From the NCBI GenBank assembly GCA_019261985.1, contig JAFAQY010000020.1, positions 1-64,000 on the forward strand: DNA of 64,000 nt. Direction: 5' to 3'. The number at the start of each line of letters is the position of its first letter. Positions within the stretch are counted from its first letter, which is position 1. The stretch is from Bryobacterales bacterium. Its GTDB lineage: Bacteria; Acidobacteriota; Terriglobia; Bryobacterales; Bryobacteraceae. Position numbers and translations under genes: made by a program. Shown here piece by piece: positions 1 through 64,000 of this stretch. The notes beneath the pieces were generated by a model, which did not search any database, was not told the DNA's origin, and saw nothing but the letters and a program-made list of their open reading frames with translations.

Positions 1-48
1 GATCTGCTCCCGGGTGAGCTGTTCGGCATTCTGCATCTGCACCTGCAT
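1..48 (-). mobile_element. Start of a transposase/integrase-like ORF, cut by the window edge
   Basis: Read on the minus strand, the first 48 bases form an open frame starting with ATG at 48. It encodes a peptide beginning MQVQMQNAEQLTREQI. I recognise this style of N-terminus (a short Gln-rich start, then an 'LTREQI' helix) from integrase-core transposases common in Acidobacteria, but only 16 residues are visible, so the family is uncertain. The direct repeats at 82-138, just upstream of the start, fit the terminal region of an insertion element. The rest of the gene lies outside the window. Confidence 0.35.
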
Positions 49-81
49 CCGGCCGCAGCATGCCTACCTCGCTCCTCCCAG

Positions 82-138
82 TTTCATGCTCATCTTGCAT
101 TGGAAACAAGTCCGATTTCATGCTCATCTTGCATTGGA
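82..138. repeat. Pair of 23-bp perfect direct repeats, probable IS end
   Basis: The same 23-base sequence occurs at 82-104 and 116-138, with a start-to-start spacing of 34 bases. Its core is TCATGCTCATCTTGCATTGG. The copies sit directly upstream of the truncated transposase-like frame on the minus strand. Repeated short motifs at an element end are typical transposase-binding sites, so I infer that the insertion element ends a little to the right of 138. The exact end cannot be set without a second copy. Confidence 0.5.
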
Positions 139-222
139 TAATTCTGGTGGACGAGACGGCATCAATTCATGATATTATTCATGAGTCCTCAACTGAGCCT
201 AAGGAAAGGAGGTACGTCCGTT

Positions 223-303
223 ATGCGATACCAATCCAGTCAGCTTAATAAAGCGATGACCGGCGCGCTTCAGGATTGCCTGCTTTCCGCTCGTCCTCGC
301 TAG
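223..303 (+). CDS. Possible 26-residue leader or truncated ORF
   Basis: A strong Shine-Dalgarno-like run (AAGGAAAGGAGG, 201-212) lies 10 bases before ATG 223. The ATG opens a 26-codon frame (MRYQSSQLNKAMTGALQD...) ending at TAG 301-303, about 100 bases before the hydrolase gene. It could be a leader peptide, or the 5' stump of a gene broken by the neighbouring insertion element. No family is recognised. Confidence 0.2.
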   Translation: MRYQSSQLNKAMTGALQDCLLSARPR

Positions 304-403
304 GCCAACTCTCTTCTAAAACAAAGTTCCGGTGTCGGAGCCGGAGTTTGTCTCTAAAAGGACTCTCGGGCCTCAGGCCCCGTGTGTAACTGATTTCAAA
401 TTT

Positions 404-1753
404 ATGAATCCGAACATCCAACCACTCACAGTTCTTAGCGACGAGCGAATCCGGGAGATCCTCGTTAAACGCATCGATTATCAAAAGCAAGCGGTCGGCA
501 TTGTTGTAGGCGTCATCGAACCGAATGGCCGCCGCATCGTTGCCTATGGCAAGCTCGCCAAGGACGATGCACGCACGCTCGATGAAGATACGATCTTCGA
601 GATTGGATCCGTCACCAAGGTTTTTACTTCGCTGGTATTGGCGGACATGGTGAACCGCAAAGAGGTTGCCCTCGACGATCCAGTGGCCAAATACCTTCCC
701 GTACATGTCAAGATGCCGGAGCGGAGCGGCAAGGCCATTACGCTGCTCGATCTTTCGACGCACAGCTCCGGGCTGCCACGCCTTCCCAACCTGAAGCCGA
801 ACGACCCAAGCAATCCTTACGGCGGGTACAGCGTGGACGATTTGTATCAGTTCCTTTCCGCCTACACTCTGCCTCGCGATCCCGGTTCCGAATTCGAATA
901 TTCGAATTTGGGCGCAGGACTCCTTGGCCATGTCCTCGCGTGCCGCGCGGGAACGGATTATGAGAGTCTGATCCGAAGCCGGATCACGGAACCGCTCGGC
1001 ATGCGGGACACTGGCATTACGTTCTCGCCCCCCCAGAAGCAGCGCATGGCGATCGGTCACAGCGCGATGCTCACACCCGTGGTTAAACCTGAGATTCCCC
1101 CTCTCACGCTTGCCGGCGCGGGCGCATTGCGCTCGTCCGTCAACGATATGCTGACGTTCCTGGAAGCATTCCTCGGCTACAAGGAAACGCCTCTCGCACC
1201 CGCCATGAAGGCCATGCTTGAAGTTCGCCGTCCCGGTCCCGCGGGCAAAATGGAGATTGGTTTGGCGTGGTTGATTTTCGGAGACGGCGCCTTCCATGAC
1301 GGGGATACCGAAGGTTTCTGCTCATTCGCCGGATACAATCCGAAGGCGGGTACCGGAGTCGTCGTACTATCCAATACTTTTACCCTCACCGGTGTCGTTG
1401 ACGTCGGTATTCATGTCGTCAACCAGAAGATTCCGCTCGCCAATCCGGAGCCTCCAAAGCATCGCACTGCGATTCAAATTGATCCTAAGCTCCTCGATAA
1501 CTACACGGGACGCTACCAATTGCCGGACCGCATTCTCGAAATCACCCGCGACGGCGACCGGCTCTTTATGCAGGCCTTCACACAGGCCATTGTGGGGCCG
1601 AAGTTCGAAGTGCTTGCGGAAAGCGAGAAGAGCTTTTTCGTTAAGGTTAGCGGCTCACAGATCACTTTTGAAATCGGCCCCGAGGGCCGGGCGAACAGTC
1701 TGACACTGCACCGCGCCGGCCGCGAACCCATACCGGCCGCTCGATTGTCCTGA
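404..1753 (+). CDS. Serine hydrolase of the class C beta-lactamase/penicillin-binding fold
   Basis: A 449-residue protein if started at ATG 404; a GTG at 332 would add 24 non-conserved residues, so ATG is preferred. It has the three active-site motifs of the family: SVTK (69-72, nucleophile Ser and general-base Lys), YSN (166-168) and HDG (298-300, in place of KTG). Members are D-aminopeptidases, esterases or beta-lactamases. The C-terminal 100 residues, beginning NYTGRYQLPD, look like the small lipocalin-like barrel often attached to such hydrolases. No clear signal peptide is seen. The true substrate cannot be told from sequence. The gene stands alone, facing a convergent neighbour. Confidence 0.85.
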   Translation: MNPNIQPLTVLSDERIREILVKRIDYQKQAVGIVVGVIEPNGRRIVAYGKLAKDDARTLDEDTIFEIGSVTKVFTSLVLADMVNRKEVALDDPVAKYLPVHVKMPERSGKAITLLDLSTHSSGLPRLPNLKPNDPSNPYGGYSVDDLYQFLSAYTLPRDPGSEFEYSNLGAGLLGHVLACRAGTDYESLIRSRITEPLGMRDTGITFSPPQKQRMAIGHSAMLTPVVKPEIPPLTLAGAGALRSSVNDMLTFLEAFLGYKETPLAPAMKAMLEVRRPGPAGKMEIGLAWLIFGDGAFHDGDTEGFCSFAGYNPKAGTGVVVLSNTFTLTGVVDVGIHVVNQKIPLANPEPPKHRTAIQIDPKLLDNYTGRYQLPDRILEITRDGDRLFMQAFTQAIVGPKFEVLAESEKSFFVKVSGSQITFEIGPEGRANSLTLHRAGREPIPAARLS

Positions 1754-1794
1754 ATCCCGCCTATTGCCGGGGTGTAAGGCTCATCGCGTTCGAT

Positions 1795-2751
1795 TCACTT
1801 CAGGCCGAGCAGACGGGCAGGGTTTTGCTTGGTCATCATATCGATCTCGGCTTGGCTGAAGCCTGATTTTGCCAGGACCGGGATCCCTATTTGGAAGGCC
1901 TGTGCGTAGTTCACGCGGCCGGGTTGACCGAGATCGGTGCTGATCACGACGTTCGCCGGTCCCAGCGCCCGCATGTCCGCCAGCTTCTGCGGTCCGTAGT
2001 CCATCACCGGATTGTCGGCATTAATAACCTTGGGTCCTCCTCCGGTGAAGCCCTCGCCGCTGAGCACGATCTCAATCAGTGCTCCCATGCGGACCGCCTC
2101 TTTCATCTGCGCCATCGACATGACGATGCCGCCGTGGTTGGGATGCTGGACGTAGATGTTTTTGACTCCGGCGTCCTTTGCCGCCCGGATCACCATCAGA
2201 GCCTCGTCCGCGCTGACGTGCCCGGTGGACAAGGCGAGATTATACTTCGCGACCATGCGAAGAACGTCCAGAACTTCCGGCAATAATTGTCCGTTGCGCG
2301 AGACCGCGACCGCTCTGGCCGAGCCCGGCGGATTACGGGCCGCCGCGTCGACTGTGGGCATATACACCACGCGACCGCGGCCACCGCGCGTTAAAGCCAT
2401 CGATTCCACAGCCACGGGATTCATTCCGCCCACCGCCTTGTTCAGCACGATGCCGCCGTAGATCTCGACGCCGGGGACCACCTGGGATACCAGGTAGGCC
2501 CACGAAGCCGTTTCCGTATTGTGTTCCTTCAAAACGAGTCCGCGCATGCCGTAAATGCGCGCGATCTGGGCCGCGTCAATTCCGTCGAATGCGCGTTTGA
2601 AATTCAACAGCTTTGTTTCGGGCGCCACATGGGCGTGAATGTCGATTACGCCCGCAAGGCTTGGCGCGTCATCGACCTGTGCGGTTGCAGCACGGGGTAA
2701 ACCGAGCAGGGAAACCAGAACACTCGTTAGGATCCAGATTCGCAGTTTCAT
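1795..2751 (-). CDS. Secreted DUF6282-like amidohydrolase-fold protein
   Basis: 318 residues with a clear signal peptide (MKLRIWILTSVLVSLLGLPRAATAQ). The mature start carries a metal-binding HAHVAPE motif after DIHAH, as in TIM-barrel metal-dependent hydrolases. Later histidines (KEHNTE, TGHVS, QHPNHGG) are spaced as expected for further metal ligands, and STDLG near the C-terminus matches the family aspartate. I place it in the DUF6282 group from memory of that pattern. ATG 2751 is preceded by GGAG at 7 bases. The substrate is unknown; export suggests a periplasmic or surface role. Confidence 0.65.
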   Translation of the reverse strand: MKLRIWILTSVLVSLLGLPRAATAQVDDAPSLAGVIDIHAHVAPETKLLNFKRAFDGIDAAQIARIYGMRGLVLKEHNTETASWAYLVSQVVPGVEIYGGIVLNKAVGGMNPVAVESMALTRGGRGRVVYMPTVDAAARNPPGSARAVAVSRNGQLLPEVLDVLRMVAKYNLALSTGHVSADEALMVIRAAKDAGVKNIYVQHPNHGGIVMSMAQMKEAVRMGALIEIVLSGEGFTGGGPKVINADNPVMDYGPQKLADMRALGPANVVISTDLGQPGRVNYAQAFQIGIPVLAKSGFSQAEIDMMTKQNPARLLGLK

Positions 2752-2779
2752 GGCCGGCTCCTATGATATGAAACTGGCC

Positions 2780-2812
2780 TGGGCTGAAGCCCACGTTGCA
2801 GGCTGAGCCTGC
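2780..2812. repeat. Two adjacent intergenic hairpins of the GCTGAAGC family
   Basis: TGGGCTGAAGCCCA (2780-2793) and GCAGGCTGAGCCTGC (2798-2812) are perfect inverted repeats sitting between two minus-strand genes. The same core with different stems recurs at 17.8, 30.1 and 43.3 kb. They could act as an mRNA stabiliser or attenuator between the upstream 260-codon gene and the amidohydrolase. Confidence 0.6.
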
Positions 2813-2820
2813 TCCACCAG

Positions 2821-3576
2821 CTAGTGAGCGCCCGCGGCATGCCGTTCCAACCACTTGTTGTTTTCCATGCACACGAACTCCATCAGTTCAGTGTCGGGCT
2901 TCATGCGCGACAGCGTTTCCGTGTACTTGAACGGCTTCTCGTAATACTCGGGATCGGAGATCGTGACCTCCCGCGTCATATGATTCCGATCCACCATTTC
3001 GAAGCGCTCGACAATTTGCAGTTGTTCGCCATGTGGGTGCTCGGCGGTATCCAGGTAAGTCTTGGCGTTAAATCCTTTTGTTTCGACGACCATCGTGTCG
3101 CCTTCCCAGTGCCCGCGGGAAACACCCCACCAGGATGGTTCCATGGACTTAGGCATGGGCGTGCCGTCAGTGGGGATGATTTTGTAGACATTGTTGGATT
3201 CGAACATGATGGCGAGCCGCTCAGGCGTCTGGACGATTTCGACCGGGTACTCGGTGCCCCAGGAGCGGGTGTAGCCCCAGGGCAGGCAGCGAGCGGTCCA
3301 ATCGACGTGACTAGGCTTATCGTTCCACGCCGCCAAGCCGAGCGGCGTGAAGGAGAGCGAAGCCGGCGGCTGGTGCTTGCAGCCCTTGGTGTAAGCGCCG
3401 CATTCGTTTGTGGCGCGTGTGAGGTCCGCGGTACGGGGGTGGTCCCAAACGCCCGCGAGGTTGGGCTTGCCGTTGGGCAGGCGAGAGATGGAGTCATCGG
3501 CGGATTGGGCGTTGGCAGGCAGACCCAGGACGAACGCCGCGATAGCCAGCAACTGGAGTTTGAGAGGACTGACCAT
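2821..3576 (-). CDS. Secreted conserved protein of unknown function
   Basis: 251 residues from ATG 3576, which has a textbook AAAGGAGG seven bases upstream; the longer frame to 3603 lacks one. The N-terminus MVSPLKLQLLAIAAFVLGLPANAQ is a signal peptide. The mature protein opens with RLPNGKPNLAGVWDHPRTADL, a start typical of a large family of exported acidobacterial proteins ('PxLxGVW') with a beta-rich body and no assigned function. It contains two conserved cysteines early on (NECGAYTKGC). Just downstream in the same direction is the amidohydrolase, so the two may be co-transcribed. Confidence 0.7.
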   Translation of the reverse strand: MVSPLKLQLLAIAAFVLGLPANAQSADDSISRLPNGKPNLAGVWDHPRTADLTRATNECGAYTKGCKHQPPASLSFTPLGLAAWNDKPSHVDWTARCLPWGYTRSWGTEYPVEIVQTPERLAIMFESNNVYKIIPTDGTPMPKSMEPSWWGVSRGHWEGDTMVVETKGFNAKTYLDTAEHPHGEQLQIVERFEMVDRNHMTREVTISDPEYYEKPFKYTETLSRMKPDTELMEFVCMENNKWLERHAAGAH

Positions 3577-3922
3577 GTCGTACTCCTCCTTTGCAATCGA
3601 CAAAGTTTACTAGATCATGTTACTCCCGCGGACGGATCCCCGGATATGAGCCTTGCCATCTTTCTTGGTTTGTGTTGCTGCGGTGCGCTGCGTCTTCTGG
3701 TCAGGGTACTTCCCGGGACGCTATTGTGCCAACTTAGCATTGATAGCTAAAGTGTCGAAGGCCCAACTCTGTTGAGGCCACACGGGCCGGTTTTCAGCTC
3801 AGCTCCGAGGTCACCGCCCAATGAAAAGCGCATCTCGGAGACAGCAAATCCGCTCAATCCTCCGTGATTTAATATGGATCTTGCGTCTCCAGATTGGACC
3901 CGTCGCTGTTCGGTAGCGCTTT
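3577..3922. other. Intergenic stretch with nothing recognised
   Basis: 346 bases between divergently transcribed genes. No tRNA fold, convincing ORF, terminator or riboswitch was recognised. It should carry the promoter of the minus-strand secreted protein. The sequence becomes visibly more AT-rich towards the kinase gene. Confidence 0.5.
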
Positions 3923-5055
3923 ATGTCTCAACCACGCATTCAGGTGAATGATGTCGTGAAGTTTATTAGGCGTCGCGATTACCGCCTCGTCCGAGAACTC
4001 GGGCAAGGGGCGTGCGGCCAAACCGTTCTGCTTTACGACGAACAGATCGGCGAGTACTTCGTTTGCAAGAAGTATAAACCTTATTCAGAATCTCAACATG
4101 AGGCCCTGTTCAGCAATTTCGTTCGAGAAATAAAGCTGTTACACCAAGTACACCACAACAACGTAGTTCGTGTATTCAACTACTATCTGTATCCGGAATC
4201 CCACGCCGGTTACATCTTGAGGAGTTCGTCGACGGCTCCGACATCGATGAATACATTGGTGGGCATCCGGAGCAAATTAATGAGATCTTTCTGCAGGCGA
4301 TCGATGGATTCAGCTATCTTGAACGTTCGGGGATTCTCCATCGAGACATACGCCCAGGTAATCTGTTGGTCGATAAGACTGGCTGCCTAAGAATCATCGA
4401 TCTAGGATTTGGTAAGCGCGTTAATACATCGGTCGATTTCGACAAGAGCGTAACTCTGAATTGGTGGTGCCAGACGCCGAGCGAATTTCGCGAGGGGCGA
4501 TATGATTTTACGACCGAGGTCTATTTCGTTGGCAAGCTTTTTGAACGCATGATTTTGGAGCGCAATCTCAACCATTTTCAGGTCACCTCCACGCTGGGCA
4601 GCATGTGCGAATATGAGGCTGCATCTAGAACTTCGAGTTTTGGCGATATTCAGAAAAAGATTCAGGGTAGGTTTTTCGAAATCGGGTTTCACCAGGATGA
4701 AATGCGGGTCTATCGCGCCTTCGCCGAGGCCGTATCAGGGCACACCGTCAAAATTCAGGCGGGGGCCAAATATGCTACTGATCCGGAGAAGATCCAAAAC
4801 CAGCTGAATGACATCTATCGACGTTGCATGCTTGAAGAGTTTGTACCCGAACCAGCCATTGTGCTTAGGTGCTTGGTTCTCGGCAGCTTTTATTTCCGAA
4901 ACACCGGATTTCCCGTGGGTTGTTTGCGCGATTTTGTAAGACTCCTCAGGTCGTCTACAGTTGAAAAGAATCGGATACTAATCGCTAACCTGCATAGCAG
5001 ACTTGATGCACTACCCCGGTATACGGCCGCCGAAGACGACGATGTCCCTTTCTAG
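3923..5055 (+). pseudogene. Eukaryotic-like protein kinase interrupted by a one-base frameshift
   Basis: The N-lobe is encoded from ATG 3923: glycine-rich loop GQGACG (residues 27-32), VCKK with the ATP-binding lysine, and a helix-C glutamate in FVREIKLL. Near 4214-4216 the frame is lost. One missing base, most simply a C in ATC(C)TTG, moves the reading into the frame that continues LEEFVDGSDIDEYIGGHP, then HRDIRPGN (catalytic loop) and DLGFGK (in place of DFG), ending at 5055. The intact gene would encode about 377 residues. The catalytic Asp is kept, but the usual HRDxK lysine is Arg. About 140 C-terminal residues after the kinase core are unassigned. The locally lower GC suggests acquisition. 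A sequencing or assembly error is an alternative to true inactivation. Confidence 0.75.
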
Positions 5056-5318
5056 TTGCGGCCGATGAAAATTAGCCCAAACTGACGGCCCAGATGGAAT
5101 TCACGCATCTCGCCCGGCAAGTGCTCAACAGAGACCCGTGCAGTGGCTGCGTGCTCCCTCGCCATATTCAGCATCCGTTGGGATAGGTCAAGACCGGCAA
5201 TCCGCGCTCCCGACGCTGGTGATCGGCCTGTCAACTGGCCTGTTCCGCAGGCGAGTTCCAAATAATGCGGCAGGTTTGTGCCGATCGGAAGCAGTGCGTC
5301 GTAGAGTGCGGATGATCG
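5052..5318 (-). pseudogene. Remnant of a SAM-dependent methyltransferase
   Basis: On the minus strand an open stretch reads ALYDALLPIG, then HYLELACGTGQLTG (motif I of class I methyltransferases), then AGLDLSQRMLNMARE (motif II) and EMREFHLGRQFGLIFI (motif IV region), ending at a stop at 5052. A complete enzyme would have about 150 more residues, and there is no proper start, so this is a fragment cut at the 3' side where it abuts the kinase gene. It adds to the picture of a recombined accessory region. Confidence 0.6.
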
Positions 5319-5345
5319 TACAGTTCAGAATGGGGCGACTGTGTT

Positions 5346-5374
5346 GTATCTTGACATCAGCGTATCACTGTATC
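5346..5374. promoter_or_regulatory. Probable vapB operator with repeated GTATC half-sites
   Basis: GTATC occurs at 5346-5350, 5362-5366 and 5370-5374; the last two are 8 bases apart. A TTGACA hexamer (5351-5356) suitable as a -35 box lies among them. Ribbon-helix-helix antitoxins bind short repeats at about this spacing over their own promoter, so autoregulation is likely. Confidence 0.35.
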
Positions 5375-5385
5375 AGACTTTAAAT

Positions 5386-5625
5386 ATGCGTACGACAGTT
5401 ACGCTCGATCAGGACGTTTACGAAGCGGCAGCGTACCTGTCGCGGACCTCCGGCGAACGATTCGGGAAGGTCCTGTCGCAATTGGCGCGGCGGGGTCTCC
5501 GGCAGCCGTTAAAGTCTCGTCCATCGGGCAAACAGCGCTTCCCGACTTTTGAAGTATCCGCGGGCGCGACGGTCATACCAGCTTCCCGGATTCAAAAGGT
5601 TCTGGATGAAGAAGGACCGCTCTGA
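5386..5625 (+). CDS. vapB: VapB-type ribbon-helix-helix antitoxin
   Basis: 79 residues from ATG 5386. The N-terminus MRTTVTLDQDVYEAA is a ribbon-helix-helix DNA-binding strand followed by helices (TSGERFGKVLSQLARRGL). The C-terminal part (FPTFEVSAGATVIPASRIQKVLDEEG) is the disordered toxin-binding tail seen in VapB partners of this type. A longer frame to 5341 begins inside the probable operator and is not used. It overlaps the downstream PIN toxin by 20 bases, which indicates a two-gene operon. Expected role: DNA binding and neutralisation of the toxin. Confidence 0.85.
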   Translation: MRTTVTLDQDVYEAAAYLSRTSGERFGKVLSQLARRGLRQPLKSRPSGKQRFPTFEVSAGATVIPASRIQKVLDEEGPL

Positions 5626-6031
5626 TCTTGTTCTGCTCGACATTAACGTGCTTCTCGCGCTCGCTTGGCCAAACCATCAGTTTCATTCGTCGGCCACCCA
5701 AAGACTTGAGCGCCGGAAACAACGCTGGGCCACATGCGCTCTAACGCAGCTCGGTTTCATCCGGTTATCTTGCAATCCGGCGGCCGTAACAGACGCCGTG
5801 TCACCCCTCAAGGCGGCTAGTCTCTTAGCTCAACTGGTTCAGGACGGCTTTCATGAGTACCTTTCTAATTCCCCTGCGCCGGCCGGGGTTGCAGATGCGT
5901 TCGGACGCATCCTTGGCCACCAGCAGGTTACGGATGCATATCTGATCGCTTTCGCGCGTGCCAGTGGTGCTCGGCTCCTCACGTTTGATGCGCGCCTCAA
6001 AAATATCGAGCACGTCGAGCTGTTGCTCTGA
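5606..6031 (+). CDS. vapC: VapC-type PIN-domain ribonuclease toxin
   Basis: 141 residues from ATG 5606, overlapping the end of vapB. PIN-domain acidic positions are visible: LLDINVLLAL (first Asp), VTDAYLIAFA (third) and LTFDARL (fourth). The middle motif reads ALTQLGFIRL, as in the VapC subgroup that has TQLGF instead of an obvious Glu. Known members are Mg-dependent RNases that cleave tRNA or rRNA. It appears intact. Confidence 0.85.
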   Translation: MKKDRSDLVLLDINVLLALAWPNHQFHSSATQRLERRKQRWATCALTQLGFIRLSCNPAAVTDAVSPLKAASLLAQLVQDGFHEYLSNSPAPAGVADAFGRILGHQQVTDAYLIAFARASGARLLTFDARLKNIEHVELLL

Positions 6032-6106
6032 AAGTCTGACCTGCTCCCCAGGGCGCGACAAGTGAAAACAGGGCGGCGCTAAATAGACAAGTGGTAAACC
6101 TACAAC

Positions 6107-7039
6107 TTAAGCCGCAAGCGGGCGGACTTCCACCTGTTTGTAAATCGCCCGCGTTTGTTGAAGTGTCGGGAATTTGACACCCGGCAGAGACGCCATGGCC
6201 GTGCCGGCCGCCACACCCCAGCGCAAGCTTTCGGCGAACGATTTGCCGCGATCCATGCTCCACACGAACGCGGCTGCAAGCGCATCGCCCGCGCCGATGG
6301 GGCACAGCACATCTATGCGCGGCGGCAGCGCTTCGAACACCCCTTCCGGCGCGGAGCCGATCGCGCCCCGGCTGCGGAGCGACAGAATTACCGCCTCCGG
6401 GCCCATAGCTCGCATCCGTTCGACCGCTTCCATAAAATGAGAGCGCGTAATCAAAGCGCGGCCGAGCAAGCGCTCCGCCTCGTGCTGATTCGGACTGATG
6501 ACAGTCGGGCGAGCTTCCAGCGCGTGCTGCAGCGCATCGCCGTCGGTGTCGAGCAGCACCTTCACCCGGCGACTCTGCGCCAGCCGGATCAACTCGCAAT
6601 ATAGATGCGCGGGCACGCCCGGCTGAATGCTGCCGCAGATCATGAGCCAGCGAGCGTCGGAAATGCGCGTCTCCACCAATTTGCGCACGGCCTGAACCTC
6701 CTCGCCGTTCAGAGTCGCGCCGACCTCGTTCAGCTTCACCGTGAGGCCCTGCTTATCGGAGATCGTAAAATTGATCCGGCTTTCAGCGGCCACCTGCACG
6801 GCGTCGTGCGGAAATCCCATTCCCGCCAGCGACTTCATCATGCGTTTTCCGGCGGGTCCGCCACAGCTAAGCAAAGCGCGCGTCTTGCCTCCGAATCCAT
6901 GAATTACCTGCGACGCGTTGATGCCTCGTCCGCCCGCGGCTTCGGCCTGATCGAGGATGTACGCGCGATCTTCAAAAACCAGTTTGTCAACATTGACGAT
7001 GCGATCAATAGCAGGATTGATGGTAAGCGTGAGGATCAA
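6107..7039 (-). CDS. 1-phosphofructokinase/PfkB-family sugar kinase
   Basis: 310 residues. It shows NPAID at the start (8-12), GGRGIN (36-41) for sugar binding, and the PfkB signature DVLCPIGAGDALAAA (GAGD 249-252, with Asp252 the expected catalytic base). Length and the LTLTINPAID start match the FruK/PfkB/LacC branch, which phosphorylates fructose-1-phosphate, fructose-6-phosphate or tagatose-6-phosphate. The exact substrate is not resolved. It is divergently arranged with an exporter gene and there is no PTS gene nearby, so a PfkB-like glycolytic role is as likely as FruK. Confidence 0.85.
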   Translation of the reverse strand: MILTLTINPAIDRIVNVDKLVFEDRAYILDQAEAAGGRGINASQVIHGFGGKTRALLSCGGPAGKRMMKSLAGMGFPHDAVQVAAESRINFTISDKQGLTVKLNEVGATLNGEEVQAVRKLVETRISDARWLMICGSIQPGVPAHLYCELIRLAQSRRVKVLLDTDGDALQHALEARPTVISPNQHEAERLLGRALITRSHFMEAVERMRAMGPEAVILSLRSRGAIGSAPEGVFEALPPRIDVLCPIGAGDALAAAFVWSMDRGKSFAESLRWGVAAGTAMASLPGVKFPTLQQTRAIYKQVEVRPLAA

Positions 7040-7098
7040 GCTAACATGGTAGCCGACCTTCCCGTTTTGGAAACTGGCCCTGTGCCGGGCTTTGACCT

Positions 7099-8004
7099 TT
7101 GCGCGACCAACCCCATTTCAGCGCGTATTTGGCTCTAGCGAGCGTCTGCGTTTTTTGGGGCACGACGTATCTGGGCATCCGCATTGCAGTTGAGTCGCTT
7201 CCGCCCTCGGTATTGATGTGCACGCGTTACCTGTTATCGGGAGGAGCATTGCTGATCTTTTGCCGGCTCGCCGGCGCGCGTCTGCCGCGCGGCCGCGAGC
7301 TGTGGATCACCGCGGCTTGCGGAGTGATGACCATCGGCGTCGGCACAGGCCTTCTCGCGGTCGTCGAGCAATGGGCGCCCAGCGGTTTATCGTCGCTGTT
7401 CGTAACCGCGTCGCCTTTTTGGCTGGCGGGCGTGGAAGCAGCCATGCCGGGTGGAGAGCCGCTGCATGCGCCGACGATCGGCGCGCTGCTGGTGGGCGCA
7501 GCGGGGGTTGCAGTCCTGGTAAGTGGAGGAGACCCGCTGGCGATTCAACCTGGCGGACCGGGGCTGTTGGCCGCTTTTTTCATCCTTCAACTCGGCTCGG
7601 TTTTCTGGGCGCTGGGCTCGATTGTCCAGCGGCGCGTCGTGTCACCTACTCACCCATTCGTCAGCGCGGCCGTGCAACAGCTAGCCGCCGGGATCGTCTA
7701 CACCGGGCCCGCGTTGCTCGCTGGCGGACATGCGCACTGGACTCCCCGGGCCATCGGCGCGACTCTCTACCTTGCTGTTTTCGGCGGATTCGTCGGATAC
7801 AGCTCTTACGTTTTTGCGATGCAGCGCTTGCCCGTTGCGGTTGCCTCGATCTACACCTATATCAACCCGTTGGTCGCCGTCTGGCTAGGATGGCTGTTTT
7901 ATCGCGAAGCGTTTTCCGCGCGCGAGGCGATCGGAATGGCGATCATTTTTGCAGGGGTTTGGCTTGTGAAGAGGGCTCAGAAACGGTCGCGGCCAGCGGG
8001 TTAG
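7099..8004 (+). CDS. EamA/DMT-family inner-membrane transporter
   Basis: 301 residues, almost entirely hydrophobic helices arranged as two EamA repeats. The first begins ALASVCVFWGTTYLGIRIAV and the second around residue 150 (LQLGSVFWALGSIVQRRVV), ten helices in all. The C-terminal INPLVAVWLGWLFYREAF motif is characteristic of RhaT/YdcZ-like metabolite exporters. Translation appears to begin at TTG 7099, giving a short cytoplasmic tail. Probably exports amino acids or other small metabolites. Its 3' end overlaps the convergent DUF7009 gene by 62 bases. Confidence 0.85.
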   Translation: MRDQPHFSAYLALASVCVFWGTTYLGIRIAVESLPPSVLMCTRYLLSGGALLIFCRLAGARLPRGRELWITAACGVMTIGVGTGLLAVVEQWAPSGLSSLFVTASPFWLAGVEAAMPGGEPLHAPTIGALLVGAAGVAVLVSGGDPLAIQPGGPGLLAAFFILQLGSVFWALGSIVQRRVVSPTHPFVSAAVQQLAAGIVYTGPALLAGGHAHWTPRAIGATLYLAVFGGFVGYSSYVFAMQRLPVAVASIYTYINPLVAVWLGWLFYREAFSAREAIGMAIIFAGVWLVKRAQKRSRPAG

Positions 8005-8335
8005 GGAAGCCGTCGGCATCCTCTGCGCTCGCGCGATGCAAGCACTGAAAATCTTTTTCGATCAGAATTCGCAACGAGGACGTGGCCGCCTCGATTCCCG
8101 TTTGGTCCGTCTCGAGCCAATTCTTGGCCACCAGCCGCGGCACCAGCACCTCCAACCGGTTTTTGCTGAAGGTTGCTGCAATCTCCGGAACCGGACCGGA
8201 CGCGATTGAGTACACAAGCGATTGATCCGGAGAGAACGTGATCCGGTTCTCTACCATTCCGGTGTCTTGGAGCTGGGCGACATCGGACTGGCTCAGCCGC
8301 AGCCGCAGCGAATTGTCGTGAAATCTCAACTTCAT
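7943..8335 (-). CDS. DUF7009-like conserved protein
   Basis: 130 residues from ATG 8335, whose ATG overlaps the stop of the cupin gene (ATGA). The protein begins MKLRFHDNSLRLRLSQSDVAQL, a pattern I associate with DUF7009 proteins, followed by short beta-strands (VENRITFSPDQSLVYSI). It contains two cysteines, near residue 99 (DFQCLH) only one being in a conserved-looking context. Function unknown. Translational coupling to the cupin and to the Lol-type permease upstream suggests a shared transcript. Confidence 0.65.
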   Translation of the reverse strand: MKLRFHDNSLRLRLSQSDVAQLQDTGMVENRITFSPDQSLVYSIASGPVPEIAATFSKNRLEVLVPRLVAKNWLETDQTGIEAATSSLRILIEKDFQCLHRASAEDADGFPNPLAATVSEPSSQAKPLQK

Positions 8336-8682
8336 GCGTCGCGATGCACCGTATCGGGGGAGAACGCGGGAAGGCAGATGGCCACGTACTCGGCTCCCTG
8401 CGGCGTCGAGTAACGCACCCACTCGCCCTTCTGCGCGAGCACGGCCTGGCCGGCCCGTACCTCCATCGCGCCGCCTTTGTGCTCCACCGTCATGGCGCCT
8501 TTCAATACCACTGTAAACTCGTCGAATTCGGGCTGCTGTCCCGGCTCGGACCATCCCGCCGGACTACGCATGTGGGCAATGCTGATGTGCGCGTCGCCGG
8601 AGTTCACGCGTCCGACATACTCGTCGATGAGCTTGTTTCCCGGCACAGGGATGCGCTTCGGCGAATCGATCAACTTGGGCAT
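8332..8682 (-). CDS. Small cupin-domain protein
   Basis: 116 residues forming one Cupin_2 barrel. The first motif region reads PEFDEFTVVLKGAMTVEHKGG and the second QAVLAQKGEWVRYSTPQGAEY. Metal-binding histidines are sparse: the canonical HxH is replaced by PEFDE, so metal binding is doubtful and a sugar- or ligand-binding role is possible. It lies 22 bases downstream of the Lol-type permease and overlaps the next gene by four bases, in one apparent operon. Confidence 0.75.
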   Translation of the reverse strand: MPKLIDSPKRIPVPGNKLIDEYVGRVNSGDAHISIAHMRSPAGWSEPGQQPEFDEFTVVLKGAMTVEHKGGAMEVRAGQAVLAQKGEWVRYSTPQGAEYVAICLPAFSPDTVHRDA

Positions 8683-8704
8683 ATGTTCATTGGTACCGCA
8701 GCCG

Positions 8705-9931
8705 CTATTCGTAACGCAAAGCTTCGGCGGGCGCGATGCGTGTGGCGTTGCGCGCCGGGTAAAGCGTGGCGATTAGGCTTACCGCCATTGCGGCCGCGGC
8801 GATCCAAAGCCCATCCAGCCAGCGCGCGTTGAAGGGGACGTACGATAGCGCGTAGACCTGTTCATTCAATCTCAGCCAGTGGTATTTATCGGCGAAGTGG
8901 CACACGACGTAACCAATCGTAAGGCCGATGATCGTTCCCGCCGCGCCAATCATTGCTCCTTGGAAAACGAAAATCCGGCGTATTTGCTGAATGCGCGCGC
9001 CCATGGACATCAGAAGCGCGATGTCCCGGTGCTTTTCCATCACCATCATGATCAGCGCTATCAGGATGTTCAGCGCCCCGACCATTTGGATTAGGCCGAT
9101 TGTGATCACTGTCACAATACGCTCCATCTTCAAAGCATCGAAGTAAGCCCGGTACTGCTCGAGCCAAGTAGTGGCGGCGAGCTTCGGCCCGACGACTGGG
9201 TCAACGCTATCCGCAATGGTTCGCGCGTTGAAGATGTTATCGATCTGCAATTCGATCACGTTCACGACGTCGCCCACCCGGAAAACTGTCTGCGCGTTTT
9301 CCAGGCGCATATAGGCCCAGTGCAGATCCACGTCGTAAAATCCAGACTCAAAAATACCGGCGACGCGCAGGTTTTCGACGCTCGGCTCGACGCCGAACGG
9401 CCTAAGCTTGCCGTTGGGAATAATCAGCCGGACTTGTTTCCCCTGCACTGCGCCGATCTCATCCGCCAAACGCGCGCCGAGGATGACCCCGGGCAGTTCA
9501 TTTGCCCCCGCCCCAAGTTCCCTGATGGACCCGGATTTGAGATGCCCTAGCAATTCGGGCACGGGAGCTCCGCGCGCGAAGGGAACGCCCTTCACCTCGA
9601 CAAAATCACTGTTGACCAGGCTCAACAAGCCCGGCTCATACAGCCCCGGCGATGCCGATTTCACGTGCGGCAGCTTCGCAACCTTGGCTGCGATCTCCTC
9701 CCAATTATCGATACCGCCGCTGGGCTCTTTTTCGAGGATCGAGACTGGAGCGGTCGCCGAAAGAAGATCGTGTTCGAGAGTATTGCGGAACCCGTTCTGA
9801 ATCGCAACGGCAATGATCAGCGCCATCACGCCGGCGGCAACGCCGATCACGGAAATAAGCGTGATTACCGAAATGACCACCTGCTTGCGATTCGCGTTCA
9901 GGTACCTGCGGGCGACAAAAAGCTCGAACAT
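8705..9931 (-). CDS. LolC/LolE-type ABC transporter permease
   Basis: 408 residues. An N-terminal helix (VVISVITLISVIGVAAGVMALI, about 19-40) is followed by a large MacB-like periplasmic domain (about 50-260), then three C-terminal helices of the FtsX fold and a cytoplasmic YPARNATRIAPAEALRYE tail. This layout is that of the lipoprotein-releasing LolCE complex of the inner membrane, which extracts lipoproteins with ATPase LolD. No LolD gene is adjacent, so the ATPase must be elsewhere. First gene of a likely three-gene minus-strand operon. Confidence 0.85.
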   Translation of the reverse strand: MFELFVARRYLNANRKQVVISVITLISVIGVAAGVMALIIAVAIQNGFRNTLEHDLLSATAPVSILEKEPSGGIDNWEEIAAKVAKLPHVKSASPGLYEPGLLSLVNSDFVEVKGVPFARGAPVPELLGHLKSGSIRELGAGANELPGVILGARLADEIGAVQGKQVRLIIPNGKLRPFGVEPSVENLRVAGIFESGFYDVDLHWAYMRLENAQTVFRVGDVVNVIELQIDNIFNARTIADSVDPVVGPKLAATTWLEQYRAYFDALKMERIVTVITIGLIQMVGALNILIALIMMVMEKHRDIALLMSMGARIQQIRRIFVFQGAMIGAAGTIIGLTIGYVVCHFADKYHWLRLNEQVYALSYVPFNARWLDGLWIAAAAMAVSLIATLYPARNATRIAPAEALRYE

Positions 9932-10009
9932 TGATTCTATCTTGAGTGTAACCGCCCGGCTGCGAGATCAGCCAAAACTCAGTCGCTTCCAATCGCGGTG
10001 TAACGACAG

Positions 10010-10178
10010 TAGTAGGTACAAGGGAAGAGAAACCCGGCTCATCAGTCTTGGCGTATCGGCGAGCCGCGTTGTACTTATCGCACATACACCGCGCAGCCAA
10101 GGCACGCGCATTATTTCTATGAGGAAGGCGAACCGGCGTGAGCAAGAAATCTATAAAAAGCGACTTAGCGCCCATTGA
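10010..10178 (+). pseudogene. 3' remnant of a BrnT-type toxin gene
   Basis: The frame ending at TGA 10176-10178 reads RYKGRETRLISLGVSASRVV, then LIAHTPRSQGTRIISMRKAN, then RREQEIYKK. This is the C-terminal half of BrnT RNase toxins (ISLGVS, HT, RIIS-RKA-RRE). The N-terminal half (the WDxxKxxxNxxKHG region) is absent: upstream lies the start of the divergent Lol-type permease gene. The toxin is therefore truncated and presumably dead. It sits directly in front of a BrnA-like antitoxin. Confidence 0.6.
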
Positions 10179-10405
10179 CCGGATGCCCGACCGCGACATT
10201 TGATTATTCGGATATCCCGGCTTTAGACAAGAGTTTTCTTACCAAGGCGACGATCGCCTGGCCGCCGGCAAAGAAACAACTTACGATTCGGATCGACGCG
10301 GACGTGCTCGAGTGGCTGAAAGCGCAAGGGAAAGGTATCAGACGCGAATTAACCGCGATTCTACGCGTCGTAATGGAGAGTCAGCCAAATCGAAACGCAC
10401 GCTAG
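10175..10405 (+). CDS. BrnA-like antitoxin, probably decaying
   Basis: The core DYSDIPALDKSFLTKA, then QLTIRIDADVLEWLKAQGKG, matches BrnA antitoxins, whose C-terminal ribbon-helix-helix binds the brnTA promoter. The open frame can only start at TTG 10175. A more natural ATG at 10183 reads MPDRDI and then a stop, in another frame, so removing one A in GACATTTGAT would restore MPDRDFDYSD. I infer a one-base insertion near 10198. With the toxin truncated upstream, the pair looks like a relic. An expressed TTG-initiated orphan antitoxin remains possible. Confidence 0.6.
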   Translation: MTGCPTATFDYSDIPALDKSFLTKATIAWPPAKKQLTIRIDADVLEWLKAQGKGIRRELTAILRVVMESQPNRNAR

Positions 10406-10483
10406 TGCCGCCGGCGGCGATCGCATCAAGACACGACGGTTCAACGCGCACCATTCTGCTCCAGCATCCTGCACAATAGTCTC

Positions 10484-11875
10484 GTGGAACCCAACTCAGA
10501 CGCCCTCGTATTCTTCGGCGCTACCGGCGACCTCGCGTACAAGCAAATCTTCCCCGCGCTCCAGGCGATGACTCGGCACGGGCGCCTGGAAATGCCGGTG
10601 GTCGGAGTCGCGAAGTCGGGCTGGAATCTCGACCAGTTTCGCGAGCATGCTAAGAAAAGCATCGAAGAGCACGGCGGCCTCGACCCCGAAGCTTTTTCGA
10701 AGCTGTGTCACAAGCTCCAGTACATCGACGGCGATTATCGCGATCCGTCTACGTTCGATCAAATCCGCAAGGACCTTGGCAATGCCGCGAGGGCGCTGCA
10801 CTATCTCGCGATTCCGCCCAGCCTGTTCGAGACTGTCGCGGGCGGGTTGGCGAAAGTCGGCCTAGCGAAGGACGCGCGAGTGGTCGTTGAGAAGCCGTTC
10901 GGGCGCGACTTGGCTTCCGCTCGCGAGTTGAACCACACGCTGCGCCAGTTTTTTCCCGAACGCGCCATTTTCCGCATCGACCACTACCTCGGCAAGGAGC
11001 CCGTTCAAAACCTCCTGTATTTCCGCTTCGCCAATTCGTTCCTGGAACCGATCTGGAATCGGAATTACGTCCGTAGCGTTCAGATCACCATGGCTGAAGA
11101 GTTCGGCATTGGCGGCCGGGGAAAGCTGTACGAGGAAACCGGCGCCATTCGCGATGTGATTCAAAATCACATGCTCCAGCTTCTGTCTCTGCTTGCGATG
11201 AATCCGCCGGTTGCGGCCGATCCCGAGGCTGTCCGCAATGAAAAATGCCGTATCCTGCACGCGATCCGAGCTCTTGATCCCGCGGAAGTTGTGCGCGGCC
11301 AGTATCGCGGCTACCGGCAGGAAGAATATGTCTGTCTGGAATCGCAGGTGGAAACGTTCGCCGCTGTAAGGCTGCATATCGATGACTGGCGTTGGGCTGG
11401 AGTACCTTTTTACATTCGAGCCGGAAAACGGCTGCCGGTGACCGCAACGGAAGTGCTGGTGGACTTGAAGCAGCCGCCGCAGACGGTTTTTGGCGATCAT
11501 AATGTGCCTCCCCGGTCAAACTACTTCCGGTTCCGCCTCAGCCCGGATGTGCTGATATCGCTCGGCGCGCGCGCAAAGCTGCCGGGTGAAGCGATGGCCG
11601 GCGAAGAAGTAGAACTGGTCGCCCGGCATCAGGCGAAGGATGTAATGGCGCCCTACGAGCGTCTGCTCGGCGACGCCATGCGCGGCGATGCATCGTTATT
11701 CGCGCGCGAGGATTCGGTCGAGGCCTCCTGGCGCATCGTTGGGCCGGTGCTCGGTGACGTCGTTCCGGTCCAGGAGTATGCCCCTGGCGAGTGGGGACCG
11801 GCGGAAGCTTCGAAAATGATGGACGGCGATGGCGGCTGGCAGGATCCACGCCCCACGCCGCCGGCGCCTTGCTAG
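10484..11875 (+). CDS. zwf: Glucose-6-phosphate 1-dehydrogenase
   Basis: 463 residues from GTG 10484. NADP-binding GATGDLAYK lies at 12-20 and the substrate signature RIDHYLGKE at 164-172. NHML (228-231) supplies the catalytic His, and [10 protein letters not shown] and FYIRAGKRL are also family-typical. The enzyme oxidises glucose-6-phosphate to 6-phosphogluconolactone, producing NADPH, in the cytoplasm. Usual length is 480-500, so it is slightly short but complete, ending in a Pro-rich tail. No pgl or gnd gene is adjacent. Confidence 0.95.
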
Positions 11876-11979
11876 GCGGCACGGCTGTTGTAGGCTGTTT
11901 TACCGGTCCCTGGTCCCCAACCCCATTGGGGTGTATACTTTCTGACGTTCGTTCGACGAAACGGAAAGGAGACAATTCC

Positions 11980-12477
11980 ATGAAATCGTCGCGCAAGTTC
12001 TCGCGTAGAGATTTGAGTTTGCTGCTGCCGGCCCTCGCGGCAGGCGTAGCTTCGGCGCAAAGCGGGACTCCGAATGGGAAGCAAGCGGCCGCTGCTCCCG
12101 CCGCGGACAACTCAATTGAAAAGCTGCCCGTCATGAAGACGCAGTCGTTCCTCTATAATCAACTTCCCGTAACCACGAACGGGCAGAACAAACAGCGCCG
12201 GATGTTCACCGCCAAGACGCATACGGGGTTCAAGATGGAATCCCACCAGAGCGATATCGCTCCGGGCGAAGTGAATCATCCGCCACATCAGCACCTGCGC
12301 GAGGAAATGATGCTTGTCCGGACAGGCACGATGGAGCTGACGATTTCCGGAAAACCTTACCGGCTCGGTCCCGGCGATGTCGGTGTTATCGGCTCGAACG
12401 AAATTCACAACGCGAAAAACGTGGGGACCACGCGCGCCGAATACTTCATCGTGAACATCGGCCGGGATGACGTTTAG
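11980..12477 (+). CDS. Tat-exported cupin-domain protein
   Basis: 165 residues from ATG 11980 with GAAAGGAG upstream; a much longer open frame begins inside zwf and is not used. The N-terminus KFSRRDLSLLLPALAAGVASAQ is a twin-arginine signal. The cupin barrel carries metal ligands in NHPPHQHLREEMMLVRTGTMEL (His, His, Glu) and NEIHNAKN. Export by Tat fits a protein that binds its metal before export. Two bases separate it from the downstream propeller gene, so the two are co-transcribed. Confidence 0.8.
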   Translation: MKSSRKFSRRDLSLLLPALAAGVASAQSGTPNGKQAAAAPAADNSIEKLPVMKTQSFLYNQLPVTTNGQNKQRRMFTAKTHTGFKMESHQSDIAPGEVNHPPHQHLREEMMLVRTGTMELTISGKPYRLGPGDVGVIGSNEIHNAKNVGTTRAEYFIVNIGRDDV

Positions 12478-12479
12478 TT

Positions 12480-13493
12480 ATGCGGCCAATCTCAATCGCA
12501 TTCGGCGCCGCCGCCATTCTGGCGCTGACACTCTTAGCCGCCGATATTCAGCCCATTAACGACCTTCCGAATCCGTATCGCACGGTGCGGGATTGGGGTC
12601 AATTGCCGGGCGGCACAACGGCGTGGGCCGCCGTTACAGCGGTGGAAGCATCGCCGGACGGCAGTATCTATGTGATTCATCGCTGTCACGACAATTCCTG
12701 CGTCGGGCGTACCGAGCCACCCATTCTCAAAATGGATAAAAACGGAAAGCTCATTAAGGCTTGGGGCGCGGGAATGTTCAATTTTCCGCACGGCGCAACC
12801 GTCGACCGCGAAGGCAATCTCTGGGTGACGGATTCGCAGTTTCAGAACAACGGCAAAGGCCAAGTGGCGTATAAGTTCTCGCCCGACGGAAAGGTTCTGA
12901 TGACGCTCGGCAAGCCCGGTGTGACCAGCGCCGATCCGGGCCTCTTCGATGAACCGACGGATGTCGCGGTGGCCGCCAATGGAGACGTTTTCATTACCGA
13001 GGGCCACGTGGGCGGAACGCCCGGCAATCAGCGTGTTTCTAAATTCTCGAAGGACGGGAAGTTCCTAAAATCCTGGGGAAAGCCCGGCAGCGGTCCTGGC
13101 GAATTTAACAACCCCCACACGATTGAAATCGACTCGCGAGGACGCGTGTTTGTCGGCGACCGCTCGAACAATCGCATCGAGATTTTCGACCAGGATGGAA
13201 AATTCCTCGAGGAGTGGCGCCAGTTCGGGCGTCCGAGCGGCATTTTCATTGCGCGGGACGACACGATGTACGTTGCCGATTCCGAGTCCTGGGGACCGGA
13301 TGAGCCTGGCTGGAAGAAGGGCATTCGCATCGGGAGCGCGAAGGACGGCTCGGTGAAATATTTCATCGAAGACATGGAATCCACCACCGTCGAGCATAGC
13401 GGCGCGGAAGGAGTCGGCGTGGATGCGGACGGCAATGTATACGGAGCCGTGGTTCGCCGCCAAATGCTCGAAAAACACATTCCTAAGAAGTGA
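12480..13493 (+). CDS. Secreted six-bladed NHL-type beta-propeller
   Basis: 337 residues with an N-terminal hydrophobic signal (MRPISIAFGAAAILALTLLAAD). Repeated blades of the form 'DxxGxLWVTDSQxxxVxKFSxDGKxLxxxG' are evident (GNLWVTDSQ, GDVFITEG, GRVFVGDRSNNRIEIFDQDG, TMYVADSE), the NHL/peptidylglycine-lyase-like propeller pattern. Such proteins are common in exported acidobacterial gene sets; roles range from ligand binding to lyase activity, and none can be assigned here. It starts two bases after the cupin stop. Confidence 0.8.
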   Translation: MRPISIAFGAAAILALTLLAADIQPINDLPNPYRTVRDWGQLPGGTTAWAAVTAVEASPDGSIYVIHRCHDNSCVGRTEPPILKMDKNGKLIKAWGAGMFNFPHGATVDREGNLWVTDSQFQNNGKGQVAYKFSPDGKVLMTLGKPGVTSADPGLFDEPTDVAVAANGDVFITEGHVGGTPGNQRVSKFSKDGKFLKSWGKPGSGPGEFNNPHTIEIDSRGRVFVGDRSNNRIEIFDQDGKFLEEWRQFGRPSGIFIARDDTMYVADSESWGPDEPGWKKGIRIGSAKDGSVKYFIEDMESTTVEHSGAEGVGVDADGNVYGAVVRRQMLEKHIPKK

Positions 13494-13496
13494 CGC

Positions 13497-13617
13497 GTGG
13501 GGCAGGTTGCAAACCGTTGCAAAACCTGCAGCGGCTTGCCAAGCCGCTTGGTCGGGCCTTCGAGAAAGCGCACCAGCGCGATTGGCAATCGCGCGCAGGA
13601 TGGCATCCTGCCCCACT
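13497..13617. repeat. Cluster of intergenic hairpins with TTGGCAA-type cores
   Basis: Within 121 bases bounded by GTGGGGCAGG and its complement CCTGCCCCAC there are several perfect or near-perfect inverted repeats: AGCGGCTTGCCAAGCCGCT, GCGCGATTGGCAATCGCGC and GCAGGATGGCATCCTGC. Stems differ but the centre (TTGGCAA, TTGCCAA or TGGCA) is kept. The same kind of unit recurs at 39.3 kb, so this is a dispersed hairpin family. Confidence 0.7.
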
Positions 13618-13647
13618 AGCCGAAACCCGGTGGTATCCTAGCGAAAC

Positions 13648-14196
13648 ATGTCCTGGGTCAGAATCTGCGGTGGTTTCGTTGTAATCGCGGGTGCCGTACT
13701 TGCGCAGCAAGGACGCGGCGGACCGCCCGCCCCGGTTGCTCCGCCTCCCCCGGGCGATGCCGCCAACGGCAAAGCGATTTTCGAGGGCAAAGGCCAGTGC
13801 ACCAACTGCCATCGCATTAAGGGCAACGGATCGCGGTTCGGGCCGGACCTGAGCGAGATCGGCGCGCGCCGCCCCGATCAGCTTCAGACCGCGATTCTGG
13901 ATCCCGATGCCGAGGTGCTTCCGGCGAACCGTATTTATCGCGTCGTGGATAAAAGCGGTGCTGTAACGGTCGGCCGTTTGCTAAACCTCGATACATTTAC
14001 CGTGCAGATGATCGATCAAAAGGAACAGTTGCGATCGTTCGAGAAAACTAATCTGCGAGAGTATGGATTCGTCGAGAAATCGCCGATGCCGTCCTATAAA
14101 GGCAAGCTGACGGATCAGGAAGTGGCAGACCTGGTCAATTATTTGTATTCGCTCAAACCGCCACCGGGCGCAACCGGCGGCCGGGGAAAGCAATAA
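13648..14196 (+). CDS. Exported c-type cytochrome
   Basis: 182 residues with a signal peptide (MSWVRICGGFVVIAGAVLAQQ) and a Pro-rich linker. One heme-binding CTNCH follows (about residue 51) within ANGKAIFEGKGQCTNCH, with a distal Met likely in SPMPSYKGKLTDQEVADLVNYLY. This is a single-heme class I cytochrome like the C-terminal heme domains of membrane-bound dehydrogenases. The middle part (VVDKSGAVTVGRLLNLDTF) is a small beta domain also seen in those families. A periplasmic electron-transfer role is expected. Confidence 0.85.
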   Translation: MSWVRICGGFVVIAGAVLAQQGRGGPPAPVAPPPPGDAANGKAIFEGKGQCTNCHRIKGNGSRFGPDLSEIGARRPDQLQTAILDPDAEVLPANRIYRVVDKSGAVTVGRLLNLDTFTVQMIDQKEQLRSFEKTNLREYGFVEKSPMPSYKGKLTDQEVADLVNYLYSLKPPPGATGGRGKQ

Positions 14197-14223
14197 AAGA
14201 GACCGGCGGCCGAAACACGAACG

Positions 14224-15363
14224 CTACGCTCTGTCCAGGTTGTTATAGACCGCATCTATATTCGCAGCCAATCGATCCTCAAACGCGGTCCTCGATCCGG
14301 CGTATACCGTGTACTTATTGAGATTGTCACTGACATACGCGCCGAAGCCGTTCGATTGAAGCGTCTTCAGGGATGCCGGAGTGATGGAGGCGCGCACTTC
14401 CGCCAGCGGCTTGCCGGCCTTTTTCGCCGGCTCAACAATGCCCGTCAGCTCCTCGATATAATTCCTGAACTGCGTCAGGCGGTCATGGTTATTCTGCACC
14501 GGCCCATGCCCCGGCATCAGACGATTCGCGGCGCGCTGCGAAATCGAGTTGATCGTTCGCGGCCACTCGCGCGGGTAGCCGTCGTTGATGTTCGGAAGAA
14601 ATCCGATTACCGCATCGCCCGTGGCGATGGCTCGTTTTTGCGGACAGAAAACCACCACATCACCTGCTGTATGCGCCCTGCCGTGGAATTCGATGTGGAG
14701 GTCGTGAGCGCGGTCTTTTAGGACATAGGAATCCTTGAAGGTGATGTCGGGCAGCTCCGGAGTGAATCCTCGCATCTCGGCTTGGTATGCCTCGGCTTGC
14801 CGGATTTGTTCGGCGTAGAAAGCTTTGTCCGCCGCGGTGGCCGCTTTTGCCAAGCGCGCCTTAAGGCCATCAATGATTTGCGGGACGCCGTCGAGCGAAT
14901 CTTTCAGGCGACTGCTCGCGCTCGAGGCCAGCAACTGCTTGGTGGTTTCGCTTGCGATGATATCGACCTTGGAGCCGGATGCGCGGTACGCGGGGTCGCC
15001 CTGTGTGTGGTCCCAGTGAAAATGCGTATTCACCAGAGAGCGGACCGGCTTCGGCGTGACCTCGGTTTTAATCTGTGCGATCAACGACGCCGCAGCCGAT
15101 GGTTTCGAGTGCGCGTCCACAACCAGCACATCCTGTGAGTTCACGAAAATCGCGGCATTGCAATTCGTCAAAGCCTGTGGGTGAGCGAGCGCAAAGTAGA
15201 CACCGTCCGCGACTTTCTGGATGTCGAATAGCCGCGACGTCGAAGCCGGCGCCTGCGCGCGTGCTACCGCCGCACGGAAAAATCCCATCTCCAGGATCGA
15301 GGCCCCCGCCATCGATCCGCCCAAGAGCTTATGGAGAAAATTTCTGCGTGAGTGGTCGTGCAT
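14224..15363 (-). CDS. Tat-exported metallo-beta-lactamase-fold hydrolase
   Basis: 379 residues. The N-terminus SRRNFLHKLLGGSMAG is a twin-arginine signal. The zinc motif HFHWDH (114-119) follows NT, as in the MBL fold, with further ligands in GRAHTAGDVVV (His) and MPGHGPV (His) and the Asp in ATGDAV. A helical insertion (about 170-220) and a C-terminal dimer-like region resemble secreted quinoprotein-relay or arylsulfatase-like MBL proteins. Substrate unknown. It is followed in the opposite order by ybdD/cstA on the same strand. Confidence 0.8.
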   Translation of the reverse strand: MHDHSRRNFLHKLLGGSMAGASILEMGFFRAAVARAQAPASTSRLFDIQKVADGVYFALAHPQALTNCNAAIFVNSQDVLVVDAHSKPSAAASLIAQIKTEVTPKPVRSLVNTHFHWDHTQGDPAYRASGSKVDIIASETTKQLLASSASSRLKDSLDGVPQIIDGLKARLAKAATAADKAFYAEQIRQAEAYQAEMRGFTPELPDITFKDSYVLKDRAHDLHIEFHGRAHTAGDVVVFCPQKRAIATGDAVIGFLPNINDGYPREWPRTINSISQRAANRLMPGHGPVQNNHDRLTQFRNYIEELTGIVEPAKKAGKPLAEVRASITPASLKTLQSNGFGAYVSDNLNKYTVYAGSRTAFEDRLAANIDAVYNNLDRA

Positions 15364-15372
15364 ATCCTCCTC

Positions 15373-15536
15373 CTAGCAGCACCGGCCCCGCCGAGCCTCT
15401 TTCGCCCACCGCTCATCGCAAAACTTCCGCCATGCGGAGGGCGAATGCGCGATGCCATGCCATTGCAAGTGCCGCCGGTAGGCGCTTTGCCCGGACACTT
15501 CCTGCAGGATGCCCCATAAAATCCGCCAAACCTCTT

Positions 15537-15540
<4 letters not shown>
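15373..15540 (-). CDS. YbdD/YjiX-type small partner of CstA
   Basis: A 55-residue frame, read directly: MKEVWRILWGILQEVSGQSA, then YRRHLQWHGIAHS, then WRKFCDERWAKEARRGRCC. YbdD/YjiX proteins are 60-67 residues with a WR-x-L-xx-VSG-xx-Y start and a C-terminal Arg/Cys tail, which this matches. ATG 15540 overlaps the cstA stop (ATGA) and GGAGGA precedes it. In E. coli such proteins are needed for pyruvate uptake with CstA/BtsT. The operon order cstA-ybdD is classical. Confidence 0.85.
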
Positions 15541-17579
<2,039 letters not shown>

Positions 17580-17889
17580 ACAAGAATAACCGGGTGCGGA
17601 TCTGCGGCTGGGCCGGCGGCTTTCGACACGCCGGGCTTTATGCGGAATGGCGAATGAGTTCCGGCGTTCCGCCAATGCGGTCACGACGCGGCAGAATCGG
17701 TTCCATCGGGTCCTACAGATTCGGAGTTCGCGAGCGTGGAAATATCCCGCCGGGGCGTGCGGGGCATTACCATCCATTGTTCAACGGGAACTCGTGCTTC
17801 ATTGCAGACTTTCACGTAACCGCTCAGGCAGGCTAAAGCCCGCCGCAGGCTGAAGCCCTGCCCCACAACGGGCTGCACGCCACCTAGCA
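17580..17889. other. cstA upstream region
   Basis: 310 bases with no convincing gene, between the cstA start and the 3' end of the flavin reductase gene. It should hold the cstA promoter. The only structure recognised is the repeat at 17829-17862. No Crp-like site was identified with confidence. Confidence 0.4.
17829..17862. repeat. Hairpin repeat of the GCTGAAGC family
   Basis: GGCTAAAGCC (17831-17840) and GGCTGAAGCC (17848-17857) are two short inverted repeats in a GC-rich segment that ends CCTGCCCCAC. They match in core and flank the units at 2.78, 13.5 and 43.35 kb. Confidence 0.5.
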
Positions 17890-18579
17890 TCAATCGTATT
17901 TTTCGTAGAAGATCTGCTTGCGGTCGAACCCCCGGCCTTTCAAGATCCGGCGAACGTCGTCGACCATCGCCTTCAGCCCGCAGAGGTACACGTCGACGTC
18001 GCACCGCCCGCCCAGCGCCTCTTCCAGATGAGCCTGAACGTGGCCTGTGCGGCCCATCCAGCCCGGCTCGGGGCGGCTCAACACCGGCCAAAAGCGGAAG
18101 TGCGAAAATTTTTGCGCCATCTCTTCAAACTCGCGGCGGTACATCAAATGCGATTCATACCGCACACCGAACAGAAGCGTGAACGCGGGCGAACCTTCGC
18201 GCAGGTGCGCTCGGAGCATGGAGCGGAACGGCGCGATACCGGTCCCGGTAGCGATGAATAGCGAATCGCGCGGAGGCTGCCGCAGCACGAACATCCCCAG
18301 CGGCGGTTTCATCTCCAGTGTCTGCCCGGGCTTCATCTGGAACAGAGGCCCGGAAAATACGCCTTCCGGCACGCGATTCAAGCACAGCTCGAATCGATTG
18401 CCATCCCCCGGAGCGGATGCGAGCGAATATGCGCGCGTGATGGTGCGGCCCCCAACTTCGGCCGACAGCGACACGAATTGCCCCGGAACGAATTCGAGCC
18501 GATCCGGGCCTTCGGCCTCGAAGACGAAGTGGCGAACCTCGGGCGCGAGCTCGACGGATTCGATCAGCCTCGCGAGCAT
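17890..18579 (-). CDS. Ferredoxin-NADP reductase-like flavoprotein
   Basis: 229 residues. The FAD domain carries RAYSLAS (RxYS motif, about 49-55) and the NAD(P) domain GTGIAPFRSML and a terminal YLCGLKAMVDDV. The C-terminus KQIFYEKYD with a terminal aromatic resembles Fpr. It would pass electrons between NAD(P)H and a ferredoxin, flavodoxin or oxygenase, in the cytoplasm. It overlaps the chelatase gene upstream by 16 bases, so they share a transcript. Confidence 0.85.
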   Translation of the reverse strand: MLARLIESVELAPEVRHFVFEAEGPDRLEFVPGQFVSLSAEVGGRTITRAYSLASAPGDGNRFELCLNRVPEGVFSGPLFQMKPGQTLEMKPPLGMFVLRQPPRDSLFIATGTGIAPFRSMLRAHLREGSPAFTLLFGVRYESHLMYRREFEEMAQKFSHFRFWPVLSRPEPGWMGRTGHVQAHLEEALGGRCDVDVYLCGLKAMVDDVRRILKGRGFDRKQIFYEKYD

Positions 18580-18938
18580 ACCGGCGCCCGCGCGCGGTCG
18601 AGCAGCGCGTCCACCATCGCGGGATGGCCGTCCAGAGGAGGGGTTGCTTCAAATGCGATCCCGGAATTTGCGGCGGCTGCCTGCTCGATCAGCATGGGAA
18701 GATCGCGTTGCAGATGCAGCCCGAGCGTGAGGAAATACGGGATTACGACAATGCGGCGAACCCCGCGTTGGGCCAGTTGGCGCGCGGCTGAGTTCAAATC
18801 GGGCTCGCCGCCGCCCAAAAACGCAGGAACGACATGTTGCAATTGCCCGCGCCGCGCCATTTCCGCTGCCACCGCGCGCACCGCATCGTTCGCGGATTCG
18901 ATACTCGAGCCGTGCGCGAATACGATGTAGCCGGTCAT
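18564..18938 (-). CDS. CbiX/SirB-type sirohydrochlorin chelatase
   Basis: 124 residues, the usual size of short (single-domain) class II chelatases. The start YIVFAHGSSIESAND contains the metal-binding His (about 9) and VIPYFLTLGLHLQRD the second His. These insert Fe, Co or Ni into sirohydrochlorin for siroheme, cobalamin or F430-like cofactors; which metal cannot be told from sequence. It overlaps its neighbours at both ends, placing it in an operon with the zinc-binding protein and the reductase. Confidence 0.8.
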   Translation of the reverse strand: MTGYIVFAHGSSIESANDAVRAVAAEMARRGQLQHVVPAFLGGGEPDLNSAARQLAQRGVRRIVVIPYFLTLGLHLQRDLPMLIEQAAAANSGIAFEATPPLDGHPAMVDALLDRARAPVCSRG

Positions 18939-19570
18939 ACCAGTAATTCGGTTTGCGCGGGCATCGGAAACATCTCGCGAAGAAAATCGTAAAAAGCCCG
19001 CCCGCGCGGACGCCCGTTATCGTGCTGAATTTGGAGCCTCTGAAAAAACACCAATGAGCCGAGCACATCGGAATCGCGCAACGTTTGCAGCCCGGTCTTC
19101 TCCGCCAGACGCTTGGATATATCCCCAATCGCTTCCTTCAATGCCTGCTGAATGGAAGCGGCGTAAGGATTCTGCGGCCGCGTTTCATAGATCAAGCCCG
19201 ATTGCAGCGTGCGGTATGTCTTGATCAGCGCTCCCAAAGCCTCCCCCGCATCGCGGTCCACTGCCCTATTGGATTGCATCGCTTCGACCAGCGAGAACGC
19301 GAGCCACGCGATCAGCGTATCGTGCTCGGAGAGGAACTGTTCGGTTACGCGAACGTCCTGATTAGGAAAGTCGTCTTTCGTATGCGGCACAAACCGCTCG
19401 TGCGCGCGTGCTTCTTGTAGATGTTCGCAGGTGGAGGGGCAGTCGATGGTAGTCTCGCGCCCAGTCCCGCAGCAAACGGGGCAAATTTCGGCGTTCACGC
19501 CGGGGCAGAATCGGCGCGCGCGCTTCTTCTGACACAATTTGCAGGGGGAGTTCACCGCGGACGACTCCAT
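18935..19570 (-). CDS. Conserved protein with an N-terminal cysteine-rich zinc-binding region
   Basis: About 211 residues if started at ATG 19570; ATG 19585 is the alternative. The N-terminus carries eight cysteines in CKLCQKKRARRFCPGV, then EICPVCCGTGRE, then DCPSTCEHL, a compact double zinc-ribbon-like cluster. I have seen this pattern in unnamed acidobacterial proteins. The rest is alpha-helical (SEHDTLIAWLAFSLVEAMQ...). Function unknown. It overlaps the chelatase start by four bases and is divergent from a small plus-strand gene, with start codons within a few bases. Confidence 0.65.
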   Translation of the reverse strand: MESSAVNSPCKLCQKKRARRFCPGVNAEICPVCCGTGRETTIDCPSTCEHLQEARAHERFVPHTKDDFPNQDVRVTEQFLSEHDTLIAWLAFSLVEAMQSNRAVDRDAGEALGALIKTYRTLQSGLIYETRPQNPYAASIQQALKEAIGDISKRLAEKTGLQTLRDSDVLGSLVFFQRLQIQHDNGRPRGRAFYDFLREMFPMPAQTELLV

Positions 19571-19583
19571 CGTATCATTGAGC

Positions 19584-19736
19584 ATGCCTCGCTCGGACTT
19601 GTACATCAAAGTTGAAATCGACGTCGACGAAAAAGAGCGACCCGAGCGCGTCGCCGCCGAGATCTGCCGGCTGATCCGCAAAGTCTATGGAGTGCGCCAC
19701 GCGGAGGTGTCGAACATTGTCGAGCGCGAGGGATAG
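19584..19736 (+). CDS. Small conserved-looking protein, 50 residues
   Basis: MPRSDLYIKVEIDVDEKERP, then ERVAAEICRLIRKVYGVRHA, then EVSNIVEREG: a beta-strand, an amphipathic helix and another strand, with good third-codon bias. Its ATG lies in GCATGC, whose opposite strand gives the alternative ATG of the divergent zinc-binding gene. The beta-alpha-beta pattern resembles half a ferredoxin-like fold, but no family is recognised. Confidence 0.5.
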   Translation: MPRSDLYIKVEIDVDEKERPERVAAEICRLIRKVYGVRHAEVSNIVEREG

Positions 19737-19787
19737 CCGGGGGCATTATTTCTCCGGGTCACGTGCCTGCGTGATACACTCATCAAC

Positions 19788-20042
19788 GTGAAACAGCGTA
19801 TTCAGAATGTCACGCTGAGCTTGCCTGAGCCTTTGTTGCGAAAGTTCCGCGTCTATGCGGCGGAGCGAAACCAGTCCATGACGGCGTTGATGGCGGAGGC
19901 TATTCGTAAGCTGATGGATGAGGACAATCCGCTAGAAGCAGCGAAACGGCGTCTGATCAAGCAAATTCACAATGCGCCAGACTGGGGAACCGGCGGAAAT
20001 ATTACCTGGACACGCGATCAGCTCTATGACCGCGCCAAATAA
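19788..20042 (+). CDS. Ribbon-helix-helix antitoxin of a vapBC pair
   Basis: 84 residues from GTG 19788. NVTLSLPEPLLRKFRVYAAE is a CopG-like ribbon followed by helix, then RNQSMTALMAEAIRKLM. The C-terminal tail ending GGNITWTRDQLYDRAK is the toxin-binding segment. Its stop overlaps the toxin start by one base (TAATG). Expected role: autorepressor and toxin inhibitor. Confidence 0.8.
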   Translation: MKQRIQNVTLSLPEPLLRKFRVYAAERNQSMTALMAEAIRKLMDEDNPLEAAKRRLIKQIHNAPDWGTGGNITWTRDQLYDRAK

Positions 20043-20452
20043 TGCCGCTCGAGTTCGTCGATACAAACATCTTGATCTACGCGCATGACGGTGGCGCCGG
20101 CGCGAAGCACACAATATCAGAGGCGCTTATTGAGCGGTTAAATCAGTCCTCTGAGGGAGCTGTCAGCACCCACATTTTGGCTGAGTTTTACCTCGTAGCA
20201 ACCAAGAAGATCCGCAGGCGAGAGGAAGATATCGCAGCCATAGTCGCGGACTTCGGCGCTTGGACCGTGCACCGCCTTGCCCATTCCGACCTCCTCGCTG
20301 CGATGCAATTGCACCGGCGATACAAGATTTCTTGGTGCGACGCGCTGGTGCTCCAAAGCGCGCACGCGCTCGGTTGCGAGATTCTATGGACGGAAGACTT
20401 GTCGCACGGTCAGCGGTACGGATCTCTCATCGTGCGGAATCCCTTTCGCTGA
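20042..20452 (+). CDS. vapC: VapC-type PIN-domain toxin
   Basis: 136 residues. All four PIN acidic positions are visible: FVDTNILIYAHD (Asp), STHILAEFYLV (Glu), ISWCDALVLQSA (Asp) and LWTEDLSHG (Asp). It is a predicted Mg-dependent RNase, translationally coupled to its antitoxin. Its 3' end abuts the decayed TonB-receptor fragment, so the cassette sits in a remodelled spot. Confidence 0.88.
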   Translation: MPLEFVDTNILIYAHDGGAGAKHTISEALIERLNQSSEGAVSTHILAEFYLVATKKIRRREEDIAAIVADFGAWTVHRLAHSDLLAAMQLHRRYKISWCDALVLQSAHALGCEILWTEDLSHGQRYGSLIVRNPFR

Positions 20453-20455
20453 AAC

Positions 20456-20557
20456 TTAAAACTCATATCTAAGCGCGGCCTACATCCACCTCGGCGCCGC
20501 CACCTACTGAAGGTCGCCGAACGTTGGGGGATTCCGGCGAAGCTGAACGCTCATTCC
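20456..20557 (-). pseudogene. Decayed C-terminus of a TonB-dependent receptor
   Basis: Read on the minus strand: SVQLRRNPPTFGDLQ, a stop, VAAPRWM, a stop, then AALRYEF and the final stop. This aligns with the end of the intact receptor at 21322 (SLQSPLTFGEFQQ, TLPPRSM, FALRYEF), with stop codons where Gln occurs. It is the last ~34 codons of a former paralogue; the rest has been lost to rearrangement between 20.56 and 21.2 kb. Confidence 0.65.
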
Positions 20558-20622
20558 GGAGGAAAGCCGAACAGCATCGGAGCATAGGCGCGTTTATCTG
20601 ATATCCTGCTACCCATCAGAGC

Positions 20623-21231
20623 GTGCGTATGGTGATTCATTCAGATTCATTTGTGGATGTGATGTTACCTTTCATGGTGGCTCTCGCAATGATCGTTCTG
20701 GTCTTGATCTCCGCCGGGATGCTCGCTTTCGGGAAGTTCCGCCCGGATGGCGAAGACCTTGCGGGCTTTGGCTGGGTTGGTTGCTGTGTACGTAGTGGCG
20801 CTGATAGGAGTCTCGCTTCTTACTCCGCAAAAGATCGGGAGCGCCGGCCAGGCCTACTGTGTGGACATTTGGTGTATCGGTATTGAGAAAGTCAGCCCGA
20901 TGCCGGCGAACACGAGATTGCCTACAAGGTCGACGTTCGCATTTTCAGCGACGCCAATACGGTGAGGACGAGCGCCAAGGGCTTCTCGCTCTTTCTGGTG
21001 GACGAACGCGGCCGCCGCCGGTACCCGATGATAAAAGATCCGTCAGTGATTCCTATCGACTTGGGCCTGGACCCTGGCCAAACGGTGAACACTTCGCTGA
21101 CTTTCGTCACCTCGGCGGATGCGCGCGAGCTCTTCCTAACCATCGATTCGCCAATATTTTGGGGGGCAAGATTTTGTTTTGCCTGCGATGGTAGCCTGTT
21201 GCACAAGCCGACGCTGTTGCGCGTGCTATAG
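20623..21231 (+). pseudogene. Broken small membrane-protein gene(s)
   Basis: Three overlapping frames appear to be pieces of one or two genes. 20629 onward encodes a single membrane helix (VMLPFMVALAMIVLVLISAG). From 20747 another helix begins (LRALAGLVAVYVVALIGVSL), followed by YCVDIWCIGIEKVSP. After about 20890 the sense moves into the next frame, giving AGEHEIAYKVDVRIFSDANT, then SLFLVDERGRRRYPM, to 21231. The second part resembles a membrane-anchored immunoglobulin-like (DUF4352-type) domain. At least one base change is needed to restore continuity, so it is called a pseudogene. Confidence 0.5.
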
Positions 21232-21321
21232 GGCGCTGCCCGGAAACCGTTTATCTCTGGGCGATCGCCGCGTGATTGTTCCGGCAACGAATGACGACGA
21301 GTCGTCAAGTTCTCACTGGCA

Positions 21322-24300
21322 CTAAAACTCATACCTCAACGCAAACTGCATCGACCTCGGCGGCAGCGTCTGCTGAAATTCCCCGAATGTTAGCGGCGAT
21401 TGGAGGCTCAAGCTCGGGTTGGTGAAATTCGGGTGATTGAACGCGTTGAATGCCTCCGCGCGGAACGCGATCCGCTGGCCTTCTTTCGGCAGAGGGAACG
21501 TTTTCGAAACCGAAATGTCGACGTTGAAAATGGGCGCCAGACGCACGGCGGCGCGGGTGCCCGCTCCTTCCGGCGGTTGATCCTGGAAGTTGGAGGAGAC
21601 ACTTGTGCTCGTGAAGATGCTTGGATTTCCGTTGTCGTCAATGTGCACACCGCCCGATGGGGTCGGGGTATTCACGACAGCAAGTGAGCTCAGCCAGTAA
21701 TTGGTGTTGTAAGCCAGGTCGCCTTGGACCGCGCTCGGCAGCGGAGTGCTGTAGCGCCAGATGCTCGAAACCTGCCATCCGCCGATGATCGGGTTCGCCC
21801 AACCGGGAACGCTTTTCAACAGCGGCTGGCCCTTGCCCAACGGCAGCAAGTACATGAAATTCGCATTGAAGTTGTTGCGGATATCGAAATCCGACGACCC
21901 GCGGAAAGCGCCCGCATTATAGATGTTCTGAATGGAAGCTCCTTGCTCGCCCGCTCCCGATTCCGCGGCGGAGGCGTTGTCGATGGAATGCGACAGCGTG
22001 TAATTGAAATCGAATTGGAGCCCGTTTGCAAGCCGCCTTCGCACGGTTACGCTGAGGCCGTGGTAATTCGCCTGGCCCGCGTTCATCCACATCGGCATGG
22101 TGCTTCCCTGTTGCGCGAAGAATGTGTAGCACCCCGGAACGCTCAGGCATTTTCCCGGAATGTAATTGCCGCTGATGCGATCGGCGGCGTGGAGGCTGTC
22201 CAGGAAACTGCTTCCGAACACGCCGTAGACGCTGTAGAAATAATTCGCCGATGCGCTGCCCGGAAAATATGCGTCTTTATAACCCGGCCAGACATTGTTG
22301 ACGAACGGCAGATTCGGCACCAGGCTCGGATTATTCATCACCTCCTGCGCTACGTACGCTGCCGCGTTGTTGTACGGAAGGCCCGCCTTCTGCGCCAGCG
22401 AATTCGCCAGATTGTAGACGATCATCGCGTTCTGCTGCCAAGTCACGCCGGACCCGGGGTCCTTGTAATTTTCAACCGGCGTATACACATCGCTCTGCAG
22501 CAACAATTGTCGCGACAAACGGCCCAAATAGCCGATCTCCATCGTGATTTTGCCGGGAAGCTCGCGCGAGAAACTCGCGTTGAGCGCGATGGAATACGGT
22601 GTTTTCAGATCCGGCGAGATGCCGAGAAAAGTGCCAGTGATTGCGGCGATGGGGGGCGGCGTATAAGGGAAACCGCCGGGCGCCGCGGGCGGGAGCGCGG
22701 GGAACGCGCCGTTGAACCTTGGCGAGGTCGTGAAACTATAAGAATCCGGGAAGTTCGTCGGATTCGTCAGACCCAATGAGCCGTACTGATCGAACTGCGT
22801 AATTAAATCGTTGCCGAACTGATCGTACGTCAGCGCGCCTCCGACTCGGAACGCACCGGTCTTGCCGAAAATCTTTCCGATCAGTCCGTCATGCCCGCTA
22901 GGCGCGTACGCCAATCCGAAGCGCGGAGCGAAATTCAGATTATTCGGATCCCACCAGCTCTGCTTCCCGTTCACCGGACCGTTCAACGCATAGCTGAGCG
23001 TAAAGTTCGGCATCTGATTGGCGGGTACGCCCTGCGCTTGTAATCCGTTTCGTTCCGCGAAATATACGTTCAGCGGAATTGTTGGGTCCACTTGAAGACC
23101 ATGCGACTCATACGGAGGCCTGAAGTTCTCATACCGCAGCCCGGCTGTTAGCGTGAGTTCCCGGGTGACACGAAATGTATCCGCGATATAGCCCGAATAG
23201 GAACGCGCGATGAAGGTTCTCTGTTGCGGCGTGCCGATCGGCAATAATTGACCGTTGCGGTTGTACTGATACGTCACGAACACATCGTTCAAAATGCCCA
23301 GAAGCATTGCCGAAGCGTTCGTTACCGATGTCGGATTCGCTAAGACGGCGCCGCCCAGGTAATTTGAGACGGCATTGTTGATGTCCTCTCCCAACCCGAT
23401 CAGCTCTGTCGCGCCATAAGCGTACAGCGGGAACGAGGTGGTGAACGCGGACAGGTTGTTCTGGTTGAAGCGGAGGTTCGCGCCGGTGGTAATCGTATGC
23501 CTGCCCTTGGTCCACGTCAGATCGTCCAAAAAATTATTGAGCGGATTTGTTCGCCCTTTCGGGCGGGCGTTCCAGTTATAAAGCGGCGCGACCGCTGTCG
23601 GCTCGAATTGAAACCCTGTCCCTCCGACGCCTGAAAGCTCCTGGCCCATGCGAGTGAGCCCGTAGGTGAACGTGTTGATAATGGCCGGCGTAATGATGGC
23701 CGTGTAGCGGGCCGAGATCCCTTTGCTGTTATCCCGCAAAGTAGAAGCGGGCGCCTGCCCGGGAAATTGCGCCAGGATGACATCCTGGGTGTTGTCCTGA
23801 AGGGTGCCGCGAACAGTCAGCGTGTGCTTGCCTGCCGAGTCCAGTTTGTAATCGGCCTTCGCCACCCATGCCATGTTATTCAAATGCGACGGAGCGTTGA
23901 ACCGGTATCCGCTGAAATTTAAGCCGCCATCCTGGCCATAGGCCGGATCGTTACCCACCGGATACTGATTCATGATCTTCAGATAGCCCGGATTCAATCC
24001 GATTCCAAGCGGGTCGACGGCCTTCATGTCGGCCGGGCCGAGTGTCTGGACGGACCCGTCCGCCAACTGCACGTTCATATAGCCTTGCTTCAGCGATTCC
24101 GCGGGCACGGCTTGCACCTGCGATACGCTGCTTGCATCCGTACGCTGCTCCCAGTTCACGAAATAGAACAAGCGGTCTTTCTTGATTGGCCCTCCGATGG
24201 ATGCGCCAAACTGATTGCGCGTAAGTTTTTGAACGGGGACGCCGGCCTGGTTGTTAAACCATGTGTTCGCGGACGTGGCAGTGTTGCGGTTGTATTCGTA

Positions 24301-25074
24301 TAACGATCCGTGCAGCGCATTCGTGCCGCTCTTGGTAATCAACACCACTTGTCCGCCGGAGGAGCGCCCTTGATCCGCGCCCAAGCCGCCGACAGTCACG
24401 CGGAACTCCTGCACGGAGTCGAGTGGCACGGCCAGAACACCATTGAAACCCGCGTTGACGTTCGCTCCGTTGCCGTTTACTCCCTGATACGTGGTGCCGG
24501 TCGTCGTGTTTTGCGCCACCAACCCGGCGGTTTGGTTATCGTTCACGTCCACGCCGTCTAGCGTGATGTTGTTCTGATCCCGCCGCGCCCCCAGCACCTC
24601 GCCATTTGTAGTTACGCCCGGCTGAAGACTCAAAAGCTCCACCACGTTCCGCGTTTGGAGCGGGAGTGAGCTTACCTGCTGTTCCGAAAACGGATTGCCG
24701 ACCGATGCGTCCACGGTGTTGATTGTCGATGCCTCTGCCGAGACATTTACAGATTCGGCGGTTCTGCCGAGTTCCATTTGGAGGTCAAGCGTTGTGGGCG
24801 TGTTCACCAGCAGCGCCACGCCAGTGCGGCTCACGGTCGCAAATCCAGGCTTCTCTACCGAGACCGTGTACGTTCCAGGCGTGAGTTGCAAAAACTGGTA
24901 TTCCCCGTTCGATGTGGTTACCGTTTGCCGGACCACTCCGGTTTGGGAATTGTTAAGTTTGACAACTGCGTCCGCCATAGCCGCGTTTTGCGGATCGGTA
25001 ACAATACCGCGTAACTGCGTAGTAGATTGGGCCAGCGCGACGGAGCAGAGCGCCAATAGGGCGAGCGTCTTCAT
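21322..25074 (-). CDS. Large TonB-dependent receptor with carboxypeptidase-regulatory-like N-terminus
   Basis: 1250 residues from ATG 25074, which has AGGAG six bases upstream; the frame to 25092 is not needed. Signal peptide MKTLALLALCSVALAQ. Residues about 18-105 form a CarboxypepD-reg-like domain (LRGIVTDPQNAAMADAVVKL). The plug region follows (LPLQTRNVVELLSLQPGV, NNITLDGVDVND) and then a long beta-barrel ending in the outer-membrane signature FALRYEF with terminal Phe. Such Oar-like receptors are greatly expanded in Acidobacteria and import unknown large or scarce substrates. A paralogue lies at 39561, and a decayed one just downstream at 20456. The upstream region contains the palindromic repeat at 25248. 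Confidence 0.9.
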   Translation of the reverse strand: MKTLALLALCSVALAQSTTQLRGIVTDPQNAAMADAVVKLNNSQTGVVRQTVTTSNGEYQFLQLTPGTYTVSVEKPGFATVSRTGVALLVNTPTTLDLQMELGRTAESVNVSAEASTINTVDASVGNPFSEQQVSSLPLQTRNVVELLSLQPGVTTNGEVLGARRDQNNITLDGVDVNDNQTAGLVAQNTTTGTTYQGVNGNGANVNAGFNGVLAVPLDSVQEFRVTVGGLGADQGRSSGGQVVLITKSGTNALHGSLYEYNRNTATSANTWFNNQAGVPVQKLTRNQFGASIGGPIKKDRLFYFVNWEQRTDASSVSQVQAVPAESLKQGYMNVQLADGSVQTLGPADMKAVDPLGIGLNPGYLKIMNQYPVGNDPAYGQDGGLNFSGYRFNAPSHLNNMAWVAKADYKLDSAGKHTLTVRGTLQDNTQDVILAQFPGQAPASTLRDNSKGISARYTAIITPAIINTFTYGLTRMGQELSGVGGTGFQFEPTAVAPLYNWNARPKGRTNPLNNFLDDLTWTKGRHTITTGANLRFNQNNLSAFTTSFPLYAYGATELIGLGEDINNAVSNYLGGAVLANPTSVTNASAMLLGILNDVFVTYQYNRNGQLLPIGTPQQRTFIARSYSGYIADTFRVTRELTLTAGLRYENFRPPYESHGLQVDPTIPLNVYFAERNGLQAQGVPANQMPNFTLSYALNGPVNGKQSWWDPNNLNFAPRFGLAYAPSGHDGLIGKIFGKTGAFRVGGALTYDQFGNDLITQFDQYGSLGLTNPTNFPDSYSFTTSPRFNGAFPALPPAAPGGFPYTPPPIAAITGTFLGISPDLKTPYSIALNASFSRELPGKITMEIGYLGRLSRQLLLQSDVYTPVENYKDPGSGVTWQQNAMIVYNLANSLAQKAGLPYNNAAAYVAQEVMNNPSLVPNLPFVNNVWPGYKDAYFPGSASANYFYSVYGVFGSSFLDSLHAADRISGNYIPGKCLSVPGCYTFFAQQGSTMPMWMNAGQANYHGLSVTVRRRLANGLQFDFNYTLSHSIDNASAAESGAGEQGASIQNIYNAGAFRGSSDFDIRNNFNANFMYLLPLGKGQPLLKSVPGWANPIIGGWQVSSIWRYSTPLPSAVQGDLAYNTNYWLSSLAVVNTPTPSGGVHIDDNGNPSIFTSTSVSSNFQDQPPEGAGTRAAVRLAPIFNVDISVSKTFPLPKEGQRIAFRAEAFNAFNHPNFTNPSLSLQSPLTFGEFQQTLPPRSMQFALRYEF

Positions 25075-25247
25075 AGAAACTCCTGTAGACACGACTAAAT
25101 TTGTGTTGTTCGATTCGTACCGAGAGACGGGCTCGCAAGCGCACAGCCCGCACGTGGCGTTGTGCGCGGAAATCAGTCTTAAGCAGGCCGGCGTAGGCCG
25201 ATAGGAGGATTATCAACGTGCGCGAAGAGCCAAGTCAATCCTCCGTT

Positions 25248-25287
25248 GATAGAAACTTTCTATCAGCCGCGTAGAACAAATCAATCG
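25248..25287. repeat. 40-bp imperfect repeat, copy 1, with a palindromic head
   Basis: It begins with the palindrome GATAGAAACTTTCTATC (25248-25264) and ends GAACAAATCAATCG. It matches copy 2 (26014-26053) at 35 of 40 positions by hand alignment. It lies between the TonB-receptor start and vapB. It is either an operator shared with the transporter operon or one side of a duplication flanking the vapBC cassette. Confidence 0.7.
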
Positions 25288-25359
25288 CGACACCCGCTCG
25301 AGGTTGAATTATTCGCCATATTATCCTGGCCTGCCTACGGAGGATGCTATCATGCAGGC

Positions 25360-25608
25360 ATGAAAAGGCAGGCACTCCAATACACTGTACGAGACGTTCC
25401 CGCCGAAGTTGACCGAATGCTTCGGAAAAAGGCGAAGCGCCGCGGGGTGAGCCTTAACCAGATCGTGCTCGAAGAGCTGACCGCGGCGACGGTTGGGCGC
25501 GGTCGCAAGGCGGACTTCTCCGATCTGGTCGGACGATGGGTGCCCGATCCCGAATTCGACGCCATTCTCGCCGCGCAGCGCCAGATCGACTGGGAAAAAT
25601 GGAGCTGA
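25360..25608 (+). CDS. vapB: VapB-type antitoxin
   Basis: 82 residues from ATG 25360. YTVRDVPAEVDRMLRKKAKR is the ribbon plus first helix of a FitA/VapB-like ribbon-helix-helix, and VSLNQIVLEELTAATVG the second helix. The tail DFSDLVGRWVPDPEFDAILA plus QRQIDWEKW is the toxin-wrapping segment typical of FitA-like antitoxins. It overlaps the toxin by 10 bases. The pair lies between two copies of a 40-bp repeat. Confidence 0.85.
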   Translation: MKRQALQYTVRDVPAEVDRMLRKKAKRRGVSLNQIVLEELTAATVGRGRKADFSDLVGRWVPDPEFDAILAAQRQIDWEKWS

Positions 25609-26006
25609 GAGCCGCCCTGGACACTAATCGTGTAAGCGATCTCTTCCAGGGCGATACAGCCCTGGCGGAGAGATTGGAAACATACGATGAAGTCTGGGTC
25701 CCGCTGATGGTCTTGGCGGAGCTCAAGGCAGGGTTCTTTGGAGGTAATCGGCAGCATCGCAATGAGCGTCTGCTTCGCGAGTTACTCGCAAAGCCGACGG
25801 TTCGAGTTCTGTTACCGGGCCGCGAAACAGCCGAACAATACGCGCGCTTGTTCGTTCAGCTCAAGCGCGCCGGCACGCCGATTCCGACGAATGACGTCTG
25901 GATCGCCGCGTTAGCGCTTGAGAACGATCTCTTCCTCGTCACGCGCGACCCTCACTTTCAGCGCATTCCCCAACTGCTACAAGGCTCATTCGGCCCAGCG
26001 ATGTAG
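25599..26006 (+). CDS. vapC: VapC/FitB-type PIN-domain toxin
   Basis: 135 residues from ATG 25599. PIN residues: ALDTNRVSDLF (Asp), VLAELKAGFFGG (Glu), PTNDVWIAALAL (Asp) and LVTRDPHFQRI (Asp). The GFFGG and NDVWIAA motifs are those of the FitB/VapC subgroup. It is a predicted RNase held by the overlapping antitoxin. The gene ends eight bases before repeat copy 2. Confidence 0.9.
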   Translation: MELRAALDTNRVSDLFQGDTALAERLETYDEVWVPLMVLAELKAGFFGGNRQHRNERLLRELLAKPTVRVLLPGRETAEQYARLFVQLKRAGTPIPTNDVWIAALALENDLFLVTRDPHFQRIPQLLQGSFGPAM

Positions 26007-26013
26007 CTTCCCC

Positions 26014-26053
26014 GATAGAAAGTTTCTATTAGCGGCCAAGAACAAATCAATCG
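26014..26053. repeat. 40-bp imperfect repeat, copy 2, upstream of the transporter/guanidine hydrolase operon
   Basis: GATAGAAAGTTTCTATT (26014-26030) followed by a segment ending GAACAAATCAATCG. The five differences from copy 1 are mostly in the loop-like middle. It lies about 70 bases before the first transporter gene, where an operator would be expected. Confidence 0.7.
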
Positions 26054-26090
26054 TTCTGAAGCAGTTGGGGCGCTAAAATAATTCTCAACG

Positions 26091-26126
26091 GCCACGTTGC
26101 CGCGACTCTAAGTCCCCGGACGTGGC
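26091..26126 (+). promoter_or_regulatory. Inverted repeat over the translation start of the transporter operon
   Basis: GCCACGT (26091-26097) and ACGTGGC (26120-26126) are 7-base complementary arms separated by 22 bases. The right arm covers the GTG 26122 start and ends just before the alternative ATG 26128. In RNA this could hide the start codon. I saw no guanidine-I (ykkC) riboswitch consensus here. Confidence 0.3.
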
Positions 26127-27192
26127 AATGCTTAGGAAAGCTCTTTACCTTTGTCTTTTGGCCTGCTGCGCGCTGCCGGCGCAGCAGAAACCTTCTTTCA
26201 CCGTTGGATGGTCCGTGTACGTCGGTTGGGATCCGTATTACTACATGGGCAAATCGGGGATCCTGCGCAAGTGGGCCGATAAGTACGGAATCAACATCCG
26301 CGTGCAGCGTTTTGACTACGCGCCCTCGCTCGATGCGTTCGTTGCGAAGAATATCGACGCGTGCGCGATGACCAACATGGAGGCCCTGGACATGCCCGCG
26401 GCGGCCGGCGTCGATACGACCGCCATCATCGTCGGCGACTATTCGAACGGCAATGACGCGGTGATTACACGCCAGGGCCTCGGGCTTGCGCAGCTTCCTG
26501 GAAAGCCGCTCCTGCTGGTTGAAAAAACCGTTTCGCAGTATCTGTTCGAACGGGCGATGGCGATCAATGGCCTCGGCGATCAGATCAAGCGCGTGAAGTA
26601 CATTAACACTTCCGATTCAGACATCGCGGCTGCATTCATGACGGATGCGAGCAAGCCGGCAGTGGTGACGTGGAAACCCATGGTTTCGCAAATTCTGAAG
26701 ACCAAAGACGTGAAGGTCGTGTTCAATTCATCGCAGATTCCGGGCGAGATTTTGGATCTTATGGTCGTGCGCACCGATATTTTGAACCGGCCGGACGGCT
26801 CGGGCCAAAAGTTTGCGAAGGCGATTGCAGGCGCGTGGTACGAAGTCATGACCCAGATGAACGCCTCCGGCGCCGCAGCCGATAAGACCCTCACAGCCAT
26901 CGCGGAGGCCTCGCAGGATTCGCTCCTATCGTACAAAGAGCAGCTTTCGACGACGCACATGTTTTACACTCCGCAATCGGGCGTTCAGATGGCCGCCTCG
27001 CCCGACCTTAAAAAGACCATGGATCTGGTTCGCCAGTTCTGTTTCAGCCATGGTCTGCTCGGAGATAAGGCAAAATCGCCGGACGAAGTTGCGATTCAAT
27101 TCCCGGATAAAGGCGTTGTGGGCAAGGCCGACCGCGTACGGTTCCGCTTCAGCACCGAATACATGCAAATGGCGGCGGACGGAAAACTATGA
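26122..27192 (+). CDS. Substrate-binding protein of a NitT/TauT-type ABC importer, probably for guanidine
   Basis: 356 residues from GTG 26122, or 354 from ATG 26128, which gives a cleaner signal peptide (MLRKALYLCLLACCALPAQQ). The mature protein opens FTVGWSVYVGWDPYYYMGKSG, the start of periplasmic proteins annotated 'putative urea ABC transporter, urea-carboxylase region' (TIGR03427-like). That group has since been linked to guanidine import. KYGINIRVQRFDYAPSLDAF and ACAMTNMEALD match the NMT1/SsuA fold. It is the first gene of an operon with a permease, an ATPase and a GdmH-like hydrolase, which points to guanidine as ligand. The stop overlaps the permease start (ATGA). Confidence 0.85.
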   Translation: MAMLRKALYLCLLACCALPAQQKPSFTVGWSVYVGWDPYYYMGKSGILRKWADKYGINIRVQRFDYAPSLDAFVAKNIDACAMTNMEALDMPAAAGVDTTAIIVGDYSNGNDAVITRQGLGLAQLPGKPLLLVEKTVSQYLFERAMAINGLGDQIKRVKYINTSDSDIAAAFMTDASKPAVVTWKPMVSQILKTKDVKVVFNSSQIPGEILDLMVVRTDILNRPDGSGQKFAKAIAGAWYEVMTQMNASGAAADKTLTAIAEASQDSLLSYKEQLSTTHMFYTPQSGVQMAASPDLKKTMDLVRQFCFSHGLLGDKAKSPDEVAIQFPDKGVVGKADRVRFRFSTEYMQMAADGKL

Positions 27193-28013
27193 CGTTTTTC
27201 CATATTCACGATCAGCCCGGCCGGACCGCCGCATTGATTTTGTCCTGGCTGATTTTCGCCGGTGGCATCGCGAGTTATTTTTATGTCGCCATTGAGCGGC
27301 ATCGCGATAATCCCGACGATCGAGTAATGCCGACGATTTCTCAGATGGTTCAAGGCTTCAAAGACGCCGCGATGAAGCCGGCGGAAGAAGATGAAGAGAA
27401 TGCCCCGCACAGCATGTTATGGAAAGATTCGATCGCGACAGGGCGCCGGTTTCTGATCAGCGTTGCGCTTTTATTTCCCGCCGTGTTGATTGGTTTACAT
27501 ATGGCGCTGTTTCCCTACGTCGGCGCGTTATTTTTGCGCTTCTTCCAGTTCTTTGACAAGATCGTCGCGCTTTCGCTGCTCCCGATTATTTTCATCGCGT
27601 TTGGAATTGACGAGCTATCGAAGGTCATGCTGATCGTAATCGGCGTCGCGCCCACGATCATTCTCGACACATTCAATCTCAGTAAAGCCGTGCCGCGTGA
27701 AACCGTCGTCAAAGCATTTACGCTTGGGGCGGGCGACTTCGGGATCGCTTACCGCGTGGTTTTCAAGCAAATTCTTCCGCGCGTTTTAAACAGCATTCGG
27801 CTGAATTTAAAAGCCGTGATGCTGTTTCTATTCGCGGGTGAAATGATCGCCTCCACCGACGGGCTGGCCTATCGCATCGCCCTGCTGCGCCGCCACATGG
27901 GAATGGACACAATCATTCCCTACGTGTTGTGGGTCGCGCTGCTGTTGTTCCTGGTCGATTTAGGAATGAGCCTGCTGAATCGAAAACTACATCCCTGGTT
28001 TCAAGAGACGTGA
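27189..28013 (+). CDS. ABC importer permease of the guanidine/urea-type transporter
   Basis: 274 residues with six or so hydrophobic helices: one near the N-terminus (TAALILSWLIFAGGIASYFYV) and the rest after residue 85. The coupling motif 'EAA' reads AFTLGAGDFGIAYRVVFKQILP, where the loop contacts the ATPase. It belongs to the BPD_transp_1 family of nitrate/taurine permeases. It overlaps the binding-protein gene by four bases and its TGA overlaps the ATPase GTG, so the three genes are translated in step. Confidence 0.88.
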   Translation: MTFFHIHDQPGRTAALILSWLIFAGGIASYFYVAIERHRDNPDDRVMPTISQMVQGFKDAAMKPAEEDEENAPHSMLWKDSIATGRRFLISVALLFPAVLIGLHMALFPYVGALFLRFFQFFDKIVALSLLPIIFIAFGIDELSKVMLIVIGVAPTIILDTFNLSKAVPRETVVKAFTLGAGDFGIAYRVVFKQILPRVLNSIRLNLKAVMLFLFAGEMIASTDGLAYRIALLRRHMGMDTIIPYVLWVALLLFLVDLGMSLLNRKLHPWFQET

Positions 28014-28672
28014 ACATTCAGATTCAAAACGTCTCGGTCGAATATCAACGGCCAATTCTCGAGAACATCGATCTGGAGATCGAGGCCGGGGAATTTGTGT
28101 CGATTGTCGGCCAGACGGGATGCGGCAAATCCACGCTGCTGCGCTTGATCCTGGGCGAGCAGATCCCGTCTCGGGGACGCGTACTCGTGGGTGGAAAGGA
28201 GCGCACGCAACCCGACCCGACGTGCGGTTACGTTCCCCAGAAGTATTCGCTTTTTCCGGATCGAACCGTATTGGGAAACGTGACGTTTGGGTTGAATGGC
28301 CGCGGGGCGCGAGAAACCGCCCTAAAAATGATCCAGCGTACAGGTTTGAAGGAATCGGACGCGGCGAAGTATCCGCATCAGCTTTCCGGCGGCATGCAGC
28401 AGCGCGTTGCGATTGCGCAGGCTTTGGTAATGAATCCGCCGGTGCTGCTGATGGACGAAGCATTCAGCGCGCTCGACCCCGGTACACGCGCGGGAATGCA
28501 ACGTCTGATTAAGGAATTGTGGGAGGAAAGCGGCACTACGATCGTGTTTGTAACGCACAACACGCGGGAAGCCGCCTATTTGGGAACGAGAGTGATTGCG
28601 CTGGCAAACCGCTCTATCGCACTGGATGTCTCCGCTCCCGCGGAAGAAGAATTGGAACATGTCTTTCTATAA
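28010..28672 (+). CDS. ABC importer ATPase of the guanidine/urea-type transporter
   Basis: 220 residues from GTG 28010, which overlaps the permease stop; the longer frame lies inside the permease gene. Walker A GQTGCGKST, Q-loop YVPQKYSLF, signature LSGGMQQR, Walker B VLLMDEAFSALD and the H-loop VTHNTREA are all present. It is the short form of NitD/SsuB-like ATPases. It energises import through the permease at 27189. Its last 14 bases overlap the hydrolase gene. Confidence 0.9.
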   Translation: MNIQIQNVSVEYQRPILENIDLEIEAGEFVSIVGQTGCGKSTLLRLILGEQIPSRGRVLVGGKERTQPDPTCGYVPQKYSLFPDRTVLGNVTFGLNGRGARETALKMIQRTGLKESDAAKYPHQLSGGMQQRVAIAQALVMNPPVLLMDEAFSALDPGTRAGMQRLIKELWEESGTTIVFVTHNTREAAYLGTRVIALANRSIALDVSAPAEEELEHVFL

Positions 28673-29813
28673 AACACACGCGCCACGTTATCGCGAACAC
28701 AACCGTTCACTGCCCGACTTCGCCGATTTGGAAGGCATGCGGGCGCTCCACGAAGAGAATGAGATTCCGCTCAAGCAATGGAAGGAAGAAGTACGCCGGG
28801 GAAAGGAATTTGGGCTTGAATGCGTGGACTCCATCGAAGATAAGAGTGAGATCAGTTGCTTCCAGCGCGGCGAGCTGCCGCACTGGTCCGGCATAAATAC
28901 ATTCCTGAAGACGCACTACCTGGAAGACGTCCGGCAAGTCGGCCAGTATGATGTCGCTTTCATGGGCGTGCCGTTCGATATCGGCACCACATACCGGGCC
29001 GGCACGCGCTTCGGGCCACAGGGGATTCGAAGGATTTCATCGCTATACACAACGTACAACTTCGAGCTCGGCGTAGACCTGCGCGAATCTTTGAAGATGT
29101 GCGATATCGGCGATGTCTTTTGCCCCGCGAACATCACCAAGAGCCACGACCAGATTTCGAAAGGCGTTGCGCACGTGCTTTCCAGCGGCACTCTGCCGAT
29201 GATTATGGGCGGCGATCACTCGATCGGGTATCCGTGCGTGCGCGGCGTGGCGCAATGCGTTGAAGGAAAGGTCGGAATCATCCATTTGGACCGGCACATC
29301 GACACGCAGGAAAAAGACATGGACGAAATCATGCACACTTGTCCGTGGTTTCATGCGACGAACATTCCGAATTGCCCGCCGACGAATCTGGTGCAAGTCG
29401 GCATCGGCGGGTGGCAGGTTCCGCGTCCGGGCGTGAAAAAAGGCCGCGAACGCGGATCGACGGTGCTGACCATCCAAGACATCGAGCGCATCGGCATCGA
29501 TAAAACCGTTGAGATTGCGCTCGAAGTGGCCTGGAAGGGCGCGTCAGCGGTTTATCTGTCGTTCGACGTGGATTCGGTGGACGCGGGCTTCGTTCCGGGC
29601 ACGGGCTGGCCGGAGCCGGGCGGATTTCTACCGCGCGAGGCGCTGGCGATTTTGAAGGGCGTCGCGAAGGAGGGTATCGCGGCCATGGAGGCGGTGGAGG
29701 TCTCCCCGCCCTACGATATCTCCGATATCACGGCGCTTGTCGCCGTCCGAGCCATGGTGGATGTGCTTGCGACAATGGTCAAACATGGCCGCATTGGCGG
29801 AAAGCTCGGCTGA
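28659..29813 (+). CDS. gdmH: Ureohydrolase of the nickel-dependent guanidine hydrolase (GdmH) type
   Basis: 384 residues from ATG 28659. It has the ureohydrolase (arginase/agmatinase) fold with metal ligands in GGDHSIGYP (His187), DRHID (Asp211, His213, Asp215) and SFDVDSVD (Asp303, Asp305). Unlike arginases and agmatinases the second motif is DRHIDTQ rather than DAHxD. There is also a long N-terminal extension (about 95 residues) and GTGWPEPGGFLPRE with Trp317. Those features match, from memory, the cyanobacterial enzyme Sll1077, shown to hydrolyse guanidine to urea and ammonia with nickel. The upstream ABC importer is also found beside cyanobacterial gdmH, which supports the call. Agmatinase or guanidino-acid activity cannot be excluded from sequence. 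No HypA/HypB-like nickel chaperones are adjacent. Confidence 0.82.
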   Translation: MSFYKTHAPRYREHNRSLPDFADLEGMRALHEENEIPLKQWKEEVRRGKEFGLECVDSIEDKSEISCFQRGELPHWSGINTFLKTHYLEDVRQVGQYDVAFMGVPFDIGTTYRAGTRFGPQGIRRISSLYTTYNFELGVDLRESLKMCDIGDVFCPANITKSHDQISKGVAHVLSSGTLPMIMGGDHSIGYPCVRGVAQCVEGKVGIIHLDRHIDTQEKDMDEIMHTCPWFHATNIPNCPPTNLVQVGIGGWQVPRPGVKKGRERGSTVLTIQDIERIGIDKTVEIALEVAWKGASAVYLSFDVDSVDAGFVPGTGWPEPGGFLPREALAILKGVAKEGIAAMEAVEVSPPYDISDITALVAVRAMVDVLATMVKHGRIGGKLG

Positions 29814-31494
29814 AAAGGCAACTCCTGAATTTTTAATTCTTACCGATCTGCCGCGCGGCCACGCGCTGTGGCCTTCAGCTCTTGCGCAGGTGGATGTGAT
29901 CCGGGCGGCTTGCGCTCCGGTGCTGGGGTTCGAGCCGTGCGTGAGGCTCGTTTGTGCGGCGGAGATGCCGGTGCGAGAAGGCGTCGAAACGTTCGTGTTG
30001 CCCGCGGCCCTCGATTTCAGTTTGTGGGAACGCGAGGAGCTTGGGCGAAAGATCGCGGAGGCGCGGCGGGGGCATCCGAAGAACCTAATTTTTCACGACG
30101 ATATCGATCCGGGACATCCGCTGTTGGTAGATGCGCTCGTAGGACAAGCTTCAGCTTGTCTCGCTGGACAAGCTAAAGCTTGTCCTACTTGCGGGTTGGT
30201 TTTTGCGGCTAGCGGGCATGGCGATTCCGCAAGCCGGGCCCAGAGCTATCGCCTGATGCGGCTGATTTGGGAGCAGGCGGGATTCGCGCGCGCGGAAGTT
30301 GGTTTTTTGAGACACGTTCAGCCGTTTTTGGCCCACGTGTTGGAGCGATGTGCTCGCGAGCCGATTCCGTGGGTTGTGCTCTTTCAGGGCCAATGGGAAA
30401 CCGAGCACGTCGAGTACGCGCGGGTGATGGTGGAGAATGTCCGCCGTGCAAACCCGCAACCACAAATCCATTTCGCCGATCCTCCTGGAGCGCACGAACT
30501 ATTCACCGCCTGGTACGCTCAGCGGATCGCCAAGTTGTGGCGCGAGAGGCGCGCTCGCTCGGAGGCGCGCGCGCCATCGCCGAAACGGTCAGCGCCCGAG
30601 CCGCCCGGCTTGCTGAGGTTTGGCGCGGGGACTATCGCTCGAGTGAGCGATCAAGCGCGGATGTCTCGGGTCTTGGAACAAGTCTTGCCCCCGGCGAAGC
30701 CAGATCGGATTTTGGTCAAGGTCACGTGGCACGGATACGCCACAGGAACGTACACGGACCCGGCCGCGCTCGATCTGCTGCTGAGCGCGCTTCCCGCGCC
30801 CGCCATCGTTCTCGAAGGTCACACCAGCAGCCGCAATCTCGGCGGCGCGGAGTTCGATTGGGAGACCGAAGCGAGGGAAAATCGAGCCTGGATTCGCCGG
30901 CAGGAGGCAGAATATCTGCGGCGGACGGGTCTTCAGGAAGTCCTGACCCGACATCGCGCGCAATACGTCAATGTCACCGAAGAGTTTTGGAACGAGGAGT
31001 ACGAAGGCGATCCCGCGAATTTCGTTCCCAGCGTGCTGCGAGAATTGAAAGGCTCGCCAATGCTGAATTTTCCGAAATTCAAAGGCCCCACGCGCCTCGC
31101 CGTCTCTAATATGTTCGGGCTGATTCCGCTTCCGCTAAGGAGCGCCTGGCACGGGCCGAACATCACCTGGTTTGCGCGAGCTTGCTGCAACATGGCGAAA
31201 CTATACAGCGAGCTGTTTGAGCTGTCGGCCGTGGTGGAAGGTCTCTATTCGGCGGTGCGTTGGAACCGCCAGGGATTATATCGAAGCCGCTGGGGCAATT
31301 ACGATTTGATTCACGACGCAGGCTGCGTTACCGCTAGCCCGGGGCTCGCGGCCGCGGATATTCTGGCTGCGCGGCTCCAAGGGCAGAACGTGCACACGAG
31401 CGCTTTTTTCGATGTGGTACGGCAGGAGTTGGGCTGGGATGAGGAGGCCGCGACGGCGGAGCTGCCGGAGGTTCTCAGGATGCTGTTTGTGTGA
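29785..31494 (+). CDS. Fusion of a CbiX-like chelatase region to a DUF362-like domain
   Basis: 569 residues if started at ATG 29785, overlapping gdmH by 29 bases. Residues about 14-240 resemble a CbiX-type class II chelatase: FLILTDLPRGHALWP, LIFHDDIDPGHPLLV, then VFAASGHGDSASRAQSY with His145, and WVVLFQGQWETEHVEY. A basic linker (RRARSEARAPSPKRS) leads to a C-terminal part (about 300-560) like DUF362: RILVKVTWHGYATGTYTDPA, IVLEGHTSSRN, MLNFPKFKGPTRLAVSNMFG. I know of no named protein with this order. Its place as last gene of the GdmH operon suggests a role in metal handling or cofactor supply for the nickel enzyme; that is inference. A palindromic repeat has inserted in frame at residues 119-135. 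Confidence 0.6.
   Translation: MAALAESSAEKATPEFLILTDLPRGHALWPSALAQVDVIRAACAPVLGFEPCVRLVCAAEMPVREGVETFVLPAALDFSLWEREELGRKIAEARRGHPKNLIFHDDIDPGHPLLVDALVGQASACLAGQAKACPTCGLVFAASGHGDSASRAQSYRLMRLIWEQAGFARAEVGFLRHVQPFLAHVLERCAREPIPWVVLFQGQWETEHVEYARVMVENVRRANPQPQIHFADPPGAHELFTAWYAQRIAKLWRERRARSEARAPSPKRSAPEPPGLLRFGAGTIARVSDQARMSRVLEQVLPPAKPDRILVKVTWHGYATGTYTDPAALDLLLSALPAPAIVLEGHTSSRNLGGAEFDWETEARENRAWIRRQEAEYLRRTGLQEVLTRHRAQYVNVTEEFWNEEYEGDPANFVPSVLRELKGSPMLNFPKFKGPTRLAVSNMFGLIPLPLRSAWHGPNITWFARACCNMAKLYSELFELSAVVEGLYSAVRWNRQGLYRSRWGNYDLIHDAGCVTASPGLAAADILAARLQGQNVHTSAFFDVVRQELGWDEEAATAELPEVLRMLFV
30139..30188. repeat. 50-bp palindromic repeat inside the CbiX-DUF362 gene
   Basis: Two 22-base arms (30139-30160 and 30167-30188) are complementary with one mismatch, separated by TCGCTG. 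The outer ends are GTAGGACAAGC and GCTTGTCCTAC. It is translated as VGQASACLAGQAKACPT, a stretch out of character with the surrounding protein. Core and layout resemble the intergenic GCTTCAGC family. Confidence 0.85.
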
Positions 31495-31497
31495 CGA

Positions 31498-32154
31498 TCA
31501 GCGGCTTTCGTCTTCGAGTTCCGCCGGCTCGGCGGCGCCGGCGGGCTCACGCAATTTCGCGAGTGTAGGCGTGTCGAACGAGAAATGCTCGGCCAGAACA
31601 TCGGCTGCGCTGAAGCGCGGTTTCGCGACTCCATCGTTATTGTGATGCCGCGTTTTCGTCAGTATATGGTACAGCTCGTGGGCGATCAAGCGGCCCATCG
31701 CGCGCCCGTAGAGGAACTCCTGCTTATTCTCGTACTTTGATAGCGGGGCAGCCAGCATTCGAGAAAGAGTATCGCATTCGACCCAGCTAAACGGGAGGAC
31801 TTCGCCATCCGAAACCGCAGTTGAGGCCAAAGCGGACGGCGCGGTTAAAGGCGCGACGGGCGTAGAAGGATCCGGCGATTCACAATTGCCGCGAAGCTCA
31901 ACCACGACAATAGGCCCTTCCACGGCATTGGAGCTGCCGCCTGGTAGACTTCGCCACTCGATGTGATATCCGGCAGTTTCCATCAGCGCATTGGCTTCCC
32001 GCTGCATGGCTTGAATAGGCTCGGCGCGCTGACCGGAGGTTGTCCGCAGGTATACAACTACTGGACGTTTCTCCAGACCGACGAGGTCCGGCGAACCGAA
32101 ACATGGAGCGACGCTCAGTAACCCGACGAGGGTGGCAAGTAGGCGCGCAGACAT
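31498..32154 (-). CDS. Secreted HExxH-type putative metalloprotease
   Basis: 218 residues with a signal peptide (MSARLLATLVGLLSVAPCFG). IAHELYHILTKTRHHNNDG contains HExxH (His159, Glu160, His163), followed by His170/171, roughly where a metzincin-like third ligand would be. The sequence before it (FLYGRAMGRLIAHE) is the expected active-site helix. No named family is recognised. It is convergent with the fusion gene, with three bases between stops. Confidence 0.5.
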   Translation of the reverse strand: MSARLLATLVGLLSVAPCFGSPDLVGLEKRPVVVYLRTTSGQRAEPIQAMQREANALMETAGYHIEWRSLPGGSSNAVEGPIVVVELRGNCESPDPSTPVAPLTAPSALASTAVSDGEVLPFSWVECDTLSRMLAAPLSKYENKQEFLYGRAMGRLIAHELYHILTKTRHHNNDGVAKPRFSAADVLAEHFSFDTPTLAKLREPAGAAEPAELEDESR

Positions 32155-32225
32155 GGCGCAAGCACACGAGCATTATACATGCTCGGGCTGGGCGCGCGCT
32201 TGTCACCGGGACCGAAGAATCTCGC

Positions 32226-33254
32226 TTAAGGCTGCTTCGAGCTAAACCTCCATACGTTTCCGTCGCGCAAATTCGAAAGCCAGATAGACCCGTGGGCGAC
32301 CCGAATGGAATCGCCACCCGGGCCGAACCATTGTTTAATGACCGTATTGGTGGCAGGATCGATTTCGGTTATGGGGATCTCGAAAACCGTGGCCCAAACG
32401 TGGCCTTCACCGAACGCGATTTCGCCGCCGGTTCCGGGGACTCCGAGTTCGATATTGGCGATAAGGTTGCCGGATTTCGCGTCCACCCTGGAGACTGTGC
32501 CGTCACCCTGATTCAGGGTCCAGACCGAGCCTGCGCCCGTCGTGAGAAATCGAGGCTGCGGACCGACCTGAACGGAGTGGATAACCGAGTTGGTCTTCGG
32601 GTCCACGCCGCTTAGCATGTTGGAATCCGGGGAGGTGACCCATACCATGCCTTCCCCATAGGTCACTCCGGCGGAGTTCGGCGGCACTGCCACCTGCGCG
32701 ATCACTTTGTTTTGGTTCGCATCGATTTTGGAGAGGACGCCTTTGGGGTCCGTAACCAGCCAGACTCCTTCGGGACTGGCGGCGATACCTCCTTCGCTTG
32801 CGGCGGGACCGATTGCGATCGTGGCGACTACCTGATTTGTCGCGACATCGATTCGCGATACCGTCTTGTCGCCGCAGTTCGGAACCCAGATGCTTCCGAA
32901 ACCGGATGCGAGTCCCGAGCAGGGGCGCTTGCCTACGGTGATTTCCGCGGCGACTGTATTGGTTTTCGCATCGAGCCTGTAGACCGTATTTTTCGGCGCA
33001 TTGGAGACCCATTCGGCATCGGCGGTGGATGCCTGCCAATCCGGCAACCCTCCCGTCTGGAAGATCGCGTCCGGCTTGATGCCGGACATCTCGCGGCGGA
33101 CTTCCAGGGTGGCGACGCCGGGACGCGGTGGCCGTTTGGCGCGCGGCTTCTTCTGGCCATCCGGCGCCGGCGTGGACGAACTGTCTTGCGCGGGCAAGAA
33201 AGCACACGCGGCCGCCGCGAGGAGTGTTGCGAGGATCGGTCGAGCTCTCCGCAT
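32226..33254 (-). CDS. Secreted virginiamycin-B-lyase-like beta-propeller (copy 2)
   Basis: 342 residues from ATG 33254; an Arg/Ser-rich extension upstream is not used. Signal peptide MRRARPILATLLAAAACAFLPAQ, then a basic Pro-rich linker. Blades of the form 'GSIWVPNCGDKTVSRIDVATNQVVATIAIG' repeat about seven times, the YVTN/Vgb propeller. True Vgb lyases have catalytic His/Glu residues that I cannot identify here, so a structural or binding role is as likely. It starts seven bases after its paralogue, so they form a tandem pair. Confidence 0.75.
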   Translation of the reverse strand: MRRARPILATLLAAAACAFLPAQDSSSTPAPDGQKKPRAKRPPRPGVATLEVRREMSGIKPDAIFQTGGLPDWQASTADAEWVSNAPKNTVYRLDAKTNTVAAEITVGKRPCSGLASGFGSIWVPNCGDKTVSRIDVATNQVVATIAIGPAASEGGIAASPEGVWLVTDPKGVLSKIDANQNKVIAQVAVPPNSAGVTYGEGMVWVTSPDSNMLSGVDPKTNSVIHSVQVGPQPRFLTTGAGSVWTLNQGDGTVSRVDAKSGNLIANIELGVPGTGGEIAFGEGHVWATVFEIPITEIDPATNTVIKQWFGPGGDSIRVAHGSIWLSNLRDGNVWRFSSKQP

Positions 33255-33261
33255 GCGGTTG

Positions 33262-34296
33262 CTATTCGGCAAGCGTGGCGATCGCGCGCTTCGGGTCGAT
33301 GCGCGAGACCGTTCCCTTCCCGATATTCGAGAGCCAGATGGCATTAGCCGTGGCCGAGATGAGTCCGCCGCCCTCGCCCCAGAACTGCTGCGCCACTCGT
33401 TCCTTGTCGGTTTCAGGATCGATTCGTGTGAGAGGGAATCCCGTTTGTGTCGCCCACAGAAATCCGGCTCCGAAAGCCAGGTTTCCCCCGGCGTTGGGCA
33501 CAGCGAGATCGAGAGTCTTTATCACCTTATTCGTTTTTGGATCGATGCGATCGATCTTACCTTCCTTTTCGCACAGGACCCAAACGGACCCCGCGCCGAA
33601 GGCCACTGAGCGCGCGCTGGTCGAAACCTCGATACGTTTCTCTACGAGATTTGTTGCGGGGTTAACGCGAAGCAGGCGCGTCTCGGAGGGGCACGTTACC
33701 CAAAGGGAATTCTCGCCGAACGCGATGCTGTTGCAACCCGCGGGAAGGCGCAGCTCGGCGACGACTCGGTTTTGATCGGGGTCGATGCGCGCCAGCGTGG
33801 TTTTGGAGTCGACCAGCATCCAGATGCTATCGGAGTTGGATGCCAACGCCATGCTGACGTCGGCGGATCCGATAGCCAGCGAAGCCGTTGCTTTATTAAT
33901 TTTCGTATCGAACCTGGTCAGCTTCTGCGGGCCGCATTCGGGAATCCACAGGCTGCCGAACGCGACGAGAGTACCGGAGCAGGGCTGCTTCAGGTCCGTT
34001 ATGGGATCGAGAGTTTTATTCGTCTTCGGGTCGATGCGCGCGACGGTACCCTTTGATTTGCTTGCGACGAAGATCGAGTCAGCGGCGTTGACGAAGCCGG
34101 GCGACTCAACCGGGATGTCAGCTTCGAACTTCAGATTCTCGAAAGGCATTTGGATACCCGGAGTCTTGATACCCGCTTTCGGCGCGATAGGAGCCGGAGC
34201 AGCCTTGCTTTTGGCATCGGCCTTAGCCGGATCGGGCGGAGCCGCAATAAGTCCTCCGGTTATGAGACAAACAGTTGCGGCAATAAGCGTGCGCAT
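33262..34296 (-). CDS. Secreted virginiamycin-B-lyase-like beta-propeller (copy 1)
   Basis: 344 residues, signal peptide MRTLIAATVCLITGGLIAA and an Ala/Lys/Pro-rich linker. It carries the same blade pattern as the following gene (FGSLWIPECGPQKLTRFDTK, NSLWVTCPSETRLLRVNPATN, GSVWVLCEKEGKIDRIDPKT), so the two arose by duplication. Shared features include an added Cys pair (LKQPCSG, PECG), which the paralogue has as KRPCSG and PNCG. Both probably act outside the cytoplasm. Function unknown. Confidence 0.75.
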   Translation of the reverse strand: MRTLIAATVCLITGGLIAAPPDPAKADAKSKAAPAPIAPKAGIKTPGIQMPFENLKFEADIPVESPGFVNAADSIFVASKSKGTVARIDPKTNKTLDPITDLKQPCSGTLVAFGSLWIPECGPQKLTRFDTKINKATASLAIGSADVSMALASNSDSIWMLVDSKTTLARIDPDQNRVVAELRLPAGCNSIAFGENSLWVTCPSETRLLRVNPATNLVEKRIEVSTSARSVAFGAGSVWVLCEKEGKIDRIDPKTNKVIKTLDLAVPNAGGNLAFGAGFLWATQTGFPLTRIDPETDKERVAQQFWGEGGGLISATANAIWLSNIGKGTVSRIDPKRAIATLAE

Positions 34297-34585
34297 CTAC
34301 TTCCTCTTCGTGAACGGGTATTGTGTGCGATGCCGGCGTGGGAAATGCGAACGGGGCGGGAAACTGGCGACGAAGCCCGAATGTTTAGTATAGGACAGTT
34401 ATTGGGAGGTTTGCGAGTTCTGGAGCGGATCTCGGCTCTCGAGCAGTTGACAATGTTCTCCCTAGTGCTGTATACAAGTTACCAGCGGTAATCGCCGCCA
34501 CGTCTCTGACGTCCCACGTCGAACTTCGGTAAGCTCCCTCCCCGTCCATTGGGTTTTTACTTCCCTTCAGAGGTGAACGCTTCAA

Positions 34586-37696
<3,111 letters not shown>

Positions 37697-37702
37697 GGAA
37701 AC

Positions 37703-39274
37703 ATGTTCGATCATAAGTCTCCTAATCCTTTAACGCGCCGCGAGGCTTTGCGGCGGGTCGGAAACGGCTTCGGCATGATGGCCTTCGCCGGAATGTTGAA
37801 TCGGTCTTTGCTGCGCGCGGGCGTCTCTACCCCTGACGGCGGTGTAATGACCGCCAAGCTGGATTATCCGCAGCGCGTAAAGCGCGTAATTTTTCTCTTC
37901 ATGAATGGAGGGTGCTCGTCGGTTGACAGCTTCGATCCCAAACCGGCGCTTGAAAAGTACGATGGCCAGCCGCTTCCGGGCGGCGATGTCAAGACCGAGC
38001 GGCGCACGGGCGAGCTGATGAAATCGCCATACAAGTTCAAGAAGTACGGCCAGTGCGGCATGGATTTGAGCGAACTGTGGCCGCACTTGGGCGAGGTAGC
38101 CGACGATATTTGCTGGGTGCGTTCGGTGTATACGGAAATACCGAACCATGAGCCTTCGTGCCTGATGCTCAACACCGGCGCGAACCAGGCGGGACGCCCT
38201 TCCGTCGGCGCGTGGATCACATACGGCTTGGGCACCGAGAATCAAAATCTTCCAGGGTACGTGGTGCTGTGCCCGGACATCCCAACTACTGTCGGGCCGC
38301 CGCTGTGGAGCAACGGATTTTTACCCGCGATTTACCAGGGAACCTACATCTCCAACAAGGTGCAAACCGGGCAGGCTGACGGCATGGATACGGCGGCAGA
38401 GCGCGCGGCCGCGGGCCAGCCCGCGGAAAAGGACCCGGCGCAGCCGATGGAGAAGGATAAAGACGGGAAGGACAAGCCCAAGAAAGTCGTCGTCGAAAAA
38501 GGGTTCGATCCCAAGAAGCTGGTGAGCTACGTCAATAACCCGAAGTTCAGCTTAACCGAACAGCGCCGCGAAATGGATCTGCTGGAGAAAATCGAGGGGA
38601 TCCGGAAGGAAGAAGCCGGGTCGGACGCGCAGGTAGACGCGGTGATCAAGTCGATGGAAGTCGCCTACCGGATGCAGACAGAGGCCCCAGAAGTTTTTGA
38701 CGTGCGGAAGGAATCGCAGGCCACCTTGGATCTTTATGGCCCGGGCGAAGTCGCCCGGGGCGCGCTGACCGCCGTACGGCTCGCCGAGAAGGGCGTGCGC
38801 ATGGTGCAGGTTTATTACTCCAAGGGCGATCCCTGGGACGCCCATGCCGATATCCTGGCGCACAAGACGAATGCGAAGAACTCGGATCAGGCATTCGCGG
38901 CCGTGATTAAAGACTTGAAGTCGCGCGGGCTCTGGAAGGACACGCTAGTGGTCTGCGGCTCGGAATTTGGGCGCACTCCAGTGCGTGAGGTCGGCGGAGG
39001 AGGAAACGGCGGAATCAAGCGCGGCCGCGATCACAATCCGTTTGGATTCACGATGTGGCTGGCTGGCGGAGCTGTGAAGGGCGGCACGATATACGGCGCC
39101 ACGGACGATTTCGGGTTTAAGGCTGTGGAAAAACCGACCCATGTGCACGATATACATGCCACGATTCTTTACTTAATGGGGATCGACCATAAGAAGCTCA
39201 CGTACCGGTATAGCGGGCGGGATTTCCGGCTGACGGATGTCGCCGGAAATGTGCTGCATGATCTGGTTGCATAA
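37703..39274 (+). CDS. DUF1501 sulfatase-like exported protein
   Basis: 523 residues. The N-terminus NPLTRREALRRVGNGFGMMA is a twin-arginine signal. Family motifs include VKRVIFLFMNGGCSSVDSFDPKP, LWPHLGEVADDICWVRSVYT, SCLMLNTG and TLVVCGSEFGRTP near the C-terminus, as in the alkaline-phosphatase-like DUF1501 fold. A charged insertion (EKDKDGKDKPKKVVVEKG, about 250-270) is added. Six bases separate it from the PSCyt1 gene, so the two are co-expressed. Confidence 0.9.
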   Translation: MFDHKSPNPLTRREALRRVGNGFGMMAFAGMLNRSLLRAGVSTPDGGVMTAKLDYPQRVKRVIFLFMNGGCSSVDSFDPKPALEKYDGQPLPGGDVKTERRTGELMKSPYKFKKYGQCGMDLSELWPHLGEVADDICWVRSVYTEIPNHEPSCLMLNTGANQAGRPSVGAWITYGLGTENQNLPGYVVLCPDIPTTVGPPLWSNGFLPAIYQGTYISNKVQTGQADGMDTAAERAAAGQPAEKDPAQPMEKDKDGKDKPKKVVVEKGFDPKKLVSYVNNPKFSLTEQRREMDLLEKIEGIRKEEAGSDAQVDAVIKSMEVAYRMQTEAPEVFDVRKESQATLDLYGPGEVARGALTAVRLAEKGVRMVQVYYSKGDPWDAHADILAHKTNAKNSDQAFAAVIKDLKSRGLWKDTLVVCGSEFGRTPVREVGGGGNGGIKRGRDHNPFGFTMWLAGGAVKGGTIYGATDDFGFKAVEKPTHVHDIHATILYLMGIDHKKLTYRYSGRDFRLTDVAGNVLHDLVA

Positions 39275-39278
39275 CCTC

Positions 39279-39377
39279 CAGCGCGGTGCTAACCGCGCTG
39301 TTCGAGGCTTTTGCAAAGATCGCCAGGCGGGTTGGCAACCCACCGCAGGTTGGCAACCTGCCTACAACGGCTTATTC
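39279..39377. repeat. Intergenic hairpin cluster (TTGGCAA family)
   Basis: CAGCGCGGT/GCTA/ACCGCGCTG (39279-39300) is a perfect 9-bp stem just after the DUF1501 stop and could work as a terminator, although no T-run follows. GGGTTGGCAACCC and GCAGGTTGGCAACCTGC come next, with the same core as the cluster at 13.5 kb but different stems. The remaining 180 bases up to the TonB gene hold no gene; GAGGAG lies upstream of its ATG. Confidence 0.65.
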
Positions 39378-39560
39378 CTTCCATAGGATATTTTGATTGG
39401 ATTTTGCATACCCCCTGCGATAGCCTGATATAACAAAGCAGTTGGTGGGACCGTCACTACGTGTTGTCATTCCCGCTGCTTTTCTCCTGGTTTGAGACAG
39501 ACGACCCCGTTTAGCGTCTCGCAATCCCTTTAAGAAACTTTCCCCGAGGAGACCTGGCCG

Positions 39561-42500
39561 ATGAAACGGTTAGCTGCAGTTCTATTTTTGGCAACGCTGC
39601 CTCTGGCAGCTCAAACCAGTTCTTTACAAGGAGTGATTAGCGATGCTCAGGGAGCCGTGATTCCCTCCGCGATCGTCACCGTTACGAATAGCGATACGTC
39701 GGCTTCGCGCAAAGAGGTCACCGACAATTCCGGCACATTTAGATTCCTTCAAGTTATACCCGGCCCATACAAGATCGAAGTTCAAAAGCCGGGATTCAAG
39801 ACGAAGGCCGCCAACATGTCGCTGCAGGTGGACGTGCCCGCAACGCTGAATGTCACGCTCGAAGTCGGGGAGACTATCGAAACGGTGAACGTTACCGCGG
39901 AAGCCACGCAAATAAACACGGAGAATGCGACAGTTGGCAATCCTTTCACCGAGGTTCAGGTTCAACAGCTCCCATTGCAAACGCGGAATGTAGTCGCGCT
40001 GCTGAGCGTGCAGCCCGGAGTCAGTTCTACGGGGCAAGTATTGGGGGCGCGGCCGGACCAAAACAACGTGATGCTCGATGGCGTCGATGTGAACGATAAT
40101 CGCGGCACCACAGCCAACAACGGCTTCAATGCAGTGCTTCCGATTCCGCTCGATTCCGTGCAGGAGTTCCGCACCACCATCGCGGGGCAGGGCGCGGATT
40201 TAGGCCACGCGGCCGGAGGGCAGGTGGCGATCGTGACCAAGGGGGGCACCAATCAGTTTCATGGTTCGGTGTACGAATATAACCGCAACACTGCGTTTGA
40301 AGCTAACGATTGGTTCAGCAATCGCGCCGGCGTGCCGCGCCCCGCGCTGATCCGCAACCAGTATGGCGCGTCGCTCGGCGGACCCATCGTTAAGAACAAG
40401 CTGTTCTTTTTCTTCAACTGGGAAGCACGCAAGGATCGTAGCCAAGCCGCCACCACCGCCACGGTTCCGAGCGACAGCTTCAAGCAGGGAATCGTAAAAG
40501 TTCTTCTAAAGAGCGGACAAACGGTTTCGCTCAGCCCATCGGACGTGAAGGCGATCGATCCCCTCGGTATCGGCGAGAACTCGTACATGTTGAGCCTGAT
40601 GCAGCAATATCCATCGGGAAACAATCCGCTGGGCGCGTCCGATAAAGGTTTGAATTTCAATTCCCTGCTCTTTAACGCGTCCCAGCCCCTGAACAATCAC
40701 GCGGAAGTGGCGCGCATGGACTATAACATCGATAACGCCGGCAAACATCAGATTTCGGTCCGTGGAACACTGAACGGCGCTTCCCAGGAGCCGACAACTG
40801 GACTGGCCCTATTTCCCGGCCAAGCGCCTTCGCAAGTCCTGCTCGATAACTCTCGCGGTGTTGCGGCCCGTTACACCTATGTTATTGCGCCTAATATGGT
40901 GAACGTTTTTAATTACGGCTATACGCGCCTGGGTACTTCGAGCACGGGCACGGAAGCCGTCGTACCGAGTTTCGGGTTCACGACTCTAACCGCTACAACA
41001 CGGCCAAGCACGCGTATCGCGCCCACGCCGAATTACACGGACGATTTCACTTGGACCAAGGGTCGCCACACGATTCAGGCAGGCATGAATTTTCGACAAG
41101 CGCAGAACATCACCACCTCCGGCGCGAATGTTCCGAGCTATCGCTTCAACAGGAATACACTGCTCGGGCTGGGTAACGATATTACGGCGCCGGTGCTGGC
41201 TTACATCCAGCAATCCGCGCCGGGAGCGGCGCTCTCCTCGACAACCAACGTTGCAAATGCTTTCGGCGCGATGTTCGGAATGTTGAACAACGCGAGCGCA
41301 ATTTATAATTTCGGCATCAACGGCCAGGCGGTTCCGTTTGGCCAGCCGCTAGCGCGCAACTACATTTCGAATTCGCCCGAGGAATACGTACAAGATACCT
41401 GGAAAGCACTTCCGAATCTTACGATCACGGCTGGTCTGCGTTACTCGATTTACGGAGTTCCCTACGAAGCGAACGGCGTGCAAGTGGTTCCGCAAACCTC
41501 AATCAATCAGTACTTCGCGGATCGGGGCGGCGCGGCACTGGCCGGCATTCCGAATTACGCGGTGCCGACTTCGTACATTACCTACATCGTCGGCGGGCCG
41601 GTGAACAAGGGGCCTGCATTCTATCCCACCGATCATAAGGACTGGGCGCCGCGTTTGGGCATCGCATACTCGCCGAAGGGTGGAAGTTGGCTTGAGCGGA
41701 TCATGGGTAAGGGCAGCGTGTTCCGCACCGGCGCCGGCATTGTCTATGACAATTACGGCAACGGGATGGCGGCGGCGTTCGCTAACAACGGTTCACCCGG
41801 ATTGGCGACTTCGGTCGCGCAGCCGGTGAACACGAATTACAGTACGGCACTGCGCTACAACGGCAGCGCGTATCCGGCATTGTCCGCCGCCACCGGCGGT
41901 ATGTTCCCCTATACGCCTCCTCTGGTCACCGGCGGCTTCACCACCTTCACGGGGGTTTCCAACGATTTGAAGGCGCCCTACGAATATGTGCTGAACGCAC
42001 ATTATGCGCGGCCGCTGCCGAAACACATGAGCATCGAGGTCGGCTATGCGGGACGCCTGGCGCACCGTGCGCTCGTGCAACAGGACATTGGTCAGCCGCT
42101 CGAGCAATTCGTCGATCCGAAGTCCGGGCAGTCCCTTGCTCAAGCCAGCGCGGTGCTTGCCAATCTGTACAACACCGGCCTAACGCCGGCACAAGTGAAG
42201 GCGAATCCGAATCTGGTTCCGCTGCTGCCATTCATCCAAAACATGTTCCCCGGCGCGTCCGGACTTTACATTCCGGGTAGCGCATCCGCAAACCTCTTTT
42301 ACGACGCATACAACGTCTACGCCGGAAGCTGGACGGACACGATCAACGATATGGACCGCATTCGCCAGCCGAATGGCAAGTGCATCGTGATCTTCGGATG
42401 CAACACGTTTTTCCCGACCCAGAACTCTGGCGTCCTTGCGTACACGAACGCCGGCAAATCCGCATATCACGCCATGACCATTTCGCTGCGGCGCACACTC

Positions 42501-43319
42501 TCGAGCGGCTGGGGGTACGACTTTAACTACACCTGGTCGCATGCAATCGATAACGCCTCCGGCGCGGAAGGATTCGATCCCACCGGAACTTCGAGCAACA
42601 TTTCAGGATTTGCGAGTGGAATCTCAGATCTTCAAAATGGTTTCTGCCCCAATTGCAGCCTTGGCCCGGCCGAATATGACGCGCGGCATCAGATCACCGC
42701 GGACGCCGTGGCCGAGCTTCCGTTCGGCAAGGGAAAGCATTTCGTGAGCAACGCTTCCACCTGGCTTGATGAAGTGATTGGGGGATGGCAGGTATCGATG
42801 CTGTATAGCTTCCATACCGGGAACCCGCTGAACTGCTCGGCTTCGGGTATCTACAACACAAATTACCTGAACTCGTCGTATTGTACGCTCGCTCCGGGTG
42901 TGACCTCGATCCCGACGAATGGCCTGGCTTTTGACCAACTAGGGATTCCGAGCATCTTCAGCAATACCAACGCTAGTTACGATTTCGTGCCGGCTCCCGC
43001 GGGGGCGGTGGGGTACCGGGGGATCTTCCGCGGGCCAGGCTTTTGGAACACCGACGTCGCGGTGAGCAAGTTCTTCAAGCTCCCCAAGGAAAACATGCAG
43101 CTCCAGCTTCGCGGGGAGGCTTATAACATCTTCAATCACGAGAACTTCGCGAATCCGGGAAGCAGTGGCAACTCAAACCTCAGCATCACTCAGCAGCCGG
43201 GCCTGACAACGGCGGGCACGTACGCCGCGTACGGATCGGCGACCTTCGGCGAGATCACCTCGACCAACCCGGCGAGCGCGCCTCGGGTGTTGCAGGTGGC
43301 GCTGCGGTTTACGTTCTAG
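39561..43319 (+). CDS. Large TonB-dependent receptor, paralogue of the one at 21322
   Basis: 1252 residues. Signal peptide MKRLAAVLFLATLPLAAQ, CarboxypepD-reg-like domain (LQGVISDAQGAVIPSAIVTV), plug (LPLQTRNVVALLSVQPGV, NNVMLDGVDVNDN) and a barrel ending LQVALRFTF. The two receptors share these motifs closely but diverge in the barrel loops, so substrates probably differ. CGAGGAG lies shortly before ATG 39561. It is followed at once by an intrinsic terminator. No adjacent transporter partner suggests a substrate. Confidence 0.92.
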   Translation: MKRLAAVLFLATLPLAAQTSSLQGVISDAQGAVIPSAIVTVTNSDTSASRKEVTDNSGTFRFLQVIPGPYKIEVQKPGFKTKAANMSLQVDVPATLNVTLEVGETIETVNVTAEATQINTENATVGNPFTEVQVQQLPLQTRNVVALLSVQPGVSSTGQVLGARPDQNNVMLDGVDVNDNRGTTANNGFNAVLPIPLDSVQEFRTTIAGQGADLGHAAGGQVAIVTKGGTNQFHGSVYEYNRNTAFEANDWFSNRAGVPRPALIRNQYGASLGGPIVKNKLFFFFNWEARKDRSQAATTATVPSDSFKQGIVKVLLKSGQTVSLSPSDVKAIDPLGIGENSYMLSLMQQYPSGNNPLGASDKGLNFNSLLFNASQPLNNHAEVARMDYNIDNAGKHQISVRGTLNGASQEPTTGLALFPGQAPSQVLLDNSRGVAARYTYVIAPNMVNVFNYGYTRLGTSSTGTEAVVPSFGFTTLTATTRPSTRIAPTPNYTDDFTWTKGRHTIQAGMNFRQAQNITTSGANVPSYRFNRNTLLGLGNDITAPVLAYIQQSAPGAALSSTTNVANAFGAMFGMLNNASAIYNFGINGQAVPFGQPLARNYISNSPEEYVQDTWKALPNLTITAGLRYSIYGVPYEANGVQVVPQTSINQYFADRGGAALAGIPNYAVPTSYITYIVGGPVNKGPAFYPTDHKDWAPRLGIAYSPKGGSWLERIMGKGSVFRTGAGIVYDNYGNGMAAAFANNGSPGLATSVAQPVNTNYSTALRYNGSAYPALSAATGGMFPYTPPLVTGGFTTFTGVSNDLKAPYEYVLNAHYARPLPKHMSIEVGYAGRLAHRALVQQDIGQPLEQFVDPKSGQSLAQASAVLANLYNTGLTPAQVKANPNLVPLLPFIQNMFPGASGLYIPGSASANLFYDAYNVYAGSWTDTINDMDRIRQPNGKCIVIFGCNTFFPTQNSGVLAYTNAGKSAYHAMTISLRRTLSSGWGYDFNYTWSHAIDNASGAEGFDPTGTSSNISGFASGISDLQNGFCPNCSLGPAEYDARHQITADAVAELPFGKGKHFVSNASTWLDEVIGGWQVSMLYSFHTGNPLNCSASGIYNTNYLNSSYCTLAPGVTSIPTNGLAFDQLGIPSIFSNTNASYDFVPAPAGAVGYRGIFRGPGFWNTDVAVSKFFKLPKENMQLQLRGEAYNIFNHENFANPGSSGNSNLSITQQPGLTTAGTYAAYGSATFGEITSTNPASAPRVLQVALRFTF

Positions 43320-43351
43320 TACCGCAGAATTTGGCATACAGCCCGCTGTGG

Positions 43352-43376
43352 GGCGGGCTTCAGCCCGCCTTTTTTT
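43352..43376 (+). terminator. Intrinsic terminator after the TonB receptor
   Basis: GGCGGGC/TTCA/GCCCGCC (43352-43369) followed by seven T residues (43370-43376). The stem-loop is a member of the GCTTCAGC hairpin family, so a repeat unit has become a terminator. It serves the plus strand only; ureG ends convergently at 43386. Confidence 0.85.
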
Positions 43377-43385
43377 AAAACTGCC

Positions 43386-44051
43386 CTACGCGTGAGAGTG
43401 ATGGTGGTGATGATCGCCATGCGCGTGGCTGGGCGTGCCTGGGGCCGTCAAGCCGCGCGCTTTCTGCTCTAACAGCCAAGCGGTGACTTGGTCCAGTCCG
43501 GTCCCGTCCACCAGATTCGTAAAGATGAACGGGGCATCGCCGCGGGCGCGTCGCGCGTCCCGATCCATGACCTCGAGTGACGCGCCGACGTGAGGCGCGA
43601 GGTCCATCTTGTTGATCACCAGCAGATCGCTGCGCTTGATTCCGGGGCCGCCTTTGCGCGGGATTTTATCGCCGCCCGCGACATCGATGACATAGATGAA
43701 TGCGTCGACCAACTCGGGGCTGAACGCGGCAGCGAGATTGTCGCCCCCGCTTTCGACAAAGATCAGCTCAACTCCAGGATGCCTCGCTTCCAGTTCCGCA
43801 ATCGCCTCCAGATTCATGGATGCGTCTTCGCGAATTGCCGCATGCGGACAACCGCCCGTTTCGACGCCGAGCACGCGGTCCGCGGGCAGCGTGCCCTGCC
43901 GCATCAGGAATTCGGCATCCTCCTTGGTATAGATATCGTTGGTGACGACGGCCAGGTTCAATTGCGGCCAAAGCCGTTTGCTGAGCCGGTCAACCAGGGC
44001 GGTTTTGCCGCTGCCGACGGGACCGGCGATACCTACTCGAAATGCTCGCAT
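43386..44051 (-). CDS. ureG: Urease accessory GTPase UreG with a C-terminal histidine tail
   Basis: 221 residues. P-loop [10 protein letters not shown] (10-19), [25 protein letters not shown] (nickel-binding Cys-Pro-His), [13 protein letters not shown] and NKMDLA (G4). It couples GTP hydrolysis to nickel insertion into urease. The C-terminus ends [13 protein letters not shown], a metal-binding tail more usual on UreE, which is absent from this operon. I infer that UreG here also collects nickel. It is the last gene of the operon, 10 bases after ureC. Confidence 0.96.
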
Positions 44052-44061
44052 TCAAGACTCC

Positions 44062-45774
44062 TTAAAACAAAAAATATCGTTGGGCCAACGGCAGGATTGT
44101 CGCCGGCTCGCAAGTTAATAGCTCGCCGTTTGCGCGAACTTCGTATGTCTCCGGGTCCACCTCAATCTCCGGCGTCGCGGAGTTGTGGATCATGTCCCGC
44201 TTGCCTATGCCGCGGCAGTTTCGGACGGCCACGGCGCGTTTCCTGAAAAGCTTCTCGATACCAGCATCTAGCGAAGCCGCGGAAACAAATGTCGCCGACG
44301 TTGACGCGGTCGCTCCTCCGAACGATCCGAACATGGGGCGATAGAGCACGGGCTGCGGCGTGGGGATCGACGCATTGGCATCGCCCATTACGCTCCACGC
44401 TATGAAGCCGCCTTTGATCGCCATCTCGGGCTTCACGCCGAACATCGAGGGCTTCCACAAAACTATGTCCGCGAGCTTCCCTGGCTCAATAGAACCAACT
44501 TCCCCGGCGACCCCGTGCGTCACCGCCGGATTAATCGTATATTTCGCAACGTAGCGCTTGGCGCGGAAGTTATCGTTGCGCGAGGAATCCTCTGGCAGAG
44601 CGCCTCTTTGAGTCTTCATCTTATGCGCCGTCTGCCATGTTCGAGTGACTACTTCGCCGATGCGGCCCATCGCCTGCGAGTCGCTTGAAATCATGCTGAA
44701 AACGCCAAGATCGTGCAGGATATCTTCGGCGGCGATGGTTTCCGGACGGATGCGGCTTTCGGCGAACGCCACGTCTTCGGGGACCTGAGGGTTCAAATGA
44801 TGGCAGACCATCAGCATGTCAAGGTGCTCGGCAATGGTGTTGATCGTGTATGGGCGCGTGGGATTGGTGGAGGAAGGAAGGATATGCGGCAACGCCGAGA
44901 TGCGGATGATGTCGGGTGCGTGGCCGCCGCCTGCGCCTTCCGTGTGATAGGTGTGAATGGCGCGTCCGGCGATCGCGGCGATGGTGTCTTCCACGAAACC
45001 GGCTTCGTTGATGGTATCGGTATGAATCGCGACTTGGACATCCAGCTTATCCGCCACACGCAGGCACGCGTCGATAGCGGCGGGGGTGGTGCCCCAGTCT
45101 TCATGCAGCTTCAGGCCGCAAGCTCCGGCCCGGACCTGCTCTTCCAGCGGCTCGCCGGTGCCCGCATTGCCTTTGCCGAGGAAGCCGAAGTTCATCGGCC
45201 ATGCATCCGCGGCTTCGAACATGCGGGCCAGGTTCCAGGCGCCCGGAGTGCACGTCGTCGCGGCTGTGCCGGTCGCGGGTCCGGTACCGCCGCCGATCAT
45301 TGTGGTGATGCCGTTCGACAGAGCCTCATAGACTTGCTGCGGCGAGATGAAATGGATATGGCTGTCGATGGCGCCGGCGGTGGCGATGAGATTTTCGCCT
45401 GCGATAACCTCCGTCGATGCCCCCACCACGAGCTCGGGATCGACGCCTTCCATTGTGTCCGGATTTCCGGCCTTGCCGACCTTCACAATGCGGCCATCGC
45501 GGATTCCGATGTCGGCTTTGACAATCCCCCAGTAATCGAGAATCAGCGCATTGGTGATCACTAGGTCGAGCGCTCCCGCCGAGCGAGTGGCGCGGGCGCT
45601 TTGGCCCATTCCGTCGCGGATGACTTTCCCTCCTCCGAACGTGATCTCGTCTCCGTAAACGGCGAAATCTTTTTCGACTTCGACGATCAGATCGGTGTCG
45701 GCCAGGCGGATGCGGTCCCCGGTGGTGGGGCCGTAGAGATCGGCGTAGGTGCGGCGTGGAATGGAGAGGCTCAT
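44062..45774 (-). CDS. ureC: Urease alpha (catalytic) subunit
   Basis: 570 residues, full length. Nickel ligands and catalytic motifs are present: [22 protein letters not shown] (carbamylated Lys), [25 protein letters not shown] and the flap [24 protein letters not shown] (Cys and catalytic His). [13 protein letters not shown] is also present. It hydrolyses urea to ammonia and carbamate with two Ni ions. The start overlaps the ureB stop by four bases. It appears fully functional. Confidence 0.98.
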
Positions 45775-46085
45775 TTCGTCCCTTTGCCTTGGTGGCCAAG
45801 CACGACGCGCGCGCCGGCGAATTCCACCAGATTGACTTCCTTTTCTTCGCCCGGCTCGAAGCGGACGCTTGTGCCGGCGGGGATGTTGAGCCGCATCCCG
45901 CGCGCCGCGCTCCGCTCGAACTTCAAGCCGTTGTTTACTTCGAAAAAGTGATAGTGGCTGCCGACTTGTACGGGGCGGTCGCCGGTATTGCGCACGATGG
46001 CGGTTGCAGTCTTGCGGCCCGCATTGGCGTCAATCGCCTTGTTCTCGAGAATGTATTCACCTGGTTTCATCTGGACGAGCCTCAT
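45771..46085 (-). CDS. ureB: Urease beta subunit
   Basis: 104 residues from ATG 46085; the longer open frame runs into ureA and is a shadow. [20 protein letters not shown], then [19 protein letters not shown] and [14 protein letters not shown], are classic UreB motifs. It is a structural subunit of the cytoplasmic (alpha-beta-gamma)3 urease. It overlaps both neighbours (ATGA at each end). Confidence 0.96.
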
Positions 46086-46384
46086 TGAATTGGATCGTGT
46101 ACTGTCACTAATTTCGTCCCATCTGGAAAGGTAGCTTCCACCTGCACCTCGTGGATCATTTCTGGAATGCCTTCCATGACGTCCCCTGTTCCCAGCACCG
46201 TTCCCCCGAGGCTCATGATTTCCGCGACCGTTTTTCCGTCGCGAGCCCATTCGAGAATCTCGGCGGTAATCAGCGCCATCGCTTCCGGATAATTCAGCTT
46301 CAGGCCCCGTGCGCGCCGTTTTCGCGCGACGTCGGCGGCAACATAAATCAGCAGGCGCTCTTGTTCGCGTGCCGTGAGATGCAT
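46082..46384 (-). CDS. ureA: Urease gamma subunit
   Basis: 100 residues, the standard length. [63 protein letters not shown]. Smallest structural subunit of urease. The start follows ureD by nine bases; the stop overlaps the ureB start. Separate gamma and beta genes are the common bacterial arrangement. Confidence 0.97.
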
Positions 46385-46393
46385 TGTGTTCTC

Positions 46394-47278
46394 CTAGTAA
46401 ACCTTTCGCGGCGGGATGGCGTCCTCCCCGGTCACCGCTTTGCGCGCTCGGCGCCAGAACTCAATCAAGGCCGCCGGAATAACGCGATACGAAGCGGTGA
46501 CTCCGCGGACCAGCACGCCGCCGGAGTGAAGAGTTGTCGCCCCCCAGATGGCTTCTCCGTGGCGCGTCCGCTCGCTCGCGACCGAGTTCAGTTCGTCTTC
46601 GAGCGCGCGCCAAAACACCGGCTCCCGGCTTGGTTGGCAAACGTACAAACTAGCTATATACGAGTACTCCCCCAGGCGGGCGGGCACCGCGAGCGGCCGC
46701 TTCTTGGGCTCGAGCAGAAAACTTTCGCGCATCAATGGCATGCTGCCGCTGGAAATTTCGCTTTCCACGCGCAGCCTCTCGAATGCGAACGATTCGCCCG
46801 AGGCCAGACGCCCCGGCGCGAGAACTTCCCACCAAAACACACATGCGCTCTCCGCAAGATGAATCCGAGTGCATTGTGTATGGCGCGAGCGCGCATAAGG
46901 GATCACCGGGTCGGGCAAGTATTCGAGGCGCGCTCGTTCGCCGACGATAAACTCCACGTGCTGTTCGGAATCGGGCGCGCCGGCGCGATGGCGATACAAC
47001 CGAGTCGCGCCGGTAGTGGTGATCTGCGCGGCTGCGCCGGGATCGACCTGCACTCGAAGCGAGAGACGATCTCCGGCCAGGACGCCGCCGGAAACGTTGT
47101 TCAGATGCACCAATGTGCCGGCGTCCGGCTGTGGAAACGCGCGCACCACCTTCCACGGGGGGTCCTGGCGCAGCACCCTGATTCGGGTTGGCTCAAAACG
47201 CAAACTCAGCTGATGAAGAGGCGCGTCTCGAGCGAGCCGTGGCGCATCGACGCCAGCTCCGGATACGGACTGAAGCAC
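46394..47278 (-). CDS. ureD: Urease accessory protein UreD
   Basis: About 294 residues from GTG 47278, with GAGGAGG four bases before it; a TTG one codon earlier is possible. [21 protein letters not shown] and [14 protein letters not shown], then [15 protein letters not shown], are UreD signatures. It forms the UreDFG complex that docks on apo-urease and passes nickel through an internal tunnel. The start region overlaps the end of ureF by 73 bases, an unusually long overlap in a different frame. Confidence 0.93.
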
Positions 47279-47832
47279 CAAACCTCCTCATTCGCTGAAG
47301 CCCGTGCGATCTCGGGTTTCAAGTTCCACAGGATCTTCGCCGCCGCGGCCTGCCCTAGCGGCATTAAGCGCTGGCACGCGGATACGAGGCCCGCTACGGA
47401 CTGATGCACATACGCGAGAGCGGTATCGTTTTCGGAAATTCCTAACAATGCGCCGGCGGCTCCGAAGACGACGCAGTAATGCAAGCCCGTATCGAGCACG
47501 GCCGATCCCAGCAACCCATTGACTAGATCGGCGAATCTCCGCCCTAATTTCAAACTGGCGTCTCGGGACTCCCGCGCCGGGCGGCGCGCGCTGTAATCGC
47601 GGCTGAGGCGCTGCGGGTCGCCCGCTCGCCATCCGAACCGCACGAATGCCGCATCCAGACGGCCGCTTTCTTCTAGATGATCGCGCAGGAACTCTTCGAG
47701 ATTCTGCGGCGCTAGTACGCCTTCTTCCGCGAGGGTTTCGAGACCGAACGAATGCGCCGCGCCGCCGACCGGCAATGCCGAGTCGGCAAGCTGAAGTAAA
47801 CGCAGCAACGATACGTTTGTGGAATTAGCCAT
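47206..47832 (-). CDS. ureF: Urease accessory protein UreF
   Basis: 208 residues from ATG 47832; TTG 47865 is an in-frame alternative. [23 protein letters not shown] is the UreF signature, with the usual helical body and a C-terminal SLETRLFIS that should engage UreG/UreD. First gene of the operon ureF-D-A-B-C-G. UreF gates the GTPase activity of UreG during nickel delivery. No ureE and no urea transporter lies beside it. Confidence 0.93.
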
Positions 47833-48000
47833 GCGCCTGTTGCTTAACGGCGGGGTTATGCGCAAACTTGGCGCGCTTGCGAAAAAAACGCTTAATTGAA
47901 AATTGTACCAGCGGCGCGTAACGCAGGCGACTGTTCAAAGCGCGGCAGAACCGAACCTGACGCCGCCGGACCGGTCGACTTTCCGCGTCGGCCCTGTAGG

Positions 48001-49056
48001 CTATTCCACCTTCCTCGGGACCGGAGTCCAGGAACTATCGGGGTTATAGCGTTCCATCTGCTTGAACTGATCAAGGGTCTGCGGGCCCAAATCCTTCTCG
48101 TAAACCACGCCATCGTTGCTGACGATGAAGCTGCTCACGCCGGTTACACCATACTCTGCGGGGGCTGCGACTAGCGCGAAGCCGCCGATCATGAGGCCGT
48201 GCACCACAAAATCCAACTGGCCGAGCGGCGCAGCCGGACCTTGCCCCTTCAGGATCTTAAAAAAGTAGCCATGATAAGGCTCCGGCTTGTCGGGGTTATA
48301 GCCCTGCTCAATGGCTTTAGCGATGTTTTCACCGATAGGGCCGCCCCATGTACCGTCGGGGTTTTGCCAAGCCAAACCATCATGTTTGCCGGGCGTGCTC
48401 ACAATTCGCTGCGCATACTGGCTTATGTCAGGCATGGTGGGTGGGCGAGGCCCGTATTTCTCCGCGTATTCGTCCTGCGCCTCTACATAGCCCCGGCAGA
48501 TGTCGATGGCGTCAAGCTCATTGGCCCCGATCCGGCGAACCATCAGTTCCTCGCGTCCTTCGTTGGCATCGAAAAACCATTTCCCACCCCTCCGCGCCAG
48601 CGGCACAGGGAAAGGCCAGTCTTCGTTGCCGACCACGAGAAATGCGCGATTCGCGGCCTTCGGGTCGATAGAAACTTTTTTCTTCTCGCGAGCCTCCGCG
48701 GCAAAATCAGCGGCGTCTCTTCGGTCTTGTGCAAAGTCGCCCGTGAAAATGACGTCCATCCCGTCCCGGCCAAAAATCTGCTCCAGGGCAGGCACATCGA
48801 ATTTCTCGGCTGCAGCCACCAGTGCATCGGCAGCCTGTTGGGGAGTGTCAAAGGCCTTCGCTGTCGCTGGAGTTGTAGCAGCCTTACCCTTAGCGGTTGA
48901 TGCACCCGTGGGTGCTGAAGCTGGAGCCGCCTTGGCAGCCGGAGCCGATTTCGCCGCGGCTTGTTGTGCTGAAAGCCCTGACAAACCTATCCAGGCCACG
49001 ATCGTCGCGCACAAAATGCCCCTGTTTACGGAGACTTTCGCGGATGCTGATTTCAT
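48001..49056 (-). CDS. DUF2950 exported protein
   Basis: 351 residues from ATG 49056, with GGTGGAG just upstream. Signal peptide GILCATIVAWIGLSGLSAQQ, then an Ala/Pro/Lys-rich linker. The conserved part starts FDTPQQAADALVAAAEKFD, with IFGRDGMDVIFTGD, WPFPVPLARRGGKWFFDANEGREELMVRRIGANELDAIDICRGYVEAQDEYA split by family-typical motifs, and YHGYFFKILKGQGPAAP. DUF2950 function is unknown. It follows the DUF3300 gene by 29 bases, a frequent pairing. Confidence 0.9.
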   Translation of the reverse strand: MKSASAKVSVNRGILCATIVAWIGLSGLSAQQAAAKSAPAAKAAPASAPTGASTAKGKAATTPATAKAFDTPQQAADALVAAAEKFDVPALEQIFGRDGMDVIFTGDFAQDRRDAADFAAEAREKKKVSIDPKAANRAFLVVGNEDWPFPVPLARRGGKWFFDANEGREELMVRRIGANELDAIDICRGYVEAQDEYAEKYGPRPPTMPDISQYAQRIVSTPGKHDGLAWQNPDGTWGGPIGENIAKAIEQGYNPDKPEPYHGYFFKILKGQGPAAPLGQLDFVVHGLMIGGFALVAAPAEYGVTGVSSFIVSNDGVVYEKDLGPQTLDQFKQMERYNPDSSWTPVPRKVE

Positions 49057-49085
49057 AATCTCCACCTTTGCCTGTTTCTGGTCGA

Positions 49086-50405
49086 CTACCTTCTCCGGCC
49101 GCCACCGCGGCTAAACCCGCCGCCTCCGCCGCGACTGAAGCCTCCTCCGCCCCCCCCTCTGAAGCTAGACGCACCCTGGCTGCCGCTGCTGCGCGCTCTG
49201 GATCCGTTGTACCCTCCGGAACCTCCACCAAAGGCGTCGCGGTTTCCTCCCCCGCTCCGGGGGAGATCGCGGCTGCCGATTTGATCGGCTCCGCCGGTTC
49301 GCGCCCCGCTTCCTAGTCCAGACGACCCACTCGGGCGATTGCTGAGAGCCGATCCGCTTGAACGGTTTGCGAGACTAGCGTTGCCTGAGCCGCCCTGTGC
49401 CCTGGCCTGGCGCTGCGCGATCGATTCACCCCGCGCGTTGCCTCCAAACCTGTCCGCTGTCGCACGATCGCCATAGGGAGCTCCCCCGCGATGCGCCGGA
49501 TTGTGCGACCAACTGCCCCCGGCGCCGCTGACTCGATTGCCCCCTCGGGTATTACTGACGTTCGCGCTGCGGTTGACATTCGCGTTGCGGTTGAAATTAT
49601 TGTTCATGTTGACGTTAACCTCACCGTGACCCCAGCCGCAGCCCCACCCCCAGCCGCCGGACCACATCGCTCCCATGGCGACTCCGACGCCAAACGAAAT
49701 GGCTGCCGTGGCGATTGGGTATGCAATAGGAGGATACGCGTAGACTGGCGCGCCATAAACCACGACGGGATCGTAGGATGGCACATACACTACTTGTGGA
49801 TTCGCCTGTTCGATGACGATAACGCTCTTGTTTTCGACAACTTTGGTTTCCACTTTCTGCTGCTCGGTGGTCTTCAAAGTACCTTTATCCTCGGCCTTCT
49901 TGCGCATGCGCTGAACCGCGTCCATAACCTCGGTTTGCTGAGCGAGAAAGGCATTGCCCAAATCATCGGTCCATTGGACGTCGTCCGCCAGTCGCTTTAC
50001 CACTTGGGGCAGAGCCGCGAGAGCTTTGACCGTCGGGTCCCAAGGCTGCTTTTCGACTGCATCGGCGAGGGCTTTATCCTTCAGATTTTTGTGGTCTTCG
50101 AGCCACTGTTCTAGGAGGACAATTTCCAGCGGATAGGTAGACGCGGCGAGTACCTGAGCCAACAAAGGATCTGGATATAGTGCGATGGGGGCTACCAAAG
50201 AATCCAACTGATCGCGGGAGAGCTTGCCCCCTGCGGGGGTCGCCTTTGAAGGATCGGGCACCGAGATCGTGGTCGAAGGAGTTGGCGCCGACGCTTGCGG
50301 TGGGGAAAAAGCCAGAGTGTCTCCTGGCAAAACGAGACCACTGCACAGAATTGCCACTAAAGACCGTAAAGATCCAAAGCTTGCGCGGTTTCCTGCCGGC
50401 TTCAT
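49086..50405 (-). CDS. DUF3300 exported protein with a Gly/Arg/Ser-rich tail
   Basis: 439 residues. Signal peptide to about residue 33. The DUF3300 domain (about 60-270) begins LSRDQLDSLVAPIALYPDPL and includes LAQVLAASTYPLEIV, VYVPSYDPVVVYGAPVYAYPP and a glycine/tryptophan segment WSGGWGWGCGWGHGEV. The last 150 residues are Asn-rich (NVNMNNNFNRNANVNRS) then Gly/Ser/Arg-rich, ending GGGGGFSRGGGRRR. Such a tail is likely disordered and may stick to nucleic acid or cell wall. First gene of the DUF3300-DUF2950 pair. Confidence 0.9.
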   Translation of the reverse strand: MKPAGNRASFGSLRSLVAILCSGLVLPGDTLAFSPPQASAPTPSTTISVPDPSKATPAGGKLSRDQLDSLVAPIALYPDPLLAQVLAASTYPLEIVLLEQWLEDHKNLKDKALADAVEKQPWDPTVKALAALPQVVKRLADDVQWTDDLGNAFLAQQTEVMDAVQRMRKKAEDKGTLKTTEQQKVETKVVENKSVIVIEQANPQVVYVPSYDPVVVYGAPVYAYPPIAYPIATAAISFGVGVAMGAMWSGGWGWGCGWGHGEVNVNMNNNFNRNANVNRSANVSNTRGGNRVSGAGGSWSHNPAHRGGAPYGDRATADRFGGNARGESIAQRQARAQGGSGNASLANRSSGSALSNRPSGSSGLGSGARTGGADQIGSRDLPRSGGGNRDAFGGGSGGYNGSRARSSGSQGASSFRGGGGGGFSRGGGGGFSRGGGRRR

Positions 50406-50597
50406 AACTGCCTCTTTCTACAAAGCCACCTTCATAAACCCTCCTCTACACAATGGATGTAGGCGGCGCGGTAGCCGTTAGGGAGCGCGCCAGCCTTTGC
50501 CGGTCTTCCGGCCTCGTAGGCCGCTTGATCGTTGACAAATGGCGCAATCGACAGAAGGAATTTATTTTTGGTTTGGCGGACCTTTGAGGCGTGTGTG

Positions 50598-51245
50598 TTA
50601 TTTGGGCGTGGTGGCGGGACGGAGTTGAGCTTCTTCCAGACGCTTCGCCTCTTGCCACGTAAAGACCATGCGATGCACCACGGTGATGTTTGACAGAACG
50701 GCGATTACCCAGAGCACCGGGGCCATGCGATCGAACAGCGCTCCGATGATGACCAGCACAACTCGCTCGGGGCGCTCCATGAAACCGACCTTGCAGGTCG
50801 GAATCGAGTTTTCCGCGCGAGCGCGCGTATAACTCACCATCACAGAACCACTCATCGCAATAGCGGTGAGCAGCACATAGAAGTGCCGGTTGATGGAACC
50901 GTACCAAACCAGCAGGCCGGTCAGGAGAGCCAAATCGGAATAGCGGTCGAGCACGGAATCGAAAAAGCCGCCGAAACGGGTGACGCGATTCGTTTCGCGC
51001 GCCACTCGGCCATCCACCATATCGAATAAGCCCGCTCCGATAATGACGATGCCTGCCCAACGGAACTGGCCGACCCACAGCAGCGCGGAAGCTCCTATGT
51101 TGATCAGCAGGCCCAAAAACGTCAATACATTTGGGTTGATTTTTGTGAGAGCAAGGCCGTGAACGATGAGAAGAATGACTCTATTGCAAGCATGGCCGAT
51201 CGCACTCGTAAATGTTCGAGGTCCGGGCTGAGACTGCTCACTCAC
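50598..51245 (-). CDS. CDP-alcohol phosphatidyltransferase
   Basis: 215 residues with six membrane helices. The signature D-G-x2-A-R-x8-G-x3-D-x3-D is complete in DMVDGRVARETNRVTRFGGF, then FDSVLDRYSD, about residues 75-105. These integral enzymes transfer a phosphoalcohol group from a CDP-linked lipid; inositol-phosphate, glycerol-phosphate and other acceptors are all possible. It overlaps greA by four bases. Confidence 0.9.
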   Translation of the reverse strand: MSEQSQPGPRTFTSAIGHACNRVILLIVHGLALTKINPNVLTFLGLLINIGASALLWVGQFRWAGIVIIGAGLFDMVDGRVARETNRVTRFGGFFDSVLDRYSDLALLTGLLVWYGSINRHFYVLLTAIAMSGSVMVSYTRARAENSIPTCKVGFMERPERVVLVIIGALFDRMAPVLWVIAVLSNITVVHRMVFTWQEAKRLEEAQLRPATTPK

Positions 51246-51721
51246 TCGGGAACGGCTCCAGCTTGATGAATTGTGGTCAGCTCGATGATTTCCATTTCGC
51301 GGATTCCACCGGGAATTTGAATCTTGACGGAGTCGCCGACCTGCTTCCCTAAAAGACCGCGGCCAATCGGCGAGCTGGTGGAGATCAAACCTTTCGCTAC
51401 GTCCACATCCTCGCTCGTGACCAGCTTATAACGAATATGCTCGTCTTTCGCTGTATCCAGGACGACGACGGTTGAACCAAGGCCGACGCGATCGTGCGGA
51501 ATCTTGGACATGTCGGTCATCGAAAGGTCGCGCAGCCTCGCTTTCAGCTGGCCCAAACGAGCATTGACATAGGCTTGCCGTTCCTTGGCGGCGTGGTACT
51601 CCGCGTTTTCGCTGAGGTCGCCGTGTGCGCGCGCCTTTAGAATTTCCTTCGGAAGCTCGATGCGCAACTCGTTTTCGAGCGCCGCCACTTCCTCCTGGAG
51701 CTTCCTTTTTACGTCTTCCAT
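51242..51721 (-). CDS. greA: Transcription elongation factor GreA
   Basis: 159 residues. The N-terminal coiled coil carries the catalytic tip DLSENAEYHAAKERQAY (Asp, Glu acidic pair), and the C-terminal FKBP-like domain ends SPIGRGLLGKQVGDSVKIQIPGG in family-typical form. GreA rescues back-tracked RNA polymerase by stimulating transcript cleavage. Its first residues MEDVKRKLQEEVAALENELR are slightly shortened compared with E. coli. Co-transcribed with the downstream phosphatidyltransferase gene. Confidence 0.95.
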   Translation of the reverse strand: MEDVKRKLQEEVAALENELRIELPKEILKARAHGDLSENAEYHAAKERQAYVNARLGQLKARLRDLSMTDMSKIPHDRVGLGSTVVVLDTAKDEHIRYKLVTSEDVDVAKGLISTSSPIGRGLLGKQVGDSVKIQIPGGIREMEIIELTTIHQAGAVPE

Positions 51722-51895
51722 GTCTCCGTAGGCGATTATACCGCTATTACTTACGGAAGCTTACATTCTTACAGCCGTTAGCTCAGGACAAAATACTGTC
51801 AACTTTCAGTCATTCACGTGTTTTGAAGCAGATATGGACATGGAATATCATTTGCACACCGCCACACGTGCGATCAAACGCTCTGGAGATGTAAT

Positions 51896-53500
51896 ATGAA
51901 GCGCCGGAATCTATTCTGCTTTCTTGCGTCGTGCCTGGTAGGGGTGCTGGGATTCGCTCAATCGAAGGAGGCGCCGCCGAAGTCCGAAACCGTGCCCCTT
52001 TATCGAGTAACAGTTCTGCAACGGACGGTGAAGGCGGTGAATTATGAATACCGCTCCTTACCGACCGAAATTGGTTTTCGCGGAACGGTTCTGCTTCCGC
52101 AGGGGAAGGGAAGAGCGTGGGTTGAATCGAAGCCGGGACGGACGGAAATCGATGCGACCGTCGAGAAGCTCGGGCCATCGCAGCGGTACGGGCGTGAATA
52201 CCTTACTTACGTGCTGTGGGCCATCACTCCGGAGGGCCGCCCGCACAATCTTGGCGAGCTTATCTTGAGCGATTCGGGCAAAGGTCATCTGCATGTGACT
52301 ACCGATCTTCAGGCGTTCGCTTTGATCGTGACCGCGGAGCCGTATTCCGCCGTGCGGATGCCCAGCGATGTCGTGGTGATGGAGAATGAAATTCGCCCGG
52401 ACACGGTAGGCAAGATAGAAAATGTCGATGTGAATTATGAGTTGCTGCCCCGCGGTGAGTATACATGGCAGGTATCGGAACAACTGGATAAAGAGCTTGC
52501 CGCGGCGCCGAAGGTATCGGGGGGCGAGTATGACGCTTTGCTCGAGCTTTATGAAGCACAAAACGCAGTCGGCATTGCCCGCCAGGCCGGCGCGGAGCAG
52601 TTCGCGCCAACCAGTTTCGCCAAAGCGCAGCAGTCATTGAGCGAGGCGCAGGCCTGGAATCGCAGAAAATCCGGCGACCGCCGGGTAGTGGAATACGCCC
52701 GGGAAGCGGCCCAAGCGGCCGAGGATGCCCGCAGCATCGCGAGCCAAAGGCAGCAGGAGGCGAAGGTGAGCGCGGCGCAAGCGGTTGTGGCCGCGGCTGA
52801 GGCTAAGGCCGATTCGGAAATAACCGCCGCGCAGGAGCAGCAGCGGCAGGCGGAGGCCGCGGCGCAACAGGCCCGGTATGATGCTGACTCGGCGCGCCAG
52901 CGCGCGGAAGCGGAACGCCAGGCGCGGGAGAAACTGGAAGCACATATCAGAGTGAGCGACCGCGCGCCGAACGCGCAACCGGAAGGGGCGGTGGCTGCCG
53001 CTAGGACGCAGGCCGGCCCTTCCGGCGTGGAGGAGGGGGTACTGCCCGGAGCGAAACAGCGTGAGAGCCGGATGCATCTGTTCGAGGAGCTGAACGGCGG
53101 ATACCAGGTGATGGATTCACCGCGTGGGTTAGTTGTTGTCGTGCCGGGAAGCGTGTTCACCGGGCCAACGTTCAGCTCATCCCCGCAACTTGCGCGTGTC
53201 GCCGTGGTCCTCACCCACCATCCGGAGCTACAGGTCGTTTGCGAAGGATACATGAGCGAGGACAATTCGGAAGCTGCCTCGCGTCAGCGCGCGGAAGCAG
53301 TGATGAACGCCCTCCTTCAGGGCGGGGTGCCCGCGAGGTTGATTGCGGTGAAGGGTTACGGCAACTCGCGTCCCGCTGGGCCGAACGCAACACCGGAAGA
53401 ACGCGATAAGAACTCACGCGTTGAAATCGTGATTTCAGGCGACTCGATCGGCACGGTTCCGTTTTGGGATCGTACCTATTCGCTCCAGCCCCGGCGCTAA
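51896..53500 (+). CDS. OmpA-family protein with a DUF4398-like helical region
   Basis: 534 residues. Signal peptide MKRRNLFCFLASCLVGVLGFAQ. Residues about 30-200 form a beta-rich domain (TEIGFRGTVLLPQGKGRAWV). A DUF4398-type segment follows (APTSFAKAQQSLSEAQAWNR), then a long Ala/Glu/Gln-rich coiled coil (about 260-360). The C-terminal OmpA domain binds peptidoglycan (HPELQVVCEGYMSEDNSEAASRQRAEAV, YGNSRPAGPN, RDKNSRVEIVI). It probably bridges envelope layers. Divergent from greA. Confidence 0.88.
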   Translation: MKRRNLFCFLASCLVGVLGFAQSKEAPPKSETVPLYRVTVLQRTVKAVNYEYRSLPTEIGFRGTVLLPQGKGRAWVESKPGRTEIDATVEKLGPSQRYGREYLTYVLWAITPEGRPHNLGELILSDSGKGHLHVTTDLQAFALIVTAEPYSAVRMPSDVVVMENEIRPDTVGKIENVDVNYELLPRGEYTWQVSEQLDKELAAAPKVSGGEYDALLELYEAQNAVGIARQAGAEQFAPTSFAKAQQSLSEAQAWNRRKSGDRRVVEYAREAAQAAEDARSIASQRQQEAKVSAAQAVVAAAEAKADSEITAAQEQQRQAEAAAQQARYDADSARQRAEAERQAREKLEAHIRVSDRAPNAQPEGAVAAARTQAGPSGVEEGVLPGAKQRESRMHLFEELNGGYQVMDSPRGLVVVVPGSVFTGPTFSSSPQLARVAVVLTHHPELQVVCEGYMSEDNSEAASRQRAEAVMNALLQGGVPARLIAVKGYGNSRPAGPNATPEERDKNSRVEIVISGDSIGTVPFWDRTYSLQPRR

Positions 53501-53502
53501 CT

Positions 53503-53862
53503 ATGCTCGAGGTTGGTTCAGCTTACCTGTTATCGGCGCTGCTGGCCGGATGCGCTCTGCTAGCCGCCCTTATCGTGGCCCTGCTGGTGAGACATAGAGC
53601 GGGCATCCGCGGCCGGCTCGCGCTAGCGCTTTTAGGACTGCTCGTTCTCGCCATTGCCGGTCTTGAGAAGATGGGCTGGTCATCCAGGCCGTGGCAATTG
53701 GGATCGCCCGCTCAACAGTTCGATGATTTTCTGTTTCGTGTGGTGTGGCTTGCCGGCGCTGGATTTGTCTTTATCGCCGGGCTAATGTCGTTCTTAGAGA
53801 GGCGGCCGGAACGGCCGCGAATCGAAAGCGAGCCGGAGTTAAACGAGACGGTTCACCGATAA
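53503..53862 (+). CDS. Small integral membrane protein
   Basis: 119 residues from ATG 53503, two bases after the OmpA-like gene. It has three hydrophobic helices (SAYLLSALLAGCALLAALIVALL, LALALLGLLVLAIAGLEKM, RVVWLAGAGFVFIAGLMSFL) and a charged C-terminal tail. No family is recognised. Close spacing suggests co-transcription with the OmpA-like protein. Confidence 0.6.
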   Translation: MLEVGSAYLLSALLAGCALLAALIVALLVRHRAGIRGRLALALLGLLVLAIAGLEKMGWSSRPWQLGSPAQQFDDFLFRVVWLAGAGFVFIAGLMSFLERRPERPRIESEPELNETVHR

Positions 53863-53921
53863 CGGGCAACCGTTACGCTTTTGTAATCAAGCTCTCATAA
53901 TCGCGGCGTACAAGAGTAGTT

Positions 53922-54080
53922 GTGACTACCTCTCCCGAAAAACTTAATGTCGCTTGTGCTTGCGATCTCTGCAAGGCCAAGGTCCCCGGCAATGCCGCGC
54001 AAGACGACCGGCTTCAGAGCGAGCCGGCGTTTGTCATTCCTATCCGATTGGTCCCGCGTGTCGCACCGCGGCTAGCGTGA
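53922..54080 (+). CDS. Possible 52-residue cysteine-containing protein
   Basis: From GTG 53922: TTSPEKLNVACACDLCKAKV, then PGNAAQDDRLQSEPAFVIPIR, ending at TGA 54078. A CACDLC cluster and a moderate third-position GC bias (about 63% by hand) argue weakly for coding. There is no ribosome-binding site and no known family. Confidence 0.2.
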   Translation: MTTSPEKLNVACACDLCKAKVPGNAAQDDRLQSEPAFVIPIRLVPRVAPRLA

Positions 54081-54100
54081 CTTCGCGGGCGATAGCCGCC

Positions 54101-54835
54101 CTACTGCCGCGCCTCTAACGCGCGCCTCGCGTTTTCGATTGTCCCTTGAAGAGACTCGCGGGGCAGACGCGCCACCGTGGGTTGAATAATCCATCGAAGC
54201 GCTCCGGGAATGTCGCGCGAGAGCGAAATCGTACGGCACTCCATATATAACCCGCCAGGACGGGGAGCGAGTAGCCAATACGAGTTTGCCCTCCACAGGT
54301 AACCGTTGCCCGTGCCGGGCGGCAGCGGCTTGCCATCCTCGATTTCGCTAATCCGCGTGGAGTGCGAGACAATGGCCCAACTGTCCACGCCCACCGGTTT
54401 GTACTCGATATCGTAATCGGTGTCGAGCACGACGGTTATGACATTCTTTCGCTGAAGCCGAAGGTGCGCCCGCCAGTGATTTCCATCGGAGCTCACGCCA
54501 TTGGACTCGACTACTTCGGGAGCGAAGACGTTCTTGTAGTTATCGTAGTTTTGGAACATCGCCAGCGCTTGTTTGACGGTTGCTCCGGGGACCTCAGTGC
54601 TTGCAACCCAGTCGTGGATCAGGCCGTTCTCGACGCGAACCGGCGAAGTCCCTCCCCAAGGCGCAACGCGAAGACGTGCCGGGTTAGCGCGCGGCCCGGG
54701 CTCCCAGGTTTGCCGCGCCTCAGCGGCTTGAACATAGGAATCAAAAGCTTTATTGGTTCGTTCGGATAGTGTAGTCGGAATCTGGCCGGGCAGGACCAGC
54801 GCAAACCAGAACAGCAGTGTTGCTCTCCTGACCAC
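54101..54835 (-). CDS. Exported SRPBCC/START-like protein
   Basis: 244 residues from GTG 54835. N-terminal signal RRATLLFWFALVLPGQIPTT. The body (WVASTEVPGATVKQALAMFQ, YDNYKNVFAPEVVES, WRAHLRLQRKNVITVVLDTD, SYWLLAPRPGGLYMECRTIS) has the strand-helix pattern of a helix-grip (SRPBCC) lipid- or ligand-binding fold. Many acidobacterial genomes carry such a protein; its ligand is unknown. It is transcribed divergently from the MmcQ-like gene. Confidence 0.65.
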   Translation of the reverse strand: MVRRATLLFWFALVLPGQIPTTLSERTNKAFDSYVQAAEARQTWEPGPRANPARLRVAPWGGTSPVRVENGLIHDWVASTEVPGATVKQALAMFQNYDNYKNVFAPEVVESNGVSSDGNHWRAHLRLQRKNVITVVLDTDYDIEYKPVGVDSWAIVSHSTRISEIEDGKPLPPGTGNGYLWRANSYWLLAPRPGGLYMECRTISLSRDIPGALRWIIQPTVARLPRESLQGTIENARRALEARQ

Positions 54836-54937
54836 TTAGAGATATTTGACGATGGGCGGCGGTAAAACGGTTCAGAAAATCATGGGGGCGCACAGACCCG
54901 GAGCGAACGGGCGATAATGCCAGCAGGAGATGCTCCG

Positions 54938-55387
54938 ATGAGCGGCGAGCGCGCCAAACCAAGAGTCGGTCCGGCTCCCAAACTGGACAATGGGATACAA
55001 ATCGGTCGCGTCCGGCGGATTTGTGCTTCGATTCCCGGCACGATAGAAAAGCTTTCGCACGGGGAACCTACCTTCTTCACGCCGAAGCGAGTCTTCGCCA
55101 TGTTTGCCAATAATCACCACGGCGACGGTCATGTCGCGCTCTGGGTACCTGCTGCTCCGGGAGTGCAAGCGGCTTTAATCGAAGAGACGCCCGATACATA
55201 CTTCAAACCGCCTTACGTCGGCCCCGGCGGTTGGGTTGGCATTGAACTCTCGAAGGTAGATGATGAACAATTGGGGGCTTTGATCCGAGAAGCGTTCGGC
55301 ATTATCACAGCTAAGGATGATAAATCGCGCCGGTCATCGATTTCTCGGTCCAGCAGTCAGGCACGGGCGCGTGTACGCAACGCCTGA
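54938..55387 (+). CDS. MmcQ/YjbR-family protein
   Basis: 149 residues from ATG 54938, which has AGGAG eight bases upstream; ATG 54917 is an alternative. RRICASIPGTIEKLSHGEPT and FFTPKRVFAMFANNHHGDGH, then YFKPPYVGPGGWVGIEL, match the MmcQ/YjbR fold, a compact alpha/beta domain similar to CyaY-like DNA-binding proteins. The Ser/Arg-rich tail (RRSSISRSSSQARARVR) is additional. Exact function unknown. Confidence 0.85.
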   Translation: MSGERAKPRVGPAPKLDNGIQIGRVRRICASIPGTIEKLSHGEPTFFTPKRVFAMFANNHHGDGHVALWVPAAPGVQAALIEETPDTYFKPPYVGPGGWVGIELSKVDDEQLGALIREAFGIITAKDDKSRRSSISRSSSQARARVRNA

Positions 55388-55396
55388 ATCATCGCA

Positions 55397-56056
55397 TTAC
55401 CAGCGTACGTAGGCCGGATTCACGTTCCGTTGCAGGAATTCCCGGAAATCGCGCTGGTATTTGGGTAAGCGCAGCTTGCCGTTGATGGTGCGCTTGTCGG
55501 TGAACTTGATCTCAGACGAAGGATTGAAGTAGGCCACGGCGTTTTGGCGCGTGAGTACGAACGGCGGACGGCCGTTCTGCAGCAGGATGCCGCTGGCAAT
55601 AAGCGACCCGGTGCGATGGTTGCCTTCTTGAAACAGTTGCGGCTGGCTAAGCACGCCTACGTAGACTTGCGCCGCAATCTTGTAGGGGTTCTCGGTCTCG
55701 TGCTTGCGGTACCAGCGGCGGATCGGTTTGACGTATCTGCGGAAATTATCGAAGAACTGGCGCCGTGTCGCGCTAATGTGTTTACGAAACTCGCCCGGAT
55801 CGTAACCTCGACCGAGTAGGACGAGATGGTTTAGCTGCAGCAGCGCTTCCAGTCCCGCGCCGCTGAACAGGTCGACTTCATCCGCAACCAGCGCATCCAG
55901 AAACTCATACGCCGCCAGCATGTTAGACCGCACGGTATCGGTGAAATCGTCACGGCGGGAAGTGAGCACCGCGTTGATTTCAGGAAAATGCCGCTGCACA
56001 TCGCGTAGCTCATCTTCGATGCGTCCGAAATGCAAGCGCAGCGCTTTTGTGACCAC
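55397..56056 (-). CDS. Degenerate Fic-like protein
   Basis: About 219 residues from GTG 56056; the open frame continues far upstream into pcaG, so the true start is uncertain. The Fic core motif HxFxxGNGRxxR appears as QLFQEGNHRTGS (140-151): the catalytic His is Gln and the second Gly is His, while Phe, Glu, Gly-Asn and Arg-Thr are kept. Preceding helices fit the Fic fold. Loss of the His should abolish normal AMP transfer, though other uses of the fold are known. It follows pcaG on the same strand with 74 bases between. Confidence 0.55.
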   Translation of the reverse strand: MVTKALRLHFGRIEDELRDVQRHFPEINAVLTSRRDDFTDTVRSNMLAAYEFLDALVADEVDLFSGAGLEALLQLNHLVLLGRGYDPGEFRKHISATRRQFFDNFRRYVKPIRRWYRKHETENPYKIAAQVYVGVLSQPQLFQEGNHRTGSLIASGILLQNGRPPFVLTRQNAVAYFNPSSEIKFTDKRTINGKLRLPKYQRDFREFLQRNVNPAYVRW

Positions 56057-56130
56057 GTCCAGCAGTAGAGCACAAATCGTTCGCCCAATCCCACACGCAC
56101 TGGCTGACGGATGGACGGATTTTAGGTCCG

Positions 56131-56712
56131 CTAATCCACAAAGAACGGCGTTTCTTCCGCCCCCCGCAAAATCAGGTCGAAGCGATAACCGGCTGCCCCC
56201 GCCGCATCGGCGCTCGGATCGCGCTTCGCGATCAAGCGCGCCCGCATCGCAAGATCGGAGACCGAATCCAGAACGAGGTCGCTTGCGTTTGTAGGATCTT
56301 CCGGAAAAAATGCGGTTGTCACCAGCCGCCGTGTGAGGCCGATTGCGAGCACCATCATGTTCAGATGGGGGCATCGCATATTTCCCTCCCATTCGTAGGA
56401 ACCCGGCAGAACAGTGCGGAACCGGTACCAGCCATCCGCATCCGTGCGGGCGCGGCCCCAACCGAAAAAACCGGGATCGGCTTGCCCGCAGCGCGGGTCC
56501 AGCGCATGGCGGAAAATGCCATTCGCGTCCGGCTGCCAGATTTCAACAATAGTGTTTACCGTGGGCTTGCCGCCTTCTTCCAAAACGCGGCCGGAGAGCA
56601 GAATGTGCTCTCCCCGCGCGACCTTTCCGTTATTGCGCGTCAGATCGCTGCAGCCGTCCGAAAACTCCGCTGGAAAAAACGGCCCGATGGTGCAGTACAC
56701 CGAAGGATTCAT
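56131..56712 (-). CDS. pcaG: Protocatechuate 3,4-dioxygenase alpha-like subunit
   Basis: 193 residues from ATG 56712. Intradiol-dioxygenase fold: YCTIGPFFPAEFSDG, ILLSGRVLEEGGKPTVNTIV, EIWQPDANGIFRH and FGWGRARTDADGWYRFRTVLPG. The alpha subunit lacks a full iron site, as expected; the partner beta subunit is two bases upstream. Together they cleave protocatechuate to 3-carboxymuconate, or a related catechol. No pcaB, pcaC or pcaD gene beyond a possible hydrolase is nearby, so the substrate may differ. Confidence 0.85.
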   Translation of the reverse strand: MNPSVYCTIGPFFPAEFSDGCSDLTRNNGKVARGEHILLSGRVLEEGGKPTVNTIVEIWQPDANGIFRHALDPRCGQADPGFFGWGRARTDADGWYRFRTVLPGSYEWEGNMRCPHLNMMVLAIGLTRRLVTTAFFPEDPTNASDLVLDSVSDLAMRARLIAKRDPSADAAGAAGYRFDLILRGAEETPFFVD

Positions 56713-56714
56713 GG

Positions 56715-57437
56715 TCAGGGTAGCTCCGGTGTCGCGCGCTTCCCGCGCAGGACGAAATCGCGATGAAAAGGAATCCGCTGCACATCCCCCATTTCCGGCG
56801 GAGGCGCTTCGAAAATCAGCGTTTGGCGAGCCTCCTCGTCCTTCACGCCGTTCAACAGAACATCGATCTGGTTCAGCGGCTCGCCGGGAAAGAAAATCTG
56901 CGTCACGTAACGATTCATCCAACTCGGGCCGAAAATCGAAAAATGAATATGCGGCGGGCGCCACCACCAGCCCGATTCAATCACCGGGTACGCGCCCGGT
57001 TTAACCGAAAGAAATTGGTACCGCCCTTCGAAATCGGTGATCAGGCGCCCTTGCCCTGTGAAATTCGGGTCCAGCGGCGCGTCGAACCGGTCCAGTTCGT
57101 GGATATATTTCCCGCAGGAGTTAGCTTGCCAGATCTCGATGACCGCTCCGGCAATAGGAGAACCGTCTTCATCCATTACTCGTCCCGAAACCAAGATAAG
57201 CTGCCCCAGCGCGCGAGGCTCTTCCGGAGCGGCGTGCGATAAATCGAGCGCCTCCACGCCCAGGCGGTTTTCGATGCCGGCCGGTCCCGTGAGCTCCGTC
57301 AACGTGAGTGGCCGCTCGGTCAGCGGGTGCGCCGGCACGCGCGTAAAGCTTCGCGGGTAGCGCGGGATCTGCCGGTCCATCTGCGTCTGGTCATTGTAGG
57401 GCCAGTAGCCTGTGTGAGGTTGAACTGCGGTTTTCAT
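56715..57437 (-). CDS. pcaH: Protocatechuate 3,4-dioxygenase beta-like subunit
   Basis: 240 residues. SGRVMDEDGSPIAGAVIEIW, GKYIHELDRFDAPLDPNFTG and KPGAYPVIESGWWWRPPHIHF hold the Fe(III) ligands: a Tyr in the KYIH region, Tyr of GAYP, and the two His of RPPHIHF. The usual Trp after YP is Val here. The N-terminal YPRSFTRVPAHPLTERPLTL is also PcaH-like. It is divergent from the alpha/beta hydrolase with 28 bases between starts, so their promoters are interleaved. Confidence 0.88.
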   Translation of the reverse strand: MKTAVQPHTGYWPYNDQTQMDRQIPRYPRSFTRVPAHPLTERPLTLTELTGPAGIENRLGVEALDLSHAAPEEPRALGQLILVSGRVMDEDGSPIAGAVIEIWQANSCGKYIHELDRFDAPLDPNFTGQGRLITDFEGRYQFLSVKPGAYPVIESGWWWRPPHIHFSIFGPSWMNRYVTQIFFPGEPLNQIDVLLNGVKDEEARQTLIFEAPPPEMGDVQRIPFHRDFVLRGKRATPELP

Positions 57438-57465
57438 CGATTCCTATTTACTATAAACTCAACGC

Positions 57466-58368
57466 ATGAAGCTTACCCTTCACGCGGCCGCCGCGCTGGT
57501 AATAGCCGCCACGTACGCCGGAATCGCCCTGGCTCAGCCTGGCTATCAAGACAGATTCGTCACCGTCAACAATCTTCGAGTTCATTATTTGGACTGGGGG
57601 TCGGCGGATAAGCAGCCGTTTATCATGCTGCACGGCATCGCCCGGGTTGCCCATTCTTTCGATCACATCGCTCCCAGCTTCAAGAACGATTACCACGTGA
57701 TGGCGATCGATATGCGCGGCCATGGCGATTCCGGCTGGTCGCCCGAAGGCGCCTATCTTGTCGAGGACTACGTCAAGGATCTGGAGGGTTTCGTCGATCA
57801 GCTCGATTTGCGCAATCTTGTGCTGCTCGGCAACTCGACCGGCGGACGCGTCGTGCAGGTGTATGCCGGCCTGCACCCGGACCGCGTCGCGCGCCTGGTC
57901 GTGGAGGACGTGGGGCCGCAGCGCACCAACGAGATCGCGTCCGCATTCGCGCGCCGCGTTCAGCAGGAGGATAAAGGCTGGGCTTCAGAAGACGAACTGG
58001 TCGCGTCGTTGGTGAAGACCCGCGGCTCAGTGCGCGAAGATTTGCAACGCAACTATGCGCATTTCGGAAGTAAACAGCGGGACGATGGCCGCGTGGTGTG
58101 GAAGCGCGACCCGAATCTGGTGAAAGGCTTCGTTCCGACCGAGCTGTGGGAGTACGTGAGCAAAATCAAATCGCCGACCATTTACATCCTGGGTGGCGCG
58201 AGCAACATCGTCCCACCCGAAACCCAGGAGCGGCTGAAAGCGACGCTGCCCGACGTGCGTATCGTGACGATGCCGGGTTTGGGCCATTATCCGCACCTGG
58301 AAGCACCCGCGGAGTATTTGAAAATCGTGCAGGCATTTCTTATAGAATCAACCAAGAGGTTCCCATGA
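57466..58368 (+). CDS. Exported alpha/beta hydrolase
   Basis: 300 residues. Signal peptide MKLTLHAAAALVIAATYAGIALAQ. Oxyanion region MLHGIARVAHSFDH, nucleophile elbow GNSTGG (Ser), ILGGASNIVPPE (likely Asp replaced, with Asn at that site) and PGLGHYPHLEAP (catalytic His). It belongs with enol-lactonase/haloperoxidase-like hydrolases (PcaD relatives), but export is unusual for PcaD. Its stop overlaps the molybdenum hydroxylase start (ATGA), tying it to that operon. Confidence 0.8.
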   Translation: MKLTLHAAAALVIAATYAGIALAQPGYQDRFVTVNNLRVHYLDWGSADKQPFIMLHGIARVAHSFDHIAPSFKNDYHVMAIDMRGHGDSGWSPEGAYLVEDYVKDLEGFVDQLDLRNLVLLGNSTGGRVVQVYAGLHPDRVARLVVEDVGPQRTNEIASAFARRVQQEDKGWASEDELVASLVKTRGSVREDLQRNYAHFGSKQRDDGRVVWKRDPNLVKGFVPTELWEYVSKIKSPTIYILGGASNIVPPETQERLKATLPDVRIVTMPGLGHYPHLEAPAEYLKIVQAFLIESTKRFP

Positions 58369-61196
58369 GCACGCCAAACAATACCTCCCGCCGCCAGTTC
58401 CTGGAACGAAGCGGAGCCGCAATTGTCGCCGCTACCGCCGCCCCTGCTCTAGAGGCTCAGGCGCCATCCCAAAATGCGCAGAACACGATCAGCCCCGATC
58501 CCAGCGTTCCGCGCACCACGATCAAAGTCACAATTAACGGATCGCCACGCCGCATCGAGGTGGAAGATCGATGGACCCTGGTTGAGCTGCTTCGGGATCA
58601 CCTCGGCCTAACCGGCACGCGCATCGGCTGCGATCGAGGTGAGTGTGGCGCTTGCACGGTGCTTATTGATGGCAAGGCTGGCTACTCTTGCAGCCAGCTC
58701 GCGGTTTGGATGGATGGCCGCTCCATTCAAACGGTCGAGTCCCTTGCACAAAACGGTAATCTCGATCCGCTTCAGAAAGCGTTTATCGAGCATGATGCAC
58801 CGCAGTGCGGCTTCTGCACGTCAGGCCAGTTAATGAGCGCCAAGGGTCTTCTGAACCGCAATCCGAAACCTGCTCAGGACGATGCCCGCGCCGCGCTCAC
58901 TGGGAACATCTGCCGCTGCTCGAATTACAACCGCTATGTTGAAGCCACGCTTGCTGCCGCCGGCGTCTCCTCGCCGCAAACCGTGCAGCGCTTCGCAGCC
59001 GCGGGCGCCCCCTTCGCGGCGCTGAAGACCATCGGGCATGAAACGCCTCGCATCGACGCGCGCGAGCGCGTCACCGGGAAAGCCACCTATAGCGGCGACG
59101 TGCGTCTGCCCGGTATGCTCTATGCCAAGGTCCTGCGCAGCCCGCACGCGCACGCCCGCATCAAGAGCATCGATATCTCGAAAGCCCAAGCGCTCCCCGG
59201 CGTGAAAGCGGTGCTTACGCATGACAACTGTACCGTGGTTTGGGGCGCGGGCGGGATCGCGGGTGGCCAGCAGTATAACGATGCAGTCAAAAAGATCACC
59301 AAGCAGCGCCGGTATGCGTTCAATAATCCGGTCCGCTTCGTCGGAGATCCCGTAGCTGCTGTTGCAGCCGTGAACCGGCACGTCGCCGAGGAGGCTCTCC
59401 AACTTATTTCGGTCGATTATGAGGTTCTCCCGCACGTGCTCGAGCCGGAAGAAGCGCTGAAGCCCGGCGCTCCGCAGATCTGGCCTGAGGGCAATCTTGC
59501 GCTCGATACGCGCAACGAAGCAAAACCCACGGGTCAGCGCCGCGGCGACGTGGAAAAGGGCTTCCAGGAGGCCATGGCCGACGGCGGACACGTCTTCGAA
59601 GACCGTCTGACCACCACGCTTGTCCACAACGCTCAGATGGAGCCGCGCTCCTGCGTCGCGCACTGGGAGGGAGAAAAGCTCACCGTTTACACGCCGACCG
59701 GCGGCATTGCAAATTGCCGCGCCGATACCGCTCGCGATCTGGACGTGCCACTCGAAAACGTCCGCATTGTGTGCCAGTACATGGGCGGCAACTTCGGCAA
59801 TAAAAACCAGAATCAGGATTCGGACCTGATTGCCGCGATGCTTGCGAAACAGTCCGGCGCGCCGGTGAAGGTCGAATACTCGCGAAAGGAAGATTTCATC
59901 GGCATGCACGGACGCTGGCCGACGGTTCAATATTACAAAGTCGGGGTCAGCCGCGACGGAACCCTCAAATCCATTCAGCTTCGCGGTTACAGCGGCATGG
60001 GCGGGTACCGCAAGAACAGCGGCAATATCGGCGGCATTGAAGTTTATCAGTGCCCAAATATCGAAACCACAATTTACCCCGTCTACACCAATAAAACGAC
60101 CTCAGGGAATTTCCGCGGCCCCGAGTACCCGCAAGGCTACTTCGGCATCCAGAACATGATGGACGAGGTCGCATTTAAGCTCAACATGGACCCGGTTGAG
60201 TTCGCGCTGAAGAACATGACGCGCAAGGCCAACGACCAGAATCCGTACACAAATTACACGCTCGACGAGTGCATTCATCGCGGAGCCGAAGCTTTCGGGT
60301 GGAAGCAGAAGTGGCGGCCGGAACCCGGCTCCGACCGCGGCCCAGTTAAGCGCGGCGCGGGATTCGCATTCATGGCGTTCCGCTCCGGTGTCGGCCGCAG
60401 TAACGCGATTATTGAGCTTGATTCAAGCGGCAAATACATCGTCCGTGTCGGCGTAACCGACGTCGGCGCGGGCGCCAAGACCACCATGGGCCTGATCGCG
60501 GCAGAGGCGCTGGAGGTGCCGCTTTCGCAAGTCACCGTGGATTGGGGCGACACCAGCCGGTGTCCGTACTCGGTTGGCGAATCCGGCAGCCGCACCACCA
60601 TTCAGACCGGCTACGCGGTGGTGGAAGCCGCGCGCGAGATTAAAAAGCAAATCGCCGAGAAGGGCATGCCCAAAACCGGTGAGCGCTACACCGCGTCCAC
60701 CAATCCGAACCCGACGATTGCGGATAACAAGGTCCGCGCCACTTATGGCGCTCATTTTGTCGAAGTGGAAGTTGACGTCGAAACCGGCCGCGCCCGCGTG
60801 CTGAAGTATCTGGCGGTTCACGATTGCGGCCGCGTTATGAACCCGCTCACCGCCGCAAGCCAGATCAAAGGCGGAGCGATCATGGGCATCGGCATGGCTT
60901 TGCATGAAGAACTGCTCTATGACGCGCGCAGCGGGCAGCCGTTGACAGCCGGTTATTATGGGCACCGCGTGCTGACGCACCGCGACGCGCCCGATATTGA
61001 AGTCATATTTATCGAAAGCGACGACGGCTACGGACCCTGGGGCGCAAAGAGCATGGGCGAATCGAGCAAAGTTCCCGCGGTGGCCGCGGTGGGAAATGCC
61101 GTGTTCAATGCGCTGGGGCATCGGATGAGGGACTTGCCTATCACACGCGACAAAATCCTAATGGCCGCTCAGCGCGGCGCGGAGGTGCGTGCATGA
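58365..61196 (+). CDS. Molybdenum hydroxylase: fused 2Fe-2S and molybdopterin subunit, Tat-exported
   Basis: 943 residues from ATG 58365. NTSRRQFLERSGAAIVAATA is a twin-arginine signal. A [2Fe-2S] ferredoxin domain has Cys89, Cys94, Cys97 and Cys109, and a second cluster domain has Cys148, Cys151, Cys183 and Cys185. From about residue 225 the xanthine-dehydrogenase-type molybdopterin domains follow (RVTGKATYSGDVRLPGMLYA, QYMGGNFGNKNQNQDSD), ending GPWGAKSMGESSKVPAVAA with the catalytic Glu. Small and large subunits are normally separate, so this is a fusion. It oxidises an N-heterocycle or aldehyde-type substrate, probably in the periplasm. It overlaps both neighbours by four bases. Confidence 0.88.
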   Translation: MSTPNNTSRRQFLERSGAAIVAATAAPALEAQAPSQNAQNTISPDPSVPRTTIKVTINGSPRRIEVEDRWTLVELLRDHLGLTGTRIGCDRGECGACTVLIDGKAGYSCSQLAVWMDGRSIQTVESLAQNGNLDPLQKAFIEHDAPQCGFCTSGQLMSAKGLLNRNPKPAQDDARAALTGNICRCSNYNRYVEATLAAAGVSSPQTVQRFAAAGAPFAALKTIGHETPRIDARERVTGKATYSGDVRLPGMLYAKVLRSPHAHARIKSIDISKAQALPGVKAVLTHDNCTVVWGAGGIAGGQQYNDAVKKITKQRRYAFNNPVRFVGDPVAAVAAVNRHVAEEALQLISVDYEVLPHVLEPEEALKPGAPQIWPEGNLALDTRNEAKPTGQRRGDVEKGFQEAMADGGHVFEDRLTTTLVHNAQMEPRSCVAHWEGEKLTVYTPTGGIANCRADTARDLDVPLENVRIVCQYMGGNFGNKNQNQDSDLIAAMLAKQSGAPVKVEYSRKEDFIGMHGRWPTVQYYKVGVSRDGTLKSIQLRGYSGMGGYRKNSGNIGGIEVYQCPNIETTIYPVYTNKTTSGNFRGPEYPQGYFGIQNMMDEVAFKLNMDPVEFALKNMTRKANDQNPYTNYTLDECIHRGAEAFGWKQKWRPEPGSDRGPVKRGAGFAFMAFRSGVGRSNAIIELDSSGKYIVRVGVTDVGAGAKTTMGLIAAEALEVPLSQVTVDWGDTSRCPYSVGESGSRTTIQTGYAVVEAAREIKKQIAEKGMPKTGERYTASTNPNPTIADNKVRATYGAHFVEVEVDVETGRARVLKYLAVHDCGRVMNPLTAASQIKGGAIMGIGMALHEELLYDARSGQPLTAGYYGHRVLTHRDAPDIEVIFIESDDGYGPWGAKSMGESSKVPAVAAVGNAVFNALGHRMRDLPITRDKILMAAQRGAEVRA

Positions 61197-62182
61197 AGAC
61201 GTTTACCAACTCCAACGCTCGCGATCCGAAACAAGCGGCGACGCTCGCGCAGCAGGCCCGCCGCGAAAATAAGGCCGCTTATTTCAACAGCGGAGGGACC
61301 GATCTGCTCGGGCTCGTTAAAGAACGAATCGTCAAGCCTGATGTTTTGATTAATCTGCGCACGCTAAAAGGCCTGGACACGATTTCCTCCGCGGCCGGCG
61401 GCGTCAATATCGGCGGACAAGTCACACTCGAAACCCTGAGCCGCGATCCCCGCATCCGCCGCGATTACACCGTCCTGGCCGAAGCCGCCGAGAGCGTAGC
61501 CACTCCCCAGATCCGCAATTTCGGAACTCTGGCAGGCAACGTCTGCCAGCGGCCGTGGTGCTGGTACTACCGCAATGGCTTCCCGTGCTTCAAGGCGGGA
61601 GGCAACCAGTGCTTCTCCATCACCGGCGAAAACCAGTTCCACGCCATCTTTGGCGGAGGGCCGAGCTATATCGTTCACCCGTCCGACACGGCGCCGGCTC
61701 TGGTTGCATTAGACGCGCGCTTCAAGATTATCGGACCGGCAGGCGAGCGCACCGTTCCCGCCGCCGATTTCTTCGTTCTGCCAAAGCAAAACGCCGCACG
61801 CGAAAACGTGCTCGCCGAGGATGAAGTGCTGGCGTCGATCCAGTTGCCCAGTCCGCGTGCCGGCCAGCGCAGCACCTATCACAAAGAGATGGACCGCGAA
61901 GCCTGGACTCATGCGGTGGTCAGCGCCGCGCTTGTTCTCGAAATGGACAAGGACATCTGCCGCTCCGCGCGCATCGTGCTCGGCGGAGTTGCGCCAATCC
62001 CCTGGCGAGTACCAGACGCCGAGAAGCTGCTAGCGGGCCAGCGCATCACGCCCGACCTCGCCGCGAAGGCCGCGGAAGCCGCGCTCGCAGGCGCGAATCC
62101 GCTCGCGAAGAACGCATATAAAGTGCCGCTGACGAAAGCCATCGTGCAGCGCACCGCTTTAGCTCTAGCCACCCGGGCCTGA
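61193..62182 (+). CDS. FAD-binding subunit of the molybdenum hydroxylase, with a 4Fe-4S insertion
   Basis: 329 residues. FNSGGTDLLGLVKERIVKP and ATPQIRNFGTLAGNVCQRPW are FAD-binding motifs of CoxM/XdhB proteins. Four cysteines (118, 123, 132, 140) in NVCQRPWCWYYRNGFPCFKA, then GGNQC, match the [4Fe-4S] insertion known in YagS/PaoB-type subunits. It accepts electrons from the molybdenum subunit. It lacks an obvious Tat signal and presumably travels with the fused subunit. Its last 18 codons are duplicated at 62815. Confidence 0.88.
   Translation: MKTFTNSNARDPKQAATLAQQARRENKAAYFNSGGTDLLGLVKERIVKPDVLINLRTLKGLDTISSAAGGVNIGGQVTLETLSRDPRIRRDYTVLAEAAESVATPQIRNFGTLAGNVCQRPWCWYYRNGFPCFKAGGNQCFSITGENQFHAIFGGGPSYIVHPSDTAPALVALDARFKIIGPAGERTVPAADFFVLPKQNAARENVLAEDEVLASIQLPSPRAGQRSTYHKEMDREAWTHAVVSAALVLEMDKDICRSARIVLGGVAPIPWRVPDAEKLLAGQRITPDLAAKAAEAALAGANPLAKNAYKVPLTKAIVQRTALALATRA
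62125..62180. repeat. Duplicated gene end, copy 1 (inside the FAD-subunit gene)
   Basis: The last ~18 codons of the FAD subunit (PLTKAIVQRTALALATRA) are repeated at 62815-62869 with about 85% identity and a one-base gap. The brnTA cassette lies between the copies. Confidence 0.75.
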
Positions 62183-62266
62183 GATCGTTGGGTAGCCTCG
62201 TTTAAAGCGTCGGAGGTTCCTGCCCCGCGCAAGCAGGCGGCCGTCGCGTATTGCTAGAATAATGCT

Positions 62267-62558
62267 TTGGGCATTATCGACTTCTCCCGGGACCCGCGCA
62301 AGGCACAATCGAATCTTGCGAAACATGGCGTCTCGTTCGAGGAAGCCCAAACTGTTTTTTTTTGACGAGAATGCACGATTGATTGACGATCCCGATCATT
62401 CAGGCGAAGAGGAACGATTCCTGCTGTTGGGTTATAGCTTCCAAGCGCGCTGTTTGGTGGTATGCCATGCATATCGCGAATGTGCTTCTGTCATGCGGCT
62501 CATCTCCGCCCGGCGCGCAACATCGCGCGAGGAAAAAGAATATTGGAGGTTTCGATGA
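62267..62558 (+). pseudogene. BrnT-type toxin with a frameshift in a nine-T run
   Basis: From TTG 62267 the frame reads GIIDFSRDPRKAQSNLAKHG, then VSFEEAQTVFF, and then hits a stop. The other frame resumes at DENARLIDDPDHSGEEERFL, then LLGYSFQARCLVVCHAYREC, then LISARRATSREEKEYW, ending at 62558. Together they make a complete BrnT RNase of about 97 residues. The break is a run of nine T (62355-62363); eight would restore the frame. It overlaps brnA by four bases. Possibilities: a real mutation, a base-call error, or slippage on the T-run that yields some full-length toxin. Confidence 0.75.
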
Positions 62559-62803
62559 GAAGAGAATACGATTTTTCGAAGTCGCGTAGAAACCCATACG
62601 CCAAACAACTTAAGCGCCAGATTACGATTCGCCTTGATGCGGCGGCGTTGGATTATTTTAAGCAACTCGCTGCCGAACTAGGCATGCCGTATCAGAACCT
62701 CATCAATCTATTCCTGCGAGACTGTGCTGCGCATAAGCGCCGGCCGGAGATAAAGTGGCCACCGGCGAGTAATCCAAGCGAACGCGCGCGCTCGAAAACG
62801 TAG
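62555..62803 (+). CDS. BrnA-type antitoxin
   Basis: 82 residues from ATG 62555 overlapping the brnT stop. MRREYDFSKSRRNPYAKQLK, then RQITIRLDAAALDYFKQLAA, then YQNLINLFLRDCAAHKR: the toxin-binding N-terminus and a ribbon-helix-helix C-terminus as in BrnA. It is intact, unlike the toxin gene. It probably represses the promoter of the pair. Confidence 0.85.
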   Translation: MRREYDFSKSRRNPYAKQLKRQITIRLDAAALDYFKQLAAELGMPYQNLINLFLRDCAAHKRRPEIKWPPASNPSERARSKT

Positions 62804-62814
62804 CGCGTGGCGCC

Positions 62815-62869
62815 GCCGCTGACGAAAGCCATCATGCAGCGCACTGCTTGGCTCTCGGCAACCGGGCCT
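62815..62869. repeat. Duplicated gene end, copy 2
   Basis: It reads PLTKAIMQRTAW and then diverges in frame (SATGPRG), a decayed copy of the end of the FAD-subunit gene, just after brnA. It is non-coding now. Together with copy 1 it brackets the toxin-antitoxin cassette. Confidence 0.75.
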
Positions 62870-62928
62870 CGGGGCGCCAAACAGTCGCGCTTCCGCCGGT
62901 GGCAGTCGTGTCATCCTACCCTGAGGAT

Positions 62929-63855
62929 ATGTATCGTGCCCTCCTGATACTGCCCGCGCTGGCAGCGCTGCACGCGGCTCCCCTATGTCCTTCGCCCCGC
63001 GAGGTCCAGCCGGGCCAGACGCTGGAAGAGCTGGCATCTCGCTACCTTGGCGATCCCCAATACGCGATCTCCATCGCCCTTGCGACCAACGCCCGTACGG
63101 CGGACGGATTCAAGTACATTTCGAACCTCGACGACCTTGCGGGCATTGGGCGAGTCTGTGTTCCCGCGAAATCCGAAGCGAAGGACCTGCGCCGCAGTTG
63201 GGAGGCGTACGAGCGCGCTGTCAGCGAAGCTCGCCTGCCCCGCGCGTCCACTGTTTCGAAATCGCTCGTCATTATTCCGCCGGATCAGCCTGTGGATGTA
63301 GTGGCTTGGGTGCGGCAGGACCAAGCCGACCGGCTGAAAACCGGCGCGGGCGGCTGGGTGAATGCAGTGCCTTCCGAGACCTGGGTCACGGTCGAACCGC
63401 ATCTGCGCGATTTCTGCCGCACCTTCGTGCATGACCGCAAGCCGGAGGAGGCCAAGCTCGCGCAGCGCCTGGAGCAGCGTCTGGGGCTTTCGCCATCCAG
63501 CGGCAAAACGAACTTCGTTCGCATGCGCCTCGCTCAACCTGAAGCCAACGCTATCTTTCGACCTTGTGTCAATCCGGCCGCCGATCATGCTACTTGCTCC
63601 GTCGGGCCGCCCTCAAGTTCGGCGGCCGATTACCAGCAGTGGTTTCTTGGACAGTACTACTCCTCATACGGTCAATCTCTAATCGGTGAGTTTCCATGGA
63701 CGGCGTTGGGCTACACCTTCGATTGGGGTCAGGGCTCAGCCAAAGGCCGCTTTCAACGCTACGGCGAGAGCGAATTCGTAATTCGCAAGAATGCACCCGT
63801 TGAAGTTCTCGACGTGCTCACGACGGCGAAGTATTGCGGCTTAAACGCGCCTTAG
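62929..63855 (+). CDS. Exported LysM-like protein
   Basis: 308 residues from ATG 62929, preceded by TGAGGA. Signal peptide MYRALLILPALAALHAAP. Residues about 28-80 (VQPGQTLEELASRYLGDPQY, IALATNARTADGFKYISNLD, GIGRVCVP) resemble a LysM domain, a 45-residue peptidoglycan- or chitin-binding fold, with extra length. The remaining 200 residues, with several Cys (FCRTF, FRPCVN, ATCSVG, KYCGL), are unrecognised. Confidence 0.65.
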   Translation: MYRALLILPALAALHAAPLCPSPREVQPGQTLEELASRYLGDPQYAISIALATNARTADGFKYISNLDDLAGIGRVCVPAKSEAKDLRRSWEAYERAVSEARLPRASTVSKSLVIIPPDQPVDVVAWVRQDQADRLKTGAGGWVNAVPSETWVTVEPHLRDFCRTFVHDRKPEEAKLAQRLEQRLGLSPSSGKTNFVRMRLAQPEANAIFRPCVNPAADHATCSVGPPSSSAADYQQWFLGQYYSSYGQSLIGEFPWTALGYTFDWGQGSAKGRFQRYGESEFVIRKNAPVEVLDVLTTAKYCGLNAP

Positions 63856-63893
63856 CAGCTCGCGGCTATAATGAACTGCAATTGTGGAGCACT

Positions 63894-64000
63894 ATGAATA
63901 AAGGCTGCGCACTCACAATCTGTTTCGTCCTGAGCTGCTGGTCCGGCGGCGCCTCCGCTCAAATTCTTCTAGCGGGCGAGTGGTCCCCGCAGTTTCATGA
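63894..64000 (+). CDS. Start of an exported protein, cut by the window edge
   Basis: ATG 63894 opens MNKGCALTICFVLSCWSGGA, then SAQILLAGEWSPQFH..., a signal peptide followed by the 'LAGEWSPxFHE' start seen in unnamed exported acidobacterial proteins. About 35 residues are visible. No function can be given. Confidence 0.6.
   Translation, partial: MNKGCALTICFVLSCWSGGASAQILLAGEWSPQFH

Follow-up and report, generated by a model that had tools for sequence, protein, structure and literature searches.

Two questions are raised by a run of overlapping genes in the genome of a soil acidobacterium of the Bryobacterales: whether it serves the uptake and hydrolysis of guanidine, and what the last gene of the run contributes. 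The window, that is, the whole 64,000-nucleotide stretch of contig JAFAQY010000020.1 analysed here, had been read from its letters as carrying four tightly overlapping genes for an importer and a ureohydrolase. The open reading frames bear out all four, overlapping and on the + strand at the positions given; however, the same span also holds a fifth overlapping gene (29785-31494) that had gone undescribed and that is referred to here as G5. The features discussed below are as follows.

26122-27192, + strand: importer substrate-binding protein, placed in the 'urea carboxylase region' group by TIGR03427 (469.9 bits against a cut-off of 333.9)
27189-28013, + strand: ABC permease (PF00528, 46.2 bits)
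27929-28672, + strand: ABC ATPase, start uncertain, probably near 28000 (PF00005, 114 bits)
28659-29813, + strand: gdmH, predicted Sll1077-group guanidinase (505 and 503 bits against the two solved guanidinases; PF00491, 255.1 bits)
29785-31494, + strand: G5, fifth gene, 569 aa (immediately follows gdmH in 18 of 21 loci; folds assigned by model)
29818-30555, + strand: G5 residues 12-257, class II chelatase fold by model (Z 23.0 to CpfC, 22.3 to SirB; CbiX Pfam)
30601-31491, + strand: G5 residues 273-569, LarA-like by model (Z 12.3 to 2yjg; DUF362 weakly by profile)
43386-47865, - strand: urease operon ureF-ureD-ureA-ureB-ureC-ureG, UreG with a His-rich tail

As drawn, neighbouring genes in the five-gene span overlap by 4, 85, 14 and 29 bases, the 85-base permease/ATPase overlap hinging on the uncertain ATPase start, and we infer that the five genes are transcribed together as one operon. 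The importer had been attributed to the 'urea carboxylase region' type, and its binding protein indeed passes the TIGR03427 threshold.

A predicted guanidinase of the Sll1077 group

Both motifs that had suggested an Sll1077-like enzyme, DRHIDTQ and GTGWPEPGG, are present in the translation of the ureohydrolase gene. In comparisons with solved structures, the protein scored 505 bits against 7esr/7oi1, which we take to be Sll1077, and 503 bits against 9fek, whereas the next solved ureohydrolase, a guanidinobutyrase, reached 169 bits, a value exceeded by none of the other solved ones, and agmatinases scored 133.7 bits and lower. The 9fek structure is that of the Nitrospira inopinata guanidinase (PMC11410670). 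When the residue roles and numbering of that study were transferred by alignment, all six metal ligands (H187, D211, H213, D215, D303 and D305) and all four guanidine residues (T111, H226, W317 and E347) were found to be kept.

In a tree of 33 ureohydrolase rows, the window protein fell among the guanidinases (29 rows, support 92/97, not starred) and apart from guanidinobutyrase, guanidinopropionase, proclavaminate amidinohydrolase and its own 306-aa paralogue; the outgroup branches of this tree are long, its root is for drawing only, and agmatinases were compared by scores alone. Tryptophan occupies position 317 in 26 of the 27 DNA-derived gdmH rows, the exception being L044 with threonine. 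Thus, the scores, the tree position and the ten conserved residues support the assignment of 28659-29813 as a predicted guanidinase of the nickel-dependent Sll1077 group, and the guanidine operon is real as judged by sequence.

Eight GdmH positions, including 155, 160, 163 and 224, were fixed in the 17 rows of the G5 type and absent from the 12 others, the first three of these adjoining a short deletion. We do not regard such residues as unusual, two of the four other clades tried having nine such positions, and keep them as a lead only.

G5 is closely linked to gdmH

The 569-aa G5 protein had no Pfam or NCBIfam match at an E-value of 0.001. We examined its distribution across 21 gdmH loci from named records, cyanobacterial loci not being among them. 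G5 lies directly behind gdmH and on the same strand in 18 of these, and in the L007 genome it lies on the same contig at a distance of about 34 kb, so that G5 is present in 19 of the 21 locus genomes and, with the window's own genome, in 20 of 22 gdmH genomes. It is absent from the genomes of L018 and L021, both Bacillota with gdmH. A 52-bit partial match in the L018 genome and second matches of about 50 bits in the L016 and L020 genomes were not counted as G5. The record titles of G5 carriers name Acidobacteriota, Myxococcota, Poribacteria, Desulfovibrionaceae, Latescibacterota and Planctomycetota groups; most of these records are metagenome bins, and the taxon labels may err.

The importer accompanies gdmH less steadily. 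The type found in the window was detected in 6 of the 21 loci (L001-L005 and L019) and a distant type in 8 (L008-L014 and L018), while a complete importer match was absent in 7, including 6 loci with no importer gene matched at all (L006, L007, L015, L016, L017 and L020). G5 is therefore the steadier companion of gdmH.

Within the family, gdmH was detected in six of 150 genomes, and G5 in those same six. The exact probability of this co-occurrence by chance is 7e-11, a value that ignores kinship, and by coordinates the other five of the six are the genomes of L001, L003, L004, L005 and L019 and hence not independent cases. In wider surveys, gdmH and G5 each occurred in one of 297 Acidobacteriota genomes, the same one, and a search for gdmH alone found it in one of 294 Planctomycetota genomes, the centre genome of that survey itself. 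All 17 tree rows with G5 in the genome form a single clade (support 100/100) that includes none of the remaining rows. Moreover, the protein distances of gdmH and G5 are correlated across 16 loci (r 0.73; a value reached in none of 200 permutations), which is what joint inheritance of the two genes would produce. Full-length G5 was not found in the plasmid collection, which yielded two partial matches, both annotated as sirohydrochlorin chelatases. Taken at the level of sequence, the genetic link of G5 to gdmH is close. Among titles and abstract openings, with subscription papers mostly outside this coverage, we found no report of a G5-type partner of a guanidinase.

By model, G5 joins a chelatase lobe to a LarA-like domain

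The AlphaFold2 model of G5 (pLDDT 80.4, pTM 0.54) shows residues 12-257 in a bilobal fold of the class II chelatase type. A structure search retrieved SirB (E 7.8e-9), and structural alignments gave Z scores of 23.0 to the ferrochelatase CpfC (rmsd 2.5, 245 aligned residues), 22.3 to SirB, 19.6 to CbiX and 17.8 to CbiK. G5 shares the class II chelatase fold of SirB, CbiX, CbiK and ferrochelatase over this range of Z scores, but differs from these enzymes in its weak sequence match (E 0.00027 to SirB), in its fusion to a second domain and in the uneven conservation of a histidine pair. With E-values of up to 5 allowed, 14 of 16 G5 members matched the CbiX Pfam profile, the strongest at 7e-12; the score of the window member lay below the cut-off. 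H145 and H208, in the second half of the lobe, were equated by motif reasoning with the histidine pair of CbiK-type chelatases, the role of which has been described (PMC7689651); both are kept in 10 of 16 members, both are lost in 5 and one is kept in 1. Given these losses, G5 is not simply a chelatase of known type. The dipeptide R176-H177 is constant in the 16 members as well as in L006, L009 and L012, and is replaced by Arg-Asn in the L007 genome. In L009, the G5 relative stops after the chelatase lobe, with no trace of the second domain in the locus, and the lobe may therefore be the core of G5.

Folded alone, the C-terminal domain gave a model with pLDDT 82.4 and pTM 0.86. Foldseek returned no match to it with E below 0.001. 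In VIA-align, the top match was lactate racemase 2yjg (Z 12.3, 191 aligned residues, rmsd 3.5), and the first eight rows ranged from Z 10.8 to 12.3, seven of them being lactate racemase, malate racemase or LarA-like and the remaining one, 4nar, carrying no functional title; the ninth row, the first unrelated one, dropped to Z 5.9. Under the same limit of E 5, the DUF362 profile weakly matched 11 of 16 members, the strongest at 0.0016, and the window member scored 15.5 against a cut-off of 24. Both DUF362 and the LarA family (DUF2088) belong to Pfam clan CL0471 (PMC11770544). A profile of the C-terminal domain searched against the PDB produced matches at chance level only, none of them to LarA. 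Thus, by its model, the C-terminal domain of G5 has a LarA-like fold and resembles the CL0471 clan in this respect, but differs from LarA in the absent sequence match and in a DUF362 score below the cut-off in the window member; the two are related in fold and Pfam clan only.

The gene larC1 was found in 18 of 20 G5 genomes, 0.9 kb behind G5 in L017. Two G5 genomes had no larC1 match, the completeness of one of them not being established, and larC1 was found in neither of the two gdmH genomes devoid of G5, two being too few to weigh. Inspection of two genomes by eye revealed no larA beside larC.

Nickel helpers and the gene behind gdmH

Cyanobacterial GdmH is activated by, and needs, two nickel chaperones (PMC11271267, PMC11399263). 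The related enzyme MetCaCb was active in cell extracts without its chaperones, and a chaperone knockout of the MetCaCb system did not grow on metformin (PMC11271267). The span 26122-31494 encodes no HypA/HypB-like chaperone and in this differs from the cyanobacterial type of operon. Their absence, noted earlier for the locus, extends to the genome as a whole: in this 98.83% complete assembly, PF01155 (HypA) had no match at E 1e-5, and TIGR00073 (HypB) matched only the UreG gene, below the cut-off.

Among the 22 gdmH genomes, 13 were without both HypA and HypB over the cut-offs. The 9 genomes with both are all G5 genomes; in eight of them, an apparently whole or partial G5 was found and did not lie beside hypA. 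The HypA and HypB genes are on contigs other than that of G5 or, in the L020 genome, about 200 kb away. Since HypA/HypB and G5 coexist in nine genomes, G5 is not strictly a replacement. Furthermore, the Bacillota genomes of L018 and L021 have gdmH without G5, HypA or HypB, and comammox bacteria are described as having no known nickel chaperones (PMC11410670); a helper is thus not always needed.

The plasmid collection gave 11 gdmH matches, and eight of the loci were examined. In four of these, all alphaproteobacterial, a gene for a His-rich protein lies directly behind gdmH, followed in both Sinorhizobium loci by a HupE/UreJ permease; in the four actinobacterial loci, neither the His-rich protein nor the permease was matched. 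Together with those on the chaperones and larC1, these observations suggest, without proving it, that the slot behind gdmH serves metal handling.

A probable route from guanidine to ammonia

The urease operon about 12 kb away had been called complete; ureF, ureD, ureA, ureB, ureC and ureG are all there, whereas no ureE was seen among the open reading frames listed at the operon, which makes that word a little too strong. Urease genes run in the same direction downstream in 3 of the 21 relatives: they come immediately after G5, on its strand, in L002 (ureB identified by eye) and L019, and in L001 G5 is followed by ureF and ureD up to the contig end. Given the urease genes in the window and those behind G5 in relatives, the conversion of guanidine to urea and on to ammonia, with urease as the probable second step, is a sound reading.

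A search of the window for guanidine riboswitches found none at the gathering score, and relaxing the limit to E 5 for 25300-32300 gave none either. A Guanidine-I riboswitch was detected in L018 only, among 20 loci scanned (L021 was outside the scan). The 5_ureB_sRNA matches found in the window and in L002 and L019 coincide with urease genes but are on the opposite strand, and were given no weight.

Proposed function of G5 and alternatives

We propose that the ABC importer takes up guanidine, that GdmH would hydrolyse it to urea and ammonia, and that the urease on the same contig could split the urea. G5 would be a dedicated accessory protein of one guanidinase clade: its chelatase lobe would bind a divalent metal, most likely nickel, and the protein, with its LarA-like domain, would help to bring that metal to GdmH, in place of the cyanobacterial HypA/HypB and the alphaproteobacterial His-rich protein. 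Fold matches do not show function, and both nickel as the metal and its delivery to GdmH are put forward on this understanding. For the scheme as a whole, a guanidine import and hydrolysis operon with G5 as nickel-loading accessory of GdmH, we put the chances slightly above even. A detailed version, in which G5 is a nickel insertase of a new class, appears doubtful to us. Here the chelatase lobe would capture nickel and the LarA-like domain, perhaps via a small organic carrier (the nickel-pincer nucleotide, for instance), would hand it on to one HypA/HypB-independent guanidinase clade and, in certain species, to the neighbouring urease as well.

G5 might instead be an enzyme that catalyses a metabolic step of the guanidine route, carrying, for instance, the nickel-pincer nucleotide in its LarA-like domain and acting on a substrate derived from, or imported with, guanidine. 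The LarA-like fold, the many invariant residues in that domain and the frequency of larC1, including its proximity to G5 in L017, all speak for such an enzyme; however, two G5 genomes lack a larC1 match, the relation to LarA does not go beyond fold and clan, L009 keeps the chelatase lobe and not the LarA-like domain, and the step from guanidine to urea requires no extra enzyme. We consider this explanation unlikely. Far less probable still is that G5 is a chelatase of sirohydrochlorin or another tetrapyrrole that merely happens to be located in the operon. The fold and the presence of a uroporphyrinogen methyltransferase in the genome would suit such an activity, but the usual histidine pair is lost as a whole in 5 of 16 members and G5 tracks gdmH across several phyla; moreover, we rank a role in siroheme synthesis low because a canonical CbiX is already encoded in the same window (18600-18914, 88.8 bits).

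Doubt could also be directed at the enzyme itself, in that its main substrate might be a different guanidino compound, with the operon as a whole not serving guanidine. Related ureohydrolases are separated by few residues, the N. inopinata guanidinase releases some urea from agmatine (PMC11410670), and the G5-type clade has residues of its own at 155, 160, 163 and 224. Against this stand the wide gap between the guanidinase and guanidinobutyrase scores, the retention of both T111 and W317, and an importer of the TIGR03427 group, and we regard the possibility as very slight.

Relation to known systems

The Synechocystis Sll1077 (GdmH) locus, which contains HypA/HypB-like chaperones and an ABC importer (PMC8390497), shares with the window the guanidinase active-site residues and a broadly similar type of importer; the window differs in having no HypA/HypB, in the position of G5 behind the enzyme and in the placement of the enzyme in a separate clade. 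The comammox Nitrospira guanidinase is similarly close at 503 bits, and HypA/HypB are absent in both systems; however, comammox Nitrospira has an APC permease and a guanidine-I riboswitch (PMC11410670), whereas the window has an ABC importer and G5, with no riboswitch found. The metformin hydrolase operon (hypA, hypB, two ureohydrolases and hupE; PMC11399263) likewise combines a nickel ureohydrolase with adjacent accessory metal genes, but its ureohydrolases belong to another branch (at most 132.6 bits) and its accessory genes to other families.

What is new here is the G5-bearing type of guanidine operon, the kind as such being already known. Nickel loading of guanidinase has been called unclear in the comammox study (PMC11410670), and a guanidinase clade in genomes labelled with six phyla has one uncharacterised partner gene, the product of which, according to the models, joins two folds that occur in the biochemistry of metals or of nickel cofactors. 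G5, which may represent a metal-loading helper of a new kind, is the part of the operon worth testing. If G5 is such a helper, at least three different proteins, namely, HypA/HypB, the His-rich protein and G5, would occupy the slot beside the enzyme.

Genes within and around the gdmH operon

Two gene pairs border the operon of importer genes, gdmH (guanidinase) and G5, the gene directly behind gdmH, one immediately upstream and the other immediately downstream:

25246-26006, paired genes for a FitA-like ribbon-helix-helix antitoxin and a PIN-domain protein, upstream
32226-34296, - strand, two adjacent proteins, beta-propeller-like by eye, downstream

Within G5, a palindromic repeat, GGACAAGCTTCAGCTTGTC plus a near copy, lies in frame at 30142-30185. 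In the alignment of G5 members (A1), the length of this region is retained in the other members, and its sequence is divergent.

Metal-related genes in the window and in relatives

The window also carries a small canonical CbiX chelatase gene and, adjoining it, a ferredoxin-reductase-like gene:

18600-18914, - strand, CbiX chelatase, 88.8 bits
17890-18579, ferredoxin-reductase-like

In the urease operon, the UreG protein (43386-44051) has a His-rich C-terminal tail, and no ureE was seen among the listed ORFs of this operon.

Among relatives, locus L017 carries larC1, a nickel-pincer cofactor gene, at 10909-11634, 0.9 kb behind G5. In L046 (Sinorhizobium), gdmH is followed at 6160-7308 by genes for a His-rich protein and a HupE/UreJ permease; His-rich genes related to the former are also present in L040, L042 and L045. 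Three genomes share a further feature, a metallo-beta-lactamase-like gene in the vicinity of gdmH or G5:

L003, 5833-6678
L004, 9492-10388
L061, 9951-10976, recognized by eye

Finally, a Guanidine-I riboswitch is located upstream of an importer and gdmH in L018 (Paenibacillus; 4034-4185).
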